IMG/VR virus record: IMGVR_UViG_3300047552_001072
Span: 1 to 64,000 of that record
DNA length: 64,000 bases
Reading direction: 5' to 3' (one strand)
Source: a virus
Shown: one piece after another, positions 1 to 64,000 of the stretch
Position numbering within the stretch: the first letter of the stretch is position 1
Layout: the number at the start of each line of letters is the position of its first letter
Notes under the pieces: generated by a model
What the model was told of the DNA's origin: nothing
The model's input: the letters and a program-made list of their open reading frames with translations, nothing else
Databases searched by the model: none
Position numbers and translations under genes: made by a program

Positions 1-2
1 CT

Positions 3-749
3 GTAGGTACTTACGAAGCTGTTACTAATGCTCAACAATCTATTGTACAATCATCTCATATTACAGAAGCTTATTTTTATAAGCATAATAAGTTATGGGA
101 AAATGTACTTAACTCATTAGTAGAGTGTGCACAAGAAGCATGGAAAAACTCTAGAGTTACTAAACAGTTTGTATTAGATGATTTAAGTAGACATGTACTA
201 GACTTTAATGGTTCTGAATTAAAGAATTCTGATTTTGCAATATTTGTAAGCGATAATGTTAATGACACTGAGCTATTAAATACTCTTAAACAAATGGCAT
301 TACCTATCCTTCAAAATCAAGGTAAGATTACTGATATCGTTAAGATCTACAAGTCATTATCATCTTCAGAACTTGAAAGAGAGTTTATGCAAGAAGAGAA
401 AGATAGAGAACGTAAAGAACAACAAGCTCTACAAGCTCAGCAACAAGCACAACAACAACAAATCCAAGCTCAAGCAGAAGCTGTAGATAAACAGATGAAG
501 CATGAATGGGATATGCAAACTCGTGAGTTAGAGAACGATATTTTAGGTAAAGAGATAGATGTGTTCAAATTCCAAACAGATATGGATTTGAATAATGATG
601 GTGTTCCAGATCCTCTTCAAATTGAAAAGTTAAAAGCTGATAGAGAATTTAAAACTAAAAAGCTTGAACAAGAGATGAAGCAACATAAAGATAAAATGGA
701 GCTTGAAAATAAGAAATTAAAACAAAAACCTAAAACTACTAAAAAATAA
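3..749 (+). CDS. Portal protein, C-terminal part (cut by window edge)
   Basis: The frame is open from base 3 to the TAA at 747-749, giving 248 residues with no start of its own. It is therefore the C-terminal part of a gene that begins outside the window; the first internal ATG (294) is not a real start. The last 130 residues are helical and very rich in Gln and charged residues (a run of AQQQAQQQQ), followed by a Lys/Glu coiled-coil tail, as at the C-termini of crAss-like portal proteins. A scaffold-like gene and the major capsid gene follow, matching the portal-scaffold-capsid order of these phages. The portal is the dodecameric DNA entry and exit channel of the capsid. The identification rests mostly on position and the tail's composition, since the core fold lies outside the window. 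Confidence 0.7.
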   Translation, partial: VGTYEAVTNAQQSIVQSSHITEAYFYKHNKLWENVLNSLVECAQEAWKNSRVTKQFVLDDLSRHVLDFNGSELKNSDFAIFVSDNVNDTELLNTLKQMALPILQNQGKITDIVKIYKSLSSSELEREFMQEEKDRERKEQQALQAQQQAQQQQIQAQAEAVDKQMKHEWDMQTRELENDILGKEIDVFKFQTDMDLNNDGVPDPLQIEKLKADREFKTKKLEQEMKQHKDKMELENKKLKQKPKTTKK

Positions 750-824
750 GCTATAATTTTAGCTTTAATTAAAATTGAATAAGTTTCACAATTATAAAAA
801 TAACGTAATAAATTTGCAGCGAAA

Positions 825-1928
825 ATGGAATACACACCAAGTTTAGAAGATTTTCTACAATGGGAAGACAACGATGATACTGTTGTTGTAGAAGGAGCAG
901 ACCCTACTATTGAAGAAAATAATGAAGATGTAACCGAAGAGGCTACAGAGACAGAAGATACTGTACAAGAAGAAAGTACTACAACTACAGAGGAAAATAC
1001 TACTGAAGAGCAACCTAGTACTGAAGAGAGTGAAGGAGAAGAGCCTTCACAGATAAGTATGGTATTTGATGTAATGAGTAAATCAGGAATTCTCAATTTA
1101 CCTGATGATTTTAAGTTTGATGGCTCTGTAGAAAAATTAGCAGAAGCATTAGAACTTACTGAGCAAAATATGCAAATAAAAGTAGCTCAGAATTTATGGG
1201 AAAGATTACCAGAAAATTTTAGAACTCTATTAGAGTATGGATTATCTGGTGGTACAGACATTAATAGTTTTAAGGAAGTAGTAAATAATCAAGTAGATCT
1301 TAGCAAAGTTAATCTAGAAAAAGAAGAAGATCAAAGAGCTATTGTTGAGGCATACTTAAAGAAAACTACCAAACTAACTCAAGATAAAATTAATAAAAGA
1401 GTAAGGGTTTTATACGAATCTGATCTATTGGAAGATGAAGCATCTGAGAATCTAAAAGAACTTCAAGCTATTCAAGAAGAAGAAAAGAAAAACCTAGTTC
1501 AACAAGAGTTAGAAAGAAAGAAACTAGAACAAGAAGAAATAGAGAGAGCCTATACTGTTTTTTCTGATGTTACATCTAAGTTAGATGTTAATGAAGAAAG
1601 GAAAAAACAAATTATGAAAGCTGTATGGGAAACCTCTAACAAATACGATGGTAAAAATAAAATATCATACGTAGAACATATAGACGAACAAATAAGAAAC
1701 AATCCAGAACATTTTGCACAATTAGTAAACATTTATTTAGATTACGATCCTAAAGTAGGATTTAAGAATGTAGGTAAAGGTAATAAGAGTGCTGCTACAG
1801 CTGCAGCTAAAAATTTAAGAGACACACTTCAAGATCTATTAAATGGTAACAAAGTAGTACAAGCTGTTAGTAATCCTACCAAAGGTAGTTCAGGGTTCGA
1901 TTTTGAACAATTTATTAAATATAGTTAA
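825..1928 (+). CDS. Acidic coiled-coil protein upstream of capsid gene, putative scaffold
   Basis: This 367-residue protein has a very acidic Glu/Thr-rich first 85 residues (repeated EE, TEE and TTTTEE tracts). A mixed helical region follows, then a Glu/Lys/Gln coiled coil at about residues 200-245, and a basic, Ala-rich stretch near the C-terminus. It lies between portal and major capsid genes, 17 bases before the capsid start. Scaffolding proteins typically sit there and are typically acidic, helical and of low complexity. I recognise no enzyme motif. The scaffold role is inferred from position and composition; another minor head protein is possible. The 75-base gap before it is A/T-rich. 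Confidence 0.55.
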   Translation: MEYTPSLEDFLQWEDNDDTVVVEGADPTIEENNEDVTEEATETEDTVQEESTTTTEENTTEEQPSTEESEGEEPSQISMVFDVMSKSGILNLPDDFKFDGSVEKLAEALELTEQNMQIKVAQNLWERLPENFRTLLEYGLSGGTDINSFKEVVNNQVDLSKVNLEKEEDQRAIVEAYLKKTTKLTQDKINKRVRVLYESDLLEDEASENLKELQAIQEEEKKNLVQQELERKKLEQEEIERAYTVFSDVTSKLDVNEERKKQIMKAVWETSNKYDGKNKISYVEHIDEQIRNNPEHFAQLVNIYLDYDPKVGFKNVGKGNKSAATAAAKNLRDTLQDLLNGNKVVQAVSNPTKGSSGFDFEQFIKYS

Positions 1929-1944
1929 TCAATTAATTTAAATT

Positions 1945-3414
1945 ATGGCAACAGCTAGAAGTCAATTTAAAATTCAACAATGGGAAGGATTTGGCGGTAA
2001 CTTTGTCGATTCTCAATACTTAGGCGCCTCTTATGATACAGGCAAACCTTATGTTTTCGAGAACACTTTGACAAAGATTTTTACAAGCTCAGATCGCTTT
2101 ACAGGTAAACCCTTTATGGGTATGACTGCTGCTAAAGGTAACGTGAAAGAAATCGATAATGAAGTATATCGTTGGTACCTACAAGGAGCAGAATACAAAT
2201 GTGCTAGAGTACTAGAGAACTTGGAATCATCAAATACAACTCCAGGTATCAATAGAACCACATTTAGACTAAAATTAGATTTGGACTATTTTATGGCTCC
2301 AGACGTATTGATGGGTGAAGATCCTGATTATGCTTTGGAAATCCTTGAAGGACCAATCGAAGATGGTATTGGGTATATCTATACAGTACGTCTTCAAACA
2401 GATGACAACACTAAATTCTTTGATCCTGCTTTGTTAGAAGTTGGTAAAGAATTCTCTAAAGTTTGGACAACTGTAGCATCTGAGTATAATGATGAATTCG
2501 GTACTCAACAATACAACTCAAGCTTTATGCTTGAATCTCAAATTTCTGCTTTTGCACAAAAATTTGAGTTAACTGATAAAGCATTACGTCAACAAGGTCG
2601 TATCTCTATCGATTTTGGTTATACCAATCCAATGACAGGTAAATTTAGTAAAGTAACTAAATTCTTGCCTATGGCTGAAGCTAAAATGCATGACGAATTG
2701 TTCATGGGTATGGAAGCTCAAGCTTGGTATGGAGAAAGATCTACAAGTGAATCTAATGTAAATCGTTACTGGAAAAAAACAGGTCCTGGTGTACGTCAAA
2801 TCATGCGTGATGGTCATACAGAAACTTATTCTGGTGGTTTGAGTGAGCAAATGATTATTGATTACTTGATGGACATTTTCTTTTCTAGAGTAGCTGAAGA
2901 AAACCGTAAAACAGTAGCCATCACAGGTACTGGGGGTTCAATCTCTTTCCATGAAATGTTGGCATCTAGTGCTCGTGCATTCTTGCAACAAGATACTTTG
3001 TGGACTGCAGAATTGTCTAAAAATCCACGTCATTTGTCTTTCGGTGCTCAATTTACACACTATCAAGGTCCAGAAGGAATTGAACTTTCACTAGTTAAAA
3101 ATCCTTTGTACGATTCTGCTCGTTACTGTAAACGTATGCACCCAGACTATAGCTCTCGTCCAATTGATTCATGGAGAATGACTTTCATGGATTTCGGTTC
3201 TACTGAAGGTGAGGCTAATGTACAAATGCTTAAAGAAAAAGATACTTATCGTTATGGTTACCAACCAGGTACTGTAGGTCCAATGGGTCCAGTAAAAGGA
3301 GGTGCAGTTAGCTCTTTGAAAGCTGCTTGTACTTGGTTTACTGAAGGTACTATGGGTGTATGGATGAAAGATCCAACCAAAGGTGGTGAGTTGATCTTAG
3401 ATTTCGAAGTATAA
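1945..3414 (+). CDS. Major capsid protein (crAss-like)
   Basis: This 489-residue protein is the expected length for a crAss-like major capsid protein and has the expected position after the scaffold candidate. It forms the icosahedral shell. The sequence is a mixed alpha/beta globular protein with no signal or membrane segment, compatible with an HK97-type fold, though the fold cannot be proved by eye. Codon use differs from most neighbours: Arg is frequently CGT, Leu often TTG and Gly often GGT, while surrounding genes prefer AGA, TTA and GGA. This fits selection for high expression. The start at 1945 is in an A/T-rich context without a Shine-Dalgarno motif. Two short hairpins follow at 3433-3481. 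Confidence 0.85.
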   Translation: MATARSQFKIQQWEGFGGNFVDSQYLGASYDTGKPYVFENTLTKIFTSSDRFTGKPFMGMTAAKGNVKEIDNEVYRWYLQGAEYKCARVLENLESSNTTPGINRTTFRLKLDLDYFMAPDVLMGEDPDYALEILEGPIEDGIGYIYTVRLQTDDNTKFFDPALLEVGKEFSKVWTTVASEYNDEFGTQQYNSSFMLESQISAFAQKFELTDKALRQQGRISIDFGYTNPMTGKFSKVTKFLPMAEAKMHDELFMGMEAQAWYGERSTSESNVNRYWKKTGPGVRQIMRDGHTETYSGGLSEQMIIDYLMDIFFSRVAEENRKTVAITGTGGSISFHEMLASSARAFLQQDTLWTAELSKNPRHLSFGAQFTHYQGPEGIELSLVKNPLYDSARYCKRMHPDYSSRPIDSWRMTFMDFGSTEGEANVQMLKEKDTYRYGYQPGTVGPMGPVKGGAVSSLKAACTWFTEGTMGVWMKDPTKGGELILDFEV

Positions 3415-3432
3415 TAATTTTTTTTTAAAATA

Positions 3433-3481
3433 TAGTAGTTAAGCTACTAGAAGATCGGAGGGTTACTTATAGGCCCTCCGA
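3433..3481 (+). other. Two tandem RNA hairpins after the capsid gene
   Basis: A 6-bp stem, TAGTAG (3433-3438) with CTACTA (3444-3449), is followed by a stronger 8-bp GC-rich stem, TCGGAGGG (3455-3462) with CCCTCCGA (3474-3481). No U-tract follows the second stem, so it is not a classical intrinsic terminator for the rightward transcript. A T-run lies before the hairpins, at about 3419-3426. It may attenuate transcription, block 3' exonucleases on the abundant capsid mRNA, or mark a processing site. Confidence 0.55.
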
Positions 3482-3504
3482 CTTCATAAACAAAATGAAG
3501 TAAA

Positions 3505-4473
3505 ATGGGAACATTAGTTGTAGTTAAATCTATACCTAGAACTACAGTAAGTATGGTTTCTGAATTTAGAAACTTAGGCAAAGCTGGAGTAAAAGGTAAG
3601 AAATTAAACAAAAATAAGATTTTTGATCATTGTAAAGATGGTAGACGTGCTTTATTCTCTATGAGTATTGGTGGTTTAAAAACAGGTCTTTACAAAGAAC
3701 ATCATAGAAAAGAAGATGGTACAATAGTTACTATACAAGAATGGGCAGAAAATAATTGGGCGTTGCCTAAAAACTTTTTGACTAACAAACCTTTTAGAAA
3801 AGGTGATTCTGCTAAACATGATGATATGACATATTATCAAAAGAAAGTATGGTATTTTAATGATGGTACTACTATTTTAGATCTAGATAATTTAGATGAT
3901 TTTTGTTGTTATCATATGATGTTAGAAAGTAAATACTTTGCTAACTCAGAAAAAGAATGGAAACAACATAAATGGCCAAAAGCAGAATTTTATATTTCTC
4001 TTGAGAATGAATCTGAAGAAATTAAATATAAAAAGAATAGAGATAAAACTAAAGCTTTTGCTAAATTAGAGGAGAATGATTTTACTCTTCCATGGAAACG
4101 CAAGTTTGTAGTATTGTTAGGATTGGCTACACCAAGAATAACACTTACTGAAGAGCAGATTCAAAACTCTTTATATGATTTTATTGATCAGAATCAGACA
4201 AGAACTGGCAAGCCTAAATCAGATGTACTACGCTTCTTAGATTTATATGAAAAAATGAGCACTGCTGATGGTAGAGAAAGAATTGAAAAACAATATCTAT
4301 TAGAAGAGTTGGTTGATTATAACATTGTATCTGAAAAGGCATCTACATATAAGAGAATTTCTAAAGGAACAGAGATAGGTTATTCTTATGAGGAAGCAGT
4401 TGATTTCTTGTTACATCCTAAAAAACAAGCTCAGGTAGATGAGATGTTAGCTGAATTAAAACTAAAAAAATAA
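3505..4473 (+). CDS. Conserved crAss-like head-region protein, function unknown
   Basis: This 322-residue soluble protein lies between the capsid gene and a connector-type protein. It has a basic N-terminal stretch (GKKLNKNK near residues 30-40), aromatic-rich central segments, and a helical, charged C-terminal half ending in Lys-rich sequence. I see no catalytic motif, signal peptide or membrane segment. Genes here in tailed phages often encode head-completion or head-tail joining proteins, and this is a reasonable guess from position only. The start at 3505 follows the post-capsid hairpins. It ends 9 bases before the next gene, which suggests one transcript. Confidence 0.6.
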   Translation: MGTLVVVKSIPRTTVSMVSEFRNLGKAGVKGKKLNKNKIFDHCKDGRRALFSMSIGGLKTGLYKEHHRKEDGTIVTIQEWAENNWALPKNFLTNKPFRKGDSAKHDDMTYYQKKVWYFNDGTTILDLDNLDDFCCYHMMLESKYFANSEKEWKQHKWPKAEFYISLENESEEIKYKKNRDKTKAFAKLEENDFTLPWKRKFVVLLGLATPRITLTEEQIQNSLYDFIDQNQTRTGKPKSDVLRFLDLYEKMSTADGRERIEKQYLLEELVDYNIVSEKASTYKRISKGTEIGYSYEEAVDFLLHPKKQAQVDEMLAELKLKK

Positions 4474-4482
4474 TAATAAACC

Positions 4483-5289
4483 ATGTTACCTACAATCCAA
4501 GAAATGCATTTTGATTTTGATATCAAAGCAGACAAAGTTGATTCTTTGCAGAAGAGATCATTTAATACAGCACAAAAAGATTGGTTATTAAATGAGGCTC
4601 AGTGGGTTTGGTTAAAAAATAATTATGGTATTACTCAAATAAATAGAGGTGCTTTCGAGGTTACAGAACATAGGATACAAGATTTAAAAAATTTACATAT
4701 TAAATCTCCTAGTCCACAACCAGGTATTGCTACTACAGTACTTAGTACCTCTGTATATGAAGTACCCTTGAACCTATTAGACTATGAATTTTTATTCACA
4801 ACAAGAATAAGAGCTCTAATAACCAAAGGAAATTGTAGTAAAGAAGTACCTGTTTCTCAAGTTCAAACAGATGACTTGAATGATGCTTTAACTGATCCAT
4901 TTAACAGACCTAATTTTATTACAGGAGATGTATTATGTGTGTTTGGTAAATCAACTACTAATACAGCAACTGATTTAAATCCACAAGGTACTGGGTCATT
5001 ATTTCTTTATACTGATGGTACTTTTACAGTAGATACTGTTTATATTGAATACATTAAATATCCAAATCGTATGTGGTTTGGTAATTACGATATTACTAGT
5101 GACTTACGTCCAAAAACAATTAGCAATAGTTATGTGTATCAGGCAGGTGTAGATCCTCCAGTGAATTGTGAATTAAATTCGCATGTTCATAATGAGATCG
5201 TAGATTTGGCTGTTCATATTGCTTCACAACTTATTGAGGATCCTAATTTAATAGGACAAAAATTTCAAAAATATATACAAAATAAATAA
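4483..5289 (+). CDS. Structural protein, candidate head-tail connector
   Basis: This 268-residue protein has an N-terminal helical part and a beta-rich middle (residues about 80-200) with many Thr, Asp and aromatic residues. It ends in a helical segment with HVHNEIVDLAVHIASQ. The pattern of a short helical N-terminus, beta core and C-terminal helix carrying an LAVxxA-type motif is seen in small virion connector proteins of crAss-like phages. It lies between the unknown 322-residue gene and the abundant 475-residue structural gene. No enzyme motifs are visible. The role as ring or connector is inferred from the neighbourhood. Confidence 0.5.
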   Translation: MLPTIQEMHFDFDIKADKVDSLQKRSFNTAQKDWLLNEAQWVWLKNNYGITQINRGAFEVTEHRIQDLKNLHIKSPSPQPGIATTVLSTSVYEVPLNLLDYEFLFTTRIRALITKGNCSKEVPVSQVQTDDLNDALTDPFNRPNFITGDVLCVFGKSTTNTATDLNPQGTGSLFLYTDGTFTVDTVYIEYIKYPNRMWFGNYDITSDLRPKTISNSYVYQAGVDPPVNCELNSHVHNEIVDLAVHIASQLIEDPNLIGQKFQKYIQNK

Positions 5290-5294
5290 CAATT

Positions 5295-6722
5295 ATGGCA
5301 GCTTTTGGAAACGTTAAACGTGCTGTAGAAAGCATTTTAGTAGCTAGTGGTGATTACGCTCTAGTAAACGAAACAGCTAATGGCGCTGCACTTCCTGGTG
5401 GAGGTACTCGCGCTGGTGCTACTGCAGATATTCCTTTGTCAAGTACCGTCAATACAGGTCATATTAACCTTTATGAAGGTCAACTTGGTATCTTTGCCGC
5501 AGGCCCTGCTGGTGCTCGCAACCCAAATGTAGCTCTATTAAGCACAGATACATTTAATACTGCACCTGCAATTTATATTGCACAAGGTACTGCAAATGCA
5601 CAAAATCCTGCTAGAGGAAACTATCCTTTGGTAGATAATCGTCCATACGAAACAAGTGGTATTATTTATGGTCACAACCCTGTTATCTTAACTGGTAAAG
5701 GTGCTGCATACCATGCTTATTCTATTTGGTCTATTGGACAACCTTCTGGTGGTGTAGGTAGCATCACTCCATTTGAATTGACTGAATTTGCTATTCATAT
5801 GGGATTCCGTGGTTATGCACTTGATGTTGAAAATAGTCAACATTCAGTATTAGCTACTACATATAGATATACAACTCCAGATTATACTGCTATTGCATTG
5901 ACAGATGATTTGGATCACTTTGTACAAAACTATGTGAGTCAAATTAATAAAAACTCACGTGCATTCCGTTCATATACTGCTAGTTATGGTGGTAACGATC
6001 CTTTGATTGCACTTGCAGTAGGTTTAGTTGCTAATGGTGCTCAAAACATCGATGCAGCTGGTTTTGATAATGGTGGTGTAATTAATGTACAAACACGTAA
6101 TGGTATTCAAATTACATATACTCTTAGCGCTGAACAAGTAGCTTCTTTGAGGGCAGCTCTTCCAGCTAACTATGGTATTTTGAATGTAGATCTTACTACT
6201 GCTGGTGGTTCAGCAGATGCTGAATGGTTCCTTGTAATGGCATTGGATCGTGATTTGGCGTACGATGACAGAGTACCTCAAGTAAAAATTAGATTGAGCC
6301 CAGGTTTGTTGAGAGGCTTTGACTCTACTGTAGCTTTAACTGAATTAGTTAGTGCGTACGAGGGTGAGGGTGTAGCTCGCATGTGGCAGATCTATTACAC
6401 TAATACTCATGGACAACGTAAATACTACCAATTCCAACGTCAACATTACCCATTTATTGAAGTTCCTTCAAGTATCGATCCTGATGCTTACTATAATGCT
6501 ATTATTCTAGAGCACAGAAACAATGTACAAATTAGCCCAGCTGAATTGGTTGTTTCTCCTAAGAAAACAATTATCTTAGTTCCTGCTTGTGATGATACCA
6601 CAATGACTTCAATTTTAACGTACTTGAATACTTGGGTACTTTCTACTCCACAACACTTTGTTGTAGGAGCCGTAAACTCTTCAGGAGAGCTTACAATTGC
6701 GACACCTTCTTTGTGTTCTTAA
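5295..6722 (+). CDS. Abundant structural protein, putative auxiliary capsid or tail component
   Basis: This 475-residue protein is rich in Ala, Gly, Asn and Thr, with no signal peptide, membrane segment or catalytic motif. Codon use shifts to CGT, TTG, GGT and GCT, as in the major capsid gene and unlike flanking genes, so the product is probably made in large amounts. A second highly expressed virion protein close to the capsid gene could be an auxiliary capsid protein or a major tail component. It starts 6 bases after the preceding stop. An 8-bp hairpin with a short U-tract follows at 6732-6757, so transcription may partly end here. The exact role is unproved. Confidence 0.6.
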   Translation: MAAFGNVKRAVESILVASGDYALVNETANGAALPGGGTRAGATADIPLSSTVNTGHINLYEGQLGIFAAGPAGARNPNVALLSTDTFNTAPAIYIAQGTANAQNPARGNYPLVDNRPYETSGIIYGHNPVILTGKGAAYHAYSIWSIGQPSGGVGSITPFELTEFAIHMGFRGYALDVENSQHSVLATTYRYTTPDYTAIALTDDLDHFVQNYVSQINKNSRAFRSYTASYGGNDPLIALAVGLVANGAQNIDAAGFDNGGVINVQTRNGIQITYTLSAEQVASLRAALPANYGILNVDLTTAGGSADAEWFLVMALDRDLAYDDRVPQVKIRLSPGLLRGFDSTVALTELVSAYEGEGVARMWQIYYTNTHGQRKYYQFQRQHYPFIEVPSSIDPDAYYNAIILEHRNNVQISPAELVVSPKKTIILVPACDDTTMTSILTYLNTWVLSTPQHFVVGAVNSSGELTIATPSLCS

Positions 6723-6731
6723 TATTTCTCT

Positions 6732-6757
6732 AGGGGTAGCTAAAAACTACCCCTTTT
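6732..6757 (+). terminator. Probable weak intrinsic terminator
   Basis: An 8-bp perfect stem, AGGGGTAG (6732-6739) with CTACCCCT (6747-6754), has a 7-base loop and is followed by TTTT (6754-6757). The U-tract is short, so termination may be partial. It follows the abundant 475-residue structural gene and would lower expression of the fibre genes downstream. Confidence 0.6.
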
Positions 6758-6770
6758 AAACCTTTTAACA

Positions 6771-7655
6771 ATGATTCTAAGCGTAAATAATGATTGTACA
6801 GTAATAACTGTAACATCAGAAGAAGGTATAATTGCAGATATTACAGCACCAGAAACAACTGATTGTTGTACAGTCTTAGAATTAGGAACAAATTGTTGCA
6901 CACCAACCATAGAAATTCCTATATTTCACTTATATACTTTAAACTATAATGTTACAGGATGTGGTGTAAATACTTCTCTAGATCCTGATGGATACTATTT
7001 AGATATTACCTTAACAGGTATAGATGCTGGATGTGTATCTAGTTTAACTTACCCTAGTACTAATAGTGATAGTACTACTACCGAGACAAATCCTACAGAT
7101 CTTACTTTTAGATATAACTTTAATCAAATAGGCCCTTCTGGGGATTTAGATTTTGAAGTAAGCTTTACTACTTGTAATGAATTAGAATATAGTCTAGAAT
7201 TTACAGTTAGTATTGGAAACTTAAGTGATGTATGTAATACAATATCAGAAGGTTCTCCAACAGTGACATTTCCAGATTCTCCAGTAGGAGTTAGTATTAT
7301 AAATTCTACTACAATGGAATTACTTCCTGAAGCCTTTGGATTTACATCCGATACATTCCCAGATGGAATATACTATGTAGGATTAACACAAACTAATACA
7401 ACAGGTAATATTAGTGAGAGTGATACAATTTTTGTTGATTGTAATACAACATGTAGAATTATAGATGTACTAGCAAATGATCTTTGCAGTGATATATACT
7501 TGTTATGGAATGCGTTACAATACTCATTTGATTGTGATACAATTACGTATGAACAACAATGTGATCTATGGTTTGTAATAGGTAAACAATTAGGTTATTT
7601 TGTGAATACACCTTGTACTGAACCTAAAACTTCTTGTGGAACTTGTAATAAATAA
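6771..7655 (+). CDS. Cys-rich beta protein, probable virion surface or tail protein
   Basis: This 294-residue protein has about twenty cysteines, including two CC pairs near the N-terminus and a C-terminal SCGTC cluster. It is otherwise rich in Thr, Ser, Asn and Asp with alternating hydrophobics, suggesting Ig-like or other beta-sandwich domains. There is no signal peptide. The C-terminal 80 residues look helical with spaced cysteines (DCDT, QQC, PCTE). It is followed after 3 bases by a small Cys-containing helical protein, and the two may form a pair. The region between head and fibre genes suggests a virion surface role. I do not recognise the family. Confidence 0.55.
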   Translation: MILSVNNDCTVITVTSEEGIIADITAPETTDCCTVLELGTNCCTPTIEIPIFHLYTLNYNVTGCGVNTSLDPDGYYLDITLTGIDAGCVSSLTYPSTNSDSTTTETNPTDLTFRYNFNQIGPSGDLDFEVSFTTCNELEYSLEFTVSIGNLSDVCNTISEGSPTVTFPDSPVGVSIINSTTMELLPEAFGFTSDTFPDGIYYVGLTQTNTTGNISESDTIFVDCNTTCRIIDVLANDLCSDIYLLWNALQYSFDCDTITYEQQCDLWFVIGKQLGYFVNTPCTEPKTSCGTCNK

Positions 7656-7658
7656 ATT

Positions 7659-7898
7659 ATGAATGTAGATATACTAAAGTGTGAATTAGCTAGAATAATA
7701 GTGCTATACGCACAAAGGTTAGCCTACGGAATTGAATGTGACTTAGAAGCATTACTAATATTAGCAAGAAGATTAAGAAATCAGATAGCAATACTTGAAA
7801 GCAATTGTCAAGTCAATTCTCAAGTGTTAACAGAAATAAGAAAAACGATAAACAAAATTCAAAAAAATACAAGTATTAACTTTTGTTTTACTTGTTAA
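7659..7898 (+). CDS. Small helical protein, unknown
   Basis: This 79-residue protein has Cys at its start, in the middle and at its end (final residues CFTC). Most of it is predicted alpha-helical, with a Leu/Ile/Arg-rich amphipathic segment. It begins 3 bases after the Cys-rich beta protein and ends 14 bases before the fibre gene, so it is translated in the same run. The CFTC terminus echoes the CGTC near the end of its upstream neighbour, which suggests the two proteins share a metal- or disulfide-dependent assembly. No family is recognised. Confidence 0.5.
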   Translation: MNVDILKCELARIIVLYAQRLAYGIECDLEALLILARRLRNQIAILESNCQVNSQVLTEIRKTINKIQKNTSINFCFTC

Positions 7899-7912
7899 AT
7901 ATAATATAAAAT

Positions 7913-9088
7913 ATGGCAAAAAAATATTACGTAGACGGAAAGGTATTTAAAGATGCGCCAGGTAGAAATACCTCGTTTATTGGTCAGGCTAATCCAATCT
8001 ATTTAAATGAAATAATTGAGGAAGTAGTAGGAATTACGCTTCCTGTTGTTCCTGCCACAACTACAGTACAAGGTATTGTTGAACTAGCTACTAACGCAGA
8101 AGCTATTGCTGGTGTTAGTACTACAGTAGTTATTACTCCAGCATCTTTAGCTGCTGCTATGGCAACTATAGGAGATTTGGAAAGTGTATTAACAAACGGT
8201 AATAGCACAGGAGCTAATGATATTGAAATTACATTAGGACAAACAATTAAATCTAGTGCAGGAGACGCATCATTAAACTTACATTACGGTGCTCCAAATA
8301 ACTTTATGTTAAGTAGTGATAATGCTGGAGGAGCTGAATCATATGTACAAGGTAATCCAACATACGCTTCTTTAGGTTATGGACCAGATAATGCTGTAAA
8401 TGTTAATGATTCACATGCTAGATTCTTAACTTCTATTACTACTTGTGCTTCCTATATGGATGTTGCTAGTGCAGGAGTTTATGACCTAACAGGACCTGCA
8501 GTAAATTCTACTATATTAGTTACAAGTGATAATGCTAGTAATGTGAGTAACAACTGTGGTGGAAATGTTGCAGTATTTATTAATACTGGAAACTCAGTAG
8601 ATTCACAAATTAATCAAAACGTAAATAACTCTGTTATTGTTGGTGGTGATGGTATTACTGCTAAAACAGATAATACTGCTTATGTAAATCAAGTTGGATT
8701 TAACAACAATGGAGAATCTTTTGAAGGTTTAATGTATGCTGAAACATTGACAGCAGATAGAACATATGAATTACCTAATGCTAGTGGTAATGTATGTATC
8801 TTGAGAACTGTTTTTACAGCAATTAATCATAATGCACAAGATGGAGAAGTTGTTTTAGCTACTAGTGGTGGTGCAGGTATTACAGTTACTTTACCAGACC
8901 CTACAACTAAAGATAATATGAAGATTACTGTTAAAAAAGTAGATGCTGGTGTAGGAGCTTTAAACGTTGCCTCTCCTGCAGGAACTTTTGATGGTGTTGC
9001 TTCCCCTTATGTAGGTTTGATAGGTCAGAATAATTCTGTTACTGTAGTTAGTGCTGGCGGTAATTGGTTTATTTTAGCAGCAGTGTAA
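7913..9088 (+). CDS. Fibre protein with phage-fibre repeat (head or tail fibre)
   Basis: This 391-residue protein carries, at residues about 50-80, the motif VQGIVELATNAEA followed by VVITPASL. This is the tail-fibre repeat signature (GxVxLAT..EA..G....vvTP..L) found in phage fibre shafts. The remainder is rich in Asn, Gly, Thr and Ser with short beta strands, as expected for a trimeric fibre ending in a beta-structured tip (LPDPTTKDN and VVSAGGNWFIL near the C-terminus). Crass-like phages have both head fibres and tail fibres, and the sequence does not settle which this is. It lies within a run of fibre and receptor-binding genes. Confidence 0.7.
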   Translation: MAKKYYVDGKVFKDAPGRNTSFIGQANPIYLNEIIEEVVGITLPVVPATTTVQGIVELATNAEAIAGVSTTVVITPASLAAAMATIGDLESVLTNGNSTGANDIEITLGQTIKSSAGDASLNLHYGAPNNFMLSSDNAGGAESYVQGNPTYASLGYGPDNAVNVNDSHARFLTSITTCASYMDVASAGVYDLTGPAVNSTILVTSDNASNVSNNCGGNVAVFINTGNSVDSQINQNVNNSVIVGGDGITAKTDNTAYVNQVGFNNNGESFEGLMYAETLTADRTYELPNASGNVCILRTVFTAINHNAQDGEVVLATSGGAGITVTLPDPTTKDNMKITVKKVDAGVGALNVASPAGTFDGVASPYVGLIGQNNSVTVVSAGGNWFILAAV

Positions 9089-9112
9089 TAATTTATAAAA
9101 ATACAGAGAAAT

Positions 9113-9358
9113 ATGAATACTTTTAAAAAAATACAAGAAGGAGATAAATTATACCTATGTGTTCAAACACACGATAATGTAGGTAATATTAATATAACAT
9201 ATAGATTATGTAAAGATAATGAGGAGTTTCTAAAGTTACAAAATGACTTGGTAAGTTCTATTTCTAATAAAATAAAAGAAATAGAAAATAATCTTAATCA
9301 GTTACCTATAGTATTAGAGAATCTCAAATCTGAGCTAGAATCTATCAAAAGTATTTAA
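9113..9358 (+). CDS. Small coiled-coil protein, unknown
   Basis: This 81-residue protein has a short beta-type N-terminal half and a C-terminal heptad-like helix with repeated Ile, Leu and Glu (IKEIENNL, then LENLKSELESIK), consistent with a short coiled coil. It sits between the fibre gene and another small protein, with only 2 bases to the next start. It could be a fibre adaptor or chaperone, but this is guesswork from position. Confidence 0.5.
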   Translation: MNTFKKIQEGDKLYLCVQTHDNVGNINITYRLCKDNEEFLKLQNDLVSSISNKIKEIENNLNQLPIVLENLKSELESIKSI

Positions 9359-9360
9359 CT

Positions 9361-9861
9361 ATGACACAACCAAAGAGTGGGTTTAAATACTCTAGTGAAA
9401 AAGATAATTTAGAAATTATACGTAGATTAGTTAATGCTATTAAAGAAAGCATAACTTCTACACCTCCAGGTACTGGGGCAACATTGTCTGAACAACAAGC
9501 ACAAACAGCTTTATTACAACAAATAGAGAATAATACTGATGGATTAGAAGTTCAATTAGTATTATCTAAAGATTCTGGTGTAGTAGATGCAGATACATTA
9601 AGAGTTGTGTTAGAAGATCTTACAAGAGATAATATTTCTAATATACTAGCATATACACAGCAAATAGCTAGTCATGTTGAGTTTGGCAATTGGGAGTCTA
9701 TACCAGGAAATAGATTAGAGTATACATATATTAATGGTACTCTTAACCCTGCAGATTTACTTGTTGAAACTATATCTTATTATAAAGCAGCAAGTTTAAC
9801 TGCCATAAAAACATTTACATATAATCCAGACGATACACTTAGTAGTGTAGAAATGAACTAA
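9361..9861 (+). CDS. Small tail-associated protein, unknown
   Basis: This 166-residue protein has an N-terminal charged helix and a Gln-rich segment with SEQQAQTALLQQIENNTDG, a pattern common at the N-terminus of phage fibre and baseplate adaptor proteins. The C-terminal half is beta-rich (GNRLEYTYINGTLNPADLL, FTYNPDDTLSSVEM). It starts 2 bases after the coiled-coil gene and ends 13 bases before the 468-residue receptor-binding candidate, whose N-terminus has a related Gln/Thr-rich adaptor pattern. An adaptor role for the fibre complex is plausible but unproved. Confidence 0.5.
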   Translation: MTQPKSGFKYSSEKDNLEIIRRLVNAIKESITSTPPGTGATLSEQQAQTALLQQIENNTDGLEVQLVLSKDSGVVDADTLRVVLEDLTRDNISNILAYTQQIASHVEFGNWESIPGNRLEYTYINGTLNPADLLVETISYYKAASLTAIKTFTYNPDDTLSSVEMN

Positions 9862-9874
9862 AACTTAATCAAAA

Positions 9875-11281
9875 ATGATAGAACAAATACTAAACTCTAT
9901 TAAAGTAAGGGGGGTAGCTCAGGATTCTACATTGCAATCATTATTAACTGAACTTCAATTAAAAGCTAAATTAACAGATATTCAACCTGTAGATATTAAT
10001 TCTTTGCCTTTAGCAACTGATGCAGCTACAGAGACTAAACAAGATGATATATTAACTGCTTTAGGTCTTTTAGCAAAATTAACAGATACACAGCCAGTAA
10101 AATTTAAATCGGATATGTATGATGCTGGTGGTGGTTTTGTAGTTTCTAATAAAACTACATTAGGAGCATACTTAATGGATTCCAATAATATATCTACACA
10201 ATTATCAAGACAAGGTACAGGAACTCAAGTTTATTCAAATGGTGTTAGTACAATGTCTGTAACATCTGGTCAATATGCAGTATGTCAATCAAGACAAATA
10301 CATCCGTATCTAACTGGTAAAGCTCAAGAATGTGAGATTACTTGTGATAGATTTAATTTACAAACCAACGTAGTTAAAAAGATTGGTTTATTTACTTCGG
10401 CTAGAACAGCTCCATACAATACCTCATATGACGGTTTTTATTTTGAAGCTGATGGAATTAACGGAGTTTATAATTTAGTAATAGCTAATGGTAATACTGG
10501 ATTAGAAACTAAAATACCTTCCTCTTCTTGGGATAATCCTAATATAACTAACTTTGGAGCTAATTTTAATATATTAAAAATTGATTTTTTATACTTAGGA
10601 GGATCACAAGTTAGATTTTGGATATTTAATAATGGTACATTTGAATTGTTACATACATATAAACATGCTAATAACTTCAGTGGAACAATTTGTAAATCTC
10701 CTAATCTTCCAGTAAGATGGGAAATTAGAAGTACAACGGGTTCAGGAACATTTGGCCAAATATGCGCAACTGTAACAACAGGAGGTTCGTTAAATAAAGT
10801 AGGTAGACAAATAGCCGTACCTCCAACTATAACAACAACTACTGCTAATACTGCAGGCACATCTTATTTACTTAAAGCAATAAGACTTTCTAATACAACT
10901 GGTATTAATAAAACAATTTTAGATTTTATAATTTCAGCTGTTAGTTCTGCCGGGGATGATCTTTGGATTGAAGTTAGATTTAATCCTACAATAGCAGGTG
11001 GAGCACTTACTTGGAATGATATTAATGATGAAAATTCTGTAGCTACTGGAATACAATATGCTAATGGATCTGGCAATATTATAACAGGAGGAACAGTTAT
11101 TTATGGCGATTACATTGGAGCAGTTAATAGAACAGTTAGTACTATAAGTACATTAGATTTAATTAGAAAAGCGGGATTTGATTTGAATGGTGTAGCTGAT
11201 ATACTAACTCTATGTGTAATACCATTAAACACTGGTACAAATGCTAATGTTTATGGTAATTTTACAGTAACAATAAATTAA
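9875..11281 (+). CDS. Putative tail fibre or receptor-binding protein
   Basis: This 468-residue protein has two imperfect N-terminal repeats with the core AKLTDxQPV (residues about 31-40 and 70-80), separated by ATETKQDDI. Such repeats are common in the virion-anchoring part of phage fibres. Residues about 85-310 look like a beta jelly-roll of lectin or concanavalin type (many Gly, Asn, aromatic and Thr residues). The C-terminal 150 residues form another beta domain. No enzyme residues are evident. It is the largest candidate host-binding protein in the window. Receptor binding is inferred from architecture and neighbours. Confidence 0.6.
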   Translation: MIEQILNSIKVRGVAQDSTLQSLLTELQLKAKLTDIQPVDINSLPLATDAATETKQDDILTALGLLAKLTDTQPVKFKSDMYDAGGGFVVSNKTTLGAYLMDSNNISTQLSRQGTGTQVYSNGVSTMSVTSGQYAVCQSRQIHPYLTGKAQECEITCDRFNLQTNVVKKIGLFTSARTAPYNTSYDGFYFEADGINGVYNLVIANGNTGLETKIPSSSWDNPNITNFGANFNILKIDFLYLGGSQVRFWIFNNGTFELLHTYKHANNFSGTICKSPNLPVRWEIRSTTGSGTFGQICATVTTGGSLNKVGRQIAVPPTITTTTANTAGTSYLLKAIRLSNTTGINKTILDFIISAVSSAGDDLWIEVRFNPTIAGGALTWNDINDENSVATGIQYANGSGNIITGGTVIYGDYIGAVNRTVSTISTLDLIRKAGFDLNGVADILTLCVIPLNTGTNANVYGNFTVTIN

Positions 11282-11286
11282 TAATT

Positions 11287-11586
11287 ATGTTAGGAACATT
11301 AGAATTAACCGCAAATGGTAAAGCCATTCATTTAAAGAGTAATGCTTTACCTATTAATACACATGACTTTATAGTTGCAATAGATGCTATTTCACATATT
11401 ATAGTAGATAAAGATATTGTTTCTGGAACAGTATCTCCATATGTTATAATAAGCTTAAGAAATGGATTAAAAAGAAGTTTCACACCTAGCAATATATCAA
11501 AGATAGGTACTACAGATTATTCTCCTGGAGTATGTCCAGATGCAGAAACTCTTAGAGATGAATTATTATTACTACTAGGATGGTAG
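11287..11586 (+). CDS. Small beta-rich protein, unknown
   Basis: This 99-residue protein begins 5 bases after the receptor-binding candidate and ends with a TAG stop at 11584-11586, one of the few non-TAA stops here. The sequence suggests a small beta-barrel with alternating hydrophobics (FIVAIDAISHIIV, VIISLRNGL) and a short C-terminal helix with Leu-rich end (ELLLLLGW). No membrane segment or motif is recognised. Position between fibre and holin-like genes gives no clear role. Confidence 0.5.
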   Translation: MLGTLELTANGKAIHLKSNALPINTHDFIVAIDAISHIIVDKDIVSGTVSPYVIISLRNGLKRSFTPSNISKIGTTDYSPGVCPDAETLRDELLLLLGW

Positions 11587-11611
11587 ATAAACCAATAAAC
11601 ATTATAAATAG

Positions 11612-11959
11612 ATGGATACAGGCTACGTAGATGCAATAGCTGGGGGATCTTTTCTTTTATTAACAGGAACAGAAGTAATGGCATCAGATACAATAATTGA
11701 ACTTATAAGTAAGTTTGGTGTTATAGCTGTACTATGGTTTTGGTTAAAAGATATGAAAGATCAAGTAAAAGCATTAACAAAGATATACGAGAAAGAAAAT
11801 AATGAGGCTAGGGAACATTCTGAAAAAATGCTTACTAGTATTAAAGAAGAGTATAAAGACTATAAAGATAGGTCTGATAAACAATTAGAACAAGCATCTC
11901 GAGAAAGAGATGAGTTACATAAACGAATACAAGAATTAACAGTTAATAAAAAGAGTTAA
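11612..11959 (+). CDS. Holin-like membrane protein (BhlA/UviB type)
   Basis: This 115-residue protein has one strong membrane segment at about residues 28-45 (ELISKFGVIAVLWFWL), followed by a long charged coiled coil rich in Lys, Glu and Gln. This layout matches the BhlA/UviB family of small phage holin-like proteins, which permeabilise the inner membrane at lysis. An internal ATG at 11678 (Met23) is preceded by a purine-rich sequence and would give a 93-residue form beginning just before the membrane helix, closer to the usual family architecture. Two start sites could produce holin and antiholin-like forms. A strong terminator follows at 11967-11995. No endolysin gene is adjacent. Confidence 0.6.
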   Translation: MDTGYVDAIAGGSFLLLTGTEVMASDTIIELISKFGVIAVLWFWLKDMKDQVKALTKIYEKENNEAREHSEKMLTSIKEEYKDYKDRSDKQLEQASRERDELHKRIQELTVNKKS

Positions 11960-11966
11960 TTTACCT

Positions 11967-11995
11967 AAAGGCGGAGATACACTCTGCCTTTTTTT
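11967..11995 (+). terminator. Intrinsic terminator after holin-like gene
   Basis: A 10-bp stem, AAAGGCGGAG (11967-11976) with CTCTGCCTTT (11982-11991, one G-U pair), has a 5-base loop and is followed by a T-run to 11995. It is the strongest rightward terminator in the window and divides the fibre and holin genes from the tail-connector and cargo genes, implying a new promoter or read-through for the genes from 12013. Confidence 0.8.
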
Positions 11996-12012
11996 ATATC
12001 TAAAATTAAGCT

Positions 12013-12696
12013 ATGGCAACAGTAAATGAACATATCTATGCAATACAAAATCTTTCTAATAAAGGAATGAAGTCTGATGATGCTCCTTTTAGTAATAGAT
12101 TTATTTTGCATTTAATGAATACTACAAGAATACTGCTTCTTAAAAGAAAAGCAGATAAAAAACAAACATTTGATCCATCTGACTTTCAATCATTCTGTAT
12201 GTCTTTATGTGAGTCGAGCTGGATTGATTGTCCATGTTTACCTAATGTTGATTGTCCAATATTAAAAAGTAAATTTAAAATTCCTAAAGCCCTTACATCA
12301 CGTTCAGGACTATATATAACAGTAAGATTTTTCTCAGGACGAGAGATAGGTATGACTACTCCATCTGCTGTAAGATATCGACAATTATCAATAACTAAAG
12401 CTAAAAAACCAGCTTGGTTTATTGATAATAACTATTTATACATTACAGGAGTACCAAACAATTTACTTAAGGCGGTGTATATAACAGGTATTTTTATAGA
12501 TCCTACTGATCTAGTTGAGATTACATCTTGTAATGATGAAGTTCCATGTTATGATATAATGGAAGACGAGTATCCAATATCAGGAGAATTAGTAGATCCT
12601 ATGTACAAAATGGTTATGGAGTATATAGGTATGGGATATAAGTTTCCTGATGATTTAGTTAATGACGCTAAAGACACAGGAAGAGCAGATGAGTAA
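12013..12696 (+). CDS. Tail-connector or ring protein (crAss-like)
   Basis: This 227-residue protein has an N-terminal helical segment with the pattern SDDAPFSNRFI followed by LMNTTRILLLKRKADK (residues about 20-50), a feature I associate with the ring or connector proteins of crAss-like phages. Several cysteines are present (SWIDCPCLPNVDCP), and the rest is beta-rich. It is followed by a small gene, a P22 gp4-like tail gene and the muzzle-like gene, which together form the short-tail assembly set. It overlaps the next gene by 8 bases (ATGAGTAA). The ring assignment is a family-level inference. Confidence 0.6.
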   Translation: MATVNEHIYAIQNLSNKGMKSDDAPFSNRFILHLMNTTRILLLKRKADKKQTFDPSDFQSFCMSLCESSWIDCPCLPNVDCPILKSKFKIPKALTSRSGLYITVRFFSGREIGMTTPSAVRYRQLSITKAKKPAWFIDNNYLYITGVPNNLLKAVYITGIFIDPTDLVEITSCNDEVPCYDIMEDEYPISGELVDPMYKMVMEYIGMGYKFPDDLVNDAKDTGRADE

Positions 12697-13126
12697 AGAA
12701 GAAATTAAGACACAAAGTTTAACTATTGGTGGAATACATTCTATGAGTAATAATCCACCCTGTACCTATAAGGAATACAAATTAATACTAGATACATTTC
12801 ATAAACTTGTATCTAAAAATATTATCGAATTAGGTACTCGGTATACACTGCCGCACAAATTAGGAGTATTATCTATTCGTAGAAAGAAAAATAAACCTAA
12901 GAAAGTAATTGACTTTCATAAAACTAAATTATATGGAGAGACTATCTACCATAATAATTATCATTCAGAAGGTCAATATTGTTTTTATCACTGGGAAAAA
13001 GAATTTCCTTACGCGATATTTACTTATAAACAACTCTATGAGTTTGAACCCACAAGATTTAATAAAAGAACATTGGCAAAAGGTATTAAAGAAAAAAATA
13101 CTTTAAATAAATACGTAGAAATATGA
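12689..13126 (+). CDS. Small basic conserved protein, unknown
   Basis: I chose the ATG at 12689, which overlaps the previous stop by 8 bases (ATGAGTAA), rather than an in-frame ATG at 12662 that overlaps it by 35. This gives a 145-residue basic protein. The central part has GTRYTLPHKLGVLSI followed by a Lys/Arg-rich stretch (RRKKNKPKK). A compact fold with a basic arm could bind nucleic acid, and it loosely recalls HU-like proteins, but I cannot confirm this. It ends with TGA at 13124-13126, overlapping the next start as ATGA. It belongs to the tail-connector transcription unit. Confidence 0.6.
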   Translation: MSKEEIKTQSLTIGGIHSMSNNPPCTYKEYKLILDTFHKLVSKNIIELGTRYTLPHKLGVLSIRRKKNKPKKVIDFHKTKLYGETIYHNNYHSEGQYCFYHWEKEFPYAIFTYKQLYEFEPTRFNKRTLAKGIKEKNTLNKYVEI

Positions 13127-13974
13127 TAACAGAAAAACCACTAAAATATATCTCAATAGAAGCCGTATTAGACGACATTCATTCTATGGTTGATGATATA
13201 GATTGGGATGAAGATAGAATGCTAGAATGGGCCGTTAAAGGTTTTAGAAAGCTTAATTTACCTGCCAAGTATGAAGAACAAGTTGTCTTCTTAAATGTAG
13301 TAGATCATACCGCAGAGTTACCCTATGATTTAATCAATATCAATCAAATATTCTTTAGAGAAACATCTGAAGATTTAACAACTGAAGAAGATGGAGTTAT
13401 TGCTCAAGTAACAGGTATTACTACAGATAAACCTTTCTATAGATTAATAAATAATAGAGAAGATTTCTTTCAAAGAATACTAGATACTAATAGTAACTTC
13501 TACAATTACTTTAAACCATTAAGAAGATACTCAGGACATTTTGGGTTTGTACCTTGTACTCAAGATATTAATCGTGTTAATTGTGAACATCAATATACAA
13601 TAGAATCTAATAACTTTATTAGAACTTCTTTTAGACAAGGTTGTGTAATATTATCATATGATGCTAGAATACAGGAAAATTGTTTAGACATGATTCCAGA
13701 TAATGAGAATCTTAAAGATGCTTTGTTTCACTTCTGTATGTACAGATTTTGGATGTCAAGATTACATATGAAAGAAGAAGGAACTCAGAATTTAATGCAA
13801 TTTCATTTAAGACAGTATTCGGCAATAGGCAAGAAAGCTGTTGGTGAAATTAATAAACCAGATGTTGATCAAATGGAAAACATCAAGAACTTTACTCAAA
13901 GACTTGTTCCTAGAGCTAACTTCTATGATAAAGCATTTTCACAATTAAATAATAGAGAAAATTTAACTTACTAA
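13123..13974 (+). CDS. Tail tubular or connector protein (P22 gp4-like)
   Basis: This 283-residue protein starts within the previous stop (ATGA). Its N-terminus has helices with acidic residues (DDIHSMVDDIDWDEDRMLEW), then the pattern VVDHTAELPYDLININ, which is characteristic of the crAss-like tail protein related to P22 gp4 and T7 tail tubular protein A. Such proteins form the ring linking the portal to the rest of the short tail. The C-terminal half is helical and ends near QLNNREN. It precedes the muzzle-like gene by 1 base, and these two components would assemble together. Confidence 0.65.
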   Translation: MITEKPLKYISIEAVLDDIHSMVDDIDWDEDRMLEWAVKGFRKLNLPAKYEEQVVFLNVVDHTAELPYDLININQIFFRETSEDLTTEEDGVIAQVTGITTDKPFYRLINNREDFFQRILDTNSNFYNYFKPLRRYSGHFGFVPCTQDINRVNCEHQYTIESNNFIRTSFRQGCVILSYDARIQENCLDMIPDNENLKDALFHFCMYRFWMSRLHMKEEGTQNLMQFHLRQYSAIGKKAVGEINKPDVDQMENIKNFTQRLVPRANFYDKAFSQLNNRENLTY

Positions 13975-13975
13975 T

Positions 13976-16900
13976 ATGGGACAAATAAGAGAAATAGATG
14001 ATATTAAGAAGCCATTAAAAGGTATGGTTACTGATGTTGCACCTATTAACCAAGTACCTAATTCGTATAGGTTTGCTCTTAATATGTGTGCAGAATCAAG
14101 AGAAGGAGATTACTCAGCATTAGTAAATGAAGAAGGTAACACTGAATGTTTTCAAATAGAAGATAATGAAAAGATTATTGGTACTATATTAATAAGTAAT
14201 GGTGATACGGTTATATTTATAGCTGATGAGGATCAAACTTATTCAAAGATATCTATAGTAGATAAGAATTGTAATCTAACTAATAGAATAACATCCTCAT
14301 GTTTAAATTTTAATAAAGCTTATCCTATACATGGTACTTTCAAAATACATAATGGATGTAATAGAATTATATATTTTACAGATAATTATAACCCTATTAG
14401 ATCAATTAATTTAGATGGGTTAGGCCAATATACACCACAAATAGGAACTAGTGAAGAGGACTGGATAAATGATGCAAACTTAAATGATTCTTGGTTATGT
14501 GAATTATTTAAACTAAATGGAGATTCTATAGTACCTAATATTAATTTTTTAAGTATAGATGATTATGGTGGAGTATTACCAGTAGGAAGTTATCAATTTG
14601 CTATAAGATATGTAACAGAAGATTTAAATCCTACAAATTGGTTTTATATAACTAATCCAGTAAATTTAGGAGAAACTCCTAAAGGTGACTCAGGATTTCA
14701 CTTATTAAATAGTAATGGTGGTGTAGTGGGAACAGATCCTGATGCACCTTCAGGAAGAACTATAAATTTAGAAATTACTAATCTAGACACAAGATATAAA
14801 TATTACCAATTAGCTTCAATAGAACATAGAGAAGGTACTGGGCAAGTAACAGATGTTTTTGAATTACCTAGACAATTAATAGAGAGTACCTCAGATATTT
14901 TTGTATTTAAAGGCACAGAAGAAACAATAGAAGTTACTTTAGAGAGTGTTTCTGTTCCTTCTTTAACTTTTAATAAAGTAGGATCAATAGCTCAAACAGA
15001 TAATAGATTAATCTTAGCTAATACAGAAGATGTACTTAAAGATTATACTGAGTTACAAAAAATAGCAAGTAAGATAAAAACTTCTTGGGGAGTTAACTAT
15101 ATGAAAAAAATGCATATAGGAAATTATGATCTAGATTCTTTTCAAACAGATTCTTCTACAGGTAAATTTTCTTTTGATTATTTAACATATGCACGAGATG
15201 AAGTTTATGCTTTAGGTATAGTTTTTGTATTTAATGATGGATCAGAATCACCTGTATTTCATATTCCAGGGAGACCTGCAAATACAGGAGTTATTAATAA
15301 TAATGTGTATAGTAATGCAGCAATATCTATAATAGGAAATGCAAATACTCATACTAGAAACCAAGTACCATTTGGGGAGCCTTGGGATAGACAATTATTA
15401 ACAGTTATTGATTCTTCTCTTGTACCTAATGGAACTACAGAAGTAAGAGAAAGTAATGTTAAGCATATTCCTTTAGTAGAATTTACTAATCCAAGTGATC
15501 CTAGAATTGGTAATACAATTGAGAGATGGAAAGTATTTAATACAGCTACACATGGACCTGCAGGAACTATTAATAGGTATAGTGGTGCTTCAAGTGGGTG
15601 TTTAGGTTTTTATGAGGCAGATGAAATATATAAAGATATATTAGATTGTAATGGAGATTCTATATGGGGGGTTGATTTTAATGGAGACTCTTTAGTTGGA
15701 GAAAAAATTAGACACCATAGAATGCCTGATTCAATATTATACCCAATAGACGATGACTTAGAAATAGATAATTATGTTGCTTTAGCAGAAATGTTTCCTA
15801 TAAAGTTAAATATTTCTAATGTTGATATTCCTGTAAATTTATTAAATGATATACAAGGATTTTATATAGTAAAAGGAGTAAGATCAGATAGTAATGCTAC
15901 AGTTTTAGACGCAGGATTATTTGTGGGTACTCAATATTTACCTGCGTATACTAATACTGAAACGGGAGAATCTTTTCCAGCTACAAGTCAAGTATATTCT
16001 TATATAACTAATATTGCTGGACCCTATTTAAATAGTGAATTAAATATAGGTGTATTTATATCTCCAAGAGCTCAATTTAGAAAAGATATAAAACCTAGTA
16101 CTTATTTTAAGTTTGATGAAAGATTAACTGCTAATTTAATTACAGATTTATCACAAAAAGAAATAAGAGATGTAACAGAAGAAGATTGTCAATTTAGAAT
16201 AATCACTGATTATGCTTATGTTAATCATGATTCAATTCAAGGAGCTTTAGGTACATTTCCTTATGCTTTACAAAATCTTAATAGTAATATAGATACATTA
16301 TTTATTAGAATAGAAGATCCATATAATACTTTATACATAACTCCTGCAGATGAATTTGTTCAACACTATTATGTGACTTTGAAACAGTGGATAAAACCAT
16401 ATGGAGAATTGGGAGATATTGAATATGAAAGAACTAATAATATCAAAATAGAACCTGTTAATTCTTCCACAATATTTAGAATAGGAGGTGGAGATACTTA
16501 TCTAGGTGAGATGAGTTTTAGAACAATAGGTACTGGAGGAGAACGTGTAAATAGTAATTTTTATTTTGAAAGTATAGTAAATCCTGAATTAAGAAAATCT
16601 GGTGAAGAAGACTCAGAAAATCATTGGAGAAATTATGGGGGAACTGCAACAGACTTTGTAAATACTGGTGGATTAGAATTCTTTGTAGAAAATAGAGACA
16701 TGTCATTAAGAAATGATGTTAGATTATATTTTCCTTTACCCATTGATTACGATTTCTGTTCTGAGTGTCAGAATAGATTTCCTACACGTATTTGGTATTC
16801 AAAAAGATCCTATCAAGAATCTATATATGATAATTATAGAGTATTCTTAGCTAATGATTACAGGGACTTACTTTCTAATGGCGGTGAAATAACTAATTTA

Positions 16901-18238
16901 TTTGTTTATAAAGATCAATTATATGCACAGACTCCAGAGACTTCTTGGTTCGTAGCAACTAGACCACAAGAACTTCAAACAAATGAAGGAACAATCTCTG
17001 TAGGTACTGGGGATTTGTTATCAATACCACCAAGAAAACTTGAAACAGTTGATAGAGGTTATGCAGGTAATCAACATAAATTTTCTGCAGTAATATCAGA
17101 ATTTGGTACAACTTGGGTAGATGCAGATGCTGGTAAAGTATTTAATTTTAATGGACAGTTAAATGAACTCTCTGCTTTAGGAATGCGTAATTGGTTTGCT
17201 GAAAACCTTAAATTCTCAGGTGGAGTAAATGATCAAATATCAGGATTCAACATAGAATCAACAGTACATAAAAATGGTATTGGATTTATTTCTACATTTG
17301 ATCCTAGACATAATAGATATATACTCAGAAAGAAGTATTATAAAATTATAGACCTTGAATGGTTAGGTAGTTTAATTATCACAGATGAATATGAGGCTGA
17401 TATTGAGAATGGTTATAATTCAACCACAGGAGAATTTTATACATGGCCTATAGGATTTTCTTTAACTATAGTTAACATACATGAAGATCCAACTTTAGTA
17501 GAAGATCTATCTTGGACTATATCATTTTCATATCCACATAATGCATGGATGTCTTATCATTCATATAGACCTAATTGGATGTGGCATGATAGAAATAATT
17601 ATTATACATATAATAATGTAACAGAAGGAAGTAACAATAGATATGCTTGGTTGCATAATCAAAGAAACTATGGTGAATACTATAACTTAGTTCACCCTAG
17701 TACCATTTACGGAATATTTAATGTTAATGGTTATTTAACAAAAGTATTTAATCATCTTGAGTTAGTTACTTCATCTTACTCTTGGTTGGGAGATCAATTA
17801 GTTAAGAACGAAGATGATTCTATTTATGAGGCATTCTTTCATACAGATAGACAAAGTTCTTCATTACTTAGTGTACAAGTAAAAAATAGTTTAGACACTA
17901 CAGATCCATTTGTATCAATAGAATATGATTTATCTAAAGCAGAAATTCAAAATAATGAAGATACTTGGAATCTTAGTAAGTTTTATGATTTAACTTTTGA
18001 CTATACTTTACCTATCTTTACAAATGATTGGAGCAATTCAACTTATCAAAATAAGAGAATTACAGATGGTTATATTTATTATCCCAATGATCTAAGAGAT
18101 GATGCAACTAAATTTCAATTTGATCTTAATCCATTAAGAGGAAAATATTTAGGTGTATTCTTAAACTATGATAATACATTAGCAAATAAATTTGTAATAG
18201 ACTTCTTAAATACGTCACAAAATATATCATTTAAATAA
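13976..18238 (+). CDS. Large tail muzzle/stabilisation-like protein
   Basis: This 1,420-residue protein has the N-terminal signature KGMVTDVAPINQVPNSYRFALN with SREGDYSALVNEEGN, typical of the large crAss-like tail protein annotated as stabilisation protein or muzzle and related to P22 gp10 and T7 gp12. (The first motif spans residues about 15-36.) The body is a long series of beta strands rich in Asn, Tyr, Asp and Gly, consistent with beta-propeller and beta-sandwich domains. The C-terminus has RGKYLGVFLNYDN, another recurrent feature of the family. It forms the distal barrel of the tail in the known crAss-like virion. No enzyme motif is seen. The next gene starts 1 base after its stop. Confidence 0.75.
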   Translation: MGQIREIDDIKKPLKGMVTDVAPINQVPNSYRFALNMCAESREGDYSALVNEEGNTECFQIEDNEKIIGTILISNGDTVIFIADEDQTYSKISIVDKNCNLTNRITSSCLNFNKAYPIHGTFKIHNGCNRIIYFTDNYNPIRSINLDGLGQYTPQIGTSEEDWINDANLNDSWLCELFKLNGDSIVPNINFLSIDDYGGVLPVGSYQFAIRYVTEDLNPTNWFYITNPVNLGETPKGDSGFHLLNSNGGVVGTDPDAPSGRTINLEITNLDTRYKYYQLASIEHREGTGQVTDVFELPRQLIESTSDIFVFKGTEETIEVTLESVSVPSLTFNKVGSIAQTDNRLILANTEDVLKDYTELQKIASKIKTSWGVNYMKKMHIGNYDLDSFQTDSSTGKFSFDYLTYARDEVYALGIVFVFNDGSESPVFHIPGRPANTGVINNNVYSNAAISIIGNANTHTRNQVPFGEPWDRQLLTVIDSSLVPNGTTEVRESNVKHIPLVEFTNPSDPRIGNTIERWKVFNTATHGPAGTINRYSGASSGCLGFYEADEIYKDILDCNGDSIWGVDFNGDSLVGEKIRHHRMPDSILYPIDDDLEIDNYVALAEMFPIKLNISNVDIPVNLLNDIQGFYIVKGVRSDSNATVLDAGLFVGTQYLPAYTNTETGESFPATSQVYSYITNIAGPYLNSELNIGVFISPRAQFRKDIKPSTYFKFDERLTANLITDLSQKEIRDVTEEDCQFRIITDYAYVNHDSIQGALGTFPYALQNLNSNIDTLFIRIEDPYNTLYITPADEFVQHYYVTLKQWIKPYGELGDIEYERTNNIKIEPVNSSTIFRIGGGDTYLGEMSFRTIGTGGERVNSNFYFESIVNPELRKSGEEDSENHWRNYGGTATDFVNTGGLEFFVENRDMSLRNDVRLYFPLPIDYDFCSECQNRFPTRIWYSKRSYQESIYDNYRVFLANDYRDLLSNGGEITNLFVYKDQLYAQTPETSWFVATRPQELQTNEGTISVGTGDLLSIPPRKLETVDRGYAGNQHKFSAVISEFGTTWVDADAGKVFNFNGQLNELSALGMRNWFAENLKFSGGVNDQISGFNIESTVHKNGIGFISTFDPRHNRYILRKKYYKIIDLEWLGSLIITDEYEADIENGYNSTTGEFYTWPIGFSLTIVNIHEDPTLVEDLSWTISFSYPHNAWMSYHSYRPNWMWHDRNNYYTYNNVTEGSNNRYAWLHNQRNYGEYYNLVHPSTIYGIFNVNGYLTKVFNHLELVTSSYSWLGDQLVKNEDDSIYEAFFHTDRQSSSLLSVQVKNSLDTTDPFVSIEYDLSKAEIQNNEDTWNLSKFYDLTFDYTLPIFTNDWSNSTYQNKRITDGYIYYPNDLRDDATKFQFDLNPLRGKYLGVFLNYDNTLANKFVIDFLNTSQNISFK

Positions 18239-18239
18239 C

Positions 18240-20696
18240 ATGAATAAAAAGAAAAAAATAAATTTTAAACAGTGGCTTGCATGTGGAGGTAAAATGAAGT
18301 ATAACAGAGGAGGAGAATCTGGTACTGGGGTAATAGCTAACACAAATGCTACTAGTGGATACGTAGAACCAGAAAGATATGTATACGATGAAAACGCAAA
18401 TACACAAAGAACTATTGGTTCGGTTATCTCTGGTGTAGGTGGAGTTGCTGCTGCCGCTAATCCTATTGTAGGTGCTATATTAGGTGCAGTAGGTGGTATT
18501 GTTTCAAGTACAGCACAACCACAAATTGTGGAAAAGCAAAGACAAAATACTAATCCTTATGGGTATAAGTTAGGAGGATTAATGCAAAACTTAGATGATC
18601 CTATTAGAGATCCTGTTACAGGAAAAATAATTGGATATACATCTAGAGCTAAAAGATCTGAAGTTACTCCTACAGTAGATAACAGTACTACTAAATACTA
18701 CGAAGAGATATATGAAGAAAAGAATGAACATCAAAGAATGTATGAGTTAGGATTAACAGGAAATAGATCTAATAGTACAGACGTAAAAGAAACTATATCT
18801 AAAGAAGAACGTGCCAGAAGAGATGCAGAAGTTGCTGCAGAAATATCTAAAATAAATAAAAAAGAATATGTTAATGGTGGTGATCTTGAAGCAATAAGTA
18901 ATGATTCAATTCAAGTAGATGCTGATAATCCTTCATTAACAGATTCTGTAGAAACAGATAAGGCTTTTTTAGATCATAATGAAGTTGTTACTGGATCTAG
19001 AGTTTATAGTGATTCTTTGATTAATCCAAATACTGGAAATAGTTTTGCTAAAGATGAATCAAGATTACAGAAAATATTAGGTAAGATTCAAAAGAATAAA
19101 GAAAGATCTGGGGATACAGAATATAAAGACGAAGAATACTTGAATAGAAATTCTAAAGCTTTATTTGAAACTCAAGAACAAGTTGCACAAATGATGGGAT
19201 TACGTAATGAAGATGGTACACCTAAACAAGAAGGTGGTATGAAGTTTGGTGGAAAGATGGATCCTCCAAAAGGTAATCCTATAGAAGAGATGATTCTTAA
19301 TAAAATTATGTTACTTAAGAATCAAGATAAGCCTATGGTAAAAAGATTGTTAAGTTCTGATCCACAAGTTATAAATAATGATACAGGAGAATCAATGAAA
19401 GCTTCTGAAGCTCGTGGAGCAAAAAGTATTTCTACACATGTTATGACAGATAGTTATAACGATGGAAGTTATACACAAGTATTTCCAACAGTATCAGAAG
19501 ATTCTAAAGGTAAGTTATCTCATAATGAAGATGTATTTAAAGCTTTGGACTCAGGGGATTATATGAATGTTCCAGCTAATATGGCAGAAAAATTTGCAAA
19601 GACAGGTTATAAACAAGGAGCAAAAGGACTCAATGAAGATGTGGGGTATAAATTTAAATTTGGAGGAATGATTGGTAAGAAGAAACCTAAGTATATTGGT
19701 GGTGGACCTATTAAAGATCCTACTAATTTATTTGGACAAGAAGTAGAACTAGGTTCTGGTGAGAACTTATTTGGAAATACAACTTATCCAGATTTTGTTT
19801 CTCCTGGATTACGTACTCAATTAAATACAGATAATCTTACGACACTACCATCAGGACAACTAACACTACCTGAATCAGAATATGATACATTTACAGGTGT
19901 TAAGAAATCTTTACTAGGATTAAATAATTATAATCCAGGCACTACATCAAGTTCAGTAATAGAACCTAATGTTAGTGAAAATGCTAGTACTAATAATACT
20001 GTAGGAGCAGGTAAAACTTTAATGGATAGATTAGGTGGAGCTACAGCAAGTGAAACTACAGGAGCTAAGAAGTTTAATGAATTTCCATTTGGCGAAGTAG
20101 GTACTGGGGTAGGTTTAGTATCAAACATAATCAATAAACTTACTAATAAACCTACTAATGTAGATTATGCTGATATTGGTAAACCTGAATTAGATATGCA
20201 AGAGAAAGCATTACAAGGTTTACGTAGAGGAGAATCTACAGCACTTGCGGATGCAACTATGGAAGGTAAAGTGGCTAAAGAAAATCTTGATGCAAGATCT
20301 TTACAAACACGTAATGCTAACTTAAGAAATATTGCTACAGGGATAGCTAAAGCCAAAGCAGGAATCAGAGATAACTTTGCTAATAGAATGGCAGGAGCTT
20401 TAGGACAATTTGGAGCAAGACGCAGTGCATTAGAAGAAGCTAACAGACAAAAGAATATGAATGTTGATGTAATCAATACTCAAGAAGCAGATGCTGTTAG
20501 AACTGAGGCTATGAAGATGGATGAGAATGTTCGTAAGTTATTAATTGAATATCAACTATCACAGAATAATAGAAAGACTAATGACCAATTGTCTAAGTTA
20601 TTAAGAACTCAAAACTTTAAATTTGATCCTAATTCAGAAGAAGGAATTCAATTTATTAAAGTATTAAGTAGACTTCAAAATACTAAAACAGAATAA
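18240..20696 (+). CDS. Cargo or internal virion protein with Gly-Gly motifs
   Basis: This 818-residue protein has a basic N-terminus (NKKKKINFK), a hydrophobic Gly/Ala-rich segment at residues about 59-90 that could insert into membrane, and recurring short motifs of the kind FGGKM, FGGMIG, LGGLM and GGKMKY spread along its length. Residues about 370-475 resemble the small domain of other phage internal proteins with HVMTDSYNDGSYTQVFPT and later NVPANMAEKFA. The last 150 residues are Ala-, Arg- and Lys-rich helices. It precedes another large virion protein and the RNA polymerase polyprotein, as do the cargo proteins of crAss-like phages that are stored in the virion and ejected with DNA. The role is inferred. 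Confidence 0.6.
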   Translation: MNKKKKINFKQWLACGGKMKYNRGGESGTGVIANTNATSGYVEPERYVYDENANTQRTIGSVISGVGGVAAAANPIVGAILGAVGGIVSSTAQPQIVEKQRQNTNPYGYKLGGLMQNLDDPIRDPVTGKIIGYTSRAKRSEVTPTVDNSTTKYYEEIYEEKNEHQRMYELGLTGNRSNSTDVKETISKEERARRDAEVAAEISKINKKEYVNGGDLEAISNDSIQVDADNPSLTDSVETDKAFLDHNEVVTGSRVYSDSLINPNTGNSFAKDESRLQKILGKIQKNKERSGDTEYKDEEYLNRNSKALFETQEQVAQMMGLRNEDGTPKQEGGMKFGGKMDPPKGNPIEEMILNKIMLLKNQDKPMVKRLLSSDPQVINNDTGESMKASEARGAKSISTHVMTDSYNDGSYTQVFPTVSEDSKGKLSHNEDVFKALDSGDYMNVPANMAEKFAKTGYKQGAKGLNEDVGYKFKFGGMIGKKKPKYIGGGPIKDPTNLFGQEVELGSGENLFGNTTYPDFVSPGLRTQLNTDNLTTLPSGQLTLPESEYDTFTGVKKSLLGLNNYNPGTTSSSVIEPNVSENASTNNTVGAGKTLMDRLGGATASETTGAKKFNEFPFGEVGTGVGLVSNIINKLTNKPTNVDYADIGKPELDMQEKALQGLRRGESTALADATMEGKVAKENLDARSLQTRNANLRNIATGIAKAKAGIRDNFANRMAGALGQFGARRSALEEANRQKNMNVDVINTQEADAVRTEAMKMDENVRKLLIEYQLSQNNRKTNDQLSKLLRTQNFKFDPNSEEGIQFIKVLSRLQNTKTE

Positions 20697-20698
20697 AT

Positions 20699-23296
20699 AT
20701 GGCTAGATTTTTTCAGGCTCCCATAGTTCAACCAATGGACTATGGGTTTAAATTACCCTTCAATGAAATTATGGGAGCCCTTAGAATGAAACAACAAGAG
20801 CAAGATACTGCAGTAGCTGAATTAGGTAAAATATATGATGATACAGCAAATAGTCTTGCAGTAGACTACCCTTTGAGAGATGCTTACTTAGCTGATAAAC
20901 AAAGACGTATAGATAGTATAATGTATGATGCACAAGGTAACTTACAAGACTTAACAGGTAAGACCAGAGAGATACAGGCAGAGGCTAGACGTCAAATATC
21001 AGAAAAGAAATCAGGAGGTATTCATTGGGGAGTAGAAGGATCTTTAGATAATAGAACTAAGTATAATGAATCAGTAGAAAAAAATGAAAAGATTACTGCA
21101 GATCAAAAAATATATCTTACTGAAAGATCTGATTATGAGTATAATATTAAAGGTGGTTTAGGTAAACCACAAGGACCTAATGGATTATATAGTGAACAAC
21201 AATTATATCAAGGTATTAAACCTGCTAACTATGTTGATATTGAGAAAGTAGGTGATGGTTATGGTAAAGACGCTGGTGATAGTCAAATACAAATATCTGG
21301 TGTTCAGATAGACCCTAAAACATCTCAAGTACTAGGTGGAGAAGATGGATTATTTAAAGATGTACATAACGGTATGTTTGTACAAACAGGTACTCTTTTA
21401 ACAAAAACATATGATCAAATATTTAATGCTACTGCTAATGGTTTAACAACTAATAAAGAAGCCTTAGAGTATATGGAACAAGAAGCTAGAACTATTGCAT
21501 GGAAAGCAGGAAATAAAAATCCTACCCAAGAACAAATACAGCAACATATTGATACTCGTATACTAGAAGAGTCTGATAGGATAGCACATAAGTATATGTC
21601 TGCTAAATTTCAACCAATGGTATATCAACATTGGAGAAATGCTAAAGCTGCTGATCATAGATATAAGATGGCTCAGATTGATTATGAGAAAGCAAAAGAT
21701 CTTAAACCTATTGAAACTCCAATCAATACTGTTCAAAACGTAATTAATACTAAAGACTTATTTACTAAAAGAACAACCACGGAAGAATCATTAAAAGCTG
21801 CTAAAGAGAAAGTAGCATCTATGACAGGACCTGATGGAAAGTTATTACCAATGTTTGCTTCTGATCCAAGTAGAGTACAAGAGTTTAAAGCTGCACAAAA
21901 TCAAGCAAGACTTGCACAATTACAATTAGATGGGTTAAAGAATACTGAAGATCTTATCTTAAAAAAACAAGGATATAATGATGCTAATATTGCAATAGCT
22001 ACAGTAGAACAAGTACTAGGTAGTTATCTACAAGGTAATGAGGAAAGAGATAAAGTAGTTAAGGAACATTCTAATAGTTTAATATCCTATATTGTTACTG
22101 GAAAGTATAATCTTGCTACTCTTAATCCAGATGATTTAAAAAAGGTTAAAAACTTTAATGATCAAATACAACATTACGCAGGTAATTTTGAAGAAATTGA
22201 AAGAGTATATGATAAGGGAATGAGAGATAGAGCAATCAATCTTATGTCAGGAAACCATCCTAAGGAATTAGAGAAGTTGCTAGGGTCTAGAAACTATGGT
22301 GATGCAAATAATCCTGGAGTATTTATGATGAATCAATTACAATCTTCGTTTAAGAAAAGAAGAGAAGATGCTATTGTTAATGCTTCTAATAATATAAATG
22401 CTACTGGTGGATTAAACTTTACAGCTGAAGGAACAACTTTAACAAGTACTGATAGTCCAACTGCATCCTATTTAACTGCTGTTAACACTTCTGCTACAGA
22501 AGAGTTTAAAAAGAATAACTATGCAGGATTAGTAGTATCTCAAGGGCTATACGCAGGAGAAGAATTCACTCCAGCTACTTTACTTAAAGGTGTTTCTGGA
22601 TATGAAGGTGGACAAGTTAAGTCTATTAAAATAGATGTAATGCCTCAAAATACTTCAGGTATTGGTAGAGGTGGAAAACCTCAATGGAGAATTTCTGGTG
22701 AAATTTTAAACTCTGATGGAAAAAAACCTAAAATTATTGAAATAGTAACTACACTAGATCCTAAGAAAGCATCTTCATTAGTAGCAGCAAGAGATGAAGC
22801 AGCTATGCAAATGTTGGAGAATGTTGCAGATAAGAGATCAGAACAATACGCACAAGAAGTATGGTCATCAGCTACACAGATGTTAGGAGGTAGTACAGAC
22901 TTAATGTATAATATGTTTGATCAATTAGACACTGCAGCAAGTGAAGGGGCAGAACAAGTTATTAAAGATTCTGATGGAAGACCTTTGATAGGTGTAAGAA
23001 AAAACTATGGGGGAACTTGGTCTTTCTTTGAACCGTTTAAAGATTCTAAAGGAGATTGGAAAGTAGAATTTAATCCAGATAGAATTATAAAAGATACAAG
23101 AGCAAATCATTATAATACAGGTAAAACAGAATTTCAACATATTACAGATTTACAAGAACTTGTTGGTGAAAAAGTATATGATATTAAACGTAATAGAAAA
23201 AGCTTAGATTCTCATAGAGCTTTATTTAATTTACCTAGATACGTAGGTGACTCTTCAAGTATGGGGGAAGATCCTAATGCACAAGGAATGAGATAA
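20699..23296 (+). CDS. Large internal virion protein, putative second cargo protein
   Basis: This 865-residue protein starts 2 bases after its neighbour. The N-terminus (ARFFQAPIVQPMDYGFKLPF, residues 2-21) followed by a Gln/Arg-rich helix is typical of the protein encoded just before the crAss-like RNA polymerase. Most of the chain is helical and charged with coiled-coil tendencies. It has no signal peptide and no catalytic motif that I recognise. The position immediately before the polymerase polyprotein suggests it is packaged and delivered together with it. The C-terminus is hydrophilic. Function is inferred only from genomic context and architecture. Confidence 0.6.
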   Translation: MARFFQAPIVQPMDYGFKLPFNEIMGALRMKQQEQDTAVAELGKIYDDTANSLAVDYPLRDAYLADKQRRIDSIMYDAQGNLQDLTGKTREIQAEARRQISEKKSGGIHWGVEGSLDNRTKYNESVEKNEKITADQKIYLTERSDYEYNIKGGLGKPQGPNGLYSEQQLYQGIKPANYVDIEKVGDGYGKDAGDSQIQISGVQIDPKTSQVLGGEDGLFKDVHNGMFVQTGTLLTKTYDQIFNATANGLTTNKEALEYMEQEARTIAWKAGNKNPTQEQIQQHIDTRILEESDRIAHKYMSAKFQPMVYQHWRNAKAADHRYKMAQIDYEKAKDLKPIETPINTVQNVINTKDLFTKRTTTEESLKAAKEKVASMTGPDGKLLPMFASDPSRVQEFKAAQNQARLAQLQLDGLKNTEDLILKKQGYNDANIAIATVEQVLGSYLQGNEERDKVVKEHSNSLISYIVTGKYNLATLNPDDLKKVKNFNDQIQHYAGNFEEIERVYDKGMRDRAINLMSGNHPKELEKLLGSRNYGDANNPGVFMMNQLQSSFKKRREDAIVNASNNINATGGLNFTAEGTTLTSTDSPTASYLTAVNTSATEEFKKNNYAGLVVSQGLYAGEEFTPATLLKGVSGYEGGQVKSIKIDVMPQNTSGIGRGGKPQWRISGEILNSDGKKPKIIEIVTTLDPKKASSLVAARDEAAMQMLENVADKRSEQYAQEVWSSATQMLGGSTDLMYNMFDQLDTAASEGAEQVIKDSDGRPLIGVRKNYGGTWSFFEPFKDSKGDWKVEFNPDRIIKDTRANHYNTGKTEFQHITDLQELVGEKVYDIKRNRKSLDSHRALFNLPRYVGDSSSMGEDPNAQGMR

Positions 23297-23322
23297 TTTT
23301 TTAAACATAAAACAAAAATAAA

Positions 23323-26300
23323 ATGGCAGGACCAAACAAACCACTTCCAAAACCAGAGCCCTACTTAAAAGGTAGAACCTGGATAGTGCCAAGATCAAGA
23401 GTAGTTCTTGATATGATGGAAGAGCATGGTACAAAAGACCCTAATGATGCGGAAAGATGGTCGAATCTGTTGCAAAGAGACCCAGCATACGAAAGTGATG
23501 TTGCGCCTACTATGCGAGAGGGTAATGAGTATACAGCGGAAGATTTCTCCGATCTTCTTACAACAGAACAAAAAGCTTATGGCTTTAGAGGAGATAGAAG
23601 TTACTTAGAAGAGCAAAGAGCTCAAGATCAAAGTAACATAGGCAGATTAATGAGTGGAGTAGGTAGATTTATTCCAGGTACTCTTATTAAAACTGCACAA
23701 GGTATTAATACATCAGCATCATGGTTATATGATTCCTATAATTATTATTTAGGTTCAGGGGAAGACACTAAAACTAGATTTACTGGAACAAGTACACAAG
23801 CATTAGATGATGCTCAAAAAGCAGTTAATGAATTCTTTCCTGTATTTCAAAGACAGTCTTATAAAGATTCTGGATTGTTAGGAACATTAACTAGTTCAGA
23901 ATTTTGGGCTGAAGATATGAATGAAGGAGTTCAATTCTTAGCTTCAATGGGGCTGACTGGAAATGTACTTACAAAAGTACTGGGTGCAGGTAAACTTGGA
24001 ACAACAGGTGCAGCTGTATTGCCAGCAATAGCAGAGGCAGGAGTAGAATCTAAAGGTACATATGAAGCAATTAAGGCTTCATTGCCTGGTGAGAAAAACC
24101 CTCGTACTGGAAAAGAGTTTACTGGTGAGGAAATTGAACAGTTGGCAACAGAGGCAGCTAATAGAGTATTTAATGCTAACGTTGCATTGCATTCAGTTAC
24201 TAATGGTATTCAATTATTTACCTTATCTAACTCTGCTTTTACAAAGAACATAGATAGAATAAGAAAAGATATTGTTGCAGGTAAGACAAGTGCAGAAACA
24301 ATTAAAGCAGGTAGAAGTGCCTTAGCTAATGGTTCTCTTGCTGCTATATCTGAGGGTTTTGGTGAGGAAAATATTCAAACATCTATAAGTATGTTTGAGG
24401 AAGATCTAGCTAAAGAAGGTATATCTGAATTTGATGGTACAGGTTATTTTAATAAATGGCTTGATGGTGTAGTAGGATTTGGTAAAGCAGCTTTAGGTCA
24501 AGATATATCTCAAGATCAAAAAGAACAAATGAAAGCTATCTTAGCAGGTAGTTTAATTGGTGGTGCTCCAGGTGCTGTATCAGGATATAAAGAAGCAGGA
24601 AAACAAAAGGTATTATACGAAACATTAAATGAAGACTTTAAGCGTTTTGTAAAAGATCATGATATTGCAGGAAAGAATTTCTTTGGGGATAGAAACTCAG
24701 TCTATAAACAATTTGAAACAGAAGTAGATGAACTAGATTCTGAAGGTAAACCTACAGGAAAGAAAGTTATTAAGAAAGGAATTATCAATCCAATTACAAA
24801 TGAACCTGAAATAGATTTGGATGTAGCTAGAAAAATGTGGTATCAAACTGTCTGGGATAAGAAAGTATTTGATAGACAAATAGCTCTTACAATGGATGGT
24901 GATTCTCGTCTAGGTACATTTAATAAACATATTGCATTAGCTGGATTAGCTTATCAATATGATAAATTATATACCTCTGATGGTTGGAGTAAAGTAGGTG
25001 AAAAGGCTTTAGAAGAAAGATTAAACAAAGAACCTAATCAAGAGTTAACTGAAGATGAAAGAAAAGAACTTACTCAAATGAAGAGTCAAGTTAAATCTTA
25101 TCAAGATCTTTGGAAAACAATTAACTCTAAATACACATCTAAAGACGAGTTGTCTACTGATAAAGAAGTGGCTGGATTTGCTAAACATTTTAAAGATGTA
25201 ATGTTTTATGAGCATGTTAAATTACGTGCTTATGAAGATATGAAGACTAATCAAAATTTGAGTAAGAAAGATCTAGAATCATTAGATACTATGATTGAGG
25301 ATACTCAAAACTTTATTGAGAAGTTAGAAAATGAGAGAAGTTCTTTTAAAGAGTTTTACACCCAACAATTGAATCCAGTACTAGGTCAAGTTGAAAAGAT
25401 TCAAGCATTACAATCTCAAATAGATAAATCAGAAGATCCTCAAAGAACTGTAGAGTTAATGAATGAGAAACTTAATGAAGAATTTATCTTAGGCGAGACT
25501 CAATATATTAATAGTGAATTTAATACAGCAACAACCTCTACAGCTAGACAAGATGCTTCTAAATTAAAGTTTGGTTCAAGAGATAATGTTCTTTATGAGA
25601 TGGGAATGTCTTATAAGACAGAACTTGATATTAAAGAAAGAGTAGAAGATTTACAAAGCTTAAAAGAAACTTTAGATAAATCAAAAGCAGAGAATGGTTA
25701 TGATCAACAGTTAGAAGATGACTATAGTAAGAAACAAGCAGACTTATTAAACTTCTTTTCATCTAAGAAAGGAGTTGTTAATGAAGAGACTGCTAACTTA
25801 GTTCAACAAGTTATTGAGGAAATCAATTCAGATAATAAATTATTATCAGAACAAATTAATGAATTAAAAAATAACTATCAAAATTCTATTAATGAAATAG
25901 CTAGAATTGAAGAAACTAGTGACGTTGATAAAGGAGCAGCAGATAGAATCAACGATACATTAGATTCATTATATGATACCCTAGCACCTATAGCTGATCA
26001 GAATGAAGAAGTATCTAGAATATTAGAACTTAATTCGGATGCTACTCAAAGGAATAAGCAAGATATGCTTAGTGCATTAGCACAGGCTATTCAAGATAAC
26101 GGAGAAACTAATCCAGATGAATTAGAGAATGCATTAGATAGTGCTATTGATAGAGCAGGTGGAGAGTATATCCAAGATTCATTAGACAAAAAATTTGAAT
26201 ATTTATCTCAACTATTAGAACAAGAAGCTACTATTGATCCTGAAACTAATAGACAAATACAAGTTGAAGTTGCTAAACAAAATACTTTAGATCAAGAAAT

Positions 26301-29300
26301 TCAATCTAAAGAAAAACAGTTACAAGCTAAACAAGCTTTGACTAAAGATTCTATTAATAGAGCTTATACTAATTTAGATAAAGGAGTTAATAATAGAGAT
26401 AATATTATACGTGATAAAGTTAGTAGCCGTTTACATAAAAATAATTCTTATGGTAGAATTGATCATTCTTTACGAATAGAATATACTGAGAATTATTTAG
26501 ATCAAGTAGATGCACAACAGCAAGCATACGAAGCTGATAAAAGTTTTTATAATGAATTAGATACATTAAATAAACTTAAATCAACTTTATTATCTGCAGA
26601 GGCTGTATGGGTTAGTAGAGCAGAAGTTGTATGGAGCAGTCCAGAAAATAATTCTATAGTTAAATCTATAGAAGAAGCATTAGATAAATTAGATCAACTA
26701 ATTGCAGTATCTAAAGAGAATGCAGGTACTAGAGAAAAGATGCTTAAAGAATTTGAGACTAAAGAAGCTGATCAACTATTGGATTCTATAGGATTAAATC
26801 CTGATAGTAGTGTTAAAGATGATTTAATGTTTTCAATGATATTAGAAGTAGTACCAAATGCTACAGAGATTATTGATGCAGCCAAATCAAACATAGAAAA
26901 ATCAGCAGCAGTTAGAGTTGTTATTGATTTATTTAAAATGAATTCTTCTGATGTTCAAAAGGAAAGAATAAAGGAGAAATTAGAAAACGATAGAAAAGTA
27001 AAAGTTGCACAGATTGAGAAAGAACTATCTATTCAAGAAGTACTTTCTAGTCAAGCATATTACACAACACCTGTAGGTTTATTTAGAGATGTATTAATGG
27101 CTAAGGCTATTGAGATTCTTAAAGTAAAGTATACAGGAGAAAAAGAAGGTAAGAATCCTTTATTTATATTTGCAGAAACAGCAGACTTAAATGAATTAGA
27201 AAAAAATATATCTAATTCTAAAGAACTAAATAATTCTGATAAAGATCAAATTAACACATTAATTAGATTACATAAAGAATACTTATCAATATTTAATACA
27301 GTTACTTTATTTAACTCATCTGACTTGTTTTATAAAAATCATGAACAAGAAACAAAGATATTAAATGAATTATCTGATAAAAAAATATTTGAGGTTCCTA
27401 CAAGTGAACAATTACCAATCATTAGAACATTATTAAGATTTCTTAAAATACCTGTAAGTGGACAAGATAGAGGATCACTTAGTTCTATGTGGTCATTCTT
27501 AGCTGGACCAGCAGGTGCAGGTAAAACAAGAATTGTACTTAGTTGGTTAAGTAAGCTTTATGGAGTACCTAAAGAAAAGATTTATGCTTTCTCACATAAT
27601 GATAGTACTAGTCAAGGTATTGCAGACTCTATTAATGGTAAGAAAGGTTCTGCTTCAGAATTTATGACTACTCTAGAATTAGATAAGTTTGATCTTATAG
27701 TAATAGATGAGTTACCATTCTTTATGAATCCTCAAATAAAAGAATTTGAACAAAGAGTATTTGAACATAACAAAACAAGAAAAGATAATCCACTTAGAGT
27801 AGTTGCTTTAGGTGACCCAGGACAAATTAGAAAAGATAGAGGAGCTACAATATCTACTCACTCTGTTCTAACTAATATGAATTATTCTGATCCATTGGTA
27901 TTAACCTTTAGATCTAATGTTCCTTCTATTGTAAACTTGATGAATCAATTTAGAAGAAGAACATCAATAGTTAGTGGATTAAAAGTACAGTCTAATGTAA
28001 TATTTGGTACCAAATTTGATACGAAAGAGCCTACGATAGGTGTACATGCAGGTAAAGTAAAAGATGAGCTTATTGCCGCTTTAAATGCGAATAAAGATTC
28101 AGGTAGATCTAAGGTTATTGTTGTTAATACACAAGAAGATAAACTTAAATATACAAGTGCAGTTGAGAAAACCCCAGTACTAACATATGATGAAGTACAA
28201 GGTATGACATTTGATGAAGTATATGTAGACCTTCAAAGAACAGGAAAAGATCTTAGAGGAGAGGTATTCTCTAATAAGAAAAATGATTTAGAATTTAATA
28301 CAGCCATGTATACAGCAGTATCACGTGCGAGAAACTATGTATTCGTATTAGATCCTACAATGGAAAACTTATTTCCTGATAAAGCTTTAGCAGTTGATAC
28401 TAATAAATTATCTGAACAAAGTAGAGATAACTTTGAGAAGTTAGGTCATAGATTAGATACTGAAAGACAATTAATATCTAAATATATTAAAGAATACAAA
28501 CCTGAAGATATTAAGAAAGAGAAACCTAAAGATGAAAAACATTTAGATACTGGAGATAATATTGAAATAGAAGAAGATCCAGATGGAGAAATTACTCCTG
28601 AATTAGGTGTTGATCCAGTAGAAACTATTGGAGTAAAACAATCTGATACAGATCCAGATTCTGACTTAATGACTCAAGAAGAAGAAATTAGAGACATTAA
28701 AGAAGAGGCTAAAGGAGATAATGTTAAAGGTACTATTATTACTCCACCTATATTAGATGATACTGTTATTGATAAGGACGGTAATTTCTTTTATAAGATA
28801 TTATACCCAACTAATTCTCAACTTAAAAAGAATCCTAAAACTAAAGTACCTGATGTATTGCCTCAAGGTGTAACATTATCAAATGGGGTTATTACAGATT
28901 CAAGTCCAGTAGTGATGGCTGTTACCTATGATGGATCTATACTGGTACTAGGTCAAGTACAACAAAATGGTGTATTCACTAATAGATGGAAACAACTAGG
29001 AGTAATATCTGAAAAAGATAAAGAAAGTACATTCTATCAAAAGTTTGCTAGAGATAATGAATATAAAGCTACTAAAAATGGAGATTATATTAGATATAAT
29101 GAAGATACTGGAGAGCTAATGAATATTAGTCCTGTGTATGATTCTAATGGAAGATACGTATCTAATGGAGGAAATAATGCTTTTATACTCTCTGGTACAA
29201 TTATTGAATCTAATCCTGTAACTTATACATTCAAGGAAGAACCTACACATAAAGGTTTTATTAATGAAGTATTAGATAAATTTAGAAAAGGATTTAATGT

Positions 29301-32300
29301 TAAAGGAGTTAAGTATTCTATTAAAATATATGATAGAAAAACTTTAGCAGATGATACTGAAGTTCAAGCTTCAGGATTTAGACCTAAACCAGGTGTTCCT
29401 TATTTAGTTATAAGTAATCCTAAAGGCGATGGTCAAGTAGAAACAAGAACTCAATTTATTAGATTAACTCCTAGAAAACTAAATAAAGGAGATATATCTG
29501 AGAATGGATTCTTACATCCTCTAAGAAAGTTATATGAAGCTGTAAGAGAGTTAGGTACTCAAATATATCCTGATAATCCGAATAAGGTACTAGGTAATAC
29601 TGTAGTCAATAGCTTAATCATGAAAATGGCTAATGCTAAAGATAATAAGGGTGAAAGAGCATTTCAATTAAATGAAGATGGTAAAGTAATTCTTAATAGA
29701 CATATTTACACTTATAAAGATTATTTAGATGGAGTATCTAAGGGTTATAAAGAATTTGTAGGAGAAGGAGCTGATAAGATATCTGAAGAACAATTTGATA
29801 AAATTAAATTAGCTGCAGAAAAAATTATTCCTTTATACTATGGCAAACGATATAAGAAAGTTGAATTAACATTTGATACAATAGAAGAAGCTACTCAGTA
29901 CGCAGAGTCAATTAAAGACTCAGGTAAAATATTGTTTAAAGCTAAAATAGATGAAGACAGTAAACATCCTGACAATCTCTATTATGTTAAACATGTTAAA
30001 CAAAGTAAGAATGATAAAGATGTATTTGATGTAGAAATGTATCTTGCTGCTGGTGCTGGAGAAGCTCAGAAAGTAATGAATCAACTAGCTCAAGCAAATA
30101 CACAATTTAAGTTTAGAAAGATTGTAACTAAGGATAAGAAGAAGATTGCTACTTCAAAATCTATTATGTCTACTTCATTATCTAAAGAAGCCTATAGAAA
30201 TTCATTAGCTAAAATTCTTGAAGATGTTTATAAAGATAAACAAACTAAGAATGGGGAAGCTATTGATCAAAAAGTAATAAACAAACTTAGAGGAGGTAGT
30301 TTAAAATATCTTGAGAATTATATTCAAAAGAGGGGAATAGACAGAGCTTCATTAGATGTTTTAATGAATGAAGAAGCAATTCATCCTATTACTTTAGCAG
30401 ACTTAGAGACTGTAGTAGGAGATACAGCATTTAAAGATAATGAACATAGATTTGTAGAAGGAGGATATCTCGCTTTACCTTTAGGTATGATTTCAGTTAA
30501 CTATCATGGAGCTAACTTAGATAAACAAGAAAGTGTAGATAAGATAGAATCGATGATGGGTTCTAAATTAGATGAAGTTAAAGGTGGTACTGTTGTTATT
30601 GGTAAGATAGGTGACACCATTAGTACTAAAAAAGAAATAGTAGAAGAAAAACCTTTACAAGAAACATCTTTTAGATCTTCAGAAAGAGAAATTACAGAAT
30701 ATGATAATTCAATAGAAAGATTAACTAATAATATTAATGAAGTTAATTCTACAGAAGATGAAGGAGAATTAAGTAATAAGTTTAGTCAATATGAAAAAGA
30801 ATTAAATGAATTAAGAGATATTGATACTATTACTTATAATGAAATACTTGAATTACAAAACCAAGGAAAAAATAAAGAAGCTTTAGATCAATTACTTAAT
30901 TCTATTAAGAATCTTAGAGAAAATGAAGTTGTAGTTGATTTAGAACCTGAAGTTATTCAAGAGTCAGAATTAACTCAAGAAGAGTTTGTATATGATGATA
31001 ATAAATACTTTATAAAAGATAATAAATTTTATAGAGAAGATAGTCTATTGGATTCTATTGAAGAGATTACAGAAGAAGAATATAATGCTGCTAAGATAGA
31101 TAAAGATCGTAGATACTTTACTGTAGAAGATACTCAAGATCTAGGAAAAGAATTAACAATAGATGAAGCTGTTAAAGTAGCTAAGAAGATACTACCTAAA
31201 TTAAAAATAGGTAACCAAAGCTGGTTAAAGGCTAAGTTATTCTCATTCTTAAATATACCAATATCTAATGAAGTTGAATTAAAATTCTTAGATAAATTAG
31301 AATTCGAAGCTATATCAGGAAGAAAAGATTCACTTGGTATTTATATTGATGGCACTATCTATTTATTAAAAGATAATAAAGGTGGTATTAGAGAAGGTGT
31401 GTTACGACATGAGTTAATGCATAAAGTATACTGGGAATATCTAACAGCTAGAGATAGATCTGCTATTAGACGTTCTGCTCGTAGATCTGACCCTAGTACT
31501 GAGAAAATGAGTACCGTCGAGTTTGAAGAATGGTTATCGAATAGATTTATGTCTTACAAAGATAATCAATTCAATGAACAAGGTAGAATAAAACAATTCT
31601 TTTCAAATATATATAGACTTCTTAAATTCATTACAGGAAATGTAACTGAAATTAATGATTTATTTAACTTAGTTGATAAAGGATACTATAGAAAAAATAT
31701 GGCTGACTTCTCAAGAAGTATCAGACGTAATTATGTAGATATAAAAAATAACTTTGAAAGTGCTGCAATATTTAAAGAATCAGTATTTGCTGTTCAATCA
31801 CACTTCTCTTCTTTACTAGACATTAATCCAAAAGATCCTAATAAGAAAGTATATACGTATAATGAAGCGTATCATGCTACCAAGGATTCTATGCTTAACT
31901 TAAAGAATAGAAAAGAAAAAGACTTGGTTAAATATAACGAAGCTCTTCAAAAAGCTATTACAGATAATGATGCAGATAAACAACAAAAAATCTTAGCAGC
32001 TATTGAAAAGCTTGAAAAAGATTTAGTTGTATTTAGAACTCTATTTGATGGAAAAAGTAATAAGAACTATGACATAGTAACTTTATATTTATTCCCTGAT
32101 GGATTTACTAAACAACATTATTCATCTATCAAAAGAAAAATATCTGAAGAAGATATTAATGATATAATAGAACTTGACTCAGAAACATTATCAGATGATT
32201 TAGAGATTGTTAACTTAAATGATGTTATTGCAGAATCTAAGCATATAGATAATGAGGCTAAACAAAGTAGTGCAGTTAAATTATTACTATCTAATATCAA

Positions 32301-35300
32301 AGATCCTGCAACAGGAGAATGGATTATTCCCCGTGTAGCTTTTGCTAAATGTTTGAAATTTATGGAATCTATTTCTTTTGAAGTAGAAGTTATTAAAGAC
32401 AAAACAGGAGCAATTAGAAAAGTAGGATTCTTACAAAGATTTAAAGAGTCTATTGCTAAGTCAGCAGGATTAGATAGTAAAGCAGATATTTCTGGAGCAG
32501 GAGCTATATATTTAGTTTATAAAAAAATTAAAGAATACTATGAGTCAGCTTTAATGCCAGAGTATAATGATTATAATGGAACTACATTTACTCAAAAAAG
32601 AAGATTGCCAAAAGGTATATTCTTTTTAAATCCTGATGTACTTATAGTAGCAAGAGATTTTACTGAAGATGTAGATTATAAAGGATTAACATATGATCAA
32701 CTAAATGCCAAAGTAGTACAAGGTAAGGTATTTGTTTTCCATAGAAAAGATGCTGAACAATTACTTATTAAAAACTCTCTTGAAGCAGATAAGAAAAAAG
32801 TAAATGTAAGTACTGAAAAAGTTGTAGAAGCTTTTGAAGCCATTATAAGAAGTAAAATTAACCAAGGATTAATTAAAGGATTTCCAGAGAATGCTAATAA
32901 CTTAGCTAGAATTTCTATGATTAGAGAAGCTTGGAGATCTGAACAATCTAAAAATGCTTTAGCAGAATTCTACAGTTTATTCTCATCTATGATGGAAGAC
33001 CACATGATGTTAGCTAAGTATGATGTATTTGAAAATAGAACAACGTATATAAGAGCAGGTGCTAATTCAAATTCATTATCTGTTAAATCAGATATTGAAC
33101 AAGGTATTATCAGTAAGATAACTTTGATAGCTGAGGGGTTAAAAGGAGATTATCAGAAAGCATATAAAGCTTTTATTGGAGGCACACCTGGAAAAGGTCA
33201 CATGACTTGGAGTGAGATAGAATCTAAATTAAGTAGTACTTCATCTAGTGATGCTGTTCAAGGAATAAAAGATTTTCTTAACTTTATTGGTATTGTTATT
33301 AACGCTAATGAATTAAGTCTAAAAGATCCATTTAAAACAGCTGAAGACATTAAGTTTTTTGTAGAAGAACATATGTCAACTGTAGGTACATTTAAACCTG
33401 CACCGATAAACTCTATTCCTAAAGAAGAGAAAGATGCGCTGTCTGATGATGAGATTGCAGAATTATCTGTTCAACAAGAGATAACTATTTATGATGTCAT
33501 AGAAGAACAAGGTTCTTTGATAGGAAGATTAGCAACTGACATCTCATCTAGTACTCGGTGGGTTAGACCAAATTCTGTAAAAGATAGTTCTAAAAATACA
33601 GTATTCTTATTTCATAACTCTACTCAAGCTAATGATACTTTAATAGCTGTAGCTAAAGTATTTAAAGAAAGATTTAAAGGCGGTGGTGGAACATTGCGTA
33701 ATGTTAAGTTACCTGAATATCTAAAACATAAAATCTATACTAAAGGTAATATCTTTGCTAAAGGCATTAACCATATTCACGATACCTATGAACATGATGG
33801 TACAATAGATGTAGTAAATGATAAGGCTACCTCTTACATGAGAGAATCTAAATCTAAGTTTTTCTCAAGAGTACTTAATGCTAGTATGGCATTTATGATT
33901 AACGGTTCTAGAGAAGGTAATCCAAGATATATTCAATGGGTATACACTATTTCTAATAAACCAAGGATTACAGGTGCGGGAGTTGATTTTCTTTCTCCTA
34001 AACAAATTAAAGAAGCCTTAGGTACATATTTAATAAAAGTAAGTTTAAGACCTGATTTAAGTAATTTAATTAAAAATCATAAGAAGTATAAAAATACTAA
34101 TTTTGAAATATTAGATACTGTACTAGGTGGAAACTCTAATATGGCAGATGCTATATCGAAAGCGGTTATTAATGAAACACTAACTAAATATGGGGAGGAG
34201 TTAGTTAATGAAATGTACGATGAATTAACAAAACTATCTAGAGAATTTGCAGAAGAATTAGCTTATGATCAATTTAAGTTTGATGCTAGGTTTATGAAAG
34301 CACATAAAAAACTTAAAGCAGAAGGTAAGTTGGATTCTAATATACCTGGTACATTAAAAGTGGACCATAAAGATGAGGTTAAGAATTTTGATGCATCAAG
34401 AAAATATAATCACACTGTAGATGAGATTCATGGTACAGTAGATATGATGTTTAAGAATATGTATGTTAACTCATACTTTTTAGTAGATTTATTAGCAGGT
34501 GATGCAAGTTTCTTTAGTAATGCTTTAGATTTGGTTAAACGTATGTCAGGGGTATTTGCTCCAGGTATGAAAGGTTTAGTACACCCAGAACTTGGTATGA
34601 AGAAAAAATATCGTACTGCATGTATATCTGATATAGTAGAAGGTAAAGATTCAATAGCTGAATCAGTATCTATGATGCTTCTTAATAAACCATATACTGA
34701 ACTTAATTCAGATCAATTAAAAGAAGTTGATAAAATATTAGCTTTATTTGGTAGTAGTTATAAACCTACAGATGGTCAGGCATTTATGTTACCTGAAATG
34801 GCTGCTGAAATTGAAAAAGGTTTTGGTAGAGCATTTAAAGCAGGACATATCTTTAAAGCAGCTCATTATGAGAATGCTACAAAGAAAATAACTGATCCTG
34901 ACGGTAATGAAATAGAAGTTCTTATTCCAGTAATGGATAAATATTCTATTGTAAATTTATCTGATGATCTTTGTAATAGATTTCCTTTATTAGGAAATTT
35001 AAGAAGAAATATGCGAATGAATGGTAAAGGTCAAGAGCCTATATATTTAGTAACATTTGCTTCTGCTAGAAAAGTTGGAGGACCAGTTAAACCTACTGAT
35101 AGTAAACAATTACTACAAGATAATGGAACATTTACTAAAGATTCAATTATAGAATTGAGTTTTGAGAATCTTCGTATGCAATCTAATCCTGATCATATCA
35201 CTTTTGATAGTGAGAAAGGAGTAGCTAATCCATCTCAGTTGGGTTATATGATTTTGTTACAACAACATCTATTAGCAGAAGGAGATAGAACAGCAAAAGT

Positions 35301-38300
35301 AATTCATGAGTATACTGCAAAATTAATTGAAAAAGGTTTAGGTAAATTTAAAAGAAGAATAACTGATGAAGATGGTAAGCTATCTTTAACTAAGTTATCT
35401 AAATATATATTTGAAGCAATGTCTGGAAAAGGTAATGAACGTTATCAAGAACTTCTTGGTGAAGGTGTTTCATTCCAAGCTCCTTATATTGTTAATAAAG
35501 CATTAACACAAATAGCTGCAGACGTAACTAAATCTTCTGTAGGATTCAGATTACCTGGTGAAAAGCTTATTTTACAAACAGACTTTGGTATTGAAGTAAA
35601 TAAAAAGAATAAAGCTCTTAGAGAAAAATTAAAGTTTAACCAAAGTGAAGATAAAGGTCACTTAGAAGCTGAAGTAATTTTCCCTGAAGGAGTTTTACCA
35701 AGAGAAGTAGAAGACTCTATTAAAGAGATGCTTAAAACTGGAAAGAGATTCTTCACCACTTCTGATATGTTAGGTTTCCGTATTCCTTCTACAGAGTTAC
35801 ACTCTGCTGTAGCAATTAAGATTGCAGGATTCTATGACTCTCGAGGTACAAATGCTATTATCGCACCTAAAGAACTTGTAGTATTACATGGATCTGACTT
35901 TGACGTTGACTCCTTGTTTATGCTTGTTAGATCTTTCTATAAACCAGAAGAAGCAGAATTATTTGGGTACGAGGCAAGTTCACCAATAGGCTATGAGTTA
36001 GTTAATAAAGAATATCATCCAATAGCTAAGGATAAATTTGAAAAGATCATATCTGAATTAAAAGAACAATATAAAGAGGATAAAAAGAAATTAAAGCTTA
36101 TAGATAAAGTAGAAGATAAATATTATACCAATGTTATTACTCAAGGTTTTATAGATATGATTCTTAAACCTGAGAATAGATCTCGTATGGTCGAACCTAT
36201 TAGTATGGAAATATTTAATGGTGATGGTGAAGATACTATGTTTACTATGTTAAAAGATCTTCAACAAAGACGTTATAAACATATTCATGGTGATAAAGCT
36301 ACCAAAGAAGGAATAGAAGAAGCAGGTGAGGTACAACAAAGACCTGATTTAAGTAATCCTTCAGGTAATTATAAAGTATTTAAGTCGTCTATGGACGGAG
36401 CTGCACTTGTAGGTGTATTTGCTAATGGTTTTAAATCATTAGCTTATATGTTAAACTCTGGTGATTATGGTAATAATACTGTAGCAGTTAAAAAAGAACT
36501 TAAGAAATTAAAAGAAGCTAAAAAAGTACAGGAGACTTTACTGTCAAATGTTAATGAAGAACTTCGTAAACTTGACCCTAGTACTAATCCTGAATCGGTT
36601 AAACAACGTGAGAAAAAACGTGACGAGTTATTAAGTATTCTTAAAGAAACTGAAAGAACTATAGAAGAACTTACTGCTAAATCTAAAACTTCTAAAGATG
36701 AAAAATCAACTACTCCTTTCTTAAATGTACCCGCTATTAAATTAGGTGGTAAGATATTTGATAGAATTAGAGAATTTGAAGTAGGTAAAGACGGGTGGCC
36801 AGTATGGAGAACACTAGATGCTTTAGTTAACTCAGCGATAGATAACGTTAAAGAACAAATTCTTCCAACTATTAATGCCTCTGGATTAACCTCTAATGCT
36901 TATGTAGCTTTAATAGGACTTGGTGTTCCTTTAAGAACAACTGTACTATTAATGAGACAACCTGCAATAGAACAAATGAGTTCTACTGGATTTAAGACTT
37001 CTGAAATCAATAAGAAAAAAGAAGCTTTAGAAGAAATGTTTAAAGCTATTTCTCAAGAAGATTTAGAATTATTACCTATATATGCTCAACAAGAACAATT
37101 AACAGATCTTGATTTAGAAGATGCTTTTATAAAAGATTTAATCGATTTTAGAGCATACGATAATGGTGATATGGATAAAGCATTTAAAGATGTTATTGAT
37201 CCTGAACATTCTATTGTAAGACAGTACGCAATATTATTAGAAGTAGAAAAAGCTATGAATATTGGAGAAGATATTTCTACAATGAGTTCTGCTTTAAATA
37301 TCATTAGACAATTTCCAAGTAATAAAGCAGACATGTCTACTACCCAAGAAAAATGGGAAGAGATGTTTGATTTTAAGGAAGACGAAGTAAAAATGAGAGA
37401 TTCATTCTCTTTTGATATTCCTGCATTGTTTAATAATAATCCACACATTAAATTAGCATATGAAGCATTTAAGTACTTGGTAGATTCTATTGAAACAATG
37501 TTTCTTAAACACGATAAGGCTTTAACTAAATTAGCTACTGAAATAGTTAAGACTTCTAATATGTCTATTGGTACTAAGAATGAAACAATAGAAACAGTTA
37601 AAAGTGACTTTGTTAAATTTATAGCTTCTGGTATTCCATTAATGGAAAAAATTAATTTAAGATTAACTAAAGAATATAGAACTGCTACAGGAGTAAAAGA
37701 TTATACTACTGGAGCTGAAGCTTGGTCACAAGCATTCTTAGATAAGTTAGAAGATGTTAAATTATTTTTAAAAGCACATAACATTTCTAATGGATTTATA
37801 GAAAATATTGCTATTAGACCAGGAAGATTTGATACAAGGTACGCACAATTTACTGCAGGTAATAATTTGAAGTTAGAAGATTTCTTATTATTCCAAGAGG
37901 ATTTTGTAAAATTAAATAGAGTAAATATAGATGATAAAGGTAATATTACATATAGTTATACGCCTAATGTTGGTTATACAGAATTTCAACAAGACTTTGT
38001 AAGATATGCAATCTTAAACTTTGGTTTACAATTTGGATCTACAAACTATTCTACTTCTTTACCTCCAGATATTGTTAAACCTTATATGGATGAGTTAGAT
38101 GCAGAATTAAAAGAAGCATTAACTAAATTAGATGTATATAAAGAATTATTTGAAGTTCAAGAGGTAATTGAAAGAGGTAATAATGTTGGAGAAACTCGTA
38201 AGAAACCAACAAGAGTTGAAGTAGCTCAAGGTACTTGGAGAAGTGCAGCATATGATAAAGCTTATGGTATATATTATAATTTAAGATTTGATCTTAAAGG

Positions 38301-41300
38301 TAAAGACACTATGGGTGACTTCTTAAAATTTGGTAAGAATGTATTTAAGAAAATAAAAATAGCTGTAGAATCTGACGAGCAATCTAACTTTCCTGTATTC
38401 TATACTAAGATAGGTACTTTAAAAAGAAGAATAGGATTATTCTTTAGAAAAGAGTTAGCAGAGAAATACTCTACTGCATTAGCTTTTGATAGTTCAATAT
38501 TATCTAGAGCAGTAGCTGATCCTGACAATACAACTAAAGTATCTATTTCTGATAACTACTATAATGATATTAAGACAAAAGACGAACATGGTACTGGGTC
38601 TATCATAATGCTATATCCTACAAATGATGGAGCAAGAATGTATAGAAAGTATTATATGGTAACTAAGAAATTAACTGATCCTAAAGTTAATGAGTATGGT
38701 ATTAATGAAATGGAATTCGAGATAACTCCATTAGAAAATAAAGATTATGAACAATACATTGACTCTAAAGGAGAAGATTATAAATTAGTTAAAAAAGTAT
38801 CTAAGGTAGAATTAAATTATAAAGGTACTAAATCTTCTATTACAACTGCAGATAGAAATAAATTCTTATCTCTTGAGAATGTATTAAAAGATATACAAGT
38901 TAATGGATCTACTGCAGGTAAATTAATGGCTAATTTATTCTTAAGTCCAGAATTCTCTTCAGCTGTAAAAGGATTAACAGTTAGAACTATTAATGTAAAA
39001 GAGACTGATAAAGGAAATGTAATTGGACATTGGGTTAATAATTATCCTAAAGAAATTTCTATTGCTGTGCAATACCCAGATGGAACAAGAGTTTCACCAG
39101 AAATAATTGAATCAACTATAATACATGAATTAACTCATGCTTTAACTTGGTTTAATTTACATACTCCTGATAATAAATTATCAAGAGATCAAGTAAGAGC
39201 TAAAGCTAACTTACATAAACTATTCAAAGTAGCTTCAGAAGCTATGAAGAAAAAATATAAAGATGAGTTTAAAGCTGGTGCAGGTAAATTCTATGGATTT
39301 ACAAATATTGATGAATTTGTTGCAGAAACATTTAGTAATCCTGAGTTCCAGGCTGAATTAGATTCATTTAAAATTGATACAGGTAAGAAATATTCTTTAT
39401 TAACTAAATTTGTAGAGTTCTTCAAAAGATTGCTAGGAGTTGTAGAAAATGATTCTTTACTATCACAGGTATTAAATAACTCATTCTACTTAATAGATAA
39501 TCCTATTAATAAAGGTTCTGTAGTTATAGATACTAATGAGATATTCTATAAGATAGGTAATTCTAAACCTGCAGAAGTTTCTGGAATAACTAAGAATGTA
39601 CTAGAACAAAGTAAGTATATAAATGTAGCTACAGACTCTAATGGAGAACAATTAGACCATTATATTTATTCTATTACAAACAAAGCTTGGAATCGTGTAA
39701 CTGATAACTATACTGGATTTATTTCTAAGTTTGTTAGTACTACTCCTAAGGAAAAGGGATTAACTAGTTCTCAATTAAAAGCTGAAGGAGTATTTAAAGG
39801 TGTACCTAAAGGAACAGCTATTCCAATTGATGGTATTAAAAAAGATCTTACTAAAGAAGAATATATACAATATTTAGATGACTTAAATGCTGTAGGTATT
39901 GCTAAAGGTAAAGTAATGCATAAGTGGCTAGAGTTATTATCTTGGAATAAATACTCTAATAAATCTAAAGAAGATTTAGAAGATGAGTTAGAGGAAGCTT
40001 TAGAGAATGCTCCTGTACCAGATGCTGAAACATCTTATGGATGGATTGAACAAGTTTATGATAAGTTATTAGATAAACTTCAATTAAACTCACATAAGGA
40101 TAATGTGCCAGAGGATCAAAAAGATAAAATATTCTCTGAGGTAACTATAGGTAGTCCACTACTTAAATACGCAGGTACTATGGATATGTTAGTAGAGCAT
40201 AGTGATGGATCTTACTCTATCATAGATTGGAAGACTGGTAGAAGTATTGAAAAAGAAACACATGATGTTCTTATGAAATACGGTAATCAGTTTAATCATA
40301 TGTTTGCTGATCCTAAAACCAAGAACCAATTGCAGGTAATGTTTTATGCATTCATGATGAAAGTAGAAAATCCAGATGCAATTTTTAGAAATTTAGATAT
40401 CATGTGGATTCCTAATAAGTATGAGGCTTTAGCATATGATCCTTATAATAAAGCAAATCATGCTAATTTCTTACGTATGATTGAGCAATACTATAAGTCT
40501 GAAGAACCTAGAATATATGAACAAATACTAGAGAAAAGTCCTAACGCATTTAATCCTAAACATTATAATGCAACAGACCCTACTTTAGCTGGTAGAATGT
40601 TAGCTGAGAATAAAACAGCTGAACAAGTTATTATAGCAACTCAAAATGAATTAAAATGGAAAATCCAAGCTAAATTGGATAAAAGATTATTAACTCATGA
40701 TGATATGCAAGAGATTAAGAAATTAACCCTTGAACTAGTTGCATTTGCTAAACAAGAAGGATATAATATTCAAAACTGGTCAGATGATATCTCTTATGGT
40801 TCTAGATGGTTTGGTATTAATGCAGATGTTAATCATCCTATTGTTAACTTATACCAAGCTAGATTAAATGAAGGATTAGATAAAGCTAATTCTGAGTTTA
40901 CTAGAGATATGGCTAAGTTTAATAGATTAGTTAAAAAAATATCAGAAGATTACGTAGCTAGTAAAATGCCTGGTAAAGGATTCTTACGTAAAGCAACACT
41001 TAAAAAATATGATCCGTTGACTAATGAATTATATGAACCATTCTATACAACATTTACAGAAGATGGTGTAACTTTGGAGAGATTCTTACATAAAAATGAG
41101 AAAGATCCTGAAAAGAAAAAAGCTTATGAGGCTTTAACAAAGAATCAAAAAGAGTTTATAGATTTTGTTAATGAAAGATTTGCATCACCATTTAAAGGAG
41201 ACTCAGCATTCTTAAATAGAACTGCAGTTAAAGATAAACCTAATATGGTTGGTGGTATTGAGATGGGAGTTAAGAATTATTCTGACTTAGAGTTATTTAA

Positions 41301-43266
41301 TCTTAATAAAGATCTAAGAGATAAATTTAATTATTATGAAGGTTTTATTCCTGTTGTAGCTCCTACAAATCAAGACTTAAAAGAAAGGTTTAAAGGAAGA
41401 CCAATGGAGTATATTAGAAATTTATTAAATAAATATTTAACTTTCTCTACTGAATATGACTACGAACAATGGGGAAATAGAGATGAAGCTCTCCCTATCA
41501 AGTATTTAGGTACTAGGTCTCTTCGATCAAATAAAGTATATTCTCGTAATATTGAGAATATGTTTGATAAGTACATGAGATCAATGTACCATAAAAAATA
41601 TTTAGATGATGTACATGCTTTAGCTAAAGGTTTACAATACACTATTCAAATGGCTTCTTATAAAGGAGAGGCTAGTAGAATAAATAAGTATTTAGATGAA
41701 CATATTTCTATGGAGCTATATCATAAAGGAGAAGAACCATTTGATTTAACTTCTAACCCAACATTATCTCCTTTTACTGTAACAGATAAAAGAAACCCAA
41801 ATAGAAAATATGTTAAGAAGATTTCCCCGTTAAAATTATTACAAGCAGCTAGATCTTCTGCAGGTGCGGTATTTATGTGGGTAAAACCTCATAAAGCAGC
41901 CCAAAATGCTGCGATCGCTAGTATGTTTACTATTAAGGAAGGTTTGATGGGAGACTTCATTAAAATGGGTTTAAAAGAGAAAGTTATAGGTACTAATGCT
42001 AGTGTAGTAGATTTTACTACTAAAGATTTAATTAAAGCTTCTGGTATTGTTGCTTCATTTATTGGAGAACAAGTTAAAGGTAATTATCATAACAATAAGT
42101 TATGGAGACTATCTCAAGAGTTCAGATTTGATTCTAACGCTTATGATTTAGCTACTAATTCAAGATACTTAGAAACGTTAAAAACTCAGTTACTATCTCC
42201 TGATGTAGCTTATATGTTACATACTTTACCTGAAGAATATATTTCTAAAGTAACAATGGTAGCTCAAATGCTTAATATGAAGTTTACTACAAAAGAAATG
42301 AACGGTAAATCTATGTGGGATGCGTATGAGATGAAGGTAAATCCTATTACAGGAGAAAGTGAATTAACTTATATAGGACCAACTAGAGGATATCTTAAAG
42401 TAGGAGATAAGCTTGAAAAGATTGGAGGAATAACATCTAAAGAAGCAGCTAGTATGAGACATGTTTATACTAGAATTCAAGGTGGGTATCGTCCAGGAGA
42501 AAGAACTTCTTTTGAATTCTATGCTATTGGACAAGCTATTATTCAGTTTAAAAAACATTTACCACAATTACTTAAAACAAACTTTGGAACATTAAGTTAT
42601 TCAAATGTACTTGGTAGGTATAAACCAGTACCAGGTAATGATGGTAAAATTGTTACAGTTAAAGATGAAAAAGGAAATGATATAACTGTACTTGAATGGC
42701 AACAACGAATAACAGAGGGTAGATGGATTACTTTAGCTGGTTTTATTGGAGAATGGTTAAGACTAAATAGCTTAGTTAAGGGAACTAGATTAGGAAGTTA
42801 TTTATTAAATAATGAGTCCTATGCTTGGGATAATCTTTCCCCAGAACAGAAAAAGAATATACTAGAGGCTGGAGCAGTATTATCTTCTCTTATGTCATTC
42901 TGGTTATTATATGGGTGGGCCTTTGGAGAAGAAGAAGAAAAAAATTCTTTAAAACGTATGGGAGCTTATATTTTAGATACATATTCTCAAAATTATAATC
43001 CAGTAGACATGGTTAAGAACATAACTTCTTTCCCATCATCTGCAGCAGGTACTAGGTTGTATAAAACACTAGATGCTGGTAATGACATGGCGTGGTCTTT
43101 ATGGGCCTCTACAGGGTATTCACCATTTAATGCACCAGACGATGCTTGGACAACTGAGGGAGATTTAAAAGGTTGGAATGAAATTCAAAGAGGTATAAGA
43201 GGATTATCTTCTTATTATGAAACAAAAAAATGGTTAGATGATTTAGACTTAGAAGATTCTGAGTAA
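23323..43266 (+). CDS. Giant virion polyprotein: SF1 helicase, two zincins, RNA polymerase, PD-(D/E)XK nuclease
   Basis: A single uninterrupted frame of 6,647 residues. In order: hydrophobic, Gly/Ala-rich stretches (about 107-130, 200-245, 405-425) that may interact with membrane; coiled coils (about 545-1250); an SF1 helicase with Walker A GPAGAGKT (1395-1402), Walker B DE (1462-1463), GDPGQ (1497-1501), QGMTF (1626 on) and VSRAR (1666-1670); a zincin with HELMH (2696-2700); the RNA polymerase with ENLRMQSNP near 3950 and the metal-binding DFDVD at 4192-4196; a second zincin HELTH (5268-5272) with DEFVAE (5330-5335); a RecB-type PD-(D/E)XK nuclease with E5606, D5621 and D5635-W-K5637; and a C-terminal region with a hydrophobic stretch near 6515-6535. 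Family knowledge says the crAss-like polymerase is packaged in the virion and transcribes early genes after ejection. I infer that the whole polyprotein is packaged, and possibly cleaved by its own zincins. It is much larger than the roughly 2,200-residue polymerase of phage phi14:2. Confidence 0.85.
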   Translation: MAGPNKPLPKPEPYLKGRTWIVPRSRVVLDMMEEHGTKDPNDAERWSNLLQRDPAYESDVAPTMREGNEYTAEDFSDLLTTEQKAYGFRGDRSYLEEQRAQDQSNIGRLMSGVGRFIPGTLIKTAQGINTSASWLYDSYNYYLGSGEDTKTRFTGTSTQALDDAQKAVNEFFPVFQRQSYKDSGLLGTLTSSEFWAEDMNEGVQFLASMGLTGNVLTKVLGAGKLGTTGAAVLPAIAEAGVESKGTYEAIKASLPGEKNPRTGKEFTGEEIEQLATEAANRVFNANVALHSVTNGIQLFTLSNSAFTKNIDRIRKDIVAGKTSAETIKAGRSALANGSLAAISEGFGEENIQTSISMFEEDLAKEGISEFDGTGYFNKWLDGVVGFGKAALGQDISQDQKEQMKAILAGSLIGGAPGAVSGYKEAGKQKVLYETLNEDFKRFVKDHDIAGKNFFGDRNSVYKQFETEVDELDSEGKPTGKKVIKKGIINPITNEPEIDLDVARKMWYQTVWDKKVFDRQIALTMDGDSRLGTFNKHIALAGLAYQYDKLYTSDGWSKVGEKALEERLNKEPNQELTEDERKELTQMKSQVKSYQDLWKTINSKYTSKDELSTDKEVAGFAKHFKDVMFYEHVKLRAYEDMKTNQNLSKKDLESLDTMIEDTQNFIEKLENERSSFKEFYTQQLNPVLGQVEKIQALQSQIDKSEDPQRTVELMNEKLNEEFILGETQYINSEFNTATTSTARQDASKLKFGSRDNVLYEMGMSYKTELDIKERVEDLQSLKETLDKSKAENGYDQQLEDDYSKKQADLLNFFSSKKGVVNEETANLVQQVIEEINSDNKLLSEQINELKNNYQNSINEIARIEETSDVDKGAADRINDTLDSLYDTLAPIADQNEEVSRILELNSDATQRNKQDMLSALAQAIQDNGETNPDELENALDSAIDRAGGEYIQDSLDKKFEYLSQLLEQEATIDPETNRQIQVEVAKQNTLDQEIQSKEKQLQAKQALTKDSINRAYTNLDKGVNNRDNIIRDKVSSRLHKNNSYGRIDHSLRIEYTENYLDQVDAQQQAYEADKSFYNELDTLNKLKSTLLSAEAVWVSRAEVVWSSPENNSIVKSIEEALDKLDQLIAVSKENAGTREKMLKEFETKEADQLLDSIGLNPDSSVKDDLMFSMILEVVPNATEIIDAAKSNIEKSAAVRVVIDLFKMNSSDVQKERIKEKLENDRKVKVAQIEKELSIQEVLSSQAYYTTPVGLFRDVLMAKAIEILKVKYTGEKEGKNPLFIFAETADLNELEKNISNSKELNNSDKDQINTLIRLHKEYLSIFNTVTLFNSSDLFYKNHEQETKILNELSDKKIFEVPTSEQLPIIRTLLRFLKIPVSGQDRGSLSSMWSFLAGPAGAGKTRIVLSWLSKLYGVPKEKIYAFSHNDSTSQGIADSINGKKGSASEFMTTLELDKFDLIVIDELPFFMNPQIKEFEQRVFEHNKTRKDNPLRVVALGDPGQIRKDRGATISTHSVLTNMNYSDPLVLTFRSNVPSIVNLMNQFRRRTSIVSGLKVQSNVIFGTKFDTKEPTIGVHAGKVKDELIAALNANKDSGRSKVIVVNTQEDKLKYTSAVEKTPVLTYDEVQGMTFDEVYVDLQRTGKDLRGEVFSNKKNDLEFNTAMYTAVSRARNYVFVLDPTMENLFPDKALAVDTNKLSEQSRDNFEKLGHRLDTERQLISKYIKEYKPEDIKKEKPKDEKHLDTGDNIEIEEDPDGEITPELGVDPVETIGVKQSDTDPDSDLMTQEEEIRDIKEEAKGDNVKGTIITPPILDDTVIDKDGNFFYKILYPTNSQLKKNPKTKVPDVLPQGVTLSNGVITDSSPVVMAVTYDGSILVLGQVQQNGVFTNRWKQLGVISEKDKESTFYQKFARDNEYKATKNGDYIRYNEDTGELMNISPVYDSNGRYVSNGGNNAFILSGTIIESNPVTYTFKEEPTHKGFINEVLDKFRKGFNVKGVKYSIKIYDRKTLADDTEVQASGFRPKPGVPYLVISNPKGDGQVETRTQFIRLTPRKLNKGDISENGFLHPLRKLYEAVRELGTQIYPDNPNKVLGNTVVNSLIMKMANAKDNKGERAFQLNEDGKVILNRHIYTYKDYLDGVSKGYKEFVGEGADKISEEQFDKIKLAAEKIIPLYYGKRYKKVELTFDTIEEATQYAESIKDSGKILFKAKIDEDSKHPDNLYYVKHVKQSKNDKDVFDVEMYLAAGAGEAQKVMNQLAQANTQFKFRKIVTKDKKKIATSKSIMSTSLSKEAYRNSLAKILEDVYKDKQTKNGEAIDQKVINKLRGGSLKYLENYIQKRGIDRASLDVLMNEEAIHPITLADLETVVGDTAFKDNEHRFVEGGYLALPLGMISVNYHGANLDKQESVDKIESMMGSKLDEVKGGTVVIGKIGDTISTKKEIVEEKPLQETSFRSSEREITEYDNSIERLTNNINEVNSTEDEGELSNKFSQYEKELNELRDIDTITYNEILELQNQGKNKEALDQLLNSIKNLRENEVVVDLEPEVIQESELTQEEFVYDDNKYFIKDNKFYREDSLLDSIEEITEEEYNAAKIDKDRRYFTVEDTQDLGKELTIDEAVKVAKKILPKLKIGNQSWLKAKLFSFLNIPISNEVELKFLDKLEFEAISGRKDSLGIYIDGTIYLLKDNKGGIREGVLRHELMHKVYWEYLTARDRSAIRRSARRSDPSTEKMSTVEFEEWLSNRFMSYKDNQFNEQGRIKQFFSNIYRLLKFITGNVTEINDLFNLVDKGYYRKNMADFSRSIRRNYVDIKNNFESAAIFKESVFAVQSHFSSLLDINPKDPNKKVYTYNEAYHATKDSMLNLKNRKEKDLVKYNEALQKAITDNDADKQQKILAAIEKLEKDLVVFRTLFDGKSNKNYDIVTLYLFPDGFTKQHYSSIKRKISEEDINDIIELDSETLSDDLEIVNLNDVIAESKHIDNEAKQSSAVKLLLSNIKDPATGEWIIPRVAFAKCLKFMESISFEVEVIKDKTGAIRKVGFLQRFKESIAKSAGLDSKADISGAGAIYLVYKKIKEYYESALMPEYNDYNGTTFTQKRRLPKGIFFLNPDVLIVARDFTEDVDYKGLTYDQLNAKVVQGKVFVFHRKDAEQLLIKNSLEADKKKVNVSTEKVVEAFEAIIRSKINQGLIKGFPENANNLARISMIREAWRSEQSKNALAEFYSLFSSMMEDHMMLAKYDVFENRTTYIRAGANSNSLSVKSDIEQGIISKITLIAEGLKGDYQKAYKAFIGGTPGKGHMTWSEIESKLSSTSSSDAVQGIKDFLNFIGIVINANELSLKDPFKTAEDIKFFVEEHMSTVGTFKPAPINSIPKEEKDALSDDEIAELSVQQEITIYDVIEEQGSLIGRLATDISSSTRWVRPNSVKDSSKNTVFLFHNSTQANDTLIAVAKVFKERFKGGGGTLRNVKLPEYLKHKIYTKGNIFAKGINHIHDTYEHDGTIDVVNDKATSYMRESKSKFFSRVLNASMAFMINGSREGNPRYIQWVYTISNKPRITGAGVDFLSPKQIKEALGTYLIKVSLRPDLSNLIKNHKKYKNTNFEILDTVLGGNSNMADAISKAVINETLTKYGEELVNEMYDELTKLSREFAEELAYDQFKFDARFMKAHKKLKAEGKLDSNIPGTLKVDHKDEVKNFDASRKYNHTVDEIHGTVDMMFKNMYVNSYFLVDLLAGDASFFSNALDLVKRMSGVFAPGMKGLVHPELGMKKKYRTACISDIVEGKDSIAESVSMMLLNKPYTELNSDQLKEVDKILALFGSSYKPTDGQAFMLPEMAAEIEKGFGRAFKAGHIFKAAHYENATKKITDPDGNEIEVLIPVMDKYSIVNLSDDLCNRFPLLGNLRRNMRMNGKGQEPIYLVTFASARKVGGPVKPTDSKQLLQDNGTFTKDSIIELSFENLRMQSNPDHITFDSEKGVANPSQLGYMILLQQHLLAEGDRTAKVIHEYTAKLIEKGLGKFKRRITDEDGKLSLTKLSKYIFEAMSGKGNERYQELLGEGVSFQAPYIVNKALTQIAADVTKSSVGFRLPGEKLILQTDFGIEVNKKNKALREKLKFNQSEDKGHLEAEVIFPEGVLPREVEDSIKEMLKTGKRFFTTSDMLGFRIPSTELHSAVAIKIAGFYDSRGTNAIIAPKELVVLHGSDFDVDSLFMLVRSFYKPEEAELFGYEASSPIGYELVNKEYHPIAKDKFEKIISELKEQYKEDKKKLKLIDKVEDKYYTNVITQGFIDMILKPENRSRMVEPISMEIFNGDGEDTMFTMLKDLQQRRYKHIHGDKATKEGIEEAGEVQQRPDLSNPSGNYKVFKSSMDGAALVGVFANGFKSLAYMLNSGDYGNNTVAVKKELKKLKEAKKVQETLLSNVNEELRKLDPSTNPESVKQREKKRDELLSILKETERTIEELTAKSKTSKDEKSTTPFLNVPAIKLGGKIFDRIREFEVGKDGWPVWRTLDALVNSAIDNVKEQILPTINASGLTSNAYVALIGLGVPLRTTVLLMRQPAIEQMSSTGFKTSEINKKKEALEEMFKAISQEDLELLPIYAQQEQLTDLDLEDAFIKDLIDFRAYDNGDMDKAFKDVIDPEHSIVRQYAILLEVEKAMNIGEDISTMSSALNIIRQFPSNKADMSTTQEKWEEMFDFKEDEVKMRDSFSFDIPALFNNNPHIKLAYEAFKYLVDSIETMFLKHDKALTKLATEIVKTSNMSIGTKNETIETVKSDFVKFIASGIPLMEKINLRLTKEYRTATGVKDYTTGAEAWSQAFLDKLEDVKLFLKAHNISNGFIENIAIRPGRFDTRYAQFTAGNNLKLEDFLLFQEDFVKLNRVNIDDKGNITYSYTPNVGYTEFQQDFVRYAILNFGLQFGSTNYSTSLPPDIVKPYMDELDAELKEALTKLDVYKELFEVQEVIERGNNVGETRKKPTRVEVAQGTWRSAAYDKAYGIYYNLRFDLKGKDTMGDFLKFGKNVFKKIKIAVESDEQSNFPVFYTKIGTLKRRIGLFFRKELAEKYSTALAFDSSILSRAVADPDNTTKVSISDNYYNDIKTKDEHGTGSIIMLYPTNDGARMYRKYYMVTKKLTDPKVNEYGINEMEFEITPLENKDYEQYIDSKGEDYKLVKKVSKVELNYKGTKSSITTADRNKFLSLENVLKDIQVNGSTAGKLMANLFLSPEFSSAVKGLTVRTINVKETDKGNVIGHWVNNYPKEISIAVQYPDGTRVSPEIIESTIIHELTHALTWFNLHTPDNKLSRDQVRAKANLHKLFKVASEAMKKKYKDEFKAGAGKFYGFTNIDEFVAETFSNPEFQAELDSFKIDTGKKYSLLTKFVEFFKRLLGVVENDSLLSQVLNNSFYLIDNPINKGSVVIDTNEIFYKIGNSKPAEVSGITKNVLEQSKYINVATDSNGEQLDHYIYSITNKAWNRVTDNYTGFISKFVSTTPKEKGLTSSQLKAEGVFKGVPKGTAIPIDGIKKDLTKEEYIQYLDDLNAVGIAKGKVMHKWLELLSWNKYSNKSKEDLEDELEEALENAPVPDAETSYGWIEQVYDKLLDKLQLNSHKDNVPEDQKDKIFSEVTIGSPLLKYAGTMDMLVEHSDGSYSIIDWKTGRSIEKETHDVLMKYGNQFNHMFADPKTKNQLQVMFYAFMMKVENPDAIFRNLDIMWIPNKYEALAYDPYNKANHANFLRMIEQYYKSEEPRIYEQILEKSPNAFNPKHYNATDPTLAGRMLAENKTAEQVIIATQNELKWKIQAKLDKRLLTHDDMQEIKKLTLELVAFAKQEGYNIQNWSDDISYGSRWFGINADVNHPIVNLYQARLNEGLDKANSEFTRDMAKFNRLVKKISEDYVASKMPGKGFLRKATLKKYDPLTNELYEPFYTTFTEDGVTLERFLHKNEKDPEKKKAYEALTKNQKEFIDFVNERFASPFKGDSAFLNRTAVKDKPNMVGGIEMGVKNYSDLELFNLNKDLRDKFNYYEGFIPVVAPTNQDLKERFKGRPMEYIRNLLNKYLTFSTEYDYEQWGNRDEALPIKYLGTRSLRSNKVYSRNIENMFDKYMRSMYHKKYLDDVHALAKGLQYTIQMASYKGEASRINKYLDEHISMELYHKGEEPFDLTSNPTLSPFTVTDKRNPNRKYVKKISPLKLLQAARSSAGAVFMWVKPHKAAQNAAIASMFTIKEGLMGDFIKMGLKEKVIGTNASVVDFTTKDLIKASGIVASFIGEQVKGNYHNNKLWRLSQEFRFDSNAYDLATNSRYLETLKTQLLSPDVAYMLHTLPEEYISKVTMVAQMLNMKFTTKEMNGKSMWDAYEMKVNPITGESELTYIGPTRGYLKVGDKLEKIGGITSKEAASMRHVYTRIQGGYRPGERTSFEFYAIGQAIIQFKKHLPQLLKTNFGTLSYSNVLGRYKPVPGNDGKIVTVKDEKGNDITVLEWQQRITEGRWITLAGFIGEWLRLNSLVKGTRLGSYLLNNESYAWDNLSPEQKKNILEAGAVLSSLMSFWLLYGWAFGEEEEKNSLKRMGAYILDTYSQNYNPVDMVKNITSFPSSAAGTRLYKTLDAGNDMAWSLWASTGYSPFNAPDDAWTTEGDLKGWNEIQRGIRGLSSYYETKKWLDDLDLEDSE

Positions 43267-43283
43267 TAATCCAAAAGGAAAAA

Positions 43284-43320
43284 GGGGGTAGATCACAAGA
43301 TCTTATCCCCTCTTTTCTTT
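43284..43320. terminator. Bidirectional terminator at the convergent junction
   Basis: The sequence AGGGGGTA-GATC (43283-43294) pairs with GATCTTATCCCCT (43299-43311), with an ACAA loop and one bulged base. On the rightward strand it is followed by TCTTTTCTTTTT. On the opposite strand the stem is followed by CTTTTTCCTTTT. It can therefore end both the virion-gene transcript and the replication-gene transcript, which converge here. Confidence 0.75.
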
Positions 43321-43323
43321 TTA

Positions 43324-43464
43324 CTATTTACCTAGAATTTCCATAAACTTTGCATAGGTATTAGGCCAAAAGTCTTTAATCATTTCGTGAAATGAAGTTG
43401 GACTATTAGCATCACAAAGTCTATCGATTACTTTTTTTCTTGTTCTTCTTGCATAATTTTTAGT
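43324..43464 (-). pseudogene. Startless small ORF, possible gene remnant or frameshifted extension
   Basis: A 46-codon open stretch ends in tandem stops TAG (43324-43326) and TAA. It has protein-like composition (VIDRLCDANSP, then HEMIKDFWPNTYAKFMEILGK) but no ATG, GTG or TTG start except an internal ATG that would give only 18 residues. It begins at the end of the 39-residue gene in another frame. It may be a decayed gene, a frameshifted C-terminal part of that gene, or a chance ORF. Confidence 0.3.
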
Positions 43465-43579
43465 CTAAAAATTCGTAAACTTTATTTTTTCCGTAAAACA
43501 ATCCTTTTCTATACCACTTAGGAACTTCATTTTCAAACTGTACCTTATAAAAACCAGGAATATCCGCAATAATTTTCAT
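43460..43579 (-). CDS. Small protein of 39 residues, unknown
   Basis: ATG at 43577-43579 to TAA at 43460-43462, 28 bases after the preceding leftward gene. The product is aromatic-rich and basic: it begins MKIIADIPGFYKVQF and ends with KNKVYEFLD. A compact 39-residue beta protein is possible. It is close to the terminator, at the very end of the leftward block. No family is recognised. It may once have continued into the neighbouring startless ORF at 43324-43464. Confidence 0.45.
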   Translation of the reverse strand: MKIIADIPGFYKVQFENEVPKWYRKGLFYGKNKVYEFLD

Positions 43580-43607
43580 ATTAAGAATAAATCCTGTTCT
43601 AATTACT

Positions 43608-44372
43608 CTAACTCTTACGTGTTTCATCTAGAATAGGCCTTATAATACTATCAGCTTCTTCAGAAGTAAGAGCTCTGAATTTGTTAGGATCTGTAATATA
43701 ATTAACAGTTCTATTATAAATTCCTTTTCCAATAGGATCCAAACAAACCATAGGGTACTGTAGTGCTATTGGGTGAGTACTTGAGGCACTGGTCACAAAT
43801 ACATTACTAGTATTATAAGAATTAGTAACATTAGTACTACGTTCTCCAGTATTAGTTAATTTAGTATAGTATATAATTTCATCTACAGCATATCTTACTT
43901 GTGAATGAGTAATATTAAGATGCTGTATTGGACAATCCCTACCAGTAGATAACATAAAAAGTTTTTCTGCGTTTTGGTTTGGATACGAAATAATACTTAT
44001 AAAACAATTAAATATTGCGTTTATATATAATTTCTTTTCTATTCTACAAAACTTTTTTACTTTTTGTGGACCATACTGACTAGAGTAAGAATCTTCATAA
44101 CACATAAATATATGTCCTTTAGAGTCTTCTTCTACATTTTCAATTCTCTTTAAAATAAGAGCATACATATGTTTGAAAAATTCTTTACAGCATTCTAAAA
44201 GTAATGGAGAAGCTGATAATTCTTTGCTAAATATTGTATATTTACCATTATGTAAACTTTTAGTAGAAGCAAAAATAGCTTTATAATCATTCTTGATAGT
44301 TTCTATTTTATCAATAAGAGCTTCTTCACTAAGATTATAAAGTTCTTGTATTTCTTTATTTTTTATTTCCAT
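43608..44372 (-). CDS. Hypothetical protein next to lipoprotein gene
   Basis: This 254-residue soluble protein has an N-terminal helical region with Lys/Glu repeats, a middle section with cysteines (ECCKEFF, FCRIEKK, NCFISI) and a C-terminal part rich in Thr, Ser and Asn. It overlaps the lipoprotein gene upstream by 17 bases, so the two are translationally linked. It ends with TAG at 43608-43610. I recognise no motif. The close linkage suggests that it acts with the lipoprotein, but no function can be assigned. Confidence 0.55.
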   Translation of the reverse strand: MEIKNKEIQELYNLSEEALIDKIETIKNDYKAIFASTKSLHNGKYTIFSKELSASPLLLECCKEFFKHMYALILKRIENVEEDSKGHIFMCYEDSYSSQYGPQKVKKFCRIEKKLYINAIFNCFISIISYPNQNAEKLFMLSTGRDCPIQHLNITHSQVRYAVDEIIYYTKLTNTGERSTNVTNSYNTSNVFVTSASSTHPIALQYPMVCLDPIGKGIYNRTVNYITDPNKFRALTSEEADSIIRPILDETRKS

Positions 44373-44691
44373 TTTCTTTTAGTGTGGGAATTATACGCAA
44401 GTCCATCTGGTCTAATCTTAGCGTATCGCCAAGTCCAAATACTGTATTTGTACCAATCCACACCCCACTTTTAATAAGATACATAAATTTATATGTACCA
44501 TTATCTGGCAAATACTTTCCCATCATAACTACAGTACTTCCGTTTGTGTAGTTAAAATCTATAATCTCTTCCTCAGGCATAGCTGAGTATTCAAGTGTTT
44601 CAACAGTTCTAATCGAGTCTTTGTTGAAAGGATTTTTGTTGCAAGATACTACTAACAACAAAAAAATCATACTAAATAATTTCCAGTACAT
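44356..44691 (-). CDS. Small phage-encoded lipoprotein
   Basis: This 111-residue protein has a type II signal peptide: Lys4, then the hydrophobic core MIFLLLVV, then the lipobox VVSC with the acylated Cys at residue 17. I use the ATG at 44691, which supplies the positively charged n-region, although it overlaps the previous gene by 20 bases; an ATG at 44670 would lose it. The mature part is hydrophilic and beta-like. Lipoproteins made by phages often sit in the envelope and can block superinfection by related phages. That role is inferred here. It overlaps the 254-residue gene that follows. Confidence 0.65.
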   Translation of the reverse strand: MYWKLFSMIFLLLVVSCNKNPFNKDSIRTVETLEYSAMPEEEIIDFNYTNGSTVVMMGKYLPDNGTYKFMYLIKSGVWIGTNTVFGLGDTLRLDQMDLRIIPTLKENGNKK

Positions 44692-46519
44692 TATCTACTT
44701 TATTTTTTGAAATTCTTTTTCTTTTTACTTCTGGCTGTCTTTCTACTTCTTTAATAATTGTTTTCGTACTAGAAGTAGTAGAATTGAATATATCTAAAAC
44801 TGGGATCTCTATTTTCTCATCTTTTTCCCTTTTGAGTTTTATAGTATGAGAAGCATCACTAGCACCATCAACAATAAATTTTCCAAAGTTTACTCCTCCA
44901 ATATAGAGGTTAACATATTTGTCTAAATAAATGTTTTCTTTTGCTTCCTCATAAAAACCTGAACTATATAGTTCTATGCTTCCATTTAAAGCTCCTTTTA
45001 TAGCTACTATACTATTTTTACCTACGAACTCCCAAGTAGTAATTCCGTTAGATACATACTCATCTCTAAAATAAACTTGAGATAAAGTTTCTCCTTCTAC
45101 TTCTAATTCAAGTACTGACAAAGATTTTTTTATATCAATTACCTCTTTAAGATTTTTGGTAAAATCTTTATCGTTACTTGTATATGGATAAATGGTTACA
45201 ATTTTGTCTTCAGAAGTTCTAGCCATATGACTATTCATACATGCACCTAGAAACTTTCTAGTAACAGAGTCATATACAAAAAAGGAACCTCCATTAGGAT
45301 ATTTTAGTAAGTAAGCTCTTAGAAGCTTTAACCCACTAATGCCAAACTTATCATCTTTAGCTTGTATTTCTGTATCTACATCTACATACAAAATATTTTT
45401 TTGTAAATAGTTTGCTGTTTTTTTAAATCTTGCTGTTTGATTAGGATAATTATAAGAAATTTCATAATTACCTAAGAATTTTCCAACTTCACCTTCATAG
45501 TTTGATTCAAAGATATCAACTACAAACTCTTTGTTAGTAATTAATGAAAATTCTCTTTCATCTACTTTTACTACTGTAGGAGTTTCAAAACTTTCAGGAA
45601 AGATTGTATCAGATTTTGAAAATTCTTTATCCAATAAAAATTGCCTTTTAACTAGTCCGTTGGCAGAAATAAATAGATAATATCTTAAATCTTTACTTTT
45701 TTCAGAGTTTATTTGTACCACTTGTTGTTGTTCATTTTTAATATTTTCATTATCTGTTTCTACTTTATTCTGAATAGCTATGAAATACATGGCAGCTAAC
45801 AATTCCATTGCTTTTTCTATTTCTTCTGCTGTATAGTTAAACATAGCATATTTACCTGATTTGTGTAAATTATCTACTCTAGATATAAGTTTAGTTACTA
45901 ATGACATATACTGATCAGAATCTTCCGCAGTATACTCCATATGATCTTCACTTCCTGCATAAATTTTATGCATAAGATCTACAAACTCTACTCTTAGGTT
46001 TGAGTTACTTCCTTTACTTGAAAATACTTTTTCTTTAATTGTGTCCAAAGAATACTTTGATAGACCTAACCTATCTAAAATAATAGAGTTTTTTTGCATT
46101 ATATCATTAACTTGTGAAAGTTTTTGAGCAAAGAACAATTCAGAAGGAGATAATTTGAACATCTTCATCAATACTGTTCTAGGTCTAGCTGCAAATTCTT
46201 CTATGTTTTTATTAGGAAGAATATCTCTTATTGTGCAAAAAGTTTTATAATTACTTAAGAAATCTTCTAAATCACTAGGTTCTATCTTTAATAACCAACA
46301 AGCTAGATCTGTATATAGATCACCTGTTAAAGTTGTATTACTTTCTTTTTTGAATTCCTCTATTATATCTAATAAAGGTGATTTTTCAACTTTCATTTCT
46401 GGAATATATTCTTTCTCAATAGGTTTAGATAAACCCTCCTCCAATACAGGAGGAGAGTCTATTTTAGTGAGTGTATATCCAAATAATGAAATTATCCAAA
46501 GTATAAACTTATTCAGCAT
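44672..46519 (-). CDS. Membrane-anchored large protein, unknown
   Basis: This 615-residue protein starts with a hydrophobic helix (NKFILWIISLFGYTL, residues 3-17) that may act as an uncleaved membrane anchor. It is followed by a Pro/Glu-rich linker and a large alpha-helical region (about residues 60-270) with many Leu, Lys and Asp residues. The C-terminal half is beta-rich, and the last 30 residues are basic. No catalytic motif is evident. It lies directly upstream of the lipoprotein gene, so two proteins of this unit are probably envelope-associated. This could reflect a cell-surface modification or exclusion role, but nothing in the sequence proves it. Confidence 0.5.
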   Translation of the reverse strand: MLNKFILWIISLFGYTLTKIDSPPVLEEGLSKPIEKEYIPEMKVEKSPLLDIIEEFKKESNTTLTGDLYTDLACWLLKIEPSDLEDFLSNYKTFCTIRDILPNKNIEEFAARPRTVLMKMFKLSPSELFFAQKLSQVNDIMQKNSIILDRLGLSKYSLDTIKEKVFSSKGSNSNLRVEFVDLMHKIYAGSEDHMEYTAEDSDQYMSLVTKLISRVDNLHKSGKYAMFNYTAEEIEKAMELLAAMYFIAIQNKVETDNENIKNEQQQVVQINSEKSKDLRYYLFISANGLVKRQFLLDKEFSKSDTIFPESFETPTVVKVDEREFSLITNKEFVVDIFESNYEGEVGKFLGNYEISYNYPNQTARFKKTANYLQKNILYVDVDTEIQAKDDKFGISGLKLLRAYLLKYPNGGSFFVYDSVTRKFLGACMNSHMARTSEDKIVTIYPYTSNDKDFTKNLKEVIDIKKSLSVLELEVEGETLSQVYFRDEYVSNGITTWEFVGKNSIVAIKGALNGSIELYSSGFYEEAKENIYLDKYVNLYIGGVNFGKFIVDGASDASHTIKLKREKDEKIEIPVLDIFNSTTSSTKTIIKEVERQPEVKRKRISKNKVDNVLEII

Positions 46520-46537
46520 TTACTTTATTTATTTCTA

Positions 46538-47098
46538 TTATCCTATTCTGTATACTTCTTCATCCATGTCTAGCTTGGAACATACCTCGTACTCATCCTT
46601 AAAGGATAAATTCAATCTCTCTTCCCACCGCTTCTTCAGTTCTGGAGACTTAGTCAATATTTGATAATTAACTGAATCTTTATACAGATATTCTCCATAT
46701 ATTGATTCTCCCACAATAACTTTAGGATTGAAGTATTTTTTAACATATTCTCTGTCTATAAGAGAGTATTTACTTGTAAGTAATTGTTCTTTTATATGCT
46801 TCCACTCATCACTTAATTTAAATCTAACCATAATAAATCCATCACAAGGATCATATTCATCTAAGAAATTTTCATGTTTTCTTAAAGAAGAAGATAAATC
46901 TTCATAATTAATATTAGAAGGATTATATTCAAATAATAAAAAGATGTCTACATTATTATCATTAATTGTTTTATTATAATTACTATCGTCTAAATAGGCA
47001 TTTATAAACCCATATTCTAACAGTATTGCGACATCTAAGCCGCAAGCAGGGACTAAAAACGAAGATGTCTTAGTCCATCTATTCTTTGTTTCTTGCAC
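46538..47098 (-). CDS. Hypothetical protein, unknown
   Basis: This 186-residue protein has alternating beta and alpha segments, with CGLDVAILLEYGFINAYLDD near the N-terminus and CDGFIMVRFKLSDEW in the middle. It is acidic towards the C-terminus. No motif allows assignment. It lies 2 bases downstream of the RecB-like nuclease gene at 47101 and 18 bases before the membrane-anchored protein, in one leftward operon. Confidence 0.5.
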   Translation of the reverse strand: MQETKNRWTKTSSFLVPACGLDVAILLEYGFINAYLDDSNYNKTINDNNVDIFLLFEYNPSNINYEDLSSSLRKHENFLDEYDPCDGFIMVRFKLSDEWKHIKEQLLTSKYSLIDREYVKKYFNPKVIVGESIYGEYLYKDSVNYQILTKSPELKKRWEERLNLSFKDEYEVCSKLDMDEEVYRIG

Positions 47099-47100
47099 TA

Positions 47101-48120
47101 TTATTGTTTAAAAACATTTAGTTCAATATGAAAATTATTCTGAAGTAGATCTTTAGGCATTTCCCAATAATCAGTTGTTTTATGCCATTTATACTCATCT
47201 AATAATTGAACATATCCTTTGACAAATTCATTACTAGATTTTAAGTATCCACCTAGTTTACCAACTTTCAAATCATTGTCAGTAACTGGATAGAATACTG
47301 GCAAGTTATAACAAGATTTCTCTTGTACTAAAAATTTGAAATTTAATATTCTATATTCAGAAATATCTCCATATTCTTTACATTCTTTTTTCCAACTTTC
47401 CATTGCCCTAGTATAAAAGGCAGCCTGTATATAATAGTAAAAAGTAATAAAAGAATGCTTAAACTGGTAAACAGACTTAGCAGTTGTTTTTAAGTCAATA
47501 ATTTGAATAGTCTTATTATTGTGATCAATAACAACAATGTCTAACAAACCTTTACATGGTACTAGGTCAACTTCAAAAAAGATTGCAACTTGAAATAAGA
47601 TATTAATCCCTTCAGGTGCTTCTTTAAATAGCCATCCACAATGCTCAGACTCTGTTAGAAGTTTGTACATTCTCCTTACCAAAATAGCATCTTCTCTTTT
47701 TAATACTAACTTAGTATCCTTTTCTAATAAAAACTTTACATAGGTTTGACACTCAGTATCATTAAATACCCTTTTGATTTTGTCTAAGGATATTTTGTAA
47801 CCAGATTGAATATGTGCCAATTCGTACGCTAAATCATCATCGCATTTATTGACATATTTCTGACGAACAAATTCTTCGCAGAAGATTTTCATCATCTTAG
47901 TTAACTTATAATCAGGTTCTTCTATATAAATATTGTGATACTCTTCTTTATTAGTAAGTAGAGTATCTAATGCTCCACCTACTACAAAGTAGTCTTTAAC
48001 TTCCTCTTCTTCCTTTTTAGTAAACATTTTATGTCTAAAAAACTTAGGATGAGTAGAAAGATATCCTAAACTAGATTGAGATATGCTGGGATCTGCCCTG
48101 TATTCTTTCTCAGTTTTCAT
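47101..48120 (-). CDS. RecB-like PD-(D/E)XK exonuclease
   Basis: This 339-residue protein has the RecB-family nuclease core: E183 (FFEV), D194 in GLLD, D209-L-K211 in IDLKTT, and Q232 in IQAAFY. The N-terminus (SQSSLGYLSTHPKFF) is the usual beginning of the phage PD-(D/E)XK exonucleases related to exonuclease VIII. It probably resects DNA ends for recombination-dependent replication or degrades host DNA. It overlaps the DnaQ-like gene by 11 bases, and a resolvase-like nuclease follows upstream, so three DNA nucleases are encoded together. Confidence 0.75.
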   Translation of the reverse strand: MKTEKEYRADPSISQSSLGYLSTHPKFFRHKMFTKKEEEEVKDYFVVGGALDTLLTNKEEYHNIYIEEPDYKLTKMMKIFCEEFVRQKYVNKCDDDLAYELAHIQSGYKISLDKIKRVFNDTECQTYVKFLLEKDTKLVLKREDAILVRRMYKLLTESEHCGWLFKEAPEGINILFQVAIFFEVDLVPCKGLLDIVVIDHNNKTIQIIDLKTTAKSVYQFKHSFITFYYYIQAAFYTRAMESWKKECKEYGDISEYRILNFKFLVQEKSCYNLPVFYPVTDNDLKVGKLGGYLKSSNEFVKGYVQLLDEYKWHKTTDYWEMPKDLLQNNFHIELNVFKQ

Positions 48121-48694
48121 TTAGAATTTTGTTTTTTACAAACTCATCTAACTTCTTATTAACCTCATAAGATAACTCAATATCATAATCAGCAACATGA
48201 AGTCTCTCTTCAATTACTTTAATTTTTAATTCTTTAGCTACAGTGGATTGTTGGAAATTTTCCAATTTAGCTCTTTTATCTTGTAATACCCATGCAGATT
48301 TTTGCATCAAACATAAAGCAGGTCTATGGAAATAACTACCATAAAAATTGCAATTGTGATACTTGAAGAAGTTAAATAATTTATCTTGTTCAAATTCAGC
48401 ATTGTAAGCAATTAGTTGGAATTTATCCTTTGGGTTATACTTATCCACAAATAACTCAAGCTCTTTACAAAACTTAGCAAACCCTTCTTTTTGGGTAAGC
48501 ACATTTTTACTCTTGTTAATAACATGAAAATCCTTATTTACCTTGATTTTTTGACCATGGTCTGGTTTCATATTAATAACGAATCTTCTTTTAATACTAC
48601 CTCCAGTAACAACAATTCCTGCAATCTGAATGATCGCATTATTGTTAGTTAGTCCAGTGGTTTCTATGTCGATATAAACCTGTTTTAAGGCCAT
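48110..48694 (-). CDS. DnaQ-like 3'-5' exonuclease
   Basis: This 194-residue protein carries the DEDDh exonuclease motifs: D9 and E11 in IDIETTG, the NAEFEQD region for the second acidic motif, and H166 with D171 in HVADYD for the third. It probably proofreads or trims DNA 3' ends, or degrades RNA. It overlaps the RecB-like nuclease start and shares a TAATG overlap with the endonuclease gene upstream. The full set of catalytic residues appears intact. Confidence 0.8.
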   Translation of the reverse strand: MALKQVYIDIETTGLTNNNAIIQIAGIVVTGGSIKRRFVINMKPDHGQKIKVNKDFHVINKSKNVLTQKEGFAKFCKELELFVDKYNPKDKFQLIAYNAEFEQDKLFNFFKYHNCNFYGSYFHRPALCLMQKSAWVLQDKRAKLENFQQSTVAKELKIKVIEERLHVADYDIELSYEVNKKLDEFVKNKILNEN

Positions 48695-49086
48695 TATTCG
48701 TTGTTTTTTCGAATGATCTCTCCTATTACATACATTACTTCCTTTTGGGTTGTAGGCATGTATAAATCCAATTTAATTGAGTTTTCTGCTAGGTACTTTT
48801 TGAATAATTTCCACTTCAATCTTGCTGTTGTAGTAAAATGACCTTTGCACTCAATAAGCCACCCAGTACCAGTAAAGTCTGGGGTGTAAGTAATCGCGGC
48901 TTGTCCTTGACGTTGTTGTATAAATGATTTTCCTATACGCTCTAAAGAAACTCCCTCGTACTTAAAGGAAGGTGTTATTACATACTTTACCTTTTCATAC
49001 TCAAAAGGAAGTTTATTTAGAGTTAATTGTTCAGCACAAAAGCTTTCCAACTTAGATCTGAACTTTCCTGTCTTTTTTGCTCTCAT
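48694..49086 (-). CDS. Phage PD-(D/E)XK endonuclease (T7 endonuclease I/resolvase-like)
   Basis: This 130-residue protein has SKLESF (E14), YTPDF (D70) and IECKG (E79, K81), the catalytic spacing of the small T7 endonuclease I-type phage nucleases that cut branched DNA. The N-terminus is Lys/Arg-rich and it ends in a helical basic tail. It probably resolves replication or recombination intermediates before packaging. The TAATG overlap with the DnaQ-like gene indicates coupled translation. Confidence 0.75.
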   Translation of the reverse strand: MRAKKTGKFRSKLESFCAEQLTLNKLPFEYEKVKYVITPSFKYEGVSLERIGKSFIQQRQGQAAITYTPDFTGTGWLIECKGHFTTTARLKWKLFKKYLAENSIKLDLYMPTTQKEVMYVIGEIIRKNNE

Positions 49087-49098
49087 CTTATAAAGATT

Positions 49099-50664
49099 TT
49101 AGTATAATTCTTCTGTAAAAGAAGTAGAATCATTCTTAAACTCTTCCATAGCATTGTTTACATGCTCAGAGTTTACAGAAGTTCTACCATTTAAAGCTCT
49201 ATGTACAGCTTTTACATTATCATTTTTGTTCTTATCTCTAATAATATTCATATAACGTATGATACTATCAGTTACTTCTTTGTAAATATCCAACACTTTA
49301 GTTGGAGCATCTTCTCCAAAATTATCATATAACTGGCATATTACATCAGTTAATTTGATTTTATCCTTTCCTTCCAAAATTTTCTTAGAATACACATCTG
49401 CATAACGTACAATGGTATTACAAATTAATAACCACATAAGAGTTTTGTGGAAGTTAACTGTAGGACCATGTAGTCTAAATTCAACGGTACCACTAGAAAA
49501 GAAATAATTAACCAAATTCATGGCATAGTAACGAGTAGGACAATCCCACTGTCTATTCCATGGAGTGTATTTAGTTTGCTTATATATTTTTGGATTATTT
49601 TTTTTGTCTGGTTTTGCTCCACAAGTAATAAACGAGAATATCTCATTATAATGTCTCATAAGCTCTTTTTCATATTCTTCCTTACTCTTAGCTTTATACA
49701 AACTATTATCACCAATTCCTAAGTCAATTAATCTCTCTGAGTATTCTTTTTGTTTACCCATAATAGCTTGTTCATGACGTTTATAGAAAGGAACAAGATT
49801 AAATAATTCATCCTGAAGTCTATAAAATAATTGGTACAAGGCAAGGATAAACTCTTTTCTTTTAGGTAAAGATCCAATATGTACATGCATAGCACAAGAA
49901 TGGTCAACTCTACATTGACTCATTAATCTTTTGCATACTTTCTTCAAAGATTCTAAACCTTTAGCACCTTTTAGAATAACTGTAGCATACTCGTACTGAT
50001 CTCTACTACTTAGGGAGCCATCAACAACAGGAACAATACCACCAGGACCCAAAAAGCTTGTTTGTAAAGTTCCTTGACTAGTTTCAAATTCAACTCCAAA
50101 AGTAAGGTTACCTAATAATCTGGCAATGGTTCTTGACCTGAATGTACTCTTATATTTTGTTTCTTCGTAGATTTTTTGTATATCTACAAAAGCTTTATTG
50201 GCATCATCTGCATGATGCGTAGTTCTAATGTTGATTGCAAAAGTTCTTATAGAAGCTAACTTAGATAAAAATTCAGCAGGCTCTTTAGTTGGATGATAGA
50301 AATAATTACTTGATTTAGACGGCAAATATCCTAAAGAATATGCAATATCTTCATTCATAATAAATAATTCTTCATCTTCTTTCTTTTTTACAGCCGAAAT
50401 GACTTGAACTGTCTTAAAATTGTTAAATAACATAGTACCTCGTTCTCCTTGAGAATTTATGATTCCGTATCTAACATTTTTAGAATTTTCATATTTTTGT
50501 GTTTCATCACAAAAGAGCACTTCTTCTCCAATAATAAAAGGTTGATCTTCTATATAAACTATAGCACCTTTTACTGCATTCTTTTCTTTGATTTTAACTT
50601 TAGGTAAGTTAGTTATAACTAACCTACCGTAAATTATGTCTGTTTTTAAATAGGTTCCACTCAT
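49099..50664 (-). CDS. Amidoligase, glutamine-synthetase-fold COOH-NH2 ligase (type 1)
   Basis: This 521-residue protein carries the motifs of the putative amidoligase family: G190-V-E-F-E194, VVDGS downstream, H260-V-H262 in MHVHIGS, and E395-F-R397. These line up with the metal- and ATP-binding residues of the glutamine synthetase-type fold. The first 180 residues form an N-terminal beta-rich domain I do not recognise. Known members are predicted to form amide bonds between a carboxylate and an amine using ATP. It overlaps the class II glutamine amidotransferase gene by one base (TAATG). The substrate is unknown. Confidence 0.75.
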   Translation of the reverse strand: MSGTYLKTDIIYGRLVITNLPKVKIKEKNAVKGAIVYIEDQPFIIGEEVLFCDETQKYENSKNVRYGIINSQGERGTMLFNNFKTVQVISAVKKKEDEELFIMNEDIAYSLGYLPSKSSNYFYHPTKEPAEFLSKLASIRTFAINIRTTHHADDANKAFVDIQKIYEETKYKSTFRSRTIARLLGNLTFGVEFETSQGTLQTSFLGPGGIVPVVDGSLSSRDQYEYATVILKGAKGLESLKKVCKRLMSQCRVDHSCAMHVHIGSLPKRKEFILALYQLFYRLQDELFNLVPFYKRHEQAIMGKQKEYSERLIDLGIGDNSLYKAKSKEEYEKELMRHYNEIFSFITCGAKPDKKNNPKIYKQTKYTPWNRQWDCPTRYYAMNLVNYFFSSGTVEFRLHGPTVNFHKTLMWLLICNTIVRYADVYSKKILEGKDKIKLTDVICQLYDNFGEDAPTKVLDIYKEVTDSIIRYMNIIRDKNKNDNVKAVHRALNGRTSVNSEHVNNAMEEFKNDSTSFTEELY

Positions 50665-52583
50665 TACTTAATGAAGAAAGCTTTTATTTTAGATGTTTCC
50701 TCATCTTCTAATTCCTCTATGTTAATAGAAGAACATGTATCACATCTCTCTAAATGATTTTGAGTTGTTACTGATCCACAATCATCACAAACTACAATAT
50801 ATTCTTTATCCTTAAAATCTTCTTGCTCTTCTTCTAAATATCTATTTATCTCGTCAATGTTATCAAGAACTTTTTGGAAAGCATTAGTACTGCATTTGTC
50901 ATCACACATAGGACAATCACTTACAACAGTTCCTTTACATTTTAGACAATATTTTATATTATCAAAAGTAGCATAGGTTTCTTTAAAATGTTCTGTTCTT
51001 TCTTTAGTTAATACCTCAACTATCATTGACTCTTTAAAGATATATCCTCTGTTTACATAAGGCCAAATAACTAATCCATCTATTGGATCAGAATGGTTTA
51101 AAAGAGTAGTTGGTTTTATAAAAGTAAGGCAATCTTTTTTATCTTCTTTTCTGTTAAATAATCCTGACCAAATAGGAAAATTAGTAGAACTACGAAGTAT
51201 TGTACCAGATACTGAACCTTCGTTTTTTATTTCGAAGATGTGTAAATCTTTTAAAGATCTTATGTTATTAATAAGTATTCCGCGATAGAAGTATAATTCT
51301 TTTGTTGCAACATTTACTGCAGGAGTCATATCTTCTACATCATAATAAGCATGCTTATCTTCTGATATAAAAATACCTCTTCCAGTTGTGTCAAAAGTAG
51401 TTATTCTATCCACTATTTCTACATCATTATAAGTAGATTTTTCTACACTGACATTTTCTCTAAGTTTTACTTTAGTATGTGCAATGTTACCATTATAATA
51501 ATATAGTCCTTTACTAAAAACTAGCCTACCCTCTTGAATACTTCTAAACAACTCTTGTTGACTTAAACCATCAGAATTTAGAACTCCAGCGGAAAGAGTT
51601 TTAATTGTTTCTAATTCACTTTTTTTTATTTCGCTTGCTGAGCTGCCTACGCATCCGCTTCTGTTCTTTTTTGATAATCTATTATAAAAGTCTGAATCTT
51701 CTTCATGACCCAAGTATCTTGGAGCTGGTAAAGAAAATGAGTTAGTACTTTTAGTAGGATTTCTATCTACTTTGATAACTTCTACTATTTCTCCATCTTC
51801 TATTACAGTAATAGCATCCATAGCAAAATGATACGAATCAATCGTATTACTTTCTAGATATTTCTTTCTGTTAGGAAGAGTTAAAAATGCCTCGTCTAAA
51901 GGTTTATGTTCAGAAGAAATGTATATTCCTGCCTTAGTTTGTACATAGTGTAAAGGTCTTTCAGGAGTATTAACTTTTGAGTAAGTTTCTTTTCCTGCCC
52001 ATACATAAACCTTGTTTGGTTCTTCTTTTATGTGCCATACCAAAGCTGCGCTACCCCTGTACATAGAAAGGAATTCTAAAGTTTCCTTTTCTCCTTGTGC
52101 AAAAATATTGAAGATAAGTACTGAGTCTGATGACCCATAGTCGAGAGACAATCCAAAATGTCTTTCTATTTCTGTTTCGTTAGTAATTGTTCCGTTATGA
52201 ACTCCAATCACAGTTCGAGTAGGATTTTCTTCACTATTTTTTGCTATAATTGGGTGGGCATCAGATAATGTAACACCTCCACGAGAAGAAGATCTTGAGT
52301 GACCAATTACTATACATGGATTATAAAATTTTGGTTTTTTGCCTGCCCAAAATTTTCCTTCTTTTTCATAATGTTTATGAAAAGAAGATATATCAGTTCC
52401 TTTACCATCTACATTTTTAGCCCCTCTATGTACATATAGTAGTCTCTGATTATTTTCTCGTGTGGTATAAAAGACTCCAAAGTTATCTTTTCCTCTGGAG
52501 TCTTGTGCTAATAGTAGATAATTAAGAATTATTTCATTAAAAATTTCTCCTTTCTTACCTATAAAACCTGCGATTCCGCACAT
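50664..52583 (-). CDS. Class II glutamine amidotransferase with C-terminal zinc ribbons
   Basis: The 639-residue protein begins MCGIAGF, so Cys2 becomes the N-terminal nucleophile after Met removal. Other Ntn-type glutaminase features follow: R30-G31, H95-S-R97 (GHSR), H129-N-G131 (VHNGTITN) and D153. The domain releases ammonia from glutamine for transfer to an acceptor. Residues beyond about 260 are not a known synthetase domain. The C-terminal part has two zinc-ribbon-like Cys sets: C546, C549, C557 and C560, then C599, C602, C614 and C617. It is translationally linked to the amidoligase gene downstream and lies 9 bases after the ATP-grasp gene, consistent with nitrogen donation to one of the ligases. 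Confidence 0.8.
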   Translation of the reverse strand: MCGIAGFIGKKGEIFNEIILNYLLLAQDSRGKDNFGVFYTTRENNQRLLYVHRGAKNVDGKGTDISSFHKHYEKEGKFWAGKKPKFYNPCIVIGHSRSSSRGGVTLSDAHPIIAKNSEENPTRTVIGVHNGTITNETEIERHFGLSLDYGSSDSVLIFNIFAQGEKETLEFLSMYRGSAALVWHIKEEPNKVYVWAGKETYSKVNTPERPLHYVQTKAGIYISSEHKPLDEAFLTLPNRKKYLESNTIDSYHFAMDAITVIEDGEIVEVIKVDRNPTKSTNSFSLPAPRYLGHEEDSDFYNRLSKKNRSGCVGSSASEIKKSELETIKTLSAGVLNSDGLSQQELFRSIQEGRLVFSKGLYYYNGNIAHTKVKLRENVSVEKSTYNDVEIVDRITTFDTTGRGIFISEDKHAYYDVEDMTPAVNVATKELYFYRGILINNIRSLKDLHIFEIKNEGSVSGTILRSSTNFPIWSGLFNRKEDKKDCLTFIKPTTLLNHSDPIDGLVIWPYVNRGYIFKESMIVEVLTKERTEHFKETYATFDNIKYCLKCKGTVVSDCPMCDDKCSTNAFQKVLDNIDEINRYLEEEQEDFKDKEYIVVCDDCGSVTTQNHLERCDTCSSINIEELEDEETSKIKAFFIK

Positions 52584-52592
52584 AGTTTATTA

Positions 52593-53558
52593 TTAAATTT
52601 CTTTTCTCTTTTCTAAAATCATCTGTCTAAATGCTTTTTTCCATCTACTGAAAGATAAAACAGCATTTTCATCTCCCATTGATGGGGCAGTATTTATTTC
52701 TAGAATTGTCCAAGATCCAGATTCAGAATCCCACAACATATCTACAGCACCAAAATCAAGATTACAAGCCATACAAGCATCTAAGGCTAAACTAACAGCT
52801 TTGTCAACAGAACAAGATTTTCCTTTACGTGAAAATGTTCTTTCGAAATTTGCAGTAAAGTAGCTATTTCCCAAGGCAATATTTCTTCCAAAACTACCTG
52901 CATCTACAGCCTCTTGTTTCATTAATTTTCTTAGTACTATAATTTCTCCTTTGTAATTTATTTCTGAGACACCATTACTTTGAGGAGGATAATCAACTCT
53001 TTTCATCAAAAGCAGAGGAGACACTGACACACGATACTCGTAAGATTTGCTCATATCTGGTTGAAATACTTCTTCAATGAAATAAGTATTTAATTCTTCA
53101 GATTTTTTAGAAGAAATAAAAGTTGCCAATTCCTTAATATCGTTGATTACTGTCATTCCTTTTCCACCACTACCATAAATAAGTTTTGCAACACAAGGAA
53201 AGGCCAGTCTGAAGTTTTGAACTCCTGCAGCGCTTAATTTCAATTCTGCAAACATTTGGTACTTCGGTGTAGGCAAACCAGCATCAACTAAGAACTGTTT
53301 ACATCTTACTTTATTTGATGCATTTTTAATTACATCAGGGTGATTTAAGATTACCCCACCATCTTTACGAACTAAGGCTACTTTTTCATAGCAGTTTTCT
53401 GTTCTACTACCTAAATTGATTAGAGTTTTATATGGAAATTTTCCTATAGGAAATCTTTCTTCTGGCTTCTCTTTATCTTTTTGAATTCGGAACTTATCTG
53501 CTGATGGGTTCTTGCTGATTACGTGAGGAGAAAATTGTTCGTTTAATTCAGTACTCAT
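52593..53558 (-). CDS. ATP-grasp carboxylate-amine ligase (RimK-like)
   Basis: This 321-residue protein has ATP-grasp motifs: the loop with K125 and GSGGKG (129-134), FIEEV (E162-E163), EYRVSV, and the metal-binding end DMLWD near 274 with E287-I-N289. Such enzymes form acyl-phosphate intermediates and join a carboxylate to an amine, as in RimK, MurE-like or tubulin-tyrosine ligase-like enzymes. It overlaps the cyclotransferase gene by one base (TAATG), so the two are coupled. It is the second kind of amide-forming enzyme in this cluster. Confidence 0.8.
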   Translation of the reverse strand: MSTELNEQFSPHVISKNPSADKFRIQKDKEKPEERFPIGKFPYKTLINLGSRTENCYEKVALVRKDGGVILNHPDVIKNASNKVRCKQFLVDAGLPTPKYQMFAELKLSAAGVQNFRLAFPCVAKLIYGSGGKGMTVINDIKELATFISSKKSEELNTYFIEEVFQPDMSKSYEYRVSVSPLLLMKRVDYPPQSNGVSEINYKGEIIVLRKLMKQEAVDAGSFGRNIALGNSYFTANFERTFSRKGKSCSVDKAVSLALDACMACNLDFGAVDMLWDSESGSWTILEINTAPSMGDENAVLSFSRWKKAFRQMILEKRKEI

Positions 53559-54148
53559 TATTCAGTTATTTTTTCTTGTTCAACCTCTTCTTTAAAATAA
53601 TACTCATACGCTTTTGGAGCCTCTTGTTTTAGTCTTTCTTTCAAATCACTTGAGTATGTTTTGTAAACATTACCTACATAATCTCCCTTAGGATTTTTTG
53701 CTGCTTTTTGTTCAGCACTTGACCAAGGTGCTTCATAGAATTTAGCAATGATTGGCCCATCTTCTAGATTAATTCTAACTGCACAAGCTCTATATGCATC
53801 ATATTTTACTCCTTCAAGAGCATCTGTCTCTGCATTAATTCTATCAAATTCATCTGTTACTTGAAATAAATCAAATACAGTAACGTGACTTGTATCTCCT
53901 GTAAATTCACAAGAAATTCCACGACTTTTTAGAAATCCAGGAAGTTCTAATGTAGCGATATGTTTTGTTCTTTTATTGAAACACCATGCCCAATTACCCA
54001 TTCCAAGTCTTAATGTTCCATACACTAAGAAATAATTAGTTAAAAAGCTTTCTCCACTTTTCATTCTCAATATTCCTACTCTCTCCAATTCTTGTTTTTG
54101 ATCCTTTGTAAGATCAGAAAAGTTCAATAGTTTTTGCATTTTCTTCAA
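53558..54148 (-). CDS. Gamma-glutamylcyclotransferase (AIG2/GGCT family)
   Basis: This 196-residue protein has the substrate-binding loop VYGTLRLGMGN (Y43-G-T-L-R47) and the DALEGV motif with E112, the expected catalytic acid of the family. It probably cyclises a gamma-glutamyl residue to release an amine, or does the related reaction on an intermediate. The first 35 residues are a helical extension before the core. It overlaps the UDG-like gene by 35 bases and precedes the ATP-grasp gene, so it belongs to the same ligase unit. Confidence 0.8.
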   Translation of the reverse strand: MKKMQKLLNFSDLTKDQKQELERVGILRMKSGESFLTNYFLVYGTLRLGMGNWAWCFNKRTKHIATLELPGFLKSRGISCEFTGDTSHVTVFDLFQVTDEFDRINAETDALEGVKYDAYRACAVRINLEDGPIIAKFYEAPWSSAEQKAAKNPKGDYVGNVYKTYSSDLKERLKQEAPKAYEYYFKEEVEQEKITE

Positions 54149-55055
54149 AGATTAATCTAAAATCAATTACTTTTTCTACTCCTTTTGTAGCAGTAATTTG
54201 TTCATTAATTATAGATGTTAGAAAAAATTTTTTACTTGATGTAAGTTCGTCTGGATCTGGGTAAGTAATGACTAAATGCTTTTCATCGTTAACCAGATTT
54301 TTAATTATTTCATTAGGCCTTTCTTGAAAAGATAAAAATATTAAATTATCTAATTTATCTGAAATATTATGAATAACCATTTCAGTAAAATCTTTCCAAG
54401 TATTTCTGTGTGCCTGTATCATATCTCGTCTACCAGTAGATAATGTTGGTATAACATTCATAAGTAATACACCTTGAGAAGCTAAATGTTCAAGAGGATA
54501 TTGCCATGAAGAATTTGGACTATACCACTCAATATCTAATTTTTCTCTCTCTGAGTCAATCTCTTGGAGAGTCTTGAAATATTCAGCAGCAGAATATGAA
54601 TCTAATTCTATTTCTTCACTGCTTTTTAAATTTCTTGCTTCGTCTAATAATCTAGTAAGATACCTGTATTTTTTATTATACAAATCTGAACATACTCCGT
54701 GAAATTCACAGTATCTTATATGACTTATAAAATGATTTACTTCAGTAGGTAAAGCTAGTCCTCTTCTATAACTCATTCCTAAGCCATTATTTGCGTCTGA
54801 TTGATCTATGTCTGGCATGTCAGTCAGTATTACCATCTTAAGATGCGGAGGCCCAAATAAATCAAATGGTGCAAATATATTATTGTATTCTGGAGTAACA
54901 TTAGGATAAAGTTTTAATGCTTCAAATATCTTATACATCTCCTTAGAGGAAAGATAATTGTAAAAGAAGTCAAACCAATTTCTTAGTAATAACTTACCAT
55001 AAACTCTATCCCAAAGCAACTCTTTTACTTTATTTTCTGCTTGTTTGTTCATCAA
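54114..55055 (-). CDS. Uracil-DNA glycosylase fold protein with degenerate active site
   Basis: The fold of family 1 uracil-DNA glycosylase is evident from the ordered motifs VILTDMPDID, NGLGMS, GVLLMNVIPT with RNTWKDFTEMVI, and YPDPDELTSSKKFF, which correspond to GQDPYH, GLAFS, the LLLNTVLTV strand and HPSPLS. However the catalytic Asp position is Met80 (D79 lies one residue earlier), Tyr66 of the family becomes Asp82, and the HPSPLS His is Tyr265. The 313-residue protein also has an N-terminal and inserted region. It is probably not an active uracil glycosylase. It could bind DNA or a modified base, act as a polymerase processivity partner as the poxvirus protein D4 does, or have a changed specificity. 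It overlaps the primase gene by 26 bases. Confidence 0.7.
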   Translation of the reverse strand: MMNKQAENKVKELLWDRVYGKLLLRNWFDFFYNYLSSKEMYKIFEALKLYPNVTPEYNNIFAPFDLFGPPHLKMVILTDMPDIDQSDANNGLGMSYRRGLALPTEVNHFISHIRYCEFHGVCSDLYNKKYRYLTRLLDEARNLKSSEEIELDSYSAAEYFKTLQEIDSEREKLDIEWYSPNSSWQYPLEHLASQGVLLMNVIPTLSTGRRDMIQAHRNTWKDFTEMVIHNISDKLDNLIFLSFQERPNEIIKNLVNDEKHLVITYPDPDELTSSKKFFLTSIINEQITATKGVEKVIDFRLIFEENAKTIELF

Positions 55056-56016
55056 GCATTTGTTTTAATTTTTCTAACCCATTCTCTCTAACAAAATCAG
55101 AAGGATCTTTTGATTTGTCATCTATTACTTTTAATTTAATTACATCAGGAATTAATTTTAAAATCATCTCTGCGTAATTTTCTCCTGCTGAATCGTTATC
55201 GTATAATATATACTTTCTTTTATATCTCCCCATTATATCTAGTACTCGGTTGTTTGGACGAGCTCCTTCAGAATTTAAAGCAATAGCCTCGTATCCTAAT
55301 AACCCTAGTACCATAATATCTTTCAAAGAAGAGGTTAAGATAATAGAGTCTGACTCATATCTTAATTGATCTTCTCCGTGAATATCATCTCTATTAGAAT
55401 TTCCTATCCACTTGTTTTTCTTAAATCTAGTTAATGGACGATATATTTTTATATGATCTGACTTAGGAAAGTGATACCCAAAGATTGGATCTTCACCTAA
55501 ATAAGTAGCATACAATTGTTTATCTATCCATACTTCTCGTATAGAGAATATATTAAATCTTTTTAACTCCTTTTCAGTAATTAAGAATTTGCTCCAGTAC
55601 TGGAGGTCTTCTTTAGTATACTTTTGTATTTTTACCTGAATTAGCTTTTCCTTACGTTTTTTAGTTGTAGTATCTTTAACTTTAACAGGTTCTTGTGAAT
55701 CTTTAAGATTCAAATTAAAGTCATTATTAAGCATTATTAATGCTTCTTTAAATGACATATTATATAATGAACAAACAAAATCAAAACAGTCTCCAGACTT
55801 TCCTGTAGAAAAATCATGAAACTTTAATTTTGAGTTTCCCTCAAAAAATACAAAAGAAGGATTCCTATCTTCTCTAAAAGGAGAGTTGTACTTCCTGCCT
55901 AGTACTATTTGTTGTCCAAAGTACTTTTCAAAAATAGAAAGGGGAGACACCCTTTCAAGTATCTCCCTCTTATCTAGATTCTTTTCTTCGTAATTCTTAG
56001 AATGGTAAATCATCAT
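55030..56016 (-). CDS. dnaG: DnaG-like primase
   Basis: I place the start at 56016 (ATGATG), since the longer frame from 56055 would overlap the SSB gene by 59 bases; an ATG at 56025 is another option. The N-terminal part has a phage-type primase zinc-finger-like segment (YNSPFREDRNPSF, then FHDFSTGKSGDCFDFV) lacking the classic four Cys/His. The TOPRIM domain ends with YDNDSAGENYAE, whose acidic residues bind metal, followed by DDKSKDPSDFV. It makes RNA primers for the DNA polymerase. It is encoded next to SSB and the UDG-like protein. Confidence 0.75.
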   Translation of the reverse strand: MMIYHSKNYEEKNLDKREILERVSPLSIFEKYFGQQIVLGRKYNSPFREDRNPSFVFFEGNSKLKFHDFSTGKSGDCFDFVCSLYNMSFKEALIMLNNDFNLNLKDSQEPVKVKDTTTKKRKEKLIQVKIQKYTKEDLQYWSKFLITEKELKRFNIFSIREVWIDKQLYATYLGEDPIFGYHFPKSDHIKIYRPLTRFKKNKWIGNSNRDDIHGEDQLRYESDSIILTSSLKDIMVLGLLGYEAIALNSEGARPNNRVLDIMGRYKRKYILYDNDSAGENYAEMILKLIPDVIKLKVIDDKSKDPSDFVRENGLEKLKQMLDEQTSRK

Positions 56017-56608
56017 CCTCTGCATTGATAGTTCCGCTTCCTTTAGGAGCTTCATTTATTTTTGCTGGAGTACAACGATTTTCCAATTCCCACGCAGACA
56101 TTTTAATTCTACACTCCTGTCCCTCAACTTGTTTTTGAATATAGTTAGGAAAAGTAGGAAATTGAGTAAATACACCATCTTTATCATAAATTACTTTAAG
56201 ATAAACTGGTTGATTTTTAAAGTTTGTTTTCTCAATTCTTGCTTTCGCAATTGAACAAAATTCTCCAAATGAATTAGCATTGATCTCGGCATCTTTCTCA
56301 GATACAAAAGTTTTCAATATTTTCACTACATGAGATAACTTACTTTTAATCTCTCTTTCCAATGCTTGTTCAGGAGTTTCTCCATCAAATGGTTTTGGAT
56401 TCGGATTAGGAAACCAAATTCTTTGATTCATAAAGGTATTATCCTCTTTTTTAACAAAAATAAATTCCATGTAATCTACATTAGCCTTTGTTTTTGCAAT
56501 TTCAATTGATTCTAAGTTACAATTTGAGTGAATTCCAACTCCCATTTTGCTTCTTTTTGTAGAATCTTCTATAAGATCATTAACTGATTTAGTATTATAA
56601 ATACTCAT
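55997..56608 (-). CDS. ssb: Single-stranded DNA-binding protein
   Basis: This 203-residue protein ends in the acidic tail EDDDLPF, the C-terminal peptide that SSB proteins use to recruit other replication proteins. The body is beta-rich and long enough for an OB fold. The tail-coding bases also contain the ATGATG that I take as the primase start, so the two genes overlap and translation is probably coupled. It coats single-stranded DNA at the phage replication fork. Confidence 0.8.
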   Translation of the reverse strand: MSIYNTKSVNDLIEDSTKRSKMGVGIHSNCNLESIEIAKTKANVDYMEFIFVKKEDNTFMNQRIWFPNPNPKPFDGETPEQALEREIKSKLSHVVKILKTFVSEKDAEINANSFGEFCSIAKARIEKTNFKNQPVYLKVIYDKDGVFTQFPTFPNYIQKQVEGQECRIKMSAWELENRCTPAKINEAPKGSGTINAEDDDLPF

Positions 56609-56644
56609 TTTTTAAAAATTTTTTAAAAATTATAAAATTATAAA

Positions 56645-57514
56645 TTATCTAGGTCTGTTTCTGAGGAATTCCTCAAATCTATCTCTATTTGTAACTGCTT
56701 CTGTATTTAAAACTTCTCTAACTCCTGGATTTAATACTTCAACAGCATCAGGTTCATTCTCAGGTAAATCATCTATGATATCAGAAAAACTAGGAGGAAT
56801 AGTAAAACTTGCTGCTACTTTTTCTTTTGAGTATCCTTTATCAATCATTTGATTAGGTGGTAACATAATCTTATGACCAAAAGTAAATGAAAGTCTATCT
56901 GATTTTACTACTGTAGGAGTTTTACTTACTTCCATAGATATTTCTTCTATTTCAGTATTTCTTATTACTCCTGATTCAAATAAAACTTCATCAATTACTT
57001 TTGAATACTCTGGATCCAAAAGAATAGCGCCAGTTTCTGTAATAGAAAATGGAATATCTGTTTCTTCTTCTGAAATAACTGCAAGTAAAAATAATCCTCT
57101 ACTTTCAATTAATCTGAGTCTTGTGATTGCAATAGCTTCAGGATCAATACTAAGTAAATCCAATACATTTGGACTTAGGTAATATCTACCTTTCTTTTTG
57201 TTCAATTCTATCTTTCCTTTTACTCTCATACAGAATTCTACTGGAAAAGTATATCTATATAAAGAATTTGCTCCTCCTGTTGGTAATAGTACAGCATCTG
57301 CAGAATTTATTTTTACATCTGCTCCTAAAAACTTATGAGACATCTTTTCTTCCATAGAAAGATTACAGATATTACTATCAAATCCTACTACAGTACATAA
57401 TAAAACTCTAGGATCTCGTATATCCTTAACTCTTAAAATTGTCCCTGCTGGTAATCCATTGTTAGTAGCTTTCTCCAATAATATTTGAATACTAGCTAAA
57501 ATTCGATCTAACAT
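56645..57514 (-). CDS. Hypothetical protein in replication cluster
   Basis: This 289-residue protein has a short N-terminal helix, a beta-rich core (GTILRVKDIRDPRVLLCTVV, VLLPTGGANSLYRYTF, KKKGRYYLSPNV) and an acidic C-terminus (DDLPENEPDAVEVL), which may be a protein-interaction tail. It lies 37 bases upstream of SSB and shares a TAATG overlap with the ATPase gene. A replication or recombination accessory protein is likely from position. No family recognised. Confidence 0.55.
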   Translation of the reverse strand: MLDRILASIQILLEKATNNGLPAGTILRVKDIRDPRVLLCTVVGFDSNICNLSMEEKMSHKFLGADVKINSADAVLLPTGGANSLYRYTFPVEFCMRVKGKIELNKKKGRYYLSPNVLDLLSIDPEAIAITRLRLIESRGLFLLAVISEEETDIPFSITETGAILLDPEYSKVIDEVLFESGVIRNTEIEEISMEVSKTPTVVKSDRLSFTFGHKIMLPPNQMIDKGYSKEKVAASFTIPPSFSDIIDDLPENEPDAVEVLNPGVREVLNTEAVTNRDRFEEFLRNRPR

Positions 57515-58221
57515 TAATTATTGTTTTTAAAAATTTCATCTGGTTCTTTAGAGTGTTCAAACTCATCAATTCTCTTAATTACATAACCAAGATCATTAGG
57601 AATTTTTCTCTCAAAACATCCAAAAGGAGACCTTGCTGTCGTAGTTCCATCACTTTGAGTAATGAAATAATACTCAGGTTTCCCTTCATTAAACTCAATT
57701 TCAGTGTATAAAGTATATGTTAGTTTACCTTCTACATTTAAATTGGTTAATTTTGCTCCTCCACTTTTCATGCGATGTTTTACCACATGATTATCCTTCC
57801 ACTCTTCTGTATGACCCAAGAACACTATGTACAAGTCTTCTCTTAATACTTCAGATTGAGTTAATTTGAATAACTCATAAATGTCTGCAGCATAGTCAAT
57901 CCATTTATCATAAGCTTTTTTCTTAATCTCTGCCATCTCTTTATCACTCATAATAGAAGAAATAGTATCAATTAAGATTACTTTAACATGTGGTGCCTTA
58001 TCACTAATTACTTGAATATATTTTGCAATATCCAAAGCATTAGAAGACACAATGTAATTTTTATTTTCAGCATTATACACCTCTCTCCAACCTTTAAACG
58101 GCATACTCTTTTTGTCAGAGTTGATGTAAACCGTAGATTTTGGATTTAAAGTTCCAGCTGAAAAAGTTTTACCTGAACCACAAGGACCCAGTACTAAGAT
58201 ACCTACTGCCATATAAGACAA
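57514..58221 (-). CDS. RecA-like AAA ATPase (phage nucleotide-binding protein)
   Basis: This 235-residue protein has Walker A GPCGSGKT (12-19) near the N-terminus and Walker B VKVILIDTIS, with GHTEEW and a Lys/Arg-rich segment following. It belongs to the small phage nucleotide-binding proteins (AAA_24/Sak4-like), which act in single-strand annealing or recombination, often beside SSB. Here it is encoded two genes upstream of SSB. It starts 4 bases after the second amidoligase gene and overlaps the 289-residue gene by one base. Confidence 0.75.
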   Translation of the reverse strand: MSYMAVGILVLGPCGSGKTFSAGTLNPKSTVYINSDKKSMPFKGWREVYNAENKNYIVSSNALDIAKYIQVISDKAPHVKVILIDTISSIMSDKEMAEIKKKAYDKWIDYAADIYELFKLTQSEVLREDLYIVFLGHTEEWKDNHVVKHRMKSGGAKLTNLNVEGKLTYTLYTEIEFNEGKPEYYFITQSDGTTTARSPFGCFERKIPNDLGYVIKRIDEFEHSKEPDEIFKNNN

Positions 58222-58225
58222 ATTT

Positions 58226-59047
58226 TTAAACAGTTACTAAATTTAATTTATAATCTTTAATCAACATCTCCACAATCTCCATATCACGGCCATCAATAGC
58301 CATTTTTACTTTGCGGAAATCAATAGGTTCATTGCTATTAAAGTGTTCTGCAGCTCTTTGAACAGAATCCCATACCCAAGCAATTAATTTAGGTTCGAAT
58401 ACCCAGAAATTTGATAATACACGATACTCACAGCCATAAGGCTTATAACGGAAAGAACCAGATTTGCCGTACAATTTTCTACGTTCTACGTCTTTATCTA
58501 GTACTAGGGAAGGGACACCAAGATACAAGTCCAGTAATTTAATGAATTTTCTCATCAATAATTTAGGCATATCTTTACCTCCCTCGATACCAATATGAAC
58601 ATGGCCTCCACAAGTACGGAAGTTAGTGGTTTTCGCAGAATCACTAATTTCATTTAATTTACCTGTGTAAGCATCAACATCAGGATCACATCCAAAGGTA
58701 CGTGCTTGTTCAGTATCAAGATACTTAGGATCAAAGTAAGCTGAGGCAGCTTTACTCAAGGATAATTCATACTCTTTTGGAAATGCTTTTGGCAAGTACT
58801 CTATACTATTTGTAATATTATTTACAAACATTTCTTTGCTAGTACAAGGTGCAGTTGTAATTTCTACTGCAACGTTATCTTCTTGAATCGATAGTCCTTC
58901 TATTCCTGATTCTTTTAAAGGTTTTGGAACCTCTTTTGTTCCTCCAATAATTCCACAAGATGGGTAGAATATACCATCACGAGTAATAAAGAACTCAGGA
59001 TCAGACCCTAAGCTTAAAATGTTGATTTTAAAATCTTTTTTTTCCAT
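58226..59047 (-). CDS. COOH-NH2 ligase, phiEco32 type 2
   Basis: This 273-residue protein has the signature of the phage phiEco32-like ligase type 2: SDPEFF (D16, E18), EDNVAVEITTAP (E56, D57, E62), GGHVHIG (H149, H151) and CEYR (E207, R209). The pattern GSDPE at the start, HxHIG in the middle and E[FY]R near the end is that of a glutamine-synthetase-fold amidoligase. It is separated from the other ligase genes by the SSB, primase and ATPase genes but lies in the same leftward transcript. It overlaps the neighbouring unknown gene by one base (59047). It probably acts with the type 1 ligase, the ATP-grasp enzyme and the cyclotransferase. Confidence 0.8.
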   Translation of the reverse strand: MEKKDFKINILSLGSDPEFFITRDGIFYPSCGIIGGTKEVPKPLKESGIEGLSIQEDNVAVEITTAPCTSKEMFVNNITNSIEYLPKAFPKEYELSLSKAASAYFDPKYLDTEQARTFGCDPDVDAYTGKLNEISDSAKTTNFRTCGGHVHIGIEGGKDMPKLLMRKFIKLLDLYLGVPSLVLDKDVERRKLYGKSGSFRYKPYGCEYRVLSNFWVFEPKLIAWVWDSVQRAAEHFNSNEPIDFRKVKMAIDGRDMEIVEMLIKDYKLNLVTV

Positions 59048-60099
59048 TAGATTTCTAGAAATTTCATGCTTCTGATTACCTCATCTAGTTTTCCTTCCTT
59101 ATCTTTTTTGTTAAAGTAAAGTACTATTTGATCACCATATAGTACATTATCATTATCCAATGGTATTCCTTCAATGTGATCTTTCTTTATCTCTACCATT
59201 TTCTTCCACATAAAATCAGAAATATTAGCACTGAACATTTTGTTAAATTCCTCTCTGGTAATCTTTTTTGAGATTATAGGAACACTAACAATTTGTGTCC
59301 AAACTGCGTTAAGATTTTTACCTTGAACATAATCATTATGAAGGCTAGAATAAGATTTTATGCCACACAATTCTGTAACATTAGAATAAGATATTTCTTC
59401 TCCATCATCATCCTCTTCAAAGCTATCACAATCATTTTGTCTAAATATGTTGGGAACTACATAAAATCCATAGTATGGATCATATGCTTTACCTGCACCA
59501 AACATGTGTCCTGCCCAAAACAACTCAAGAGGCCTCAATTTTGGATACTTATTCGCCAATTCAACAGTCTTCATGTAAATTGAATTACTTAAAGGACTAT
59601 AAAAATAACGAATAAATGAAAGTGTTCCTAATCCATGTTTAGGAGAGACTAAATCTCTAGTATCCCAACTAACAACAAAACAATCTGTAATGTTTTTAGT
59701 CCATGAAGGAAGATTTTTTAAGTTCTTTTCTTTATAGAAGTTTGTGGGAGTAAATACTCCTAAAAACTCTGTTCTAATTCCAATAGTTTTTCCAAATTGT
59801 ATCCAAGCTTTTAAATCTTCTTGAATTTTACTTACTTCTTCTTTTGTTGGATTATCATTTTTCTTTCCCCAAAAGTCAGTTGGGATAAACATGAAAGCAA
59901 TGTCCTCAGCTATAATATTAGAAGAGGAATAAGTACTATCCTGACTACATCCAGCCTCTCTTCTCGTTCTGGAATGTCCAGAATACACATTGTTTCTAAA
60001 TTGAATGATATCAAAATTCCCATTGTTGGAATTTATCATCTTATCATTAATACTTTTGTATTCTTTCGATATTGGTTTAATCTTAGTTTGATTCATCAA
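59047..60099 (-). CDS. Hypothetical protein coupled to amidoligase type 2
   Basis: This 350-residue protein has no motif I recognise. It has a disordered Ser/Asn/Arg-rich start, a mixed alpha/beta core with FMFIPTDFWGKK, DCFVVSWDTRDL and FWAGHMFGAGKAYDPYYGF, and an acidic insertion (DSFEEDDDGEE). The one-base overlap with the amidoligase gene downstream indicates coupled expression, so it is a candidate partner or substrate-recognition component of the ligase set. It overlaps the DnaB-like gene by 17 bases. Confidence 0.5.
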   Translation of the reverse strand: MMNQTKIKPISKEYKSINDKMINSNNGNFDIIQFRNNVYSGHSRTRREAGCSQDSTYSSSNIIAEDIAFMFIPTDFWGKKNDNPTKEEVSKIQEDLKAWIQFGKTIGIRTEFLGVFTPTNFYKEKNLKNLPSWTKNITDCFVVSWDTRDLVSPKHGLGTLSFIRYFYSPLSNSIYMKTVELANKYPKLRPLELFWAGHMFGAGKAYDPYYGFYVVPNIFRQNDCDSFEEDDDGEEISYSNVTELCGIKSYSSLHNDYVQGKNLNAVWTQIVSVPIISKKITREEFNKMFSANISDFMWKKMVEIKKDHIEGIPLDNDNVLYGDQIVLYFNKKDKEGKLDEVIRSMKFLEI

Positions 60100-61084
60100 T
60101 AGACGAATTTTTAAAGTTATCCAACATCATAAGTACTTTTGGTATACCAGTTCTTTGTTTTAATAAATGAAAATATATCATTGCCTGAGTCTTATCCTTA
60201 GGATTCCATACAGGAAATCCCTTTGGATAATCTGGTAATGGCTTTCCATAATTAACCAAACCTAATAAGGCTGGTTTATGAATAACCAAAACATAATCAG
60301 AACACATAAATATATCACTTGATCCAAACAAATCATTTCGTGTAGGGAAATGTAAATCAGAATTTAAGATTCTCTCAGGAGTTTCTATATTTCTGTTTAA
60401 CTGAGACAACAATATTATAAGAATGGGAATACCCATTTTTATAAACTGCTTCTTTAAATCTACCATCGTACGATATAATATTGCAACTATATTCCTCTCG
60501 TCTTGTCCTGTCTTACCTTTTGTAAGAAGAACGTGATCAATTGTTATAATTAATCCCCTTTTTCTTTTTTGAATTTCTTGTTTGTCTACAAAAGATAAAA
60601 TTGTATTAACAATTTGTTCTATTGTACCTGTGTTCTCTACATTGTAAATAGGATATTTACGCATGGAATTAGCCGCTATTTCAGCAAATTTTAGATGTTT
60701 CTCCGAAATTTGTTCTTTTGATGAGAGTAAATCGGATACTGACATCTTAGTTTTACCAGAAATATTCCGTAAAACTTGCTCTGAACTTGGCATTTCAAAC
60801 TCAAAAGATAGTATATCAAACTCTTGTTCAGGGTTTAAATCTATTAACTCTCGTTTAAGCTGCTCACAATACGTTGATTTACCAGAACCTGACATAGCTG
60901 CAATAGTAAATATTCTATTCCATTCAATCCCGTTTAAGAGACTATTGTTAACCTTTTTAGATCCAGTTAATAAACTCTTAATCTCTCCCTCTCGCCTACC
61001 TTTTATATAGGCGAGAGCTGAGTTAATCGCAGAATTTATATGACTATATTCTAAAGTATTATTCGAAGACTGTTCTGTCATCAT
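60083..61084 (-). CDS. dnaB: DnaB-like replicative helicase
   Basis: This 333-residue protein is the RecA-like motor domain only: Walker A GSGKST (66-71), the acidic H1a-like FEFEMPS, Walker B LIITIDHVLL, a LLSQLNRNIE sensor motif and a final segment with VLVIHKP. The N-terminal domain of cellular DnaB is missing, as in many phage helicases. It unwinds the phage fork. It lies next to a winged-helix partner (61059-61661) that may load it. Confidence 0.8.
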   Translation of the reverse strand: MMTEQSSNNTLEYSHINSAINSALAYIKGRREGEIKSLLTGSKKVNNSLLNGIEWNRIFTIAAMSGSGKSTYCEQLKRELIDLNPEQEFDILSFEFEMPSSEQVLRNISGKTKMSVSDLLSSKEQISEKHLKFAEIAANSMRKYPIYNVENTGTIEQIVNTILSFVDKQEIQKRKRGLIITIDHVLLTKGKTGQDERNIVAILYRTMVDLKKQFIKMGIPILIILLSQLNRNIETPERILNSDLHFPTRNDLFGSSDIFMCSDYVLVIHKPALLGLVNYGKPLPDYPKGFPVWNPKDKTQAMIYFHLLKQRTGIPKVLMMLDNFKNSSIDESN

Positions 61085-61661
61085 CTAAATTATTAGATTC
61101 ATTCTTTAATTCACTAATATATCCCTCATAAATACCTTTACTTAACCATGAAGTAATTGCTTGCATATACTTAAACTGATTTTCCAATATAGACGAATCT
61201 TGTTTGGCTTTTATATCAGCTAATAACGCTTGCTTGAGATCATAGTAAGTAATTTCTCCTCTTTCAAGAATTTCCTTAAATAATTTAAAAGACTTAATCT
61301 TGTTTACTCGTAGAGAACGAGTTCTTTCCCAATGTCTAAATTTATCAGATGCTGGGTATAAATTCCAAAATTCAGTAAACCACTTGTACCACTCCTCAAG
61401 TTTCTCTTGTGAGTTCAAAGGTTTCTTAACTGTTTTTGGTAAAAGCTTTTGATTTAGGAGTTTTAATCCTAATTCTGTAATTTTATAATCTGAGGTTATA
61501 AACCCTCTTCTAATTAAGAACTGAAAAGTAACAGTTCTATCTTCTTTTAAATCCCTATACCATTGTTCTTTATCATTATCTAAACAAAAAAGAACAAAAT
61601 ATTGTGTTAGGGAAACATTATTCTTTTTTAAAGAATCTATAATTGATTCGTTAATCTCCAT
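61059..61661 (-). CDS. Winged-helix replication partner, possible helicase loader
   Basis: This 200-residue protein has an N-terminal winged-helix-like region (SLTQYFVLFCLDN, then RRGFITSDYKITELGLKLL) and a C-terminal helical domain beginning FWNLYPASDKFRHWERTRS. The latter pattern is seen in phage replication initiator or helicase-loader proteins. It overlaps the DnaB-like gene by 26 bases, which supports a direct functional link to the helicase. The loader role is inferred. Confidence 0.55.
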   Translation of the reverse strand: MEINESIIDSLKKNNVSLTQYFVLFCLDNDKEQWYRDLKEDRTVTFQFLIRRGFITSDYKITELGLKLLNQKLLPKTVKKPLNSQEKLEEWYKWFTEFWNLYPASDKFRHWERTRSLRVNKIKSFKLFKEILERGEITYYDLKQALLADIKAKQDSSILENQFKYMQAITSWLSKGIYEGYISELKNESNNLDDDRTVFE

Positions 61662-61873
61662 ATAATTTCATACAGTTTTAAGTACGCAAAATTATAACTA
61701 TATTCCTTCACTTCTCCTCCTTCAACTAAAGTATTAGTTTTCTTATCATACACTTGTACAAAGATTTCCTTTTCTTTGGTGCTTATTATATTACCCTCGT
61801 ACTCATCTGTTTCATATATTGTTTTAATATTACCAAACAGATCAGGTATGGTCGCAATTTTAGAAATCTTCAT
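61637..61873 (-). CDS. Small hypothetical protein
   Basis: A 78-residue beta-rich protein with KISKIATIPDLFGNIKT at the start and a strand-rich centre. It overlaps its neighbours on both sides (25 and 14 bases), as is usual for real phage genes in this tight cluster. No motif recognised. Confidence 0.5.
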   Translation of the reverse strand: MKISKIATIPDLFGNIKTIYETDEYEGNIISTKEKEIFVQVYDKKTNTLVEGGEVKEYSYNFAYLKLYEIIWRLTNQL

Positions 61874-62099
61874 GCATGTATGAGATTACTTTTTCCAATC
61901 CTTCACAGTATAAATTAATGTATGATTCAGATTGTTTTGCAAATAGTGCTCCTTCTTTTCTAGCTATTTCATATAATTCTAAAACCCAAGTATCATTTTC
62001 AAAAGATTTTCTATAAAAGAACAACAAATATCTTCTGGATACTAAGAAACTTTTAGACATCCAAATATCATTGATTTCTTCTACATTCATATGTATCAT
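61860..62099 (-). CDS. Small hypothetical protein
   Basis: A 79-residue helical protein with many aromatic residues (RRYLLFFYRKSF, YINLYCEGLEKVISYM). It overlaps the genes on both sides (14 and 32 bases), which supports it as part of the operon. It looks soluble. No function suggested by sequence. Confidence 0.5.
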   Translation of the reverse strand: MIHMNVEEINDIWMSKSFLVSRRYLLFFYRKSFENDTWVLELYEIARKEGALFAKQSESYINLYCEGLEKVISYMHEDF

Positions 62100-62322
62100 T
62101 TTCTTCTTGCAATGATAATACTTTTAAATAAGCGTAAAGAAACGCCTCATTTCTAGAATCGTATAAAACTTCATGCTCTTTACAATCATACGTATAATGT
62201 AGGTCAGAATAATAAATTGTATAGGTCCAACCAAATAGACCAACTTCACTAGTTTCTCCAAAGATTAAGTTTATTTCGCAGTTATAATTAATCCCATTTT
62301 CACCTTTAGTTAGTCTTATCAT
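62068..62322 (-). CDS. Small hypothetical protein
   Basis: An 84-residue protein with beta strands rich in Tyr and Thr (FGWTYTIYYSDLHYTYDCK) and a helical end. It overlaps the next gene by 32 bases and starts 6 bases after the membrane-protein gene. No family recognised. Confidence 0.5.
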   Translation of the reverse strand: MIRLTKGENGINYNCEINLIFGETSEVGLFGWTYTIYYSDLHYTYDCKEHEVLYDSRNEAFLYAYLKVLSLQEENDTYECRRNQ

Positions 62323-62328
62323 TTTTAA

Positions 62329-63501
62329 TTAGCTCTTTCTAGGTTGTAATCCCATAGCTTTTAACTGTGCCTCTACCTTTTTCATTTCTTCCTCTACTTT
62401 CCCCATGATTGTAATCCTTTTATTTAAATCCTCTTCTTGAGCTTTATTTTTGTATAAAGTTCTTATAGCTGACATAGAACTTGAAAGCACTGGACCAATT
62501 TCTTTCTCAAATTTCTGTTGGTTTGCTGATTTAATAGCTTTCGCAATTTTTTCCTTATCTAATCCTCTGTTATTAAATAATACTCCATAGAATTCATCTA
62601 CATCAGTAATATCATAGATAGCCTTTCCAGAAGAGCTTTTTGGAACATCTTTTCCTGGTTGTGCAGGATTAGAAGCTGGATTGTTAGTAGAGTTATTAGA
62701 GTTATTACTGTTAGTGTTATTACTTCCAGAAGGTACTGTACCATCCTTTTTAAGTTTATTTAAATCAGCTTCATTCTTTTTAAGAATATTTGCTTTTTCT
62801 TGATTTACCCTTGCTTCCTCTAATAATTTTTCACGAGTTTCTAACTGTGCTTTTTCCATCTTATTGTAGCTTTCAGCATCCTTAAGCATCTGTAAATCTC
62901 TTGAATTATCAGGCTTATAAGAATCCAAATCTACTTGTGCATTGGTAAATACACCTAACAAGATATCTAAGAAAAAACATGATCCTGTAACAACTACACA
63001 AAAAGCAATACTTACATCCTCCATACCCTTCATACTTAATGACTTAAGCACTTCAGGATTTTGGAATGCAATAGTACAGAAAAATAAAGTAAGTCCATGT
63101 GTAAGAATAGAAGTAGAAATACATAATATCCAAATGGCTAAATGTTTATTTCTTCCTCCTTCTAAATTAGATAAGTAATCTTTTTGAAAATTACCTAGTA
63201 ATATTGGACTTGCTTTTACTGTTGCTATTTCTTTTCTCAGTTGTCTCCACCATACAAAATTTGGTGCAAACATAATACCAGCACCTAAAGCGATACCAGT
63301 ATATAATAGAGCCTTATAATAACTCCCCTCAATTCTAGGAATAACTTGTGATACAAGAGAAGCCTCTTGAAAACAAGCTAAAATATTGAAACATAAAAGC
63401 ATCAATGGCACAAAACCTAAGAAACCTGCTTCAACAAACATTGATAGAGTATTACCGAACTTGAATATGTCCGTACTCTTGTTACTTTTTAATGTTGACA
63501 T
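62329..63501 (-). CDS. Four-helix membrane protein with coiled-coil tail
   Basis: This 390-residue protein has four probable membrane helices at about residues 20-44, 62-84, 121-146 and 162-186. They are followed by a coiled coil (about 205-250), an Asn/Ser-rich linker (about 258-285) and a charged C-terminal domain. There is no signal peptide cleavage site or enzyme motif. A membrane protein beside replication genes may anchor replication complexes, alter host envelope or be a holin-like factor, but nothing decides this. It is the largest membrane protein in the leftward block. Confidence 0.6.
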   Translation of the reverse strand: MSTLKSNKSTDIFKFGNTLSMFVEAGFLGFVPLMLLCFNILACFQEASLVSQVIPRIEGSYYKALLYTGIALGAGIMFAPNFVWWRQLRKEIATVKASPILLGNFQKDYLSNLEGGRNKHLAIWILCISTSILTHGLTLFFCTIAFQNPEVLKSLSMKGMEDVSIAFCVVVTGSCFFLDILLGVFTNAQVDLDSYKPDNSRDLQMLKDAESYNKMEKAQLETREKLLEEARVNQEKANILKKNEADLNKLKKDGTVPSGSNNTNSNNSNNSTNNPASNPAQPGKDVPKSSSGKAIYDITDVDEFYGVLFNNRGLDKEKIAKAIKSANQQKFEKEIGPVLSSSMSAIRTLYKNKAQEEDLNKRITIMGKVEEEMKKVEAQLKAMGLQPRKS

Positions 63502-63527
63502 AATAGTATATTTTTAATGATCCTTAT

Positions 63528-63833
63528 TTAATTAGGTTTTCCTTTCTTAAATATTTCTCTTGCTTTATCTAAGTTTCTTTCTTCTATTATCTCTATAAAT
63601 TGACTTTCTAAAATAAATTCAGAATTCCTGTATAAAAAATAAGACTCTTCTTCTAGCTTAAGAGCTATTATTTTATTAAAGAGTTCAACTTCTTTTTGAC
63701 TTAACTCTTCTAAAGAAGCTAGATAAAGTTGGTCAAATTCTTCTTCTAAGTCTTCTAAATAGAAATTATTAGCAGTTAATATACCTTCTTCTATTAATCT
63801 TAGTACTTTTTCATTTTCTATTTCAACAAACAT
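63528..63833 (-). CDS. Small acidic helical protein, unknown
   Basis: A 101-residue helical protein dense in Glu and Leu (EDLEEEFDQLYLASLEELSQKEVE), starting 6 bases after the DNA polymerase stop. Its acidity and size could suit a protein-protein interaction role with the polymerase. No family recognised. Confidence 0.5.
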   Translation of the reverse strand: MFVEIENEKVLRLIEEGILTANNFYLEDLEEEFDQLYLASLEELSQKEVELFNKIIALKLEEESYFLYRNSEFILESQFIEIIEERNLDKAREIFKKGKPN

Positions 63834-63839
63834 ATTATT

Positions 63840-64000
63840 TTAATGATCCCAAACAGTACAAGGTCCACCTGACACTTCCATAGGAATTCTTTTGCAGAAT
63901 ACTTTCCCTGCTTTAAGCATACAATCGGTTAAGACTTTGTCTATTCTTTCAACTTCCTCGTCTTTTGCCATCACAACTATCTCATCATGTAGTACTAATA
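63840..64000 (-). CDS. Family A DNA polymerase, C-terminal end (cut by window edge)
   Basis: The reverse frame from base 64000 to the TAA at 63840-63842 translates to LVLHDEIVVMAKDEEVER and ends GGPCTVWDH. HDE is motif C of family A (Pol I-type) DNA polymerases, in which the Asp-Glu pair sits in the palm active site; the following helix and the final IPMEV also fit. Only about 53 residues are in the window; the rest lies to the right. It is the replicative polymerase of a phage that also encodes DnaB, DnaG and SSB, the family A branch of crAss-like replication systems. Confidence 0.85.
   Translation of the reverse strand, partial: LVLHDEIVVMAKDEEVERIDKVLTDCMLKAGKVFCKRIPMEVSGGPCTVWDH

What the first reader, a model, noticed from the sequence alone, without database searches (positions are those of the whole stretch)
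23323..43266. A 6,647-residue single-frame polyprotein joins five enzyme domains
No in-frame stop interrupts almost 20 kb. Helicase, zincin, RNA polymerase, zincin and nuclease motifs occur in order with membrane-active-looking ends. Large crAss-like polymerase proteins are known, but this one is about three times the phi14:2 polymerase. Inference: a complete toolkit (helicase, polymerase, nuclease) is injected as one chain or as its processed pieces.
Basis: partly seen in the sequence, partly recalled or inferred. Interest (0 to 1): 0.75.

Follow-up and report, generated by a model that had tools for sequence, protein, structure and literature searches.

The report
Fused crAss-type virion polymerase with helicase
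A phage gene of almost 20,000 bases encodes one 6,647-residue protein in which the polymerase and helper proteins that crAss-like phages normally carry as two or three separate virion proteins are fused into one chain, with an extra DNA/RNA helicase built in; relatives show that the fusion is real, not an assembly error, but the basic design was already known.

Summary
23323-43266 is one open frame of 6,647 codons with no in-frame stop, and helicase, zincin, RNA polymerase, zincin and nuclease motifs occur in that order. It is not an assembly fusion: a second contig repeats the last 40% exactly, and nine other divergent phage contigs carry complete single-frame versions (6,033-6,679 aa). It is the crAss-like 'transcription block' in one chain. 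The N-terminal module matches phi14:2 g067 and PhiCrAss001 gp47; the polymerase matches phi14:2 gp66 (its only PDB hit, 6VR4, E=3e-40) and gp50; the zincin-2/C-terminal part matches g065 and gp49. The homologous block totals 5.4-6.6 kaa elsewhere, so the size is ordinary; the single chain and an SF1 (Pif1/RecD-like) helicase are what differ. The helicase runs through a clade of relatives and is absent from every known crAss block compared. Catalytic motifs of helicase, zincin-1, polymerase and RecB-type nuclease are conserved in all 13 fused chains aligned; zincin-2's HExxH is lost in one. Joined and separate forms alternate at least seven times on the tree. Virion packaging and injection follow by homology. 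Cleavage by the embedded zincins is plausible but untested; my one correlation test was not significant.

The parts
23323..43266 (+). single ORF, 6,647 aa, fused crAss-type transcription block
   Evidence: complete single-ORF relatives
23590..25482 (+). residues 90-720, N-terminal cargo module
   Evidence: profile matches phi14:2 g067 66-698 (E 3e-52), PhiCrAss001 gp47 (9e-9), cr53_1 gp57 (2e-9)
25480..26502 (+). residues 720-1060, poorly conserved region
   Evidence: low conservation and occupancy in the 13-chain alignment
27340..28452 (+). residues 1340-1710, SF1 helicase (Pif1/RecD/Dda-like)
   Evidence: Pfam Viral_helicase1 3e-7 and AAA_30 in all 11 relatives scanned; profile vs PDB PIF1/RecD/Dda 1e-6 to 1e-4; invariant GxGK, DE, GDxxQ, R, SRA motifs
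31180..31902 (+). residues 2620-2860, zincin-1, HExxH at 31408-31422, third ligand E2736
   Evidence: H2696 E2697 H2700 E2736 invariant; matches PhiCrAss001 gp47 C-term, cr4_1, cr53_1, cr55_1; model and fold comparison
33520..38652 (+). residues 3400-5110, two-barrel RNA polymerase module, DFDVD at 35896-35910
   Evidence: profile vs PDB: sole hit 6VR4 (phi14:2 RNAP) E 3e-40; PhiCrAss001 gp50, phi14:2 g066, Fpv3 gp32
38860..39522 (+). residues 5180-5400, zincin-2, HExxH at 39124-39138
   Evidence: phi14:2 g065, cr4_1 gp27, cr55_1 gp071, Fpv3 gp32; homologous to zincin-1 by hhalign E 8e-7
39640..40602 (+). residues 5440-5760, RecB-type PD-(D/E)XK nuclease
   Evidence: Pfam PF12705 5e-9, PHROG 298 exonuclease 5e-11; H5533, D5621, D5635, K5637 conserved with a QxxxY-like motif
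40600..43263 (+). residues 5760-6647, C-terminal cargo module; weak hydrophobic segment at 42859-42915
   Evidence: Ct2 matches phi14:2 g065 1045-1405 (2e-20) and PhiCrAss001 gp49 (2e-15); hydrophobicity
13976..18238 (+). 1,420 aa virion protein, Fpv3 gp29-like, at the PhiCrAss001 gp44 position; context
   Evidence: phmmer E 1e-93 to Fpv3 gp29; PHROG 15100
18240..23296 (+). two genes (818 and 865 aa) at the position of cargo proteins C1/C2; context
   Evidence: gene order as in phi14:2, PhiCrAss001 and Fpv3; no sequence match found; Gly/Ala-rich hydrophobic stretch in the 818-aa protein

Best explanation
The ORF is the virion 'transcription block' of a crAss-like phage translated as one chain, in a clade that has also built an SF1 helicase into it. 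Likely working: the chain is made late with the other virion proteins and packed in the head; it passes through the tail into the host with or before the DNA; it refolds; and the two-barrel RNA polymerase transcribes early genes without host RNA polymerase. I infer that the helicase opens or pulls in the incoming DNA so that the polymerase, for which no sigma-like partner is known, has an accessible template, and that the RecB-type nuclease acts on host or phage DNA ends. Zincin-1, and usually zincin-2, probably cut the chain or host proteins after or before delivery. Shown here: domain content, order, homology, conservation of catalytic residues, reality of the fusion. Inferred from relatives: packaging, injection, transcription. 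Inferred without direct test: roles of helicase, nuclease and zincins, and whether the mature form is one chain or several.
For: Colinear profile matches to phi14:2 g067-g066-g065 and PhiCrAss001 gp47-gp50-gp49. RNAP profile hits only 6VR4 in the PDB, E 3e-40. Same gene position: after the large tail protein and two cargo-position genes, before an opposite-strand replication block. Relatives' proteins are virion components. Nine other complete single-ORF chains with the same domain order, plus a >=5,874-aa chain in a separately assembled metagenome bin (L119). Catalytic residues of helicase, zincin-1, RNAP and nuclease conserved across 13 divergent fused chains. One relative carries an intein-like insert exactly in the helicase P-loop, a site inteins favour when it is essential (the preference is general knowledge).
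Against: No proteomics of this phage. Virion packaging rests on homologues. The helicase has no counterpart in any experimentally studied virion compared here, so its delivery is inferred only from covalent linkage. Structure predictions were weak (C-terminal module pLDDT 60; zincin-1 pLDDT 68).
Confidence: 0.85

Rival explanations
1. True self-processing polyprotein: zincin-1 and zincin-2 cut the chain at module borders, giving about the same set of mature proteins as in phages with separate genes.
For: Module borders are the points where related genomes have separate genes: before zincin-1, and between RNAP and zincin-2. Fused and separate states interchange at least 7 times, so the modules work unlinked. 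Zincin-1 HExxH is present in all 38 clade loci checked, some near-duplicates. Iyer et al. 2017 (PMC5512222) proposed zincin processing of such proteins.
Against: Zincin-1 is kept equally in split genomes. Zincin-2 HExxH is present in 13 of 15 fused and 15 of 24 split loci, Fisher p=0.15; one complete fused chain (L024) lacks it. Fpv3's 4,287-aa chain has no zincin-1 HExxH.
Confidence: 0.45
2. The chain stays intact, works as one tethered helicase-polymerase-nuclease machine, and the zincins act on host proteins.
For: Zincin-1 is kept irrespective of fusion; zincins are the commonest domain of polyvalent proteins, and roles other than self-processing are possible.
Against: Repeated fission shows that tethering is not needed; a folded chain this size must be threaded through a tail.
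Confidence: 0.35
3. Assembly or sequencing artefact joining separate genes.
For: The record is a metagenome contig, linear and probably incomplete.
Against: Second identical contig for the last 40%; nine divergent complete single-ORF relatives; no composition break.
Confidence: 0.01
4. A tape-measure or structural protein with decayed enzyme domains.
For: P23-45 has a vRNAP fused to its 5,002-aa tape measure (PMC10770324).
Against: Catalytic residues of helicase, zincin-1, RNAP and nuclease are conserved across highly diverged chains (~20-35% identity); crAss-like phages are short-tailed (PMC10136315).
Confidence: 0.04

Closest known systems
Cellulophaga phage phi14:2 g067-g066-g065 (Crassvirales, Steigviridae), gp66 structure 6VR4
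   Same: same module order; RNAP homologous over 776 profile positions; virion proteins by MS/MS annotation
   Different: three genes, no helicase, no zincin-1 HExxH, no nuclease match
PhiCrAss001 gp47, gp50, gp49
   Same: N-module plus zincin-1, RNAP, C-terminal module; all detected in virions
   Different: three genes, gp49/gp50 on the opposite strand from gp47; no helicase, no zincin-2 HExxH, no nuclease match
Suoliviridae cr53_1 gp57/gp56, cr4_1 gp26/gp27, cr55_1 gp070/gp071
   Same: N-module, zincin-1 and RNAP already fused (4.5-4.6 kaa); zincin-2, C-module (and nuclease in cr4_1, cr55_1) in a second protein
   Different: two genes; cr53_1 and cr4_1 recode TAG; no helicase
Flavobacterium phage Fpv3 gp32/gp33 (Fipvunavirus)
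   Same: closest major capsid protein (27%); 4,287-aa RNAP chain that includes zincin-2
   Different: two genes, split after zincin-2; no helicase or nuclease match, no zincin-1 HExxH
N4 virion RNAP, P23-45 tape-measure vRNAP, 'polyvalent proteins' (Iyer 2017)
   Same: injected giant multidomain proteins joining polymerase and zincin
   Different: N4 polymerase is T7-type; P23-45 is tail-tape fused; no such helicase/nuclease combination found in the texts read

Membership tests
crAss-like virion RNA polymerase block | two-barrel RNAP with DxDxD homologous to phi14:2 gp66 | tested here: met
   sole PDB hit 6VR4 E 3e-40, DFDVD aligned
crAss-like virion RNA polymerase block | flanking modules homologous to g067/gp47 and g065/gp49 | tested here: met
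crAss-like virion RNA polymerase block | gene position between structural block and opposite-strand replication block | tested here: met
crAss-like virion RNA polymerase block | present in virions and active on phage DNA | not testable with these tools
   only homologues studied
order Crassvirales | crAss-type major capsid protein and structural genes | tested here: inconclusive
   MCP PHROG 11589 1e-69; best database records are Fipvunavirus (27%), many crAss-like records also match
order Crassvirales | TerL, portal and IHF placement | not tested
   no large ORF fits terminase or portal upstream of the MCP; the record is probably cut at its left end; IHF not searched
SF1 helicase | motifs I, II, III, IV, VI | tested here: met
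   activity not testable
zincin metallopeptidases | HExxH plus distal Glu | tested here: met
   zincin-1 in all 13 chains, zincin-2 in 12 of 13
zincin metallopeptidases | zincin fold | tested here: inconclusive
   AF2 model pLDDT 68; Foldseek no significant hit; VIA top rows mostly zincin-type chains (PPEP, lethal factor), Z about 6, under the 8 that would count
RecB-type PD-(D/E)XK nucleases | H, D, DxK and QxxxY motifs | tested here: met
   Q position variable
self-processing polyprotein | cleavage into mature products by its own peptidase | not testable with these tools
   indirect correlation test not significant, p=0.15

The most novel reading that the evidence does not exclude
The phage injects a single covalent helicase-polymerase-nuclease chain in which the SF1 helicase unwinds or reels in the incoming genome as template for the linked polymerase, and the chain is then cut by its own zincins: an injected, self-processing transcription-initiation machine.
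Probability: 0.2. Interest if true: 0.8.

Novelty: new variant of a known kind. Interest (0 to 1): 0.5.

Why it matters
Giant virion RNA polymerases are a known hallmark of crAss-like phages; the 2023 review speaks of up to ~6,000 aa (PMC10136315). New here are a helicase fixed in that cargo across a whole clade of metagenomic phages, the complete one-chain form in many members, and repeated fusion and fission of the same modules. This gives natural pairs (for example L036 fused, L040 split) for asking whether linkage matters, whether zincins process the chain, and how a polymerase with no known sigma-like partner gets its template.

Tried and rejected
Single-sequence searches for relatives were nearly useless: N-terminal 2,600 aa no phage hit, helicase none, PDB none. 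Only a profile built on the RNAP core opened the family. AlphaFold of the C-terminal module was too poor to search. Fold comparison of zincin-1 was only suggestive; Pfam recognised neither zincin. Linking zincin-2 loss to gene splitting gave p=0.15. A first tree attempt failed on alignment time and was redone with hmmalign; Fpv3 sits there on a long branch, so its place is unsure. The count of helicase changes on the tree (8) is inflated by truncated loci and not used. Host assignment through MAG contigs was inconsistent and not used. Papers by Yutin 2018 and Drobysheva 2021 are not held, and Fig. 3 of Yutin 2021 cannot be seen, so a helicase in a block there cannot be ruled out.

Full report
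Observation. Window 23323-43266 (+) is one ATG-to-TAA frame of 6,647 aa. Other frames are full of stops, codon-position composition is even along it, and the chance of such an open frame at this composition is about 1e-273. The source is a 76,953-bp linear IMG/VR record.

Is the fusion real? Contig L003 (IMGVR_UViG_3300042988_001631) matches 35305-47121 with no mismatch and a single indel, at 43439, beyond the stop. An RNAP-core profile (A1) found 80 loci in IMG/VR, of 348 confirmed. Fetching upstream ends gave nine complete single-frame chains besides the window's: 6393, 6045, 6148, 6033 (with TGA read as an amino acid), 6121, 6679, 6366, 6166 and 6105 aa, all with the same domain order. L024, the recoded one, lacks the zincin-2 HExxH. 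A tenth, G007, is single-frame to within the C-terminal module. A separately assembled metagenome bin has a chain of at least 5,874 aa (L119). An assembly fusion is excluded.

What it is. Profiles made from the 13 fused chains match known crAss blocks colinearly. N-module: phi14:2 g067 (3e-52), PhiCrAss001 gp47. Zincin-1: gp47 C-terminus, cr4_1, cr53_1, cr55_1. RNAP: phi14:2 g066, PhiCrAss001 gp50, Fpv3 gp32. Zincin-2: phi14:2 g065, cr4_1 gp27, Fpv3 gp32. Nuclease: cr4_1 gp27, cr55_1 gp071. C-module: g065, gp49, Fpv3 gp33. The RNAP profile has one PDB hit, 6VR4, the phi14:2 polymerase, E 3e-40. Summed block sizes are 5,398 (phi14:2), 6,102 (PhiCrAss001), 5,883 (Fpv3), 6,294-6,558 (cr4_1, cr53_1, cr55_1) and 6,647 aa here, so the total length is ordinary.

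What differs. An SF1 helicase (residues about 1340-1710; Pif1/RecD/Dda-like) is present throughout the clade where the region is covered, but has no counterpart in phi14:2, PhiCrAss001, cr53_1, cr4_1, cr55_1 or Fpv3. One locus placed inside the clade with wide coverage, L062, lacks it. In one relative (L018) an intein-like insert of about 270 residues sits exactly in the P-loop. The nuclease has the RecB-type motifs. The two zincins are homologous to each other (hhalign E 8e-7).

Fusion and fission. Within the clade the block occurs as one gene, as two genes split between RNAP and zincin-2, as two split before zincin-1, or as three. On the RNAP tree joined and separate states need at least seven changes. 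L036 (joined) and L040 (split by an overlapping TAATG) are sisters.

Does it cut itself? Zincin-1 HExxH is present in all 38 clade loci where the region is covered, joined or split. Zincin-2 HExxH is present in 13 of 15 joined and 15 of 24 split loci, Fisher p=0.15, not corrected for relatedness. Zincin-1 is therefore needed for something that does not depend on fusion, and zincin-2 is dispensable in at least one complete fused chain. Processing remains open; I give it 0.45 against 0.35 for an intact chain.

Delivery. phi14:2 g065-g067 carry annotations based on virion MS/MS, and PhiCrAss001 gp47/49/50 were found in virions (PMC10172136). By homology the chain is very likely virion cargo. Hydrophobic segments near 6513-6536 recur in most complete chains; those near 200-225 and 405-423 recur in some relatives but are below threshold in the window protein; values are marginal.

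Known or new. [quoted passage not shown] PMC7886860), and a PDDEXK domain in these proteins was noted (PMC7886860). Zincin processing of injected multidomain proteins was proposed in 2017 (PMC5512222). In the papers I could read I did not find a helicase in this cargo or a complete one-chain block. I therefore call it a new variant of a known kind.

Noticed in passing
L018 (G003), helicase P-loop: intein-like insert of about 270 residues (starts CLSGDVLL, ends FIVHN before T, HNH-like HHKDENPINDDLDN) placed exactly inside Walker A
   Followed up: partly
L024 (G008); also L035, L063, L065: these relatives need TGA read as an amino acid to open the giant frame
   Followed up: partly
L050, L052-L054: RNAP frame broken between the DxDxD core and the next domain, with intervening sequence: intron-like or frameshifted
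   Followed up: no
window 49099-53558 and 58226-59047 (-): cluster of amidoligase, glutamine amidotransferase, ATP-grasp and COOH-NH2 ligase genes, suggesting a peptide-ligation pathway carried by the phage
   Followed up: no
window 1-2000: no large ORF that would fit TerL or portal lies upstream of the major capsid gene, and the record's other end holds almost only minus-strand genes; the contig is probably cut at its left end
   Followed up: partly
window 47101-48120 (-): second PD-(D/E)XK / exonuclease VIII-like nuclease in the replication block
   Followed up: no

Follow-up and report, generated by a model that had tools for sequence, protein, structure and literature searches.

A putative gamma-glutamyl and amide ligase module among the replication genes of a crAss-like phage

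Groups of amide-forming ligase genes have been described in several phages. In phiEco32, an amidoligase module reported by Iyer et al. (2009) occupies genes 77-86 of NC_010324; the COOH-NH2 ligase lies inside this cassette, and an extra gene of ~200 aa stands between it and the amidoligase. Another example is found in RIO-1/PSA-HP1 and LUZ24-like podoviruses, in which a gamma-glutamyl cyclotransferase (GGCT), an amidotransferase, two amidoligases and an ATP-grasp ligase are encoded amid replication genes, although the host lineage and the gene order differ from those described below and the wall is a hypothetical target (PMC5498523, PMC11945000). This podovirus version has been published as a "peptidoglycan modification cassette". 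Finally, the crAss-like phages phi14:2 (KC821624) and cr108_1 (MT774385) carry a primase, an ATP-grasp ligase, a COOH-NH2 ligase, a class II amidotransferase, an amidoligase and a UDG in one run, with a GGCT and no linked C26 hydrolase in phi14:2, and a C26 hydrolase and no linked GGCT in cr108_1. The cassette is real and already described, and its presence in a crAss-like phage, which a preliminary description had considered worth biochemical work, is not new, since the module genes, partly annotated, were found in both of these Crassvirales genomes. Our literature search retrieved no biochemical test of the cassette or of a change in peptidoglycan, no functional test of the module enzymes, as that description had held, and no report of the gene set in the crAss-like literature.

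The window analysed here is a stretch of 64,000 nucleotides (positions 1 to 64,000 of the IMG/VR record IMGVR_UViG_3300047552_001072), and its crAss-like assignment is borne out by the head protein, which matches those of Flavobacterium, Bacteroides and Cellulophaga crAss-like phages. No nucleotide similarity to isolate phages was detected, and scans of viral contigs with single proteins for close relatives retrieved only one near-identical contig. The amidoligase, amidotransferase, ATP-grasp ligase and GGCT first described in the window are all open reading frames at the expected positions (Table 1), with TAATG at both the amidotransferase/amidoligase and the GGCT/ATP-grasp junctions. The limits drawn around these four genes were nonetheless too narrow, since a fifth ligase is present in the window and an amidoligase/C26 pair elsewhere in the genome. 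The proteins are ligase-fold enzymes of a single module with homologues in the phiEco32 set, as had been proposed, and every one of them except the divergent GGCT gives pairwise matches to same-module proteins of other phages. As in phiEco32, where the module adjoins primase/helicase genes, the same five enzyme families are encoded on one strand near primase genes; in contrast with phiEco32, there is no ~200-aa gene, and the COOH-NH2 ligase does not adjoin the other members. It lies ~4 kb upstream of them, beyond Sak4, two unassigned genes, the primase and a UDG-like gene, a separation that counts against the relay outlined below. The ligase gene shares a TAATG junction with its own upstream gene (59047-60099), which was rejected as a module member because a profile search recovered it only in the window and the near-identical contig, and it matches no neighbours in other phages.

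Table 1. Coordinates of the ligase module genes and of the related gene pair of the same genome
Feature	Position	Strand	Remarks
Amidoligase_2 (PF12224)	49099..50664	-	521 aa; glutamine-synthetase/GCL-superfamily ligase
Class II glutamine amidotransferase (GATase_6)	50664..52583	-	Cys nucleophile at the N terminus; four CxxC pairs in a C-terminal extension
RimK-like ATP-grasp ligase	52593..53558	-	321 aa
Gamma-glutamyl cyclotransferase (GGACT/AIG2-like)	53558..54148	-	divergent; YGTLR and E112 retained
COOH-NH2 ligase type 2, phiEco32-type (PF14395, phrog_3815)	58226..59047	-	fifth module gene
Second amidoligase and C26 gamma-glutamyl hydrolase	~71.1-73.0 kb		beyond the window, same genome

The catalytic motifs, described earlier as intact, were all located, and most of their residues vary little or not at all among aligned homologues. 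The amidoligase scores 46.6 bits against PF12224 (curated cut-off 22) and holds E192-F-E194, HVHIG at 260 and EFR at 395, with E192, E194, H260, H262, E395 and R397 invariant in a 40-row alignment. The amidotransferase (GATase_6, 37 bits; cut-off 27) retains Cys2 within MCG, the HNG motif at 129-131 (N130, G131) and D153; the SGG motif is absent, and its C-terminal extension matches no synthetase domain in Pfam or NCBIfam. The ATP-grasp protein reaches 36.1 bits with RimK (PF08443; cut-off 21), with GSGGKG at 129 and EIN at 287 as the metal-binding ExN, but only 67.4 bits with TIGR00768, the RimK alpha-L-glutamate ligase subfamily (curated cut-off 143.4), so that it is best called RimK-like and not RimK. 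The assignment of the GGCT to GGACT (PF06094) is marginal (23.9 bits; cut-off 22.8), with YGTLR starting at 43 and Y43, G44, L46 and E112 invariant in six sequences. The COOH-NH2 ligase, in turn, gives 43.9 bits with PF14395 (cut-off 25) and an E value of 3.4e-68 with phrog_3815. None of seven proteins searched matched PADLOC anti-phage defence profiles.

The AlphaFold model of the COOH-NH2 ligase (pLDDT 95) has the glutamine synthetase/GCL fold. Foldseek ranked the YbdK carboxylate-amine ligase (1r8g, 1tt4) first, as the nearest solved fold, followed by glutamine synthetase, plant glutamate-cysteine ligase and GshAB, enzymes whose substrate group is the gamma-carboxylate of glutamate. YbdK differs in length and shares 10-13% identity at a TM-score of ~0.5, and all the TM-scores are low (~0.5 or less), so that the superfamily is clear and the substrate is not. 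The best structural matches of the amidoligase are glutamine synthetase/GCL-like, but none falls under E 0.001, and ~90 N-terminal residues are modelled at very low confidence.

The module genes travel together. In 77 dereplicated loci, each holding a COOH-NH2 ligase, the amidoligase, the ATP-grasp ligase and the class II amidotransferase each accompany this ligase in 72-74, so that the sporadic occurrence named in the preliminary description as one observation that would tell against its reading was not seen. The four core genes are all present in 69 of the 77 loci, with a median span of 4.7 kb, and the module is on one strand in every locus. Distances of the four core proteins are also correlated (Mantel r 0.45-0.76), with no value as high in 2000 permutations. 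For the ~200-aa gene that stands between the COOH-NH2 ligase and the amidoligase, a profile gives matches in 54-57 loci and none in phi14:2, cr108_1 or the copy of the window's locus in the set; the profile also misses phiEco32's own gene, and therefore the position may hold several families. At least 313 isolate records and at least 436 stretches of viral contigs contain the COOH-NH2 ligase, which marks the cassette, and its carriers include crAss-like phages and podoviruses of E. coli and Pseudomonas. Some of these grow on laboratory strains, namely the BASEL Gordonclarkvirinae on an E. coli K-12 whose O-antigen has been restored and LUZ24-like phages on P. aeruginosa PAO1. When homologues were sought in 84,980 species genomes of bacteria and archaea, only 14 contigs were retrieved, all of them from MAGs and of 50 kb or less. 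A recent transfer of the COOH-NH2 ligase from podoviruses to the window phage was suggested by the nearest identities, and was dropped because its placement in the tree has no support.

A GGCT or a C26 hydrolase is present in 71 of the 77 loci, and at least two of the six remaining loci are cut near a contig end. Both occur together in 16 loci, and their exchange reaches a Fisher p of 0.016, which is statistically weak and ignores kinship; one phage carries a natural GGACT-C26 fusion (L048:8940-10001). The C26 motifs GICRG, SxHHQ and QxHPE keep their key residues in 92-96% of members, and three of three linked proteins tested were called Peptidase_C26 by Pfam, although PF07722 (C26 fold) also scores in 14 of 14 control genomes, which makes this fold hard to separate from ordinary glutaminases by sequence. 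In the window phage's own genome, the C26 gene overlaps the start of the second amidoligase by 4 bases, and its product (Peptidase C26, 76.3 bits; cut-off 20.5) holds the Cys-His-Glu triad in GICLG, NSRHHQ and QWHPE. This gene lies ~18 kb from the GGCT that is in place in the window. The GGCT had been listed earlier as one component among others; with its exchange for C26, the removal of a gamma-glutamyl group becomes the most informative clue, and these linked enzymes provide a concrete activity to assay.

The reading that we prefer, with a probability of about 0.5, is that the module is a phage-restricted gamma-glutamyl/amide pathway that would be expressed early, as part of the replication block. 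In a first step, the COOH-NH2 ligase, possibly along with the amidoligase, would use ATP to convert a carboxylate, most probably the gamma-carboxyl group of glutamate, to an acyl phosphate and join it to an amine. The class II amidotransferase would split glutamine and pass ammonia to a glutamine-synthetase-fold partner, converting a carboxylate to an amide, while the RimK-like ATP-grasp ligase may add a further amino acid. The terminal gamma-glutamyl cap would then be taken off by the GGCT, as 5-oxoproline, or by the C26 hydrolase, as glutamate. The acceptor is presumably a small molecule of the host cytoplasm, either a metabolite or a peptide. Gene content, catalytic residues, tight linkage, the swapping and fusion of GGCT with C26 and the ligase fold are what the data show; the chemistry, the sequence of the steps, the early expression and the acceptor are inferred from them.

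In the published proposal (PMC5498523, PMC11945000), the ligases act on wall precursors, whose stem peptide they alter or amidate so as to stop superinfection or to recycle the wall. Among the matches listed for the 313 isolate records, the named bacterial hosts are all Gram-negative, a distribution consistent with a wall target that may nonetheless reflect sampling. A gamma-glutamyl bond occurs in stem peptides, and amidotransferases take part in the wall amidation known from bacteria. However, a GGCT needs the alpha-amine of the glutamyl residue to be free in order to form 5-oxoproline, and in the stem peptide this amine is bound to L-Ala, so that on chemical grounds the enzyme should not act there; moreover, a Pfam search found no membrane or wall-binding domain in the module proteins. 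Modification of the wall is considered unlikely.

The module lies within replication genes, and 69 loci have a primase homologue in its vicinity, no more than 2 kb away in 89% of cases; this location could also suggest modification of nucleotides or DNA bases that shields phage DNA from restriction. Against this, of 16 enzymes used on DNA of the LUZ24-like phage U17/HTN1, which has the full module, 11 cut it (PMC11945000), and by our sequence count exactly the same number of these enzymes, 11, have a site in the U17 genome; every usable enzyme therefore appears to cut it. Furthermore, the recurrent neighbours that were annotated include none of the genes of known pathways of base hypermodification, and phiEco32 has no PstI sites (~19 expected) and half of the expected GATC, a sign of past restriction pressure. 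Shielding of DNA is rather improbable overall, and the site count takes away one popular guess for LUZ24-like phages: among the four targets first envisaged (protein, envelope polymer, nucleotide or DNA base), the DNA base is now unlikely in these carriers. A more specific and doubtful form of the preferred gamma-glutamyl pathway is that it makes, during replication, an undescribed gamma-glutamyl small molecule or conjugate outside the wall, which might protect some lineages, phiEco32-like phages for instance, from restriction or another host defence.

The closeness of the ATP-grasp ligase to RimK-family glutamate ligases, and the proposal that related phage ATP-grasps tag proteins (PMC4431377), would fit glutamylation or amidation of a host or phage protein. 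Nevertheless, several ligases, a glutaminase and cap removers exceed the needs of a single tag, and no conserved small acceptor protein is linked to the module across most loci, which leaves tagging decidedly improbable. The idea put forward for phage ZRK32, salvage of nitrogen or amino acids on behalf of the host cell, is highly improbable: the same genes have been tied to growth on nitrate or ammonium (PMC10945688), but that evidence is growth with the whole phage, not with any single gene, and the genome record of ZRK32 is partial and unverified. ATP-spending ligases and cap removers would also give a poor net gain of nitrogen.

The logic of the proposed gamma-glutamyl relay would resemble that of the Puu putrescine pathway and of butirosin synthesis (BtrJ/BtrG), in which a gamma-glutamyl group, attached by a glutamine-synthetase-like or an ATP-grasp ligase, is later taken off by a C26 hydrolase or a GGCT-type enzyme. 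Unlike the phage module, these pathways belong to bacterial metabolism, use one ligase each and have known substrates.

The minus-strand genes for an amidoligase, a class II amidotransferase (GAT-II), an ATP-grasp ligase and a gamma-glutamyl cyclotransferase (GGCT), reported in the preliminary description, are all present and intact; every motif listed for them was found in its place, and both TAATG couplings were confirmed. GGCT is the weakest of the four assignments (23.9 bits, cut-off 22.8); it retains Y43, G44, and E112, and phmmer gave no pairwise match to it among other phage GGCTs. The module exceeds these four genes. It also includes a COOH-NH2 ligase type 2 (PF14395; phrog_3815, E 3.4e-68) as fifth member, separated from them by Sak4, two unassigned genes, a primase, and a UDG-like gene, and elsewhere in the 76,953-base virus record another Amidoligase_2 gene overlaps the gene of a gamma-glutamyl hydrolase (C26) by four bases. 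The UDG-like gene adjoins GGCT and looks like a degenerate UDG lineage, because it reads TDMPDI where the uracil-DNA glycosylase catalytic motif has GQDPYH, and only cr108_1 among the aligned crAss-type relatives retains GQDPY. Homologues of the 350-aa gene upstream of the COOH-NH2 ligase were found only in a near-identical contig in a profile search of the compared loci.

Coordinates of module genes and associated features (window positions unless a locus is named)
Feature	Position	Strand	Context
Four-gene set	49099-54148	minus	
UDG-like gene	54114-55055		
COOH-NH2 ligase type 2	58226-59047	minus	same replication-gene run as the four genes
350-aa gene	59047-60099		immediately upstream of COOH-NH2 ligase, TAATG-coupled to it
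Second Amidoligase_2 gene + C26 hydrolase	L093:11142-13018		same genome, outside window, about 71.1-73.0 kb of record
GGACT-Peptidase_C26 fusion	L048:8940-10001		single ORF
~200-aa family	L045:10764-11384		also about 54 other loci

Structure prediction gave a confident model of the COOH-NH2 ligase (pLDDT 95), which in the PDB best matches YbdK, glutamine synthetase, plant glutamate-cysteine ligase, and GshAB; since the TM-scores are 0.5 or less, the predicted fold shows the superfamily but does not fix the substrate. Confidence in the amidoligase model is confined to the core, its best structural hits falling in the same superfamily below significance. Sequence comparison gave no solved relative for either protein.

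When viral contigs were scanned with the COOH-NH2 ligase, at least 436 relatives were recovered; the best 80 of 436, taken with flanks and joined to annotated phages, gave 77 loci after dereplication at 90% ligase identity, a set of best ligase matches only, whose count more distant partial modules may escape. Amidoligase occurs in 73/77, ATP-grasp in 72/77, and GAT-II in 74/77, and these three accompany the COOH-NH2 ligase together in 69/77. All module genes lie on a single strand in every one of the 77 loci (median span 4.7 kb), and the distances of the module proteins are correlated. In most non-crAss loci, the genes for the COOH-NH2 ligase and the amidoligase flank a member of a family of about 200 aa with no Pfam match.

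The head protein of the window phage has matches among crAss-like phages whose hosts are Flavobacterium, Bacteroides, and Cellulophaga. Within Crassvirales, cultured phi14:2 carries primase, GGCT, ATP-grasp, COOH-NH2 ligase, GAT-II, amidoligase, and UDG; uncultured cr108_1 also has the set, as do phiEco32, UFV-P2, O4, and Slicky01, and protein homology links the module across all these phages. The ligase is found in at least 313 isolate phage records, the named bacterial hosts being all Gram-negative among the matches listed. It looks virus-restricted, within the sensitivity of the pattern scan used, because 84,980 species genomes yielded only 14 contigs, all MAG-derived and none over 50 kb. 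Two carriers, Leptolyngbya phage Lbo-JY46 and Pseudoalteromonas phage Slicky01 (L007, L008), have nicotinate phosphoribosyltransferase and PRPP synthetase genes near the module. The record OP650935 (L113, 'Poriferisphaera phage ZRK32'), reported to be that of a chronic phage of Planctomycetes, holds an unverified partial genome. Segments spanning 40% of the module align to UFV-P2 at about 70% nucleotide identity, and the record may be a fragment of a LUZ24-like Pseudomonas phage.

GGCT or C26 is present in 71/77 loci (C26 only 46, both 16, GGCT only 9), and two of the six with neither are truncated upstream of the ligase (L052 at 442 bases, L080 at 386). Their exchange is weakly indicated (Fisher p 0.016, kinship uncorrected). 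C26 motifs are conserved among members, and one locus encodes a natural fusion of GGACT (49.6 bits) and Peptidase_C26 (72.6 bits). GGCT and PuuD-type C26 enzymes act on the same kind of substrate, namely gamma-glutamyl amines whose alpha-amine is free; therefore, gamma-glutamyl removal is the most informative step in common. Peptidoglycan has been proposed as the cassette target (PMC5498523, PMC11945000), a published guess against which it can be argued chemically that stem peptides lack the free glutamyl alpha-amine that GGCT needs. Alternatively, the module might modify DNA. Of 16 enzymes used on DNA of phage U17 (HTN1), which carries the module, 11 cut it (PMC11945000), and exactly five of the 16 (SmaI, PstI, SalI, NotI, and XhoI) have no site in the U17 genome; the 11 cutting enzymes thus equal the 11 with sites, in count and not enzyme by enzyme, an indirect test that speaks against modification in LUZ24-like carriers. 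On the other hand, this alternative may still hold for Gordonclarkvirinae, because the BASEL paper reported unexplained restriction-modification resistance there although EcoRI and EcoRV sites are present in Bas90 and phiEco32. In phiEco32 (L109, L004, L110), PstI sites number 0 against about 19 expected, and GATC sites are about half of expectation.

The cassette is real, coherent, common to many phages and already described, and the window locus is a new, rearranged member of it. What this analysis adds is the additional module members, a quantified linkage, the exchange and fusion of GGCT and C26, and an argument from restriction sites.
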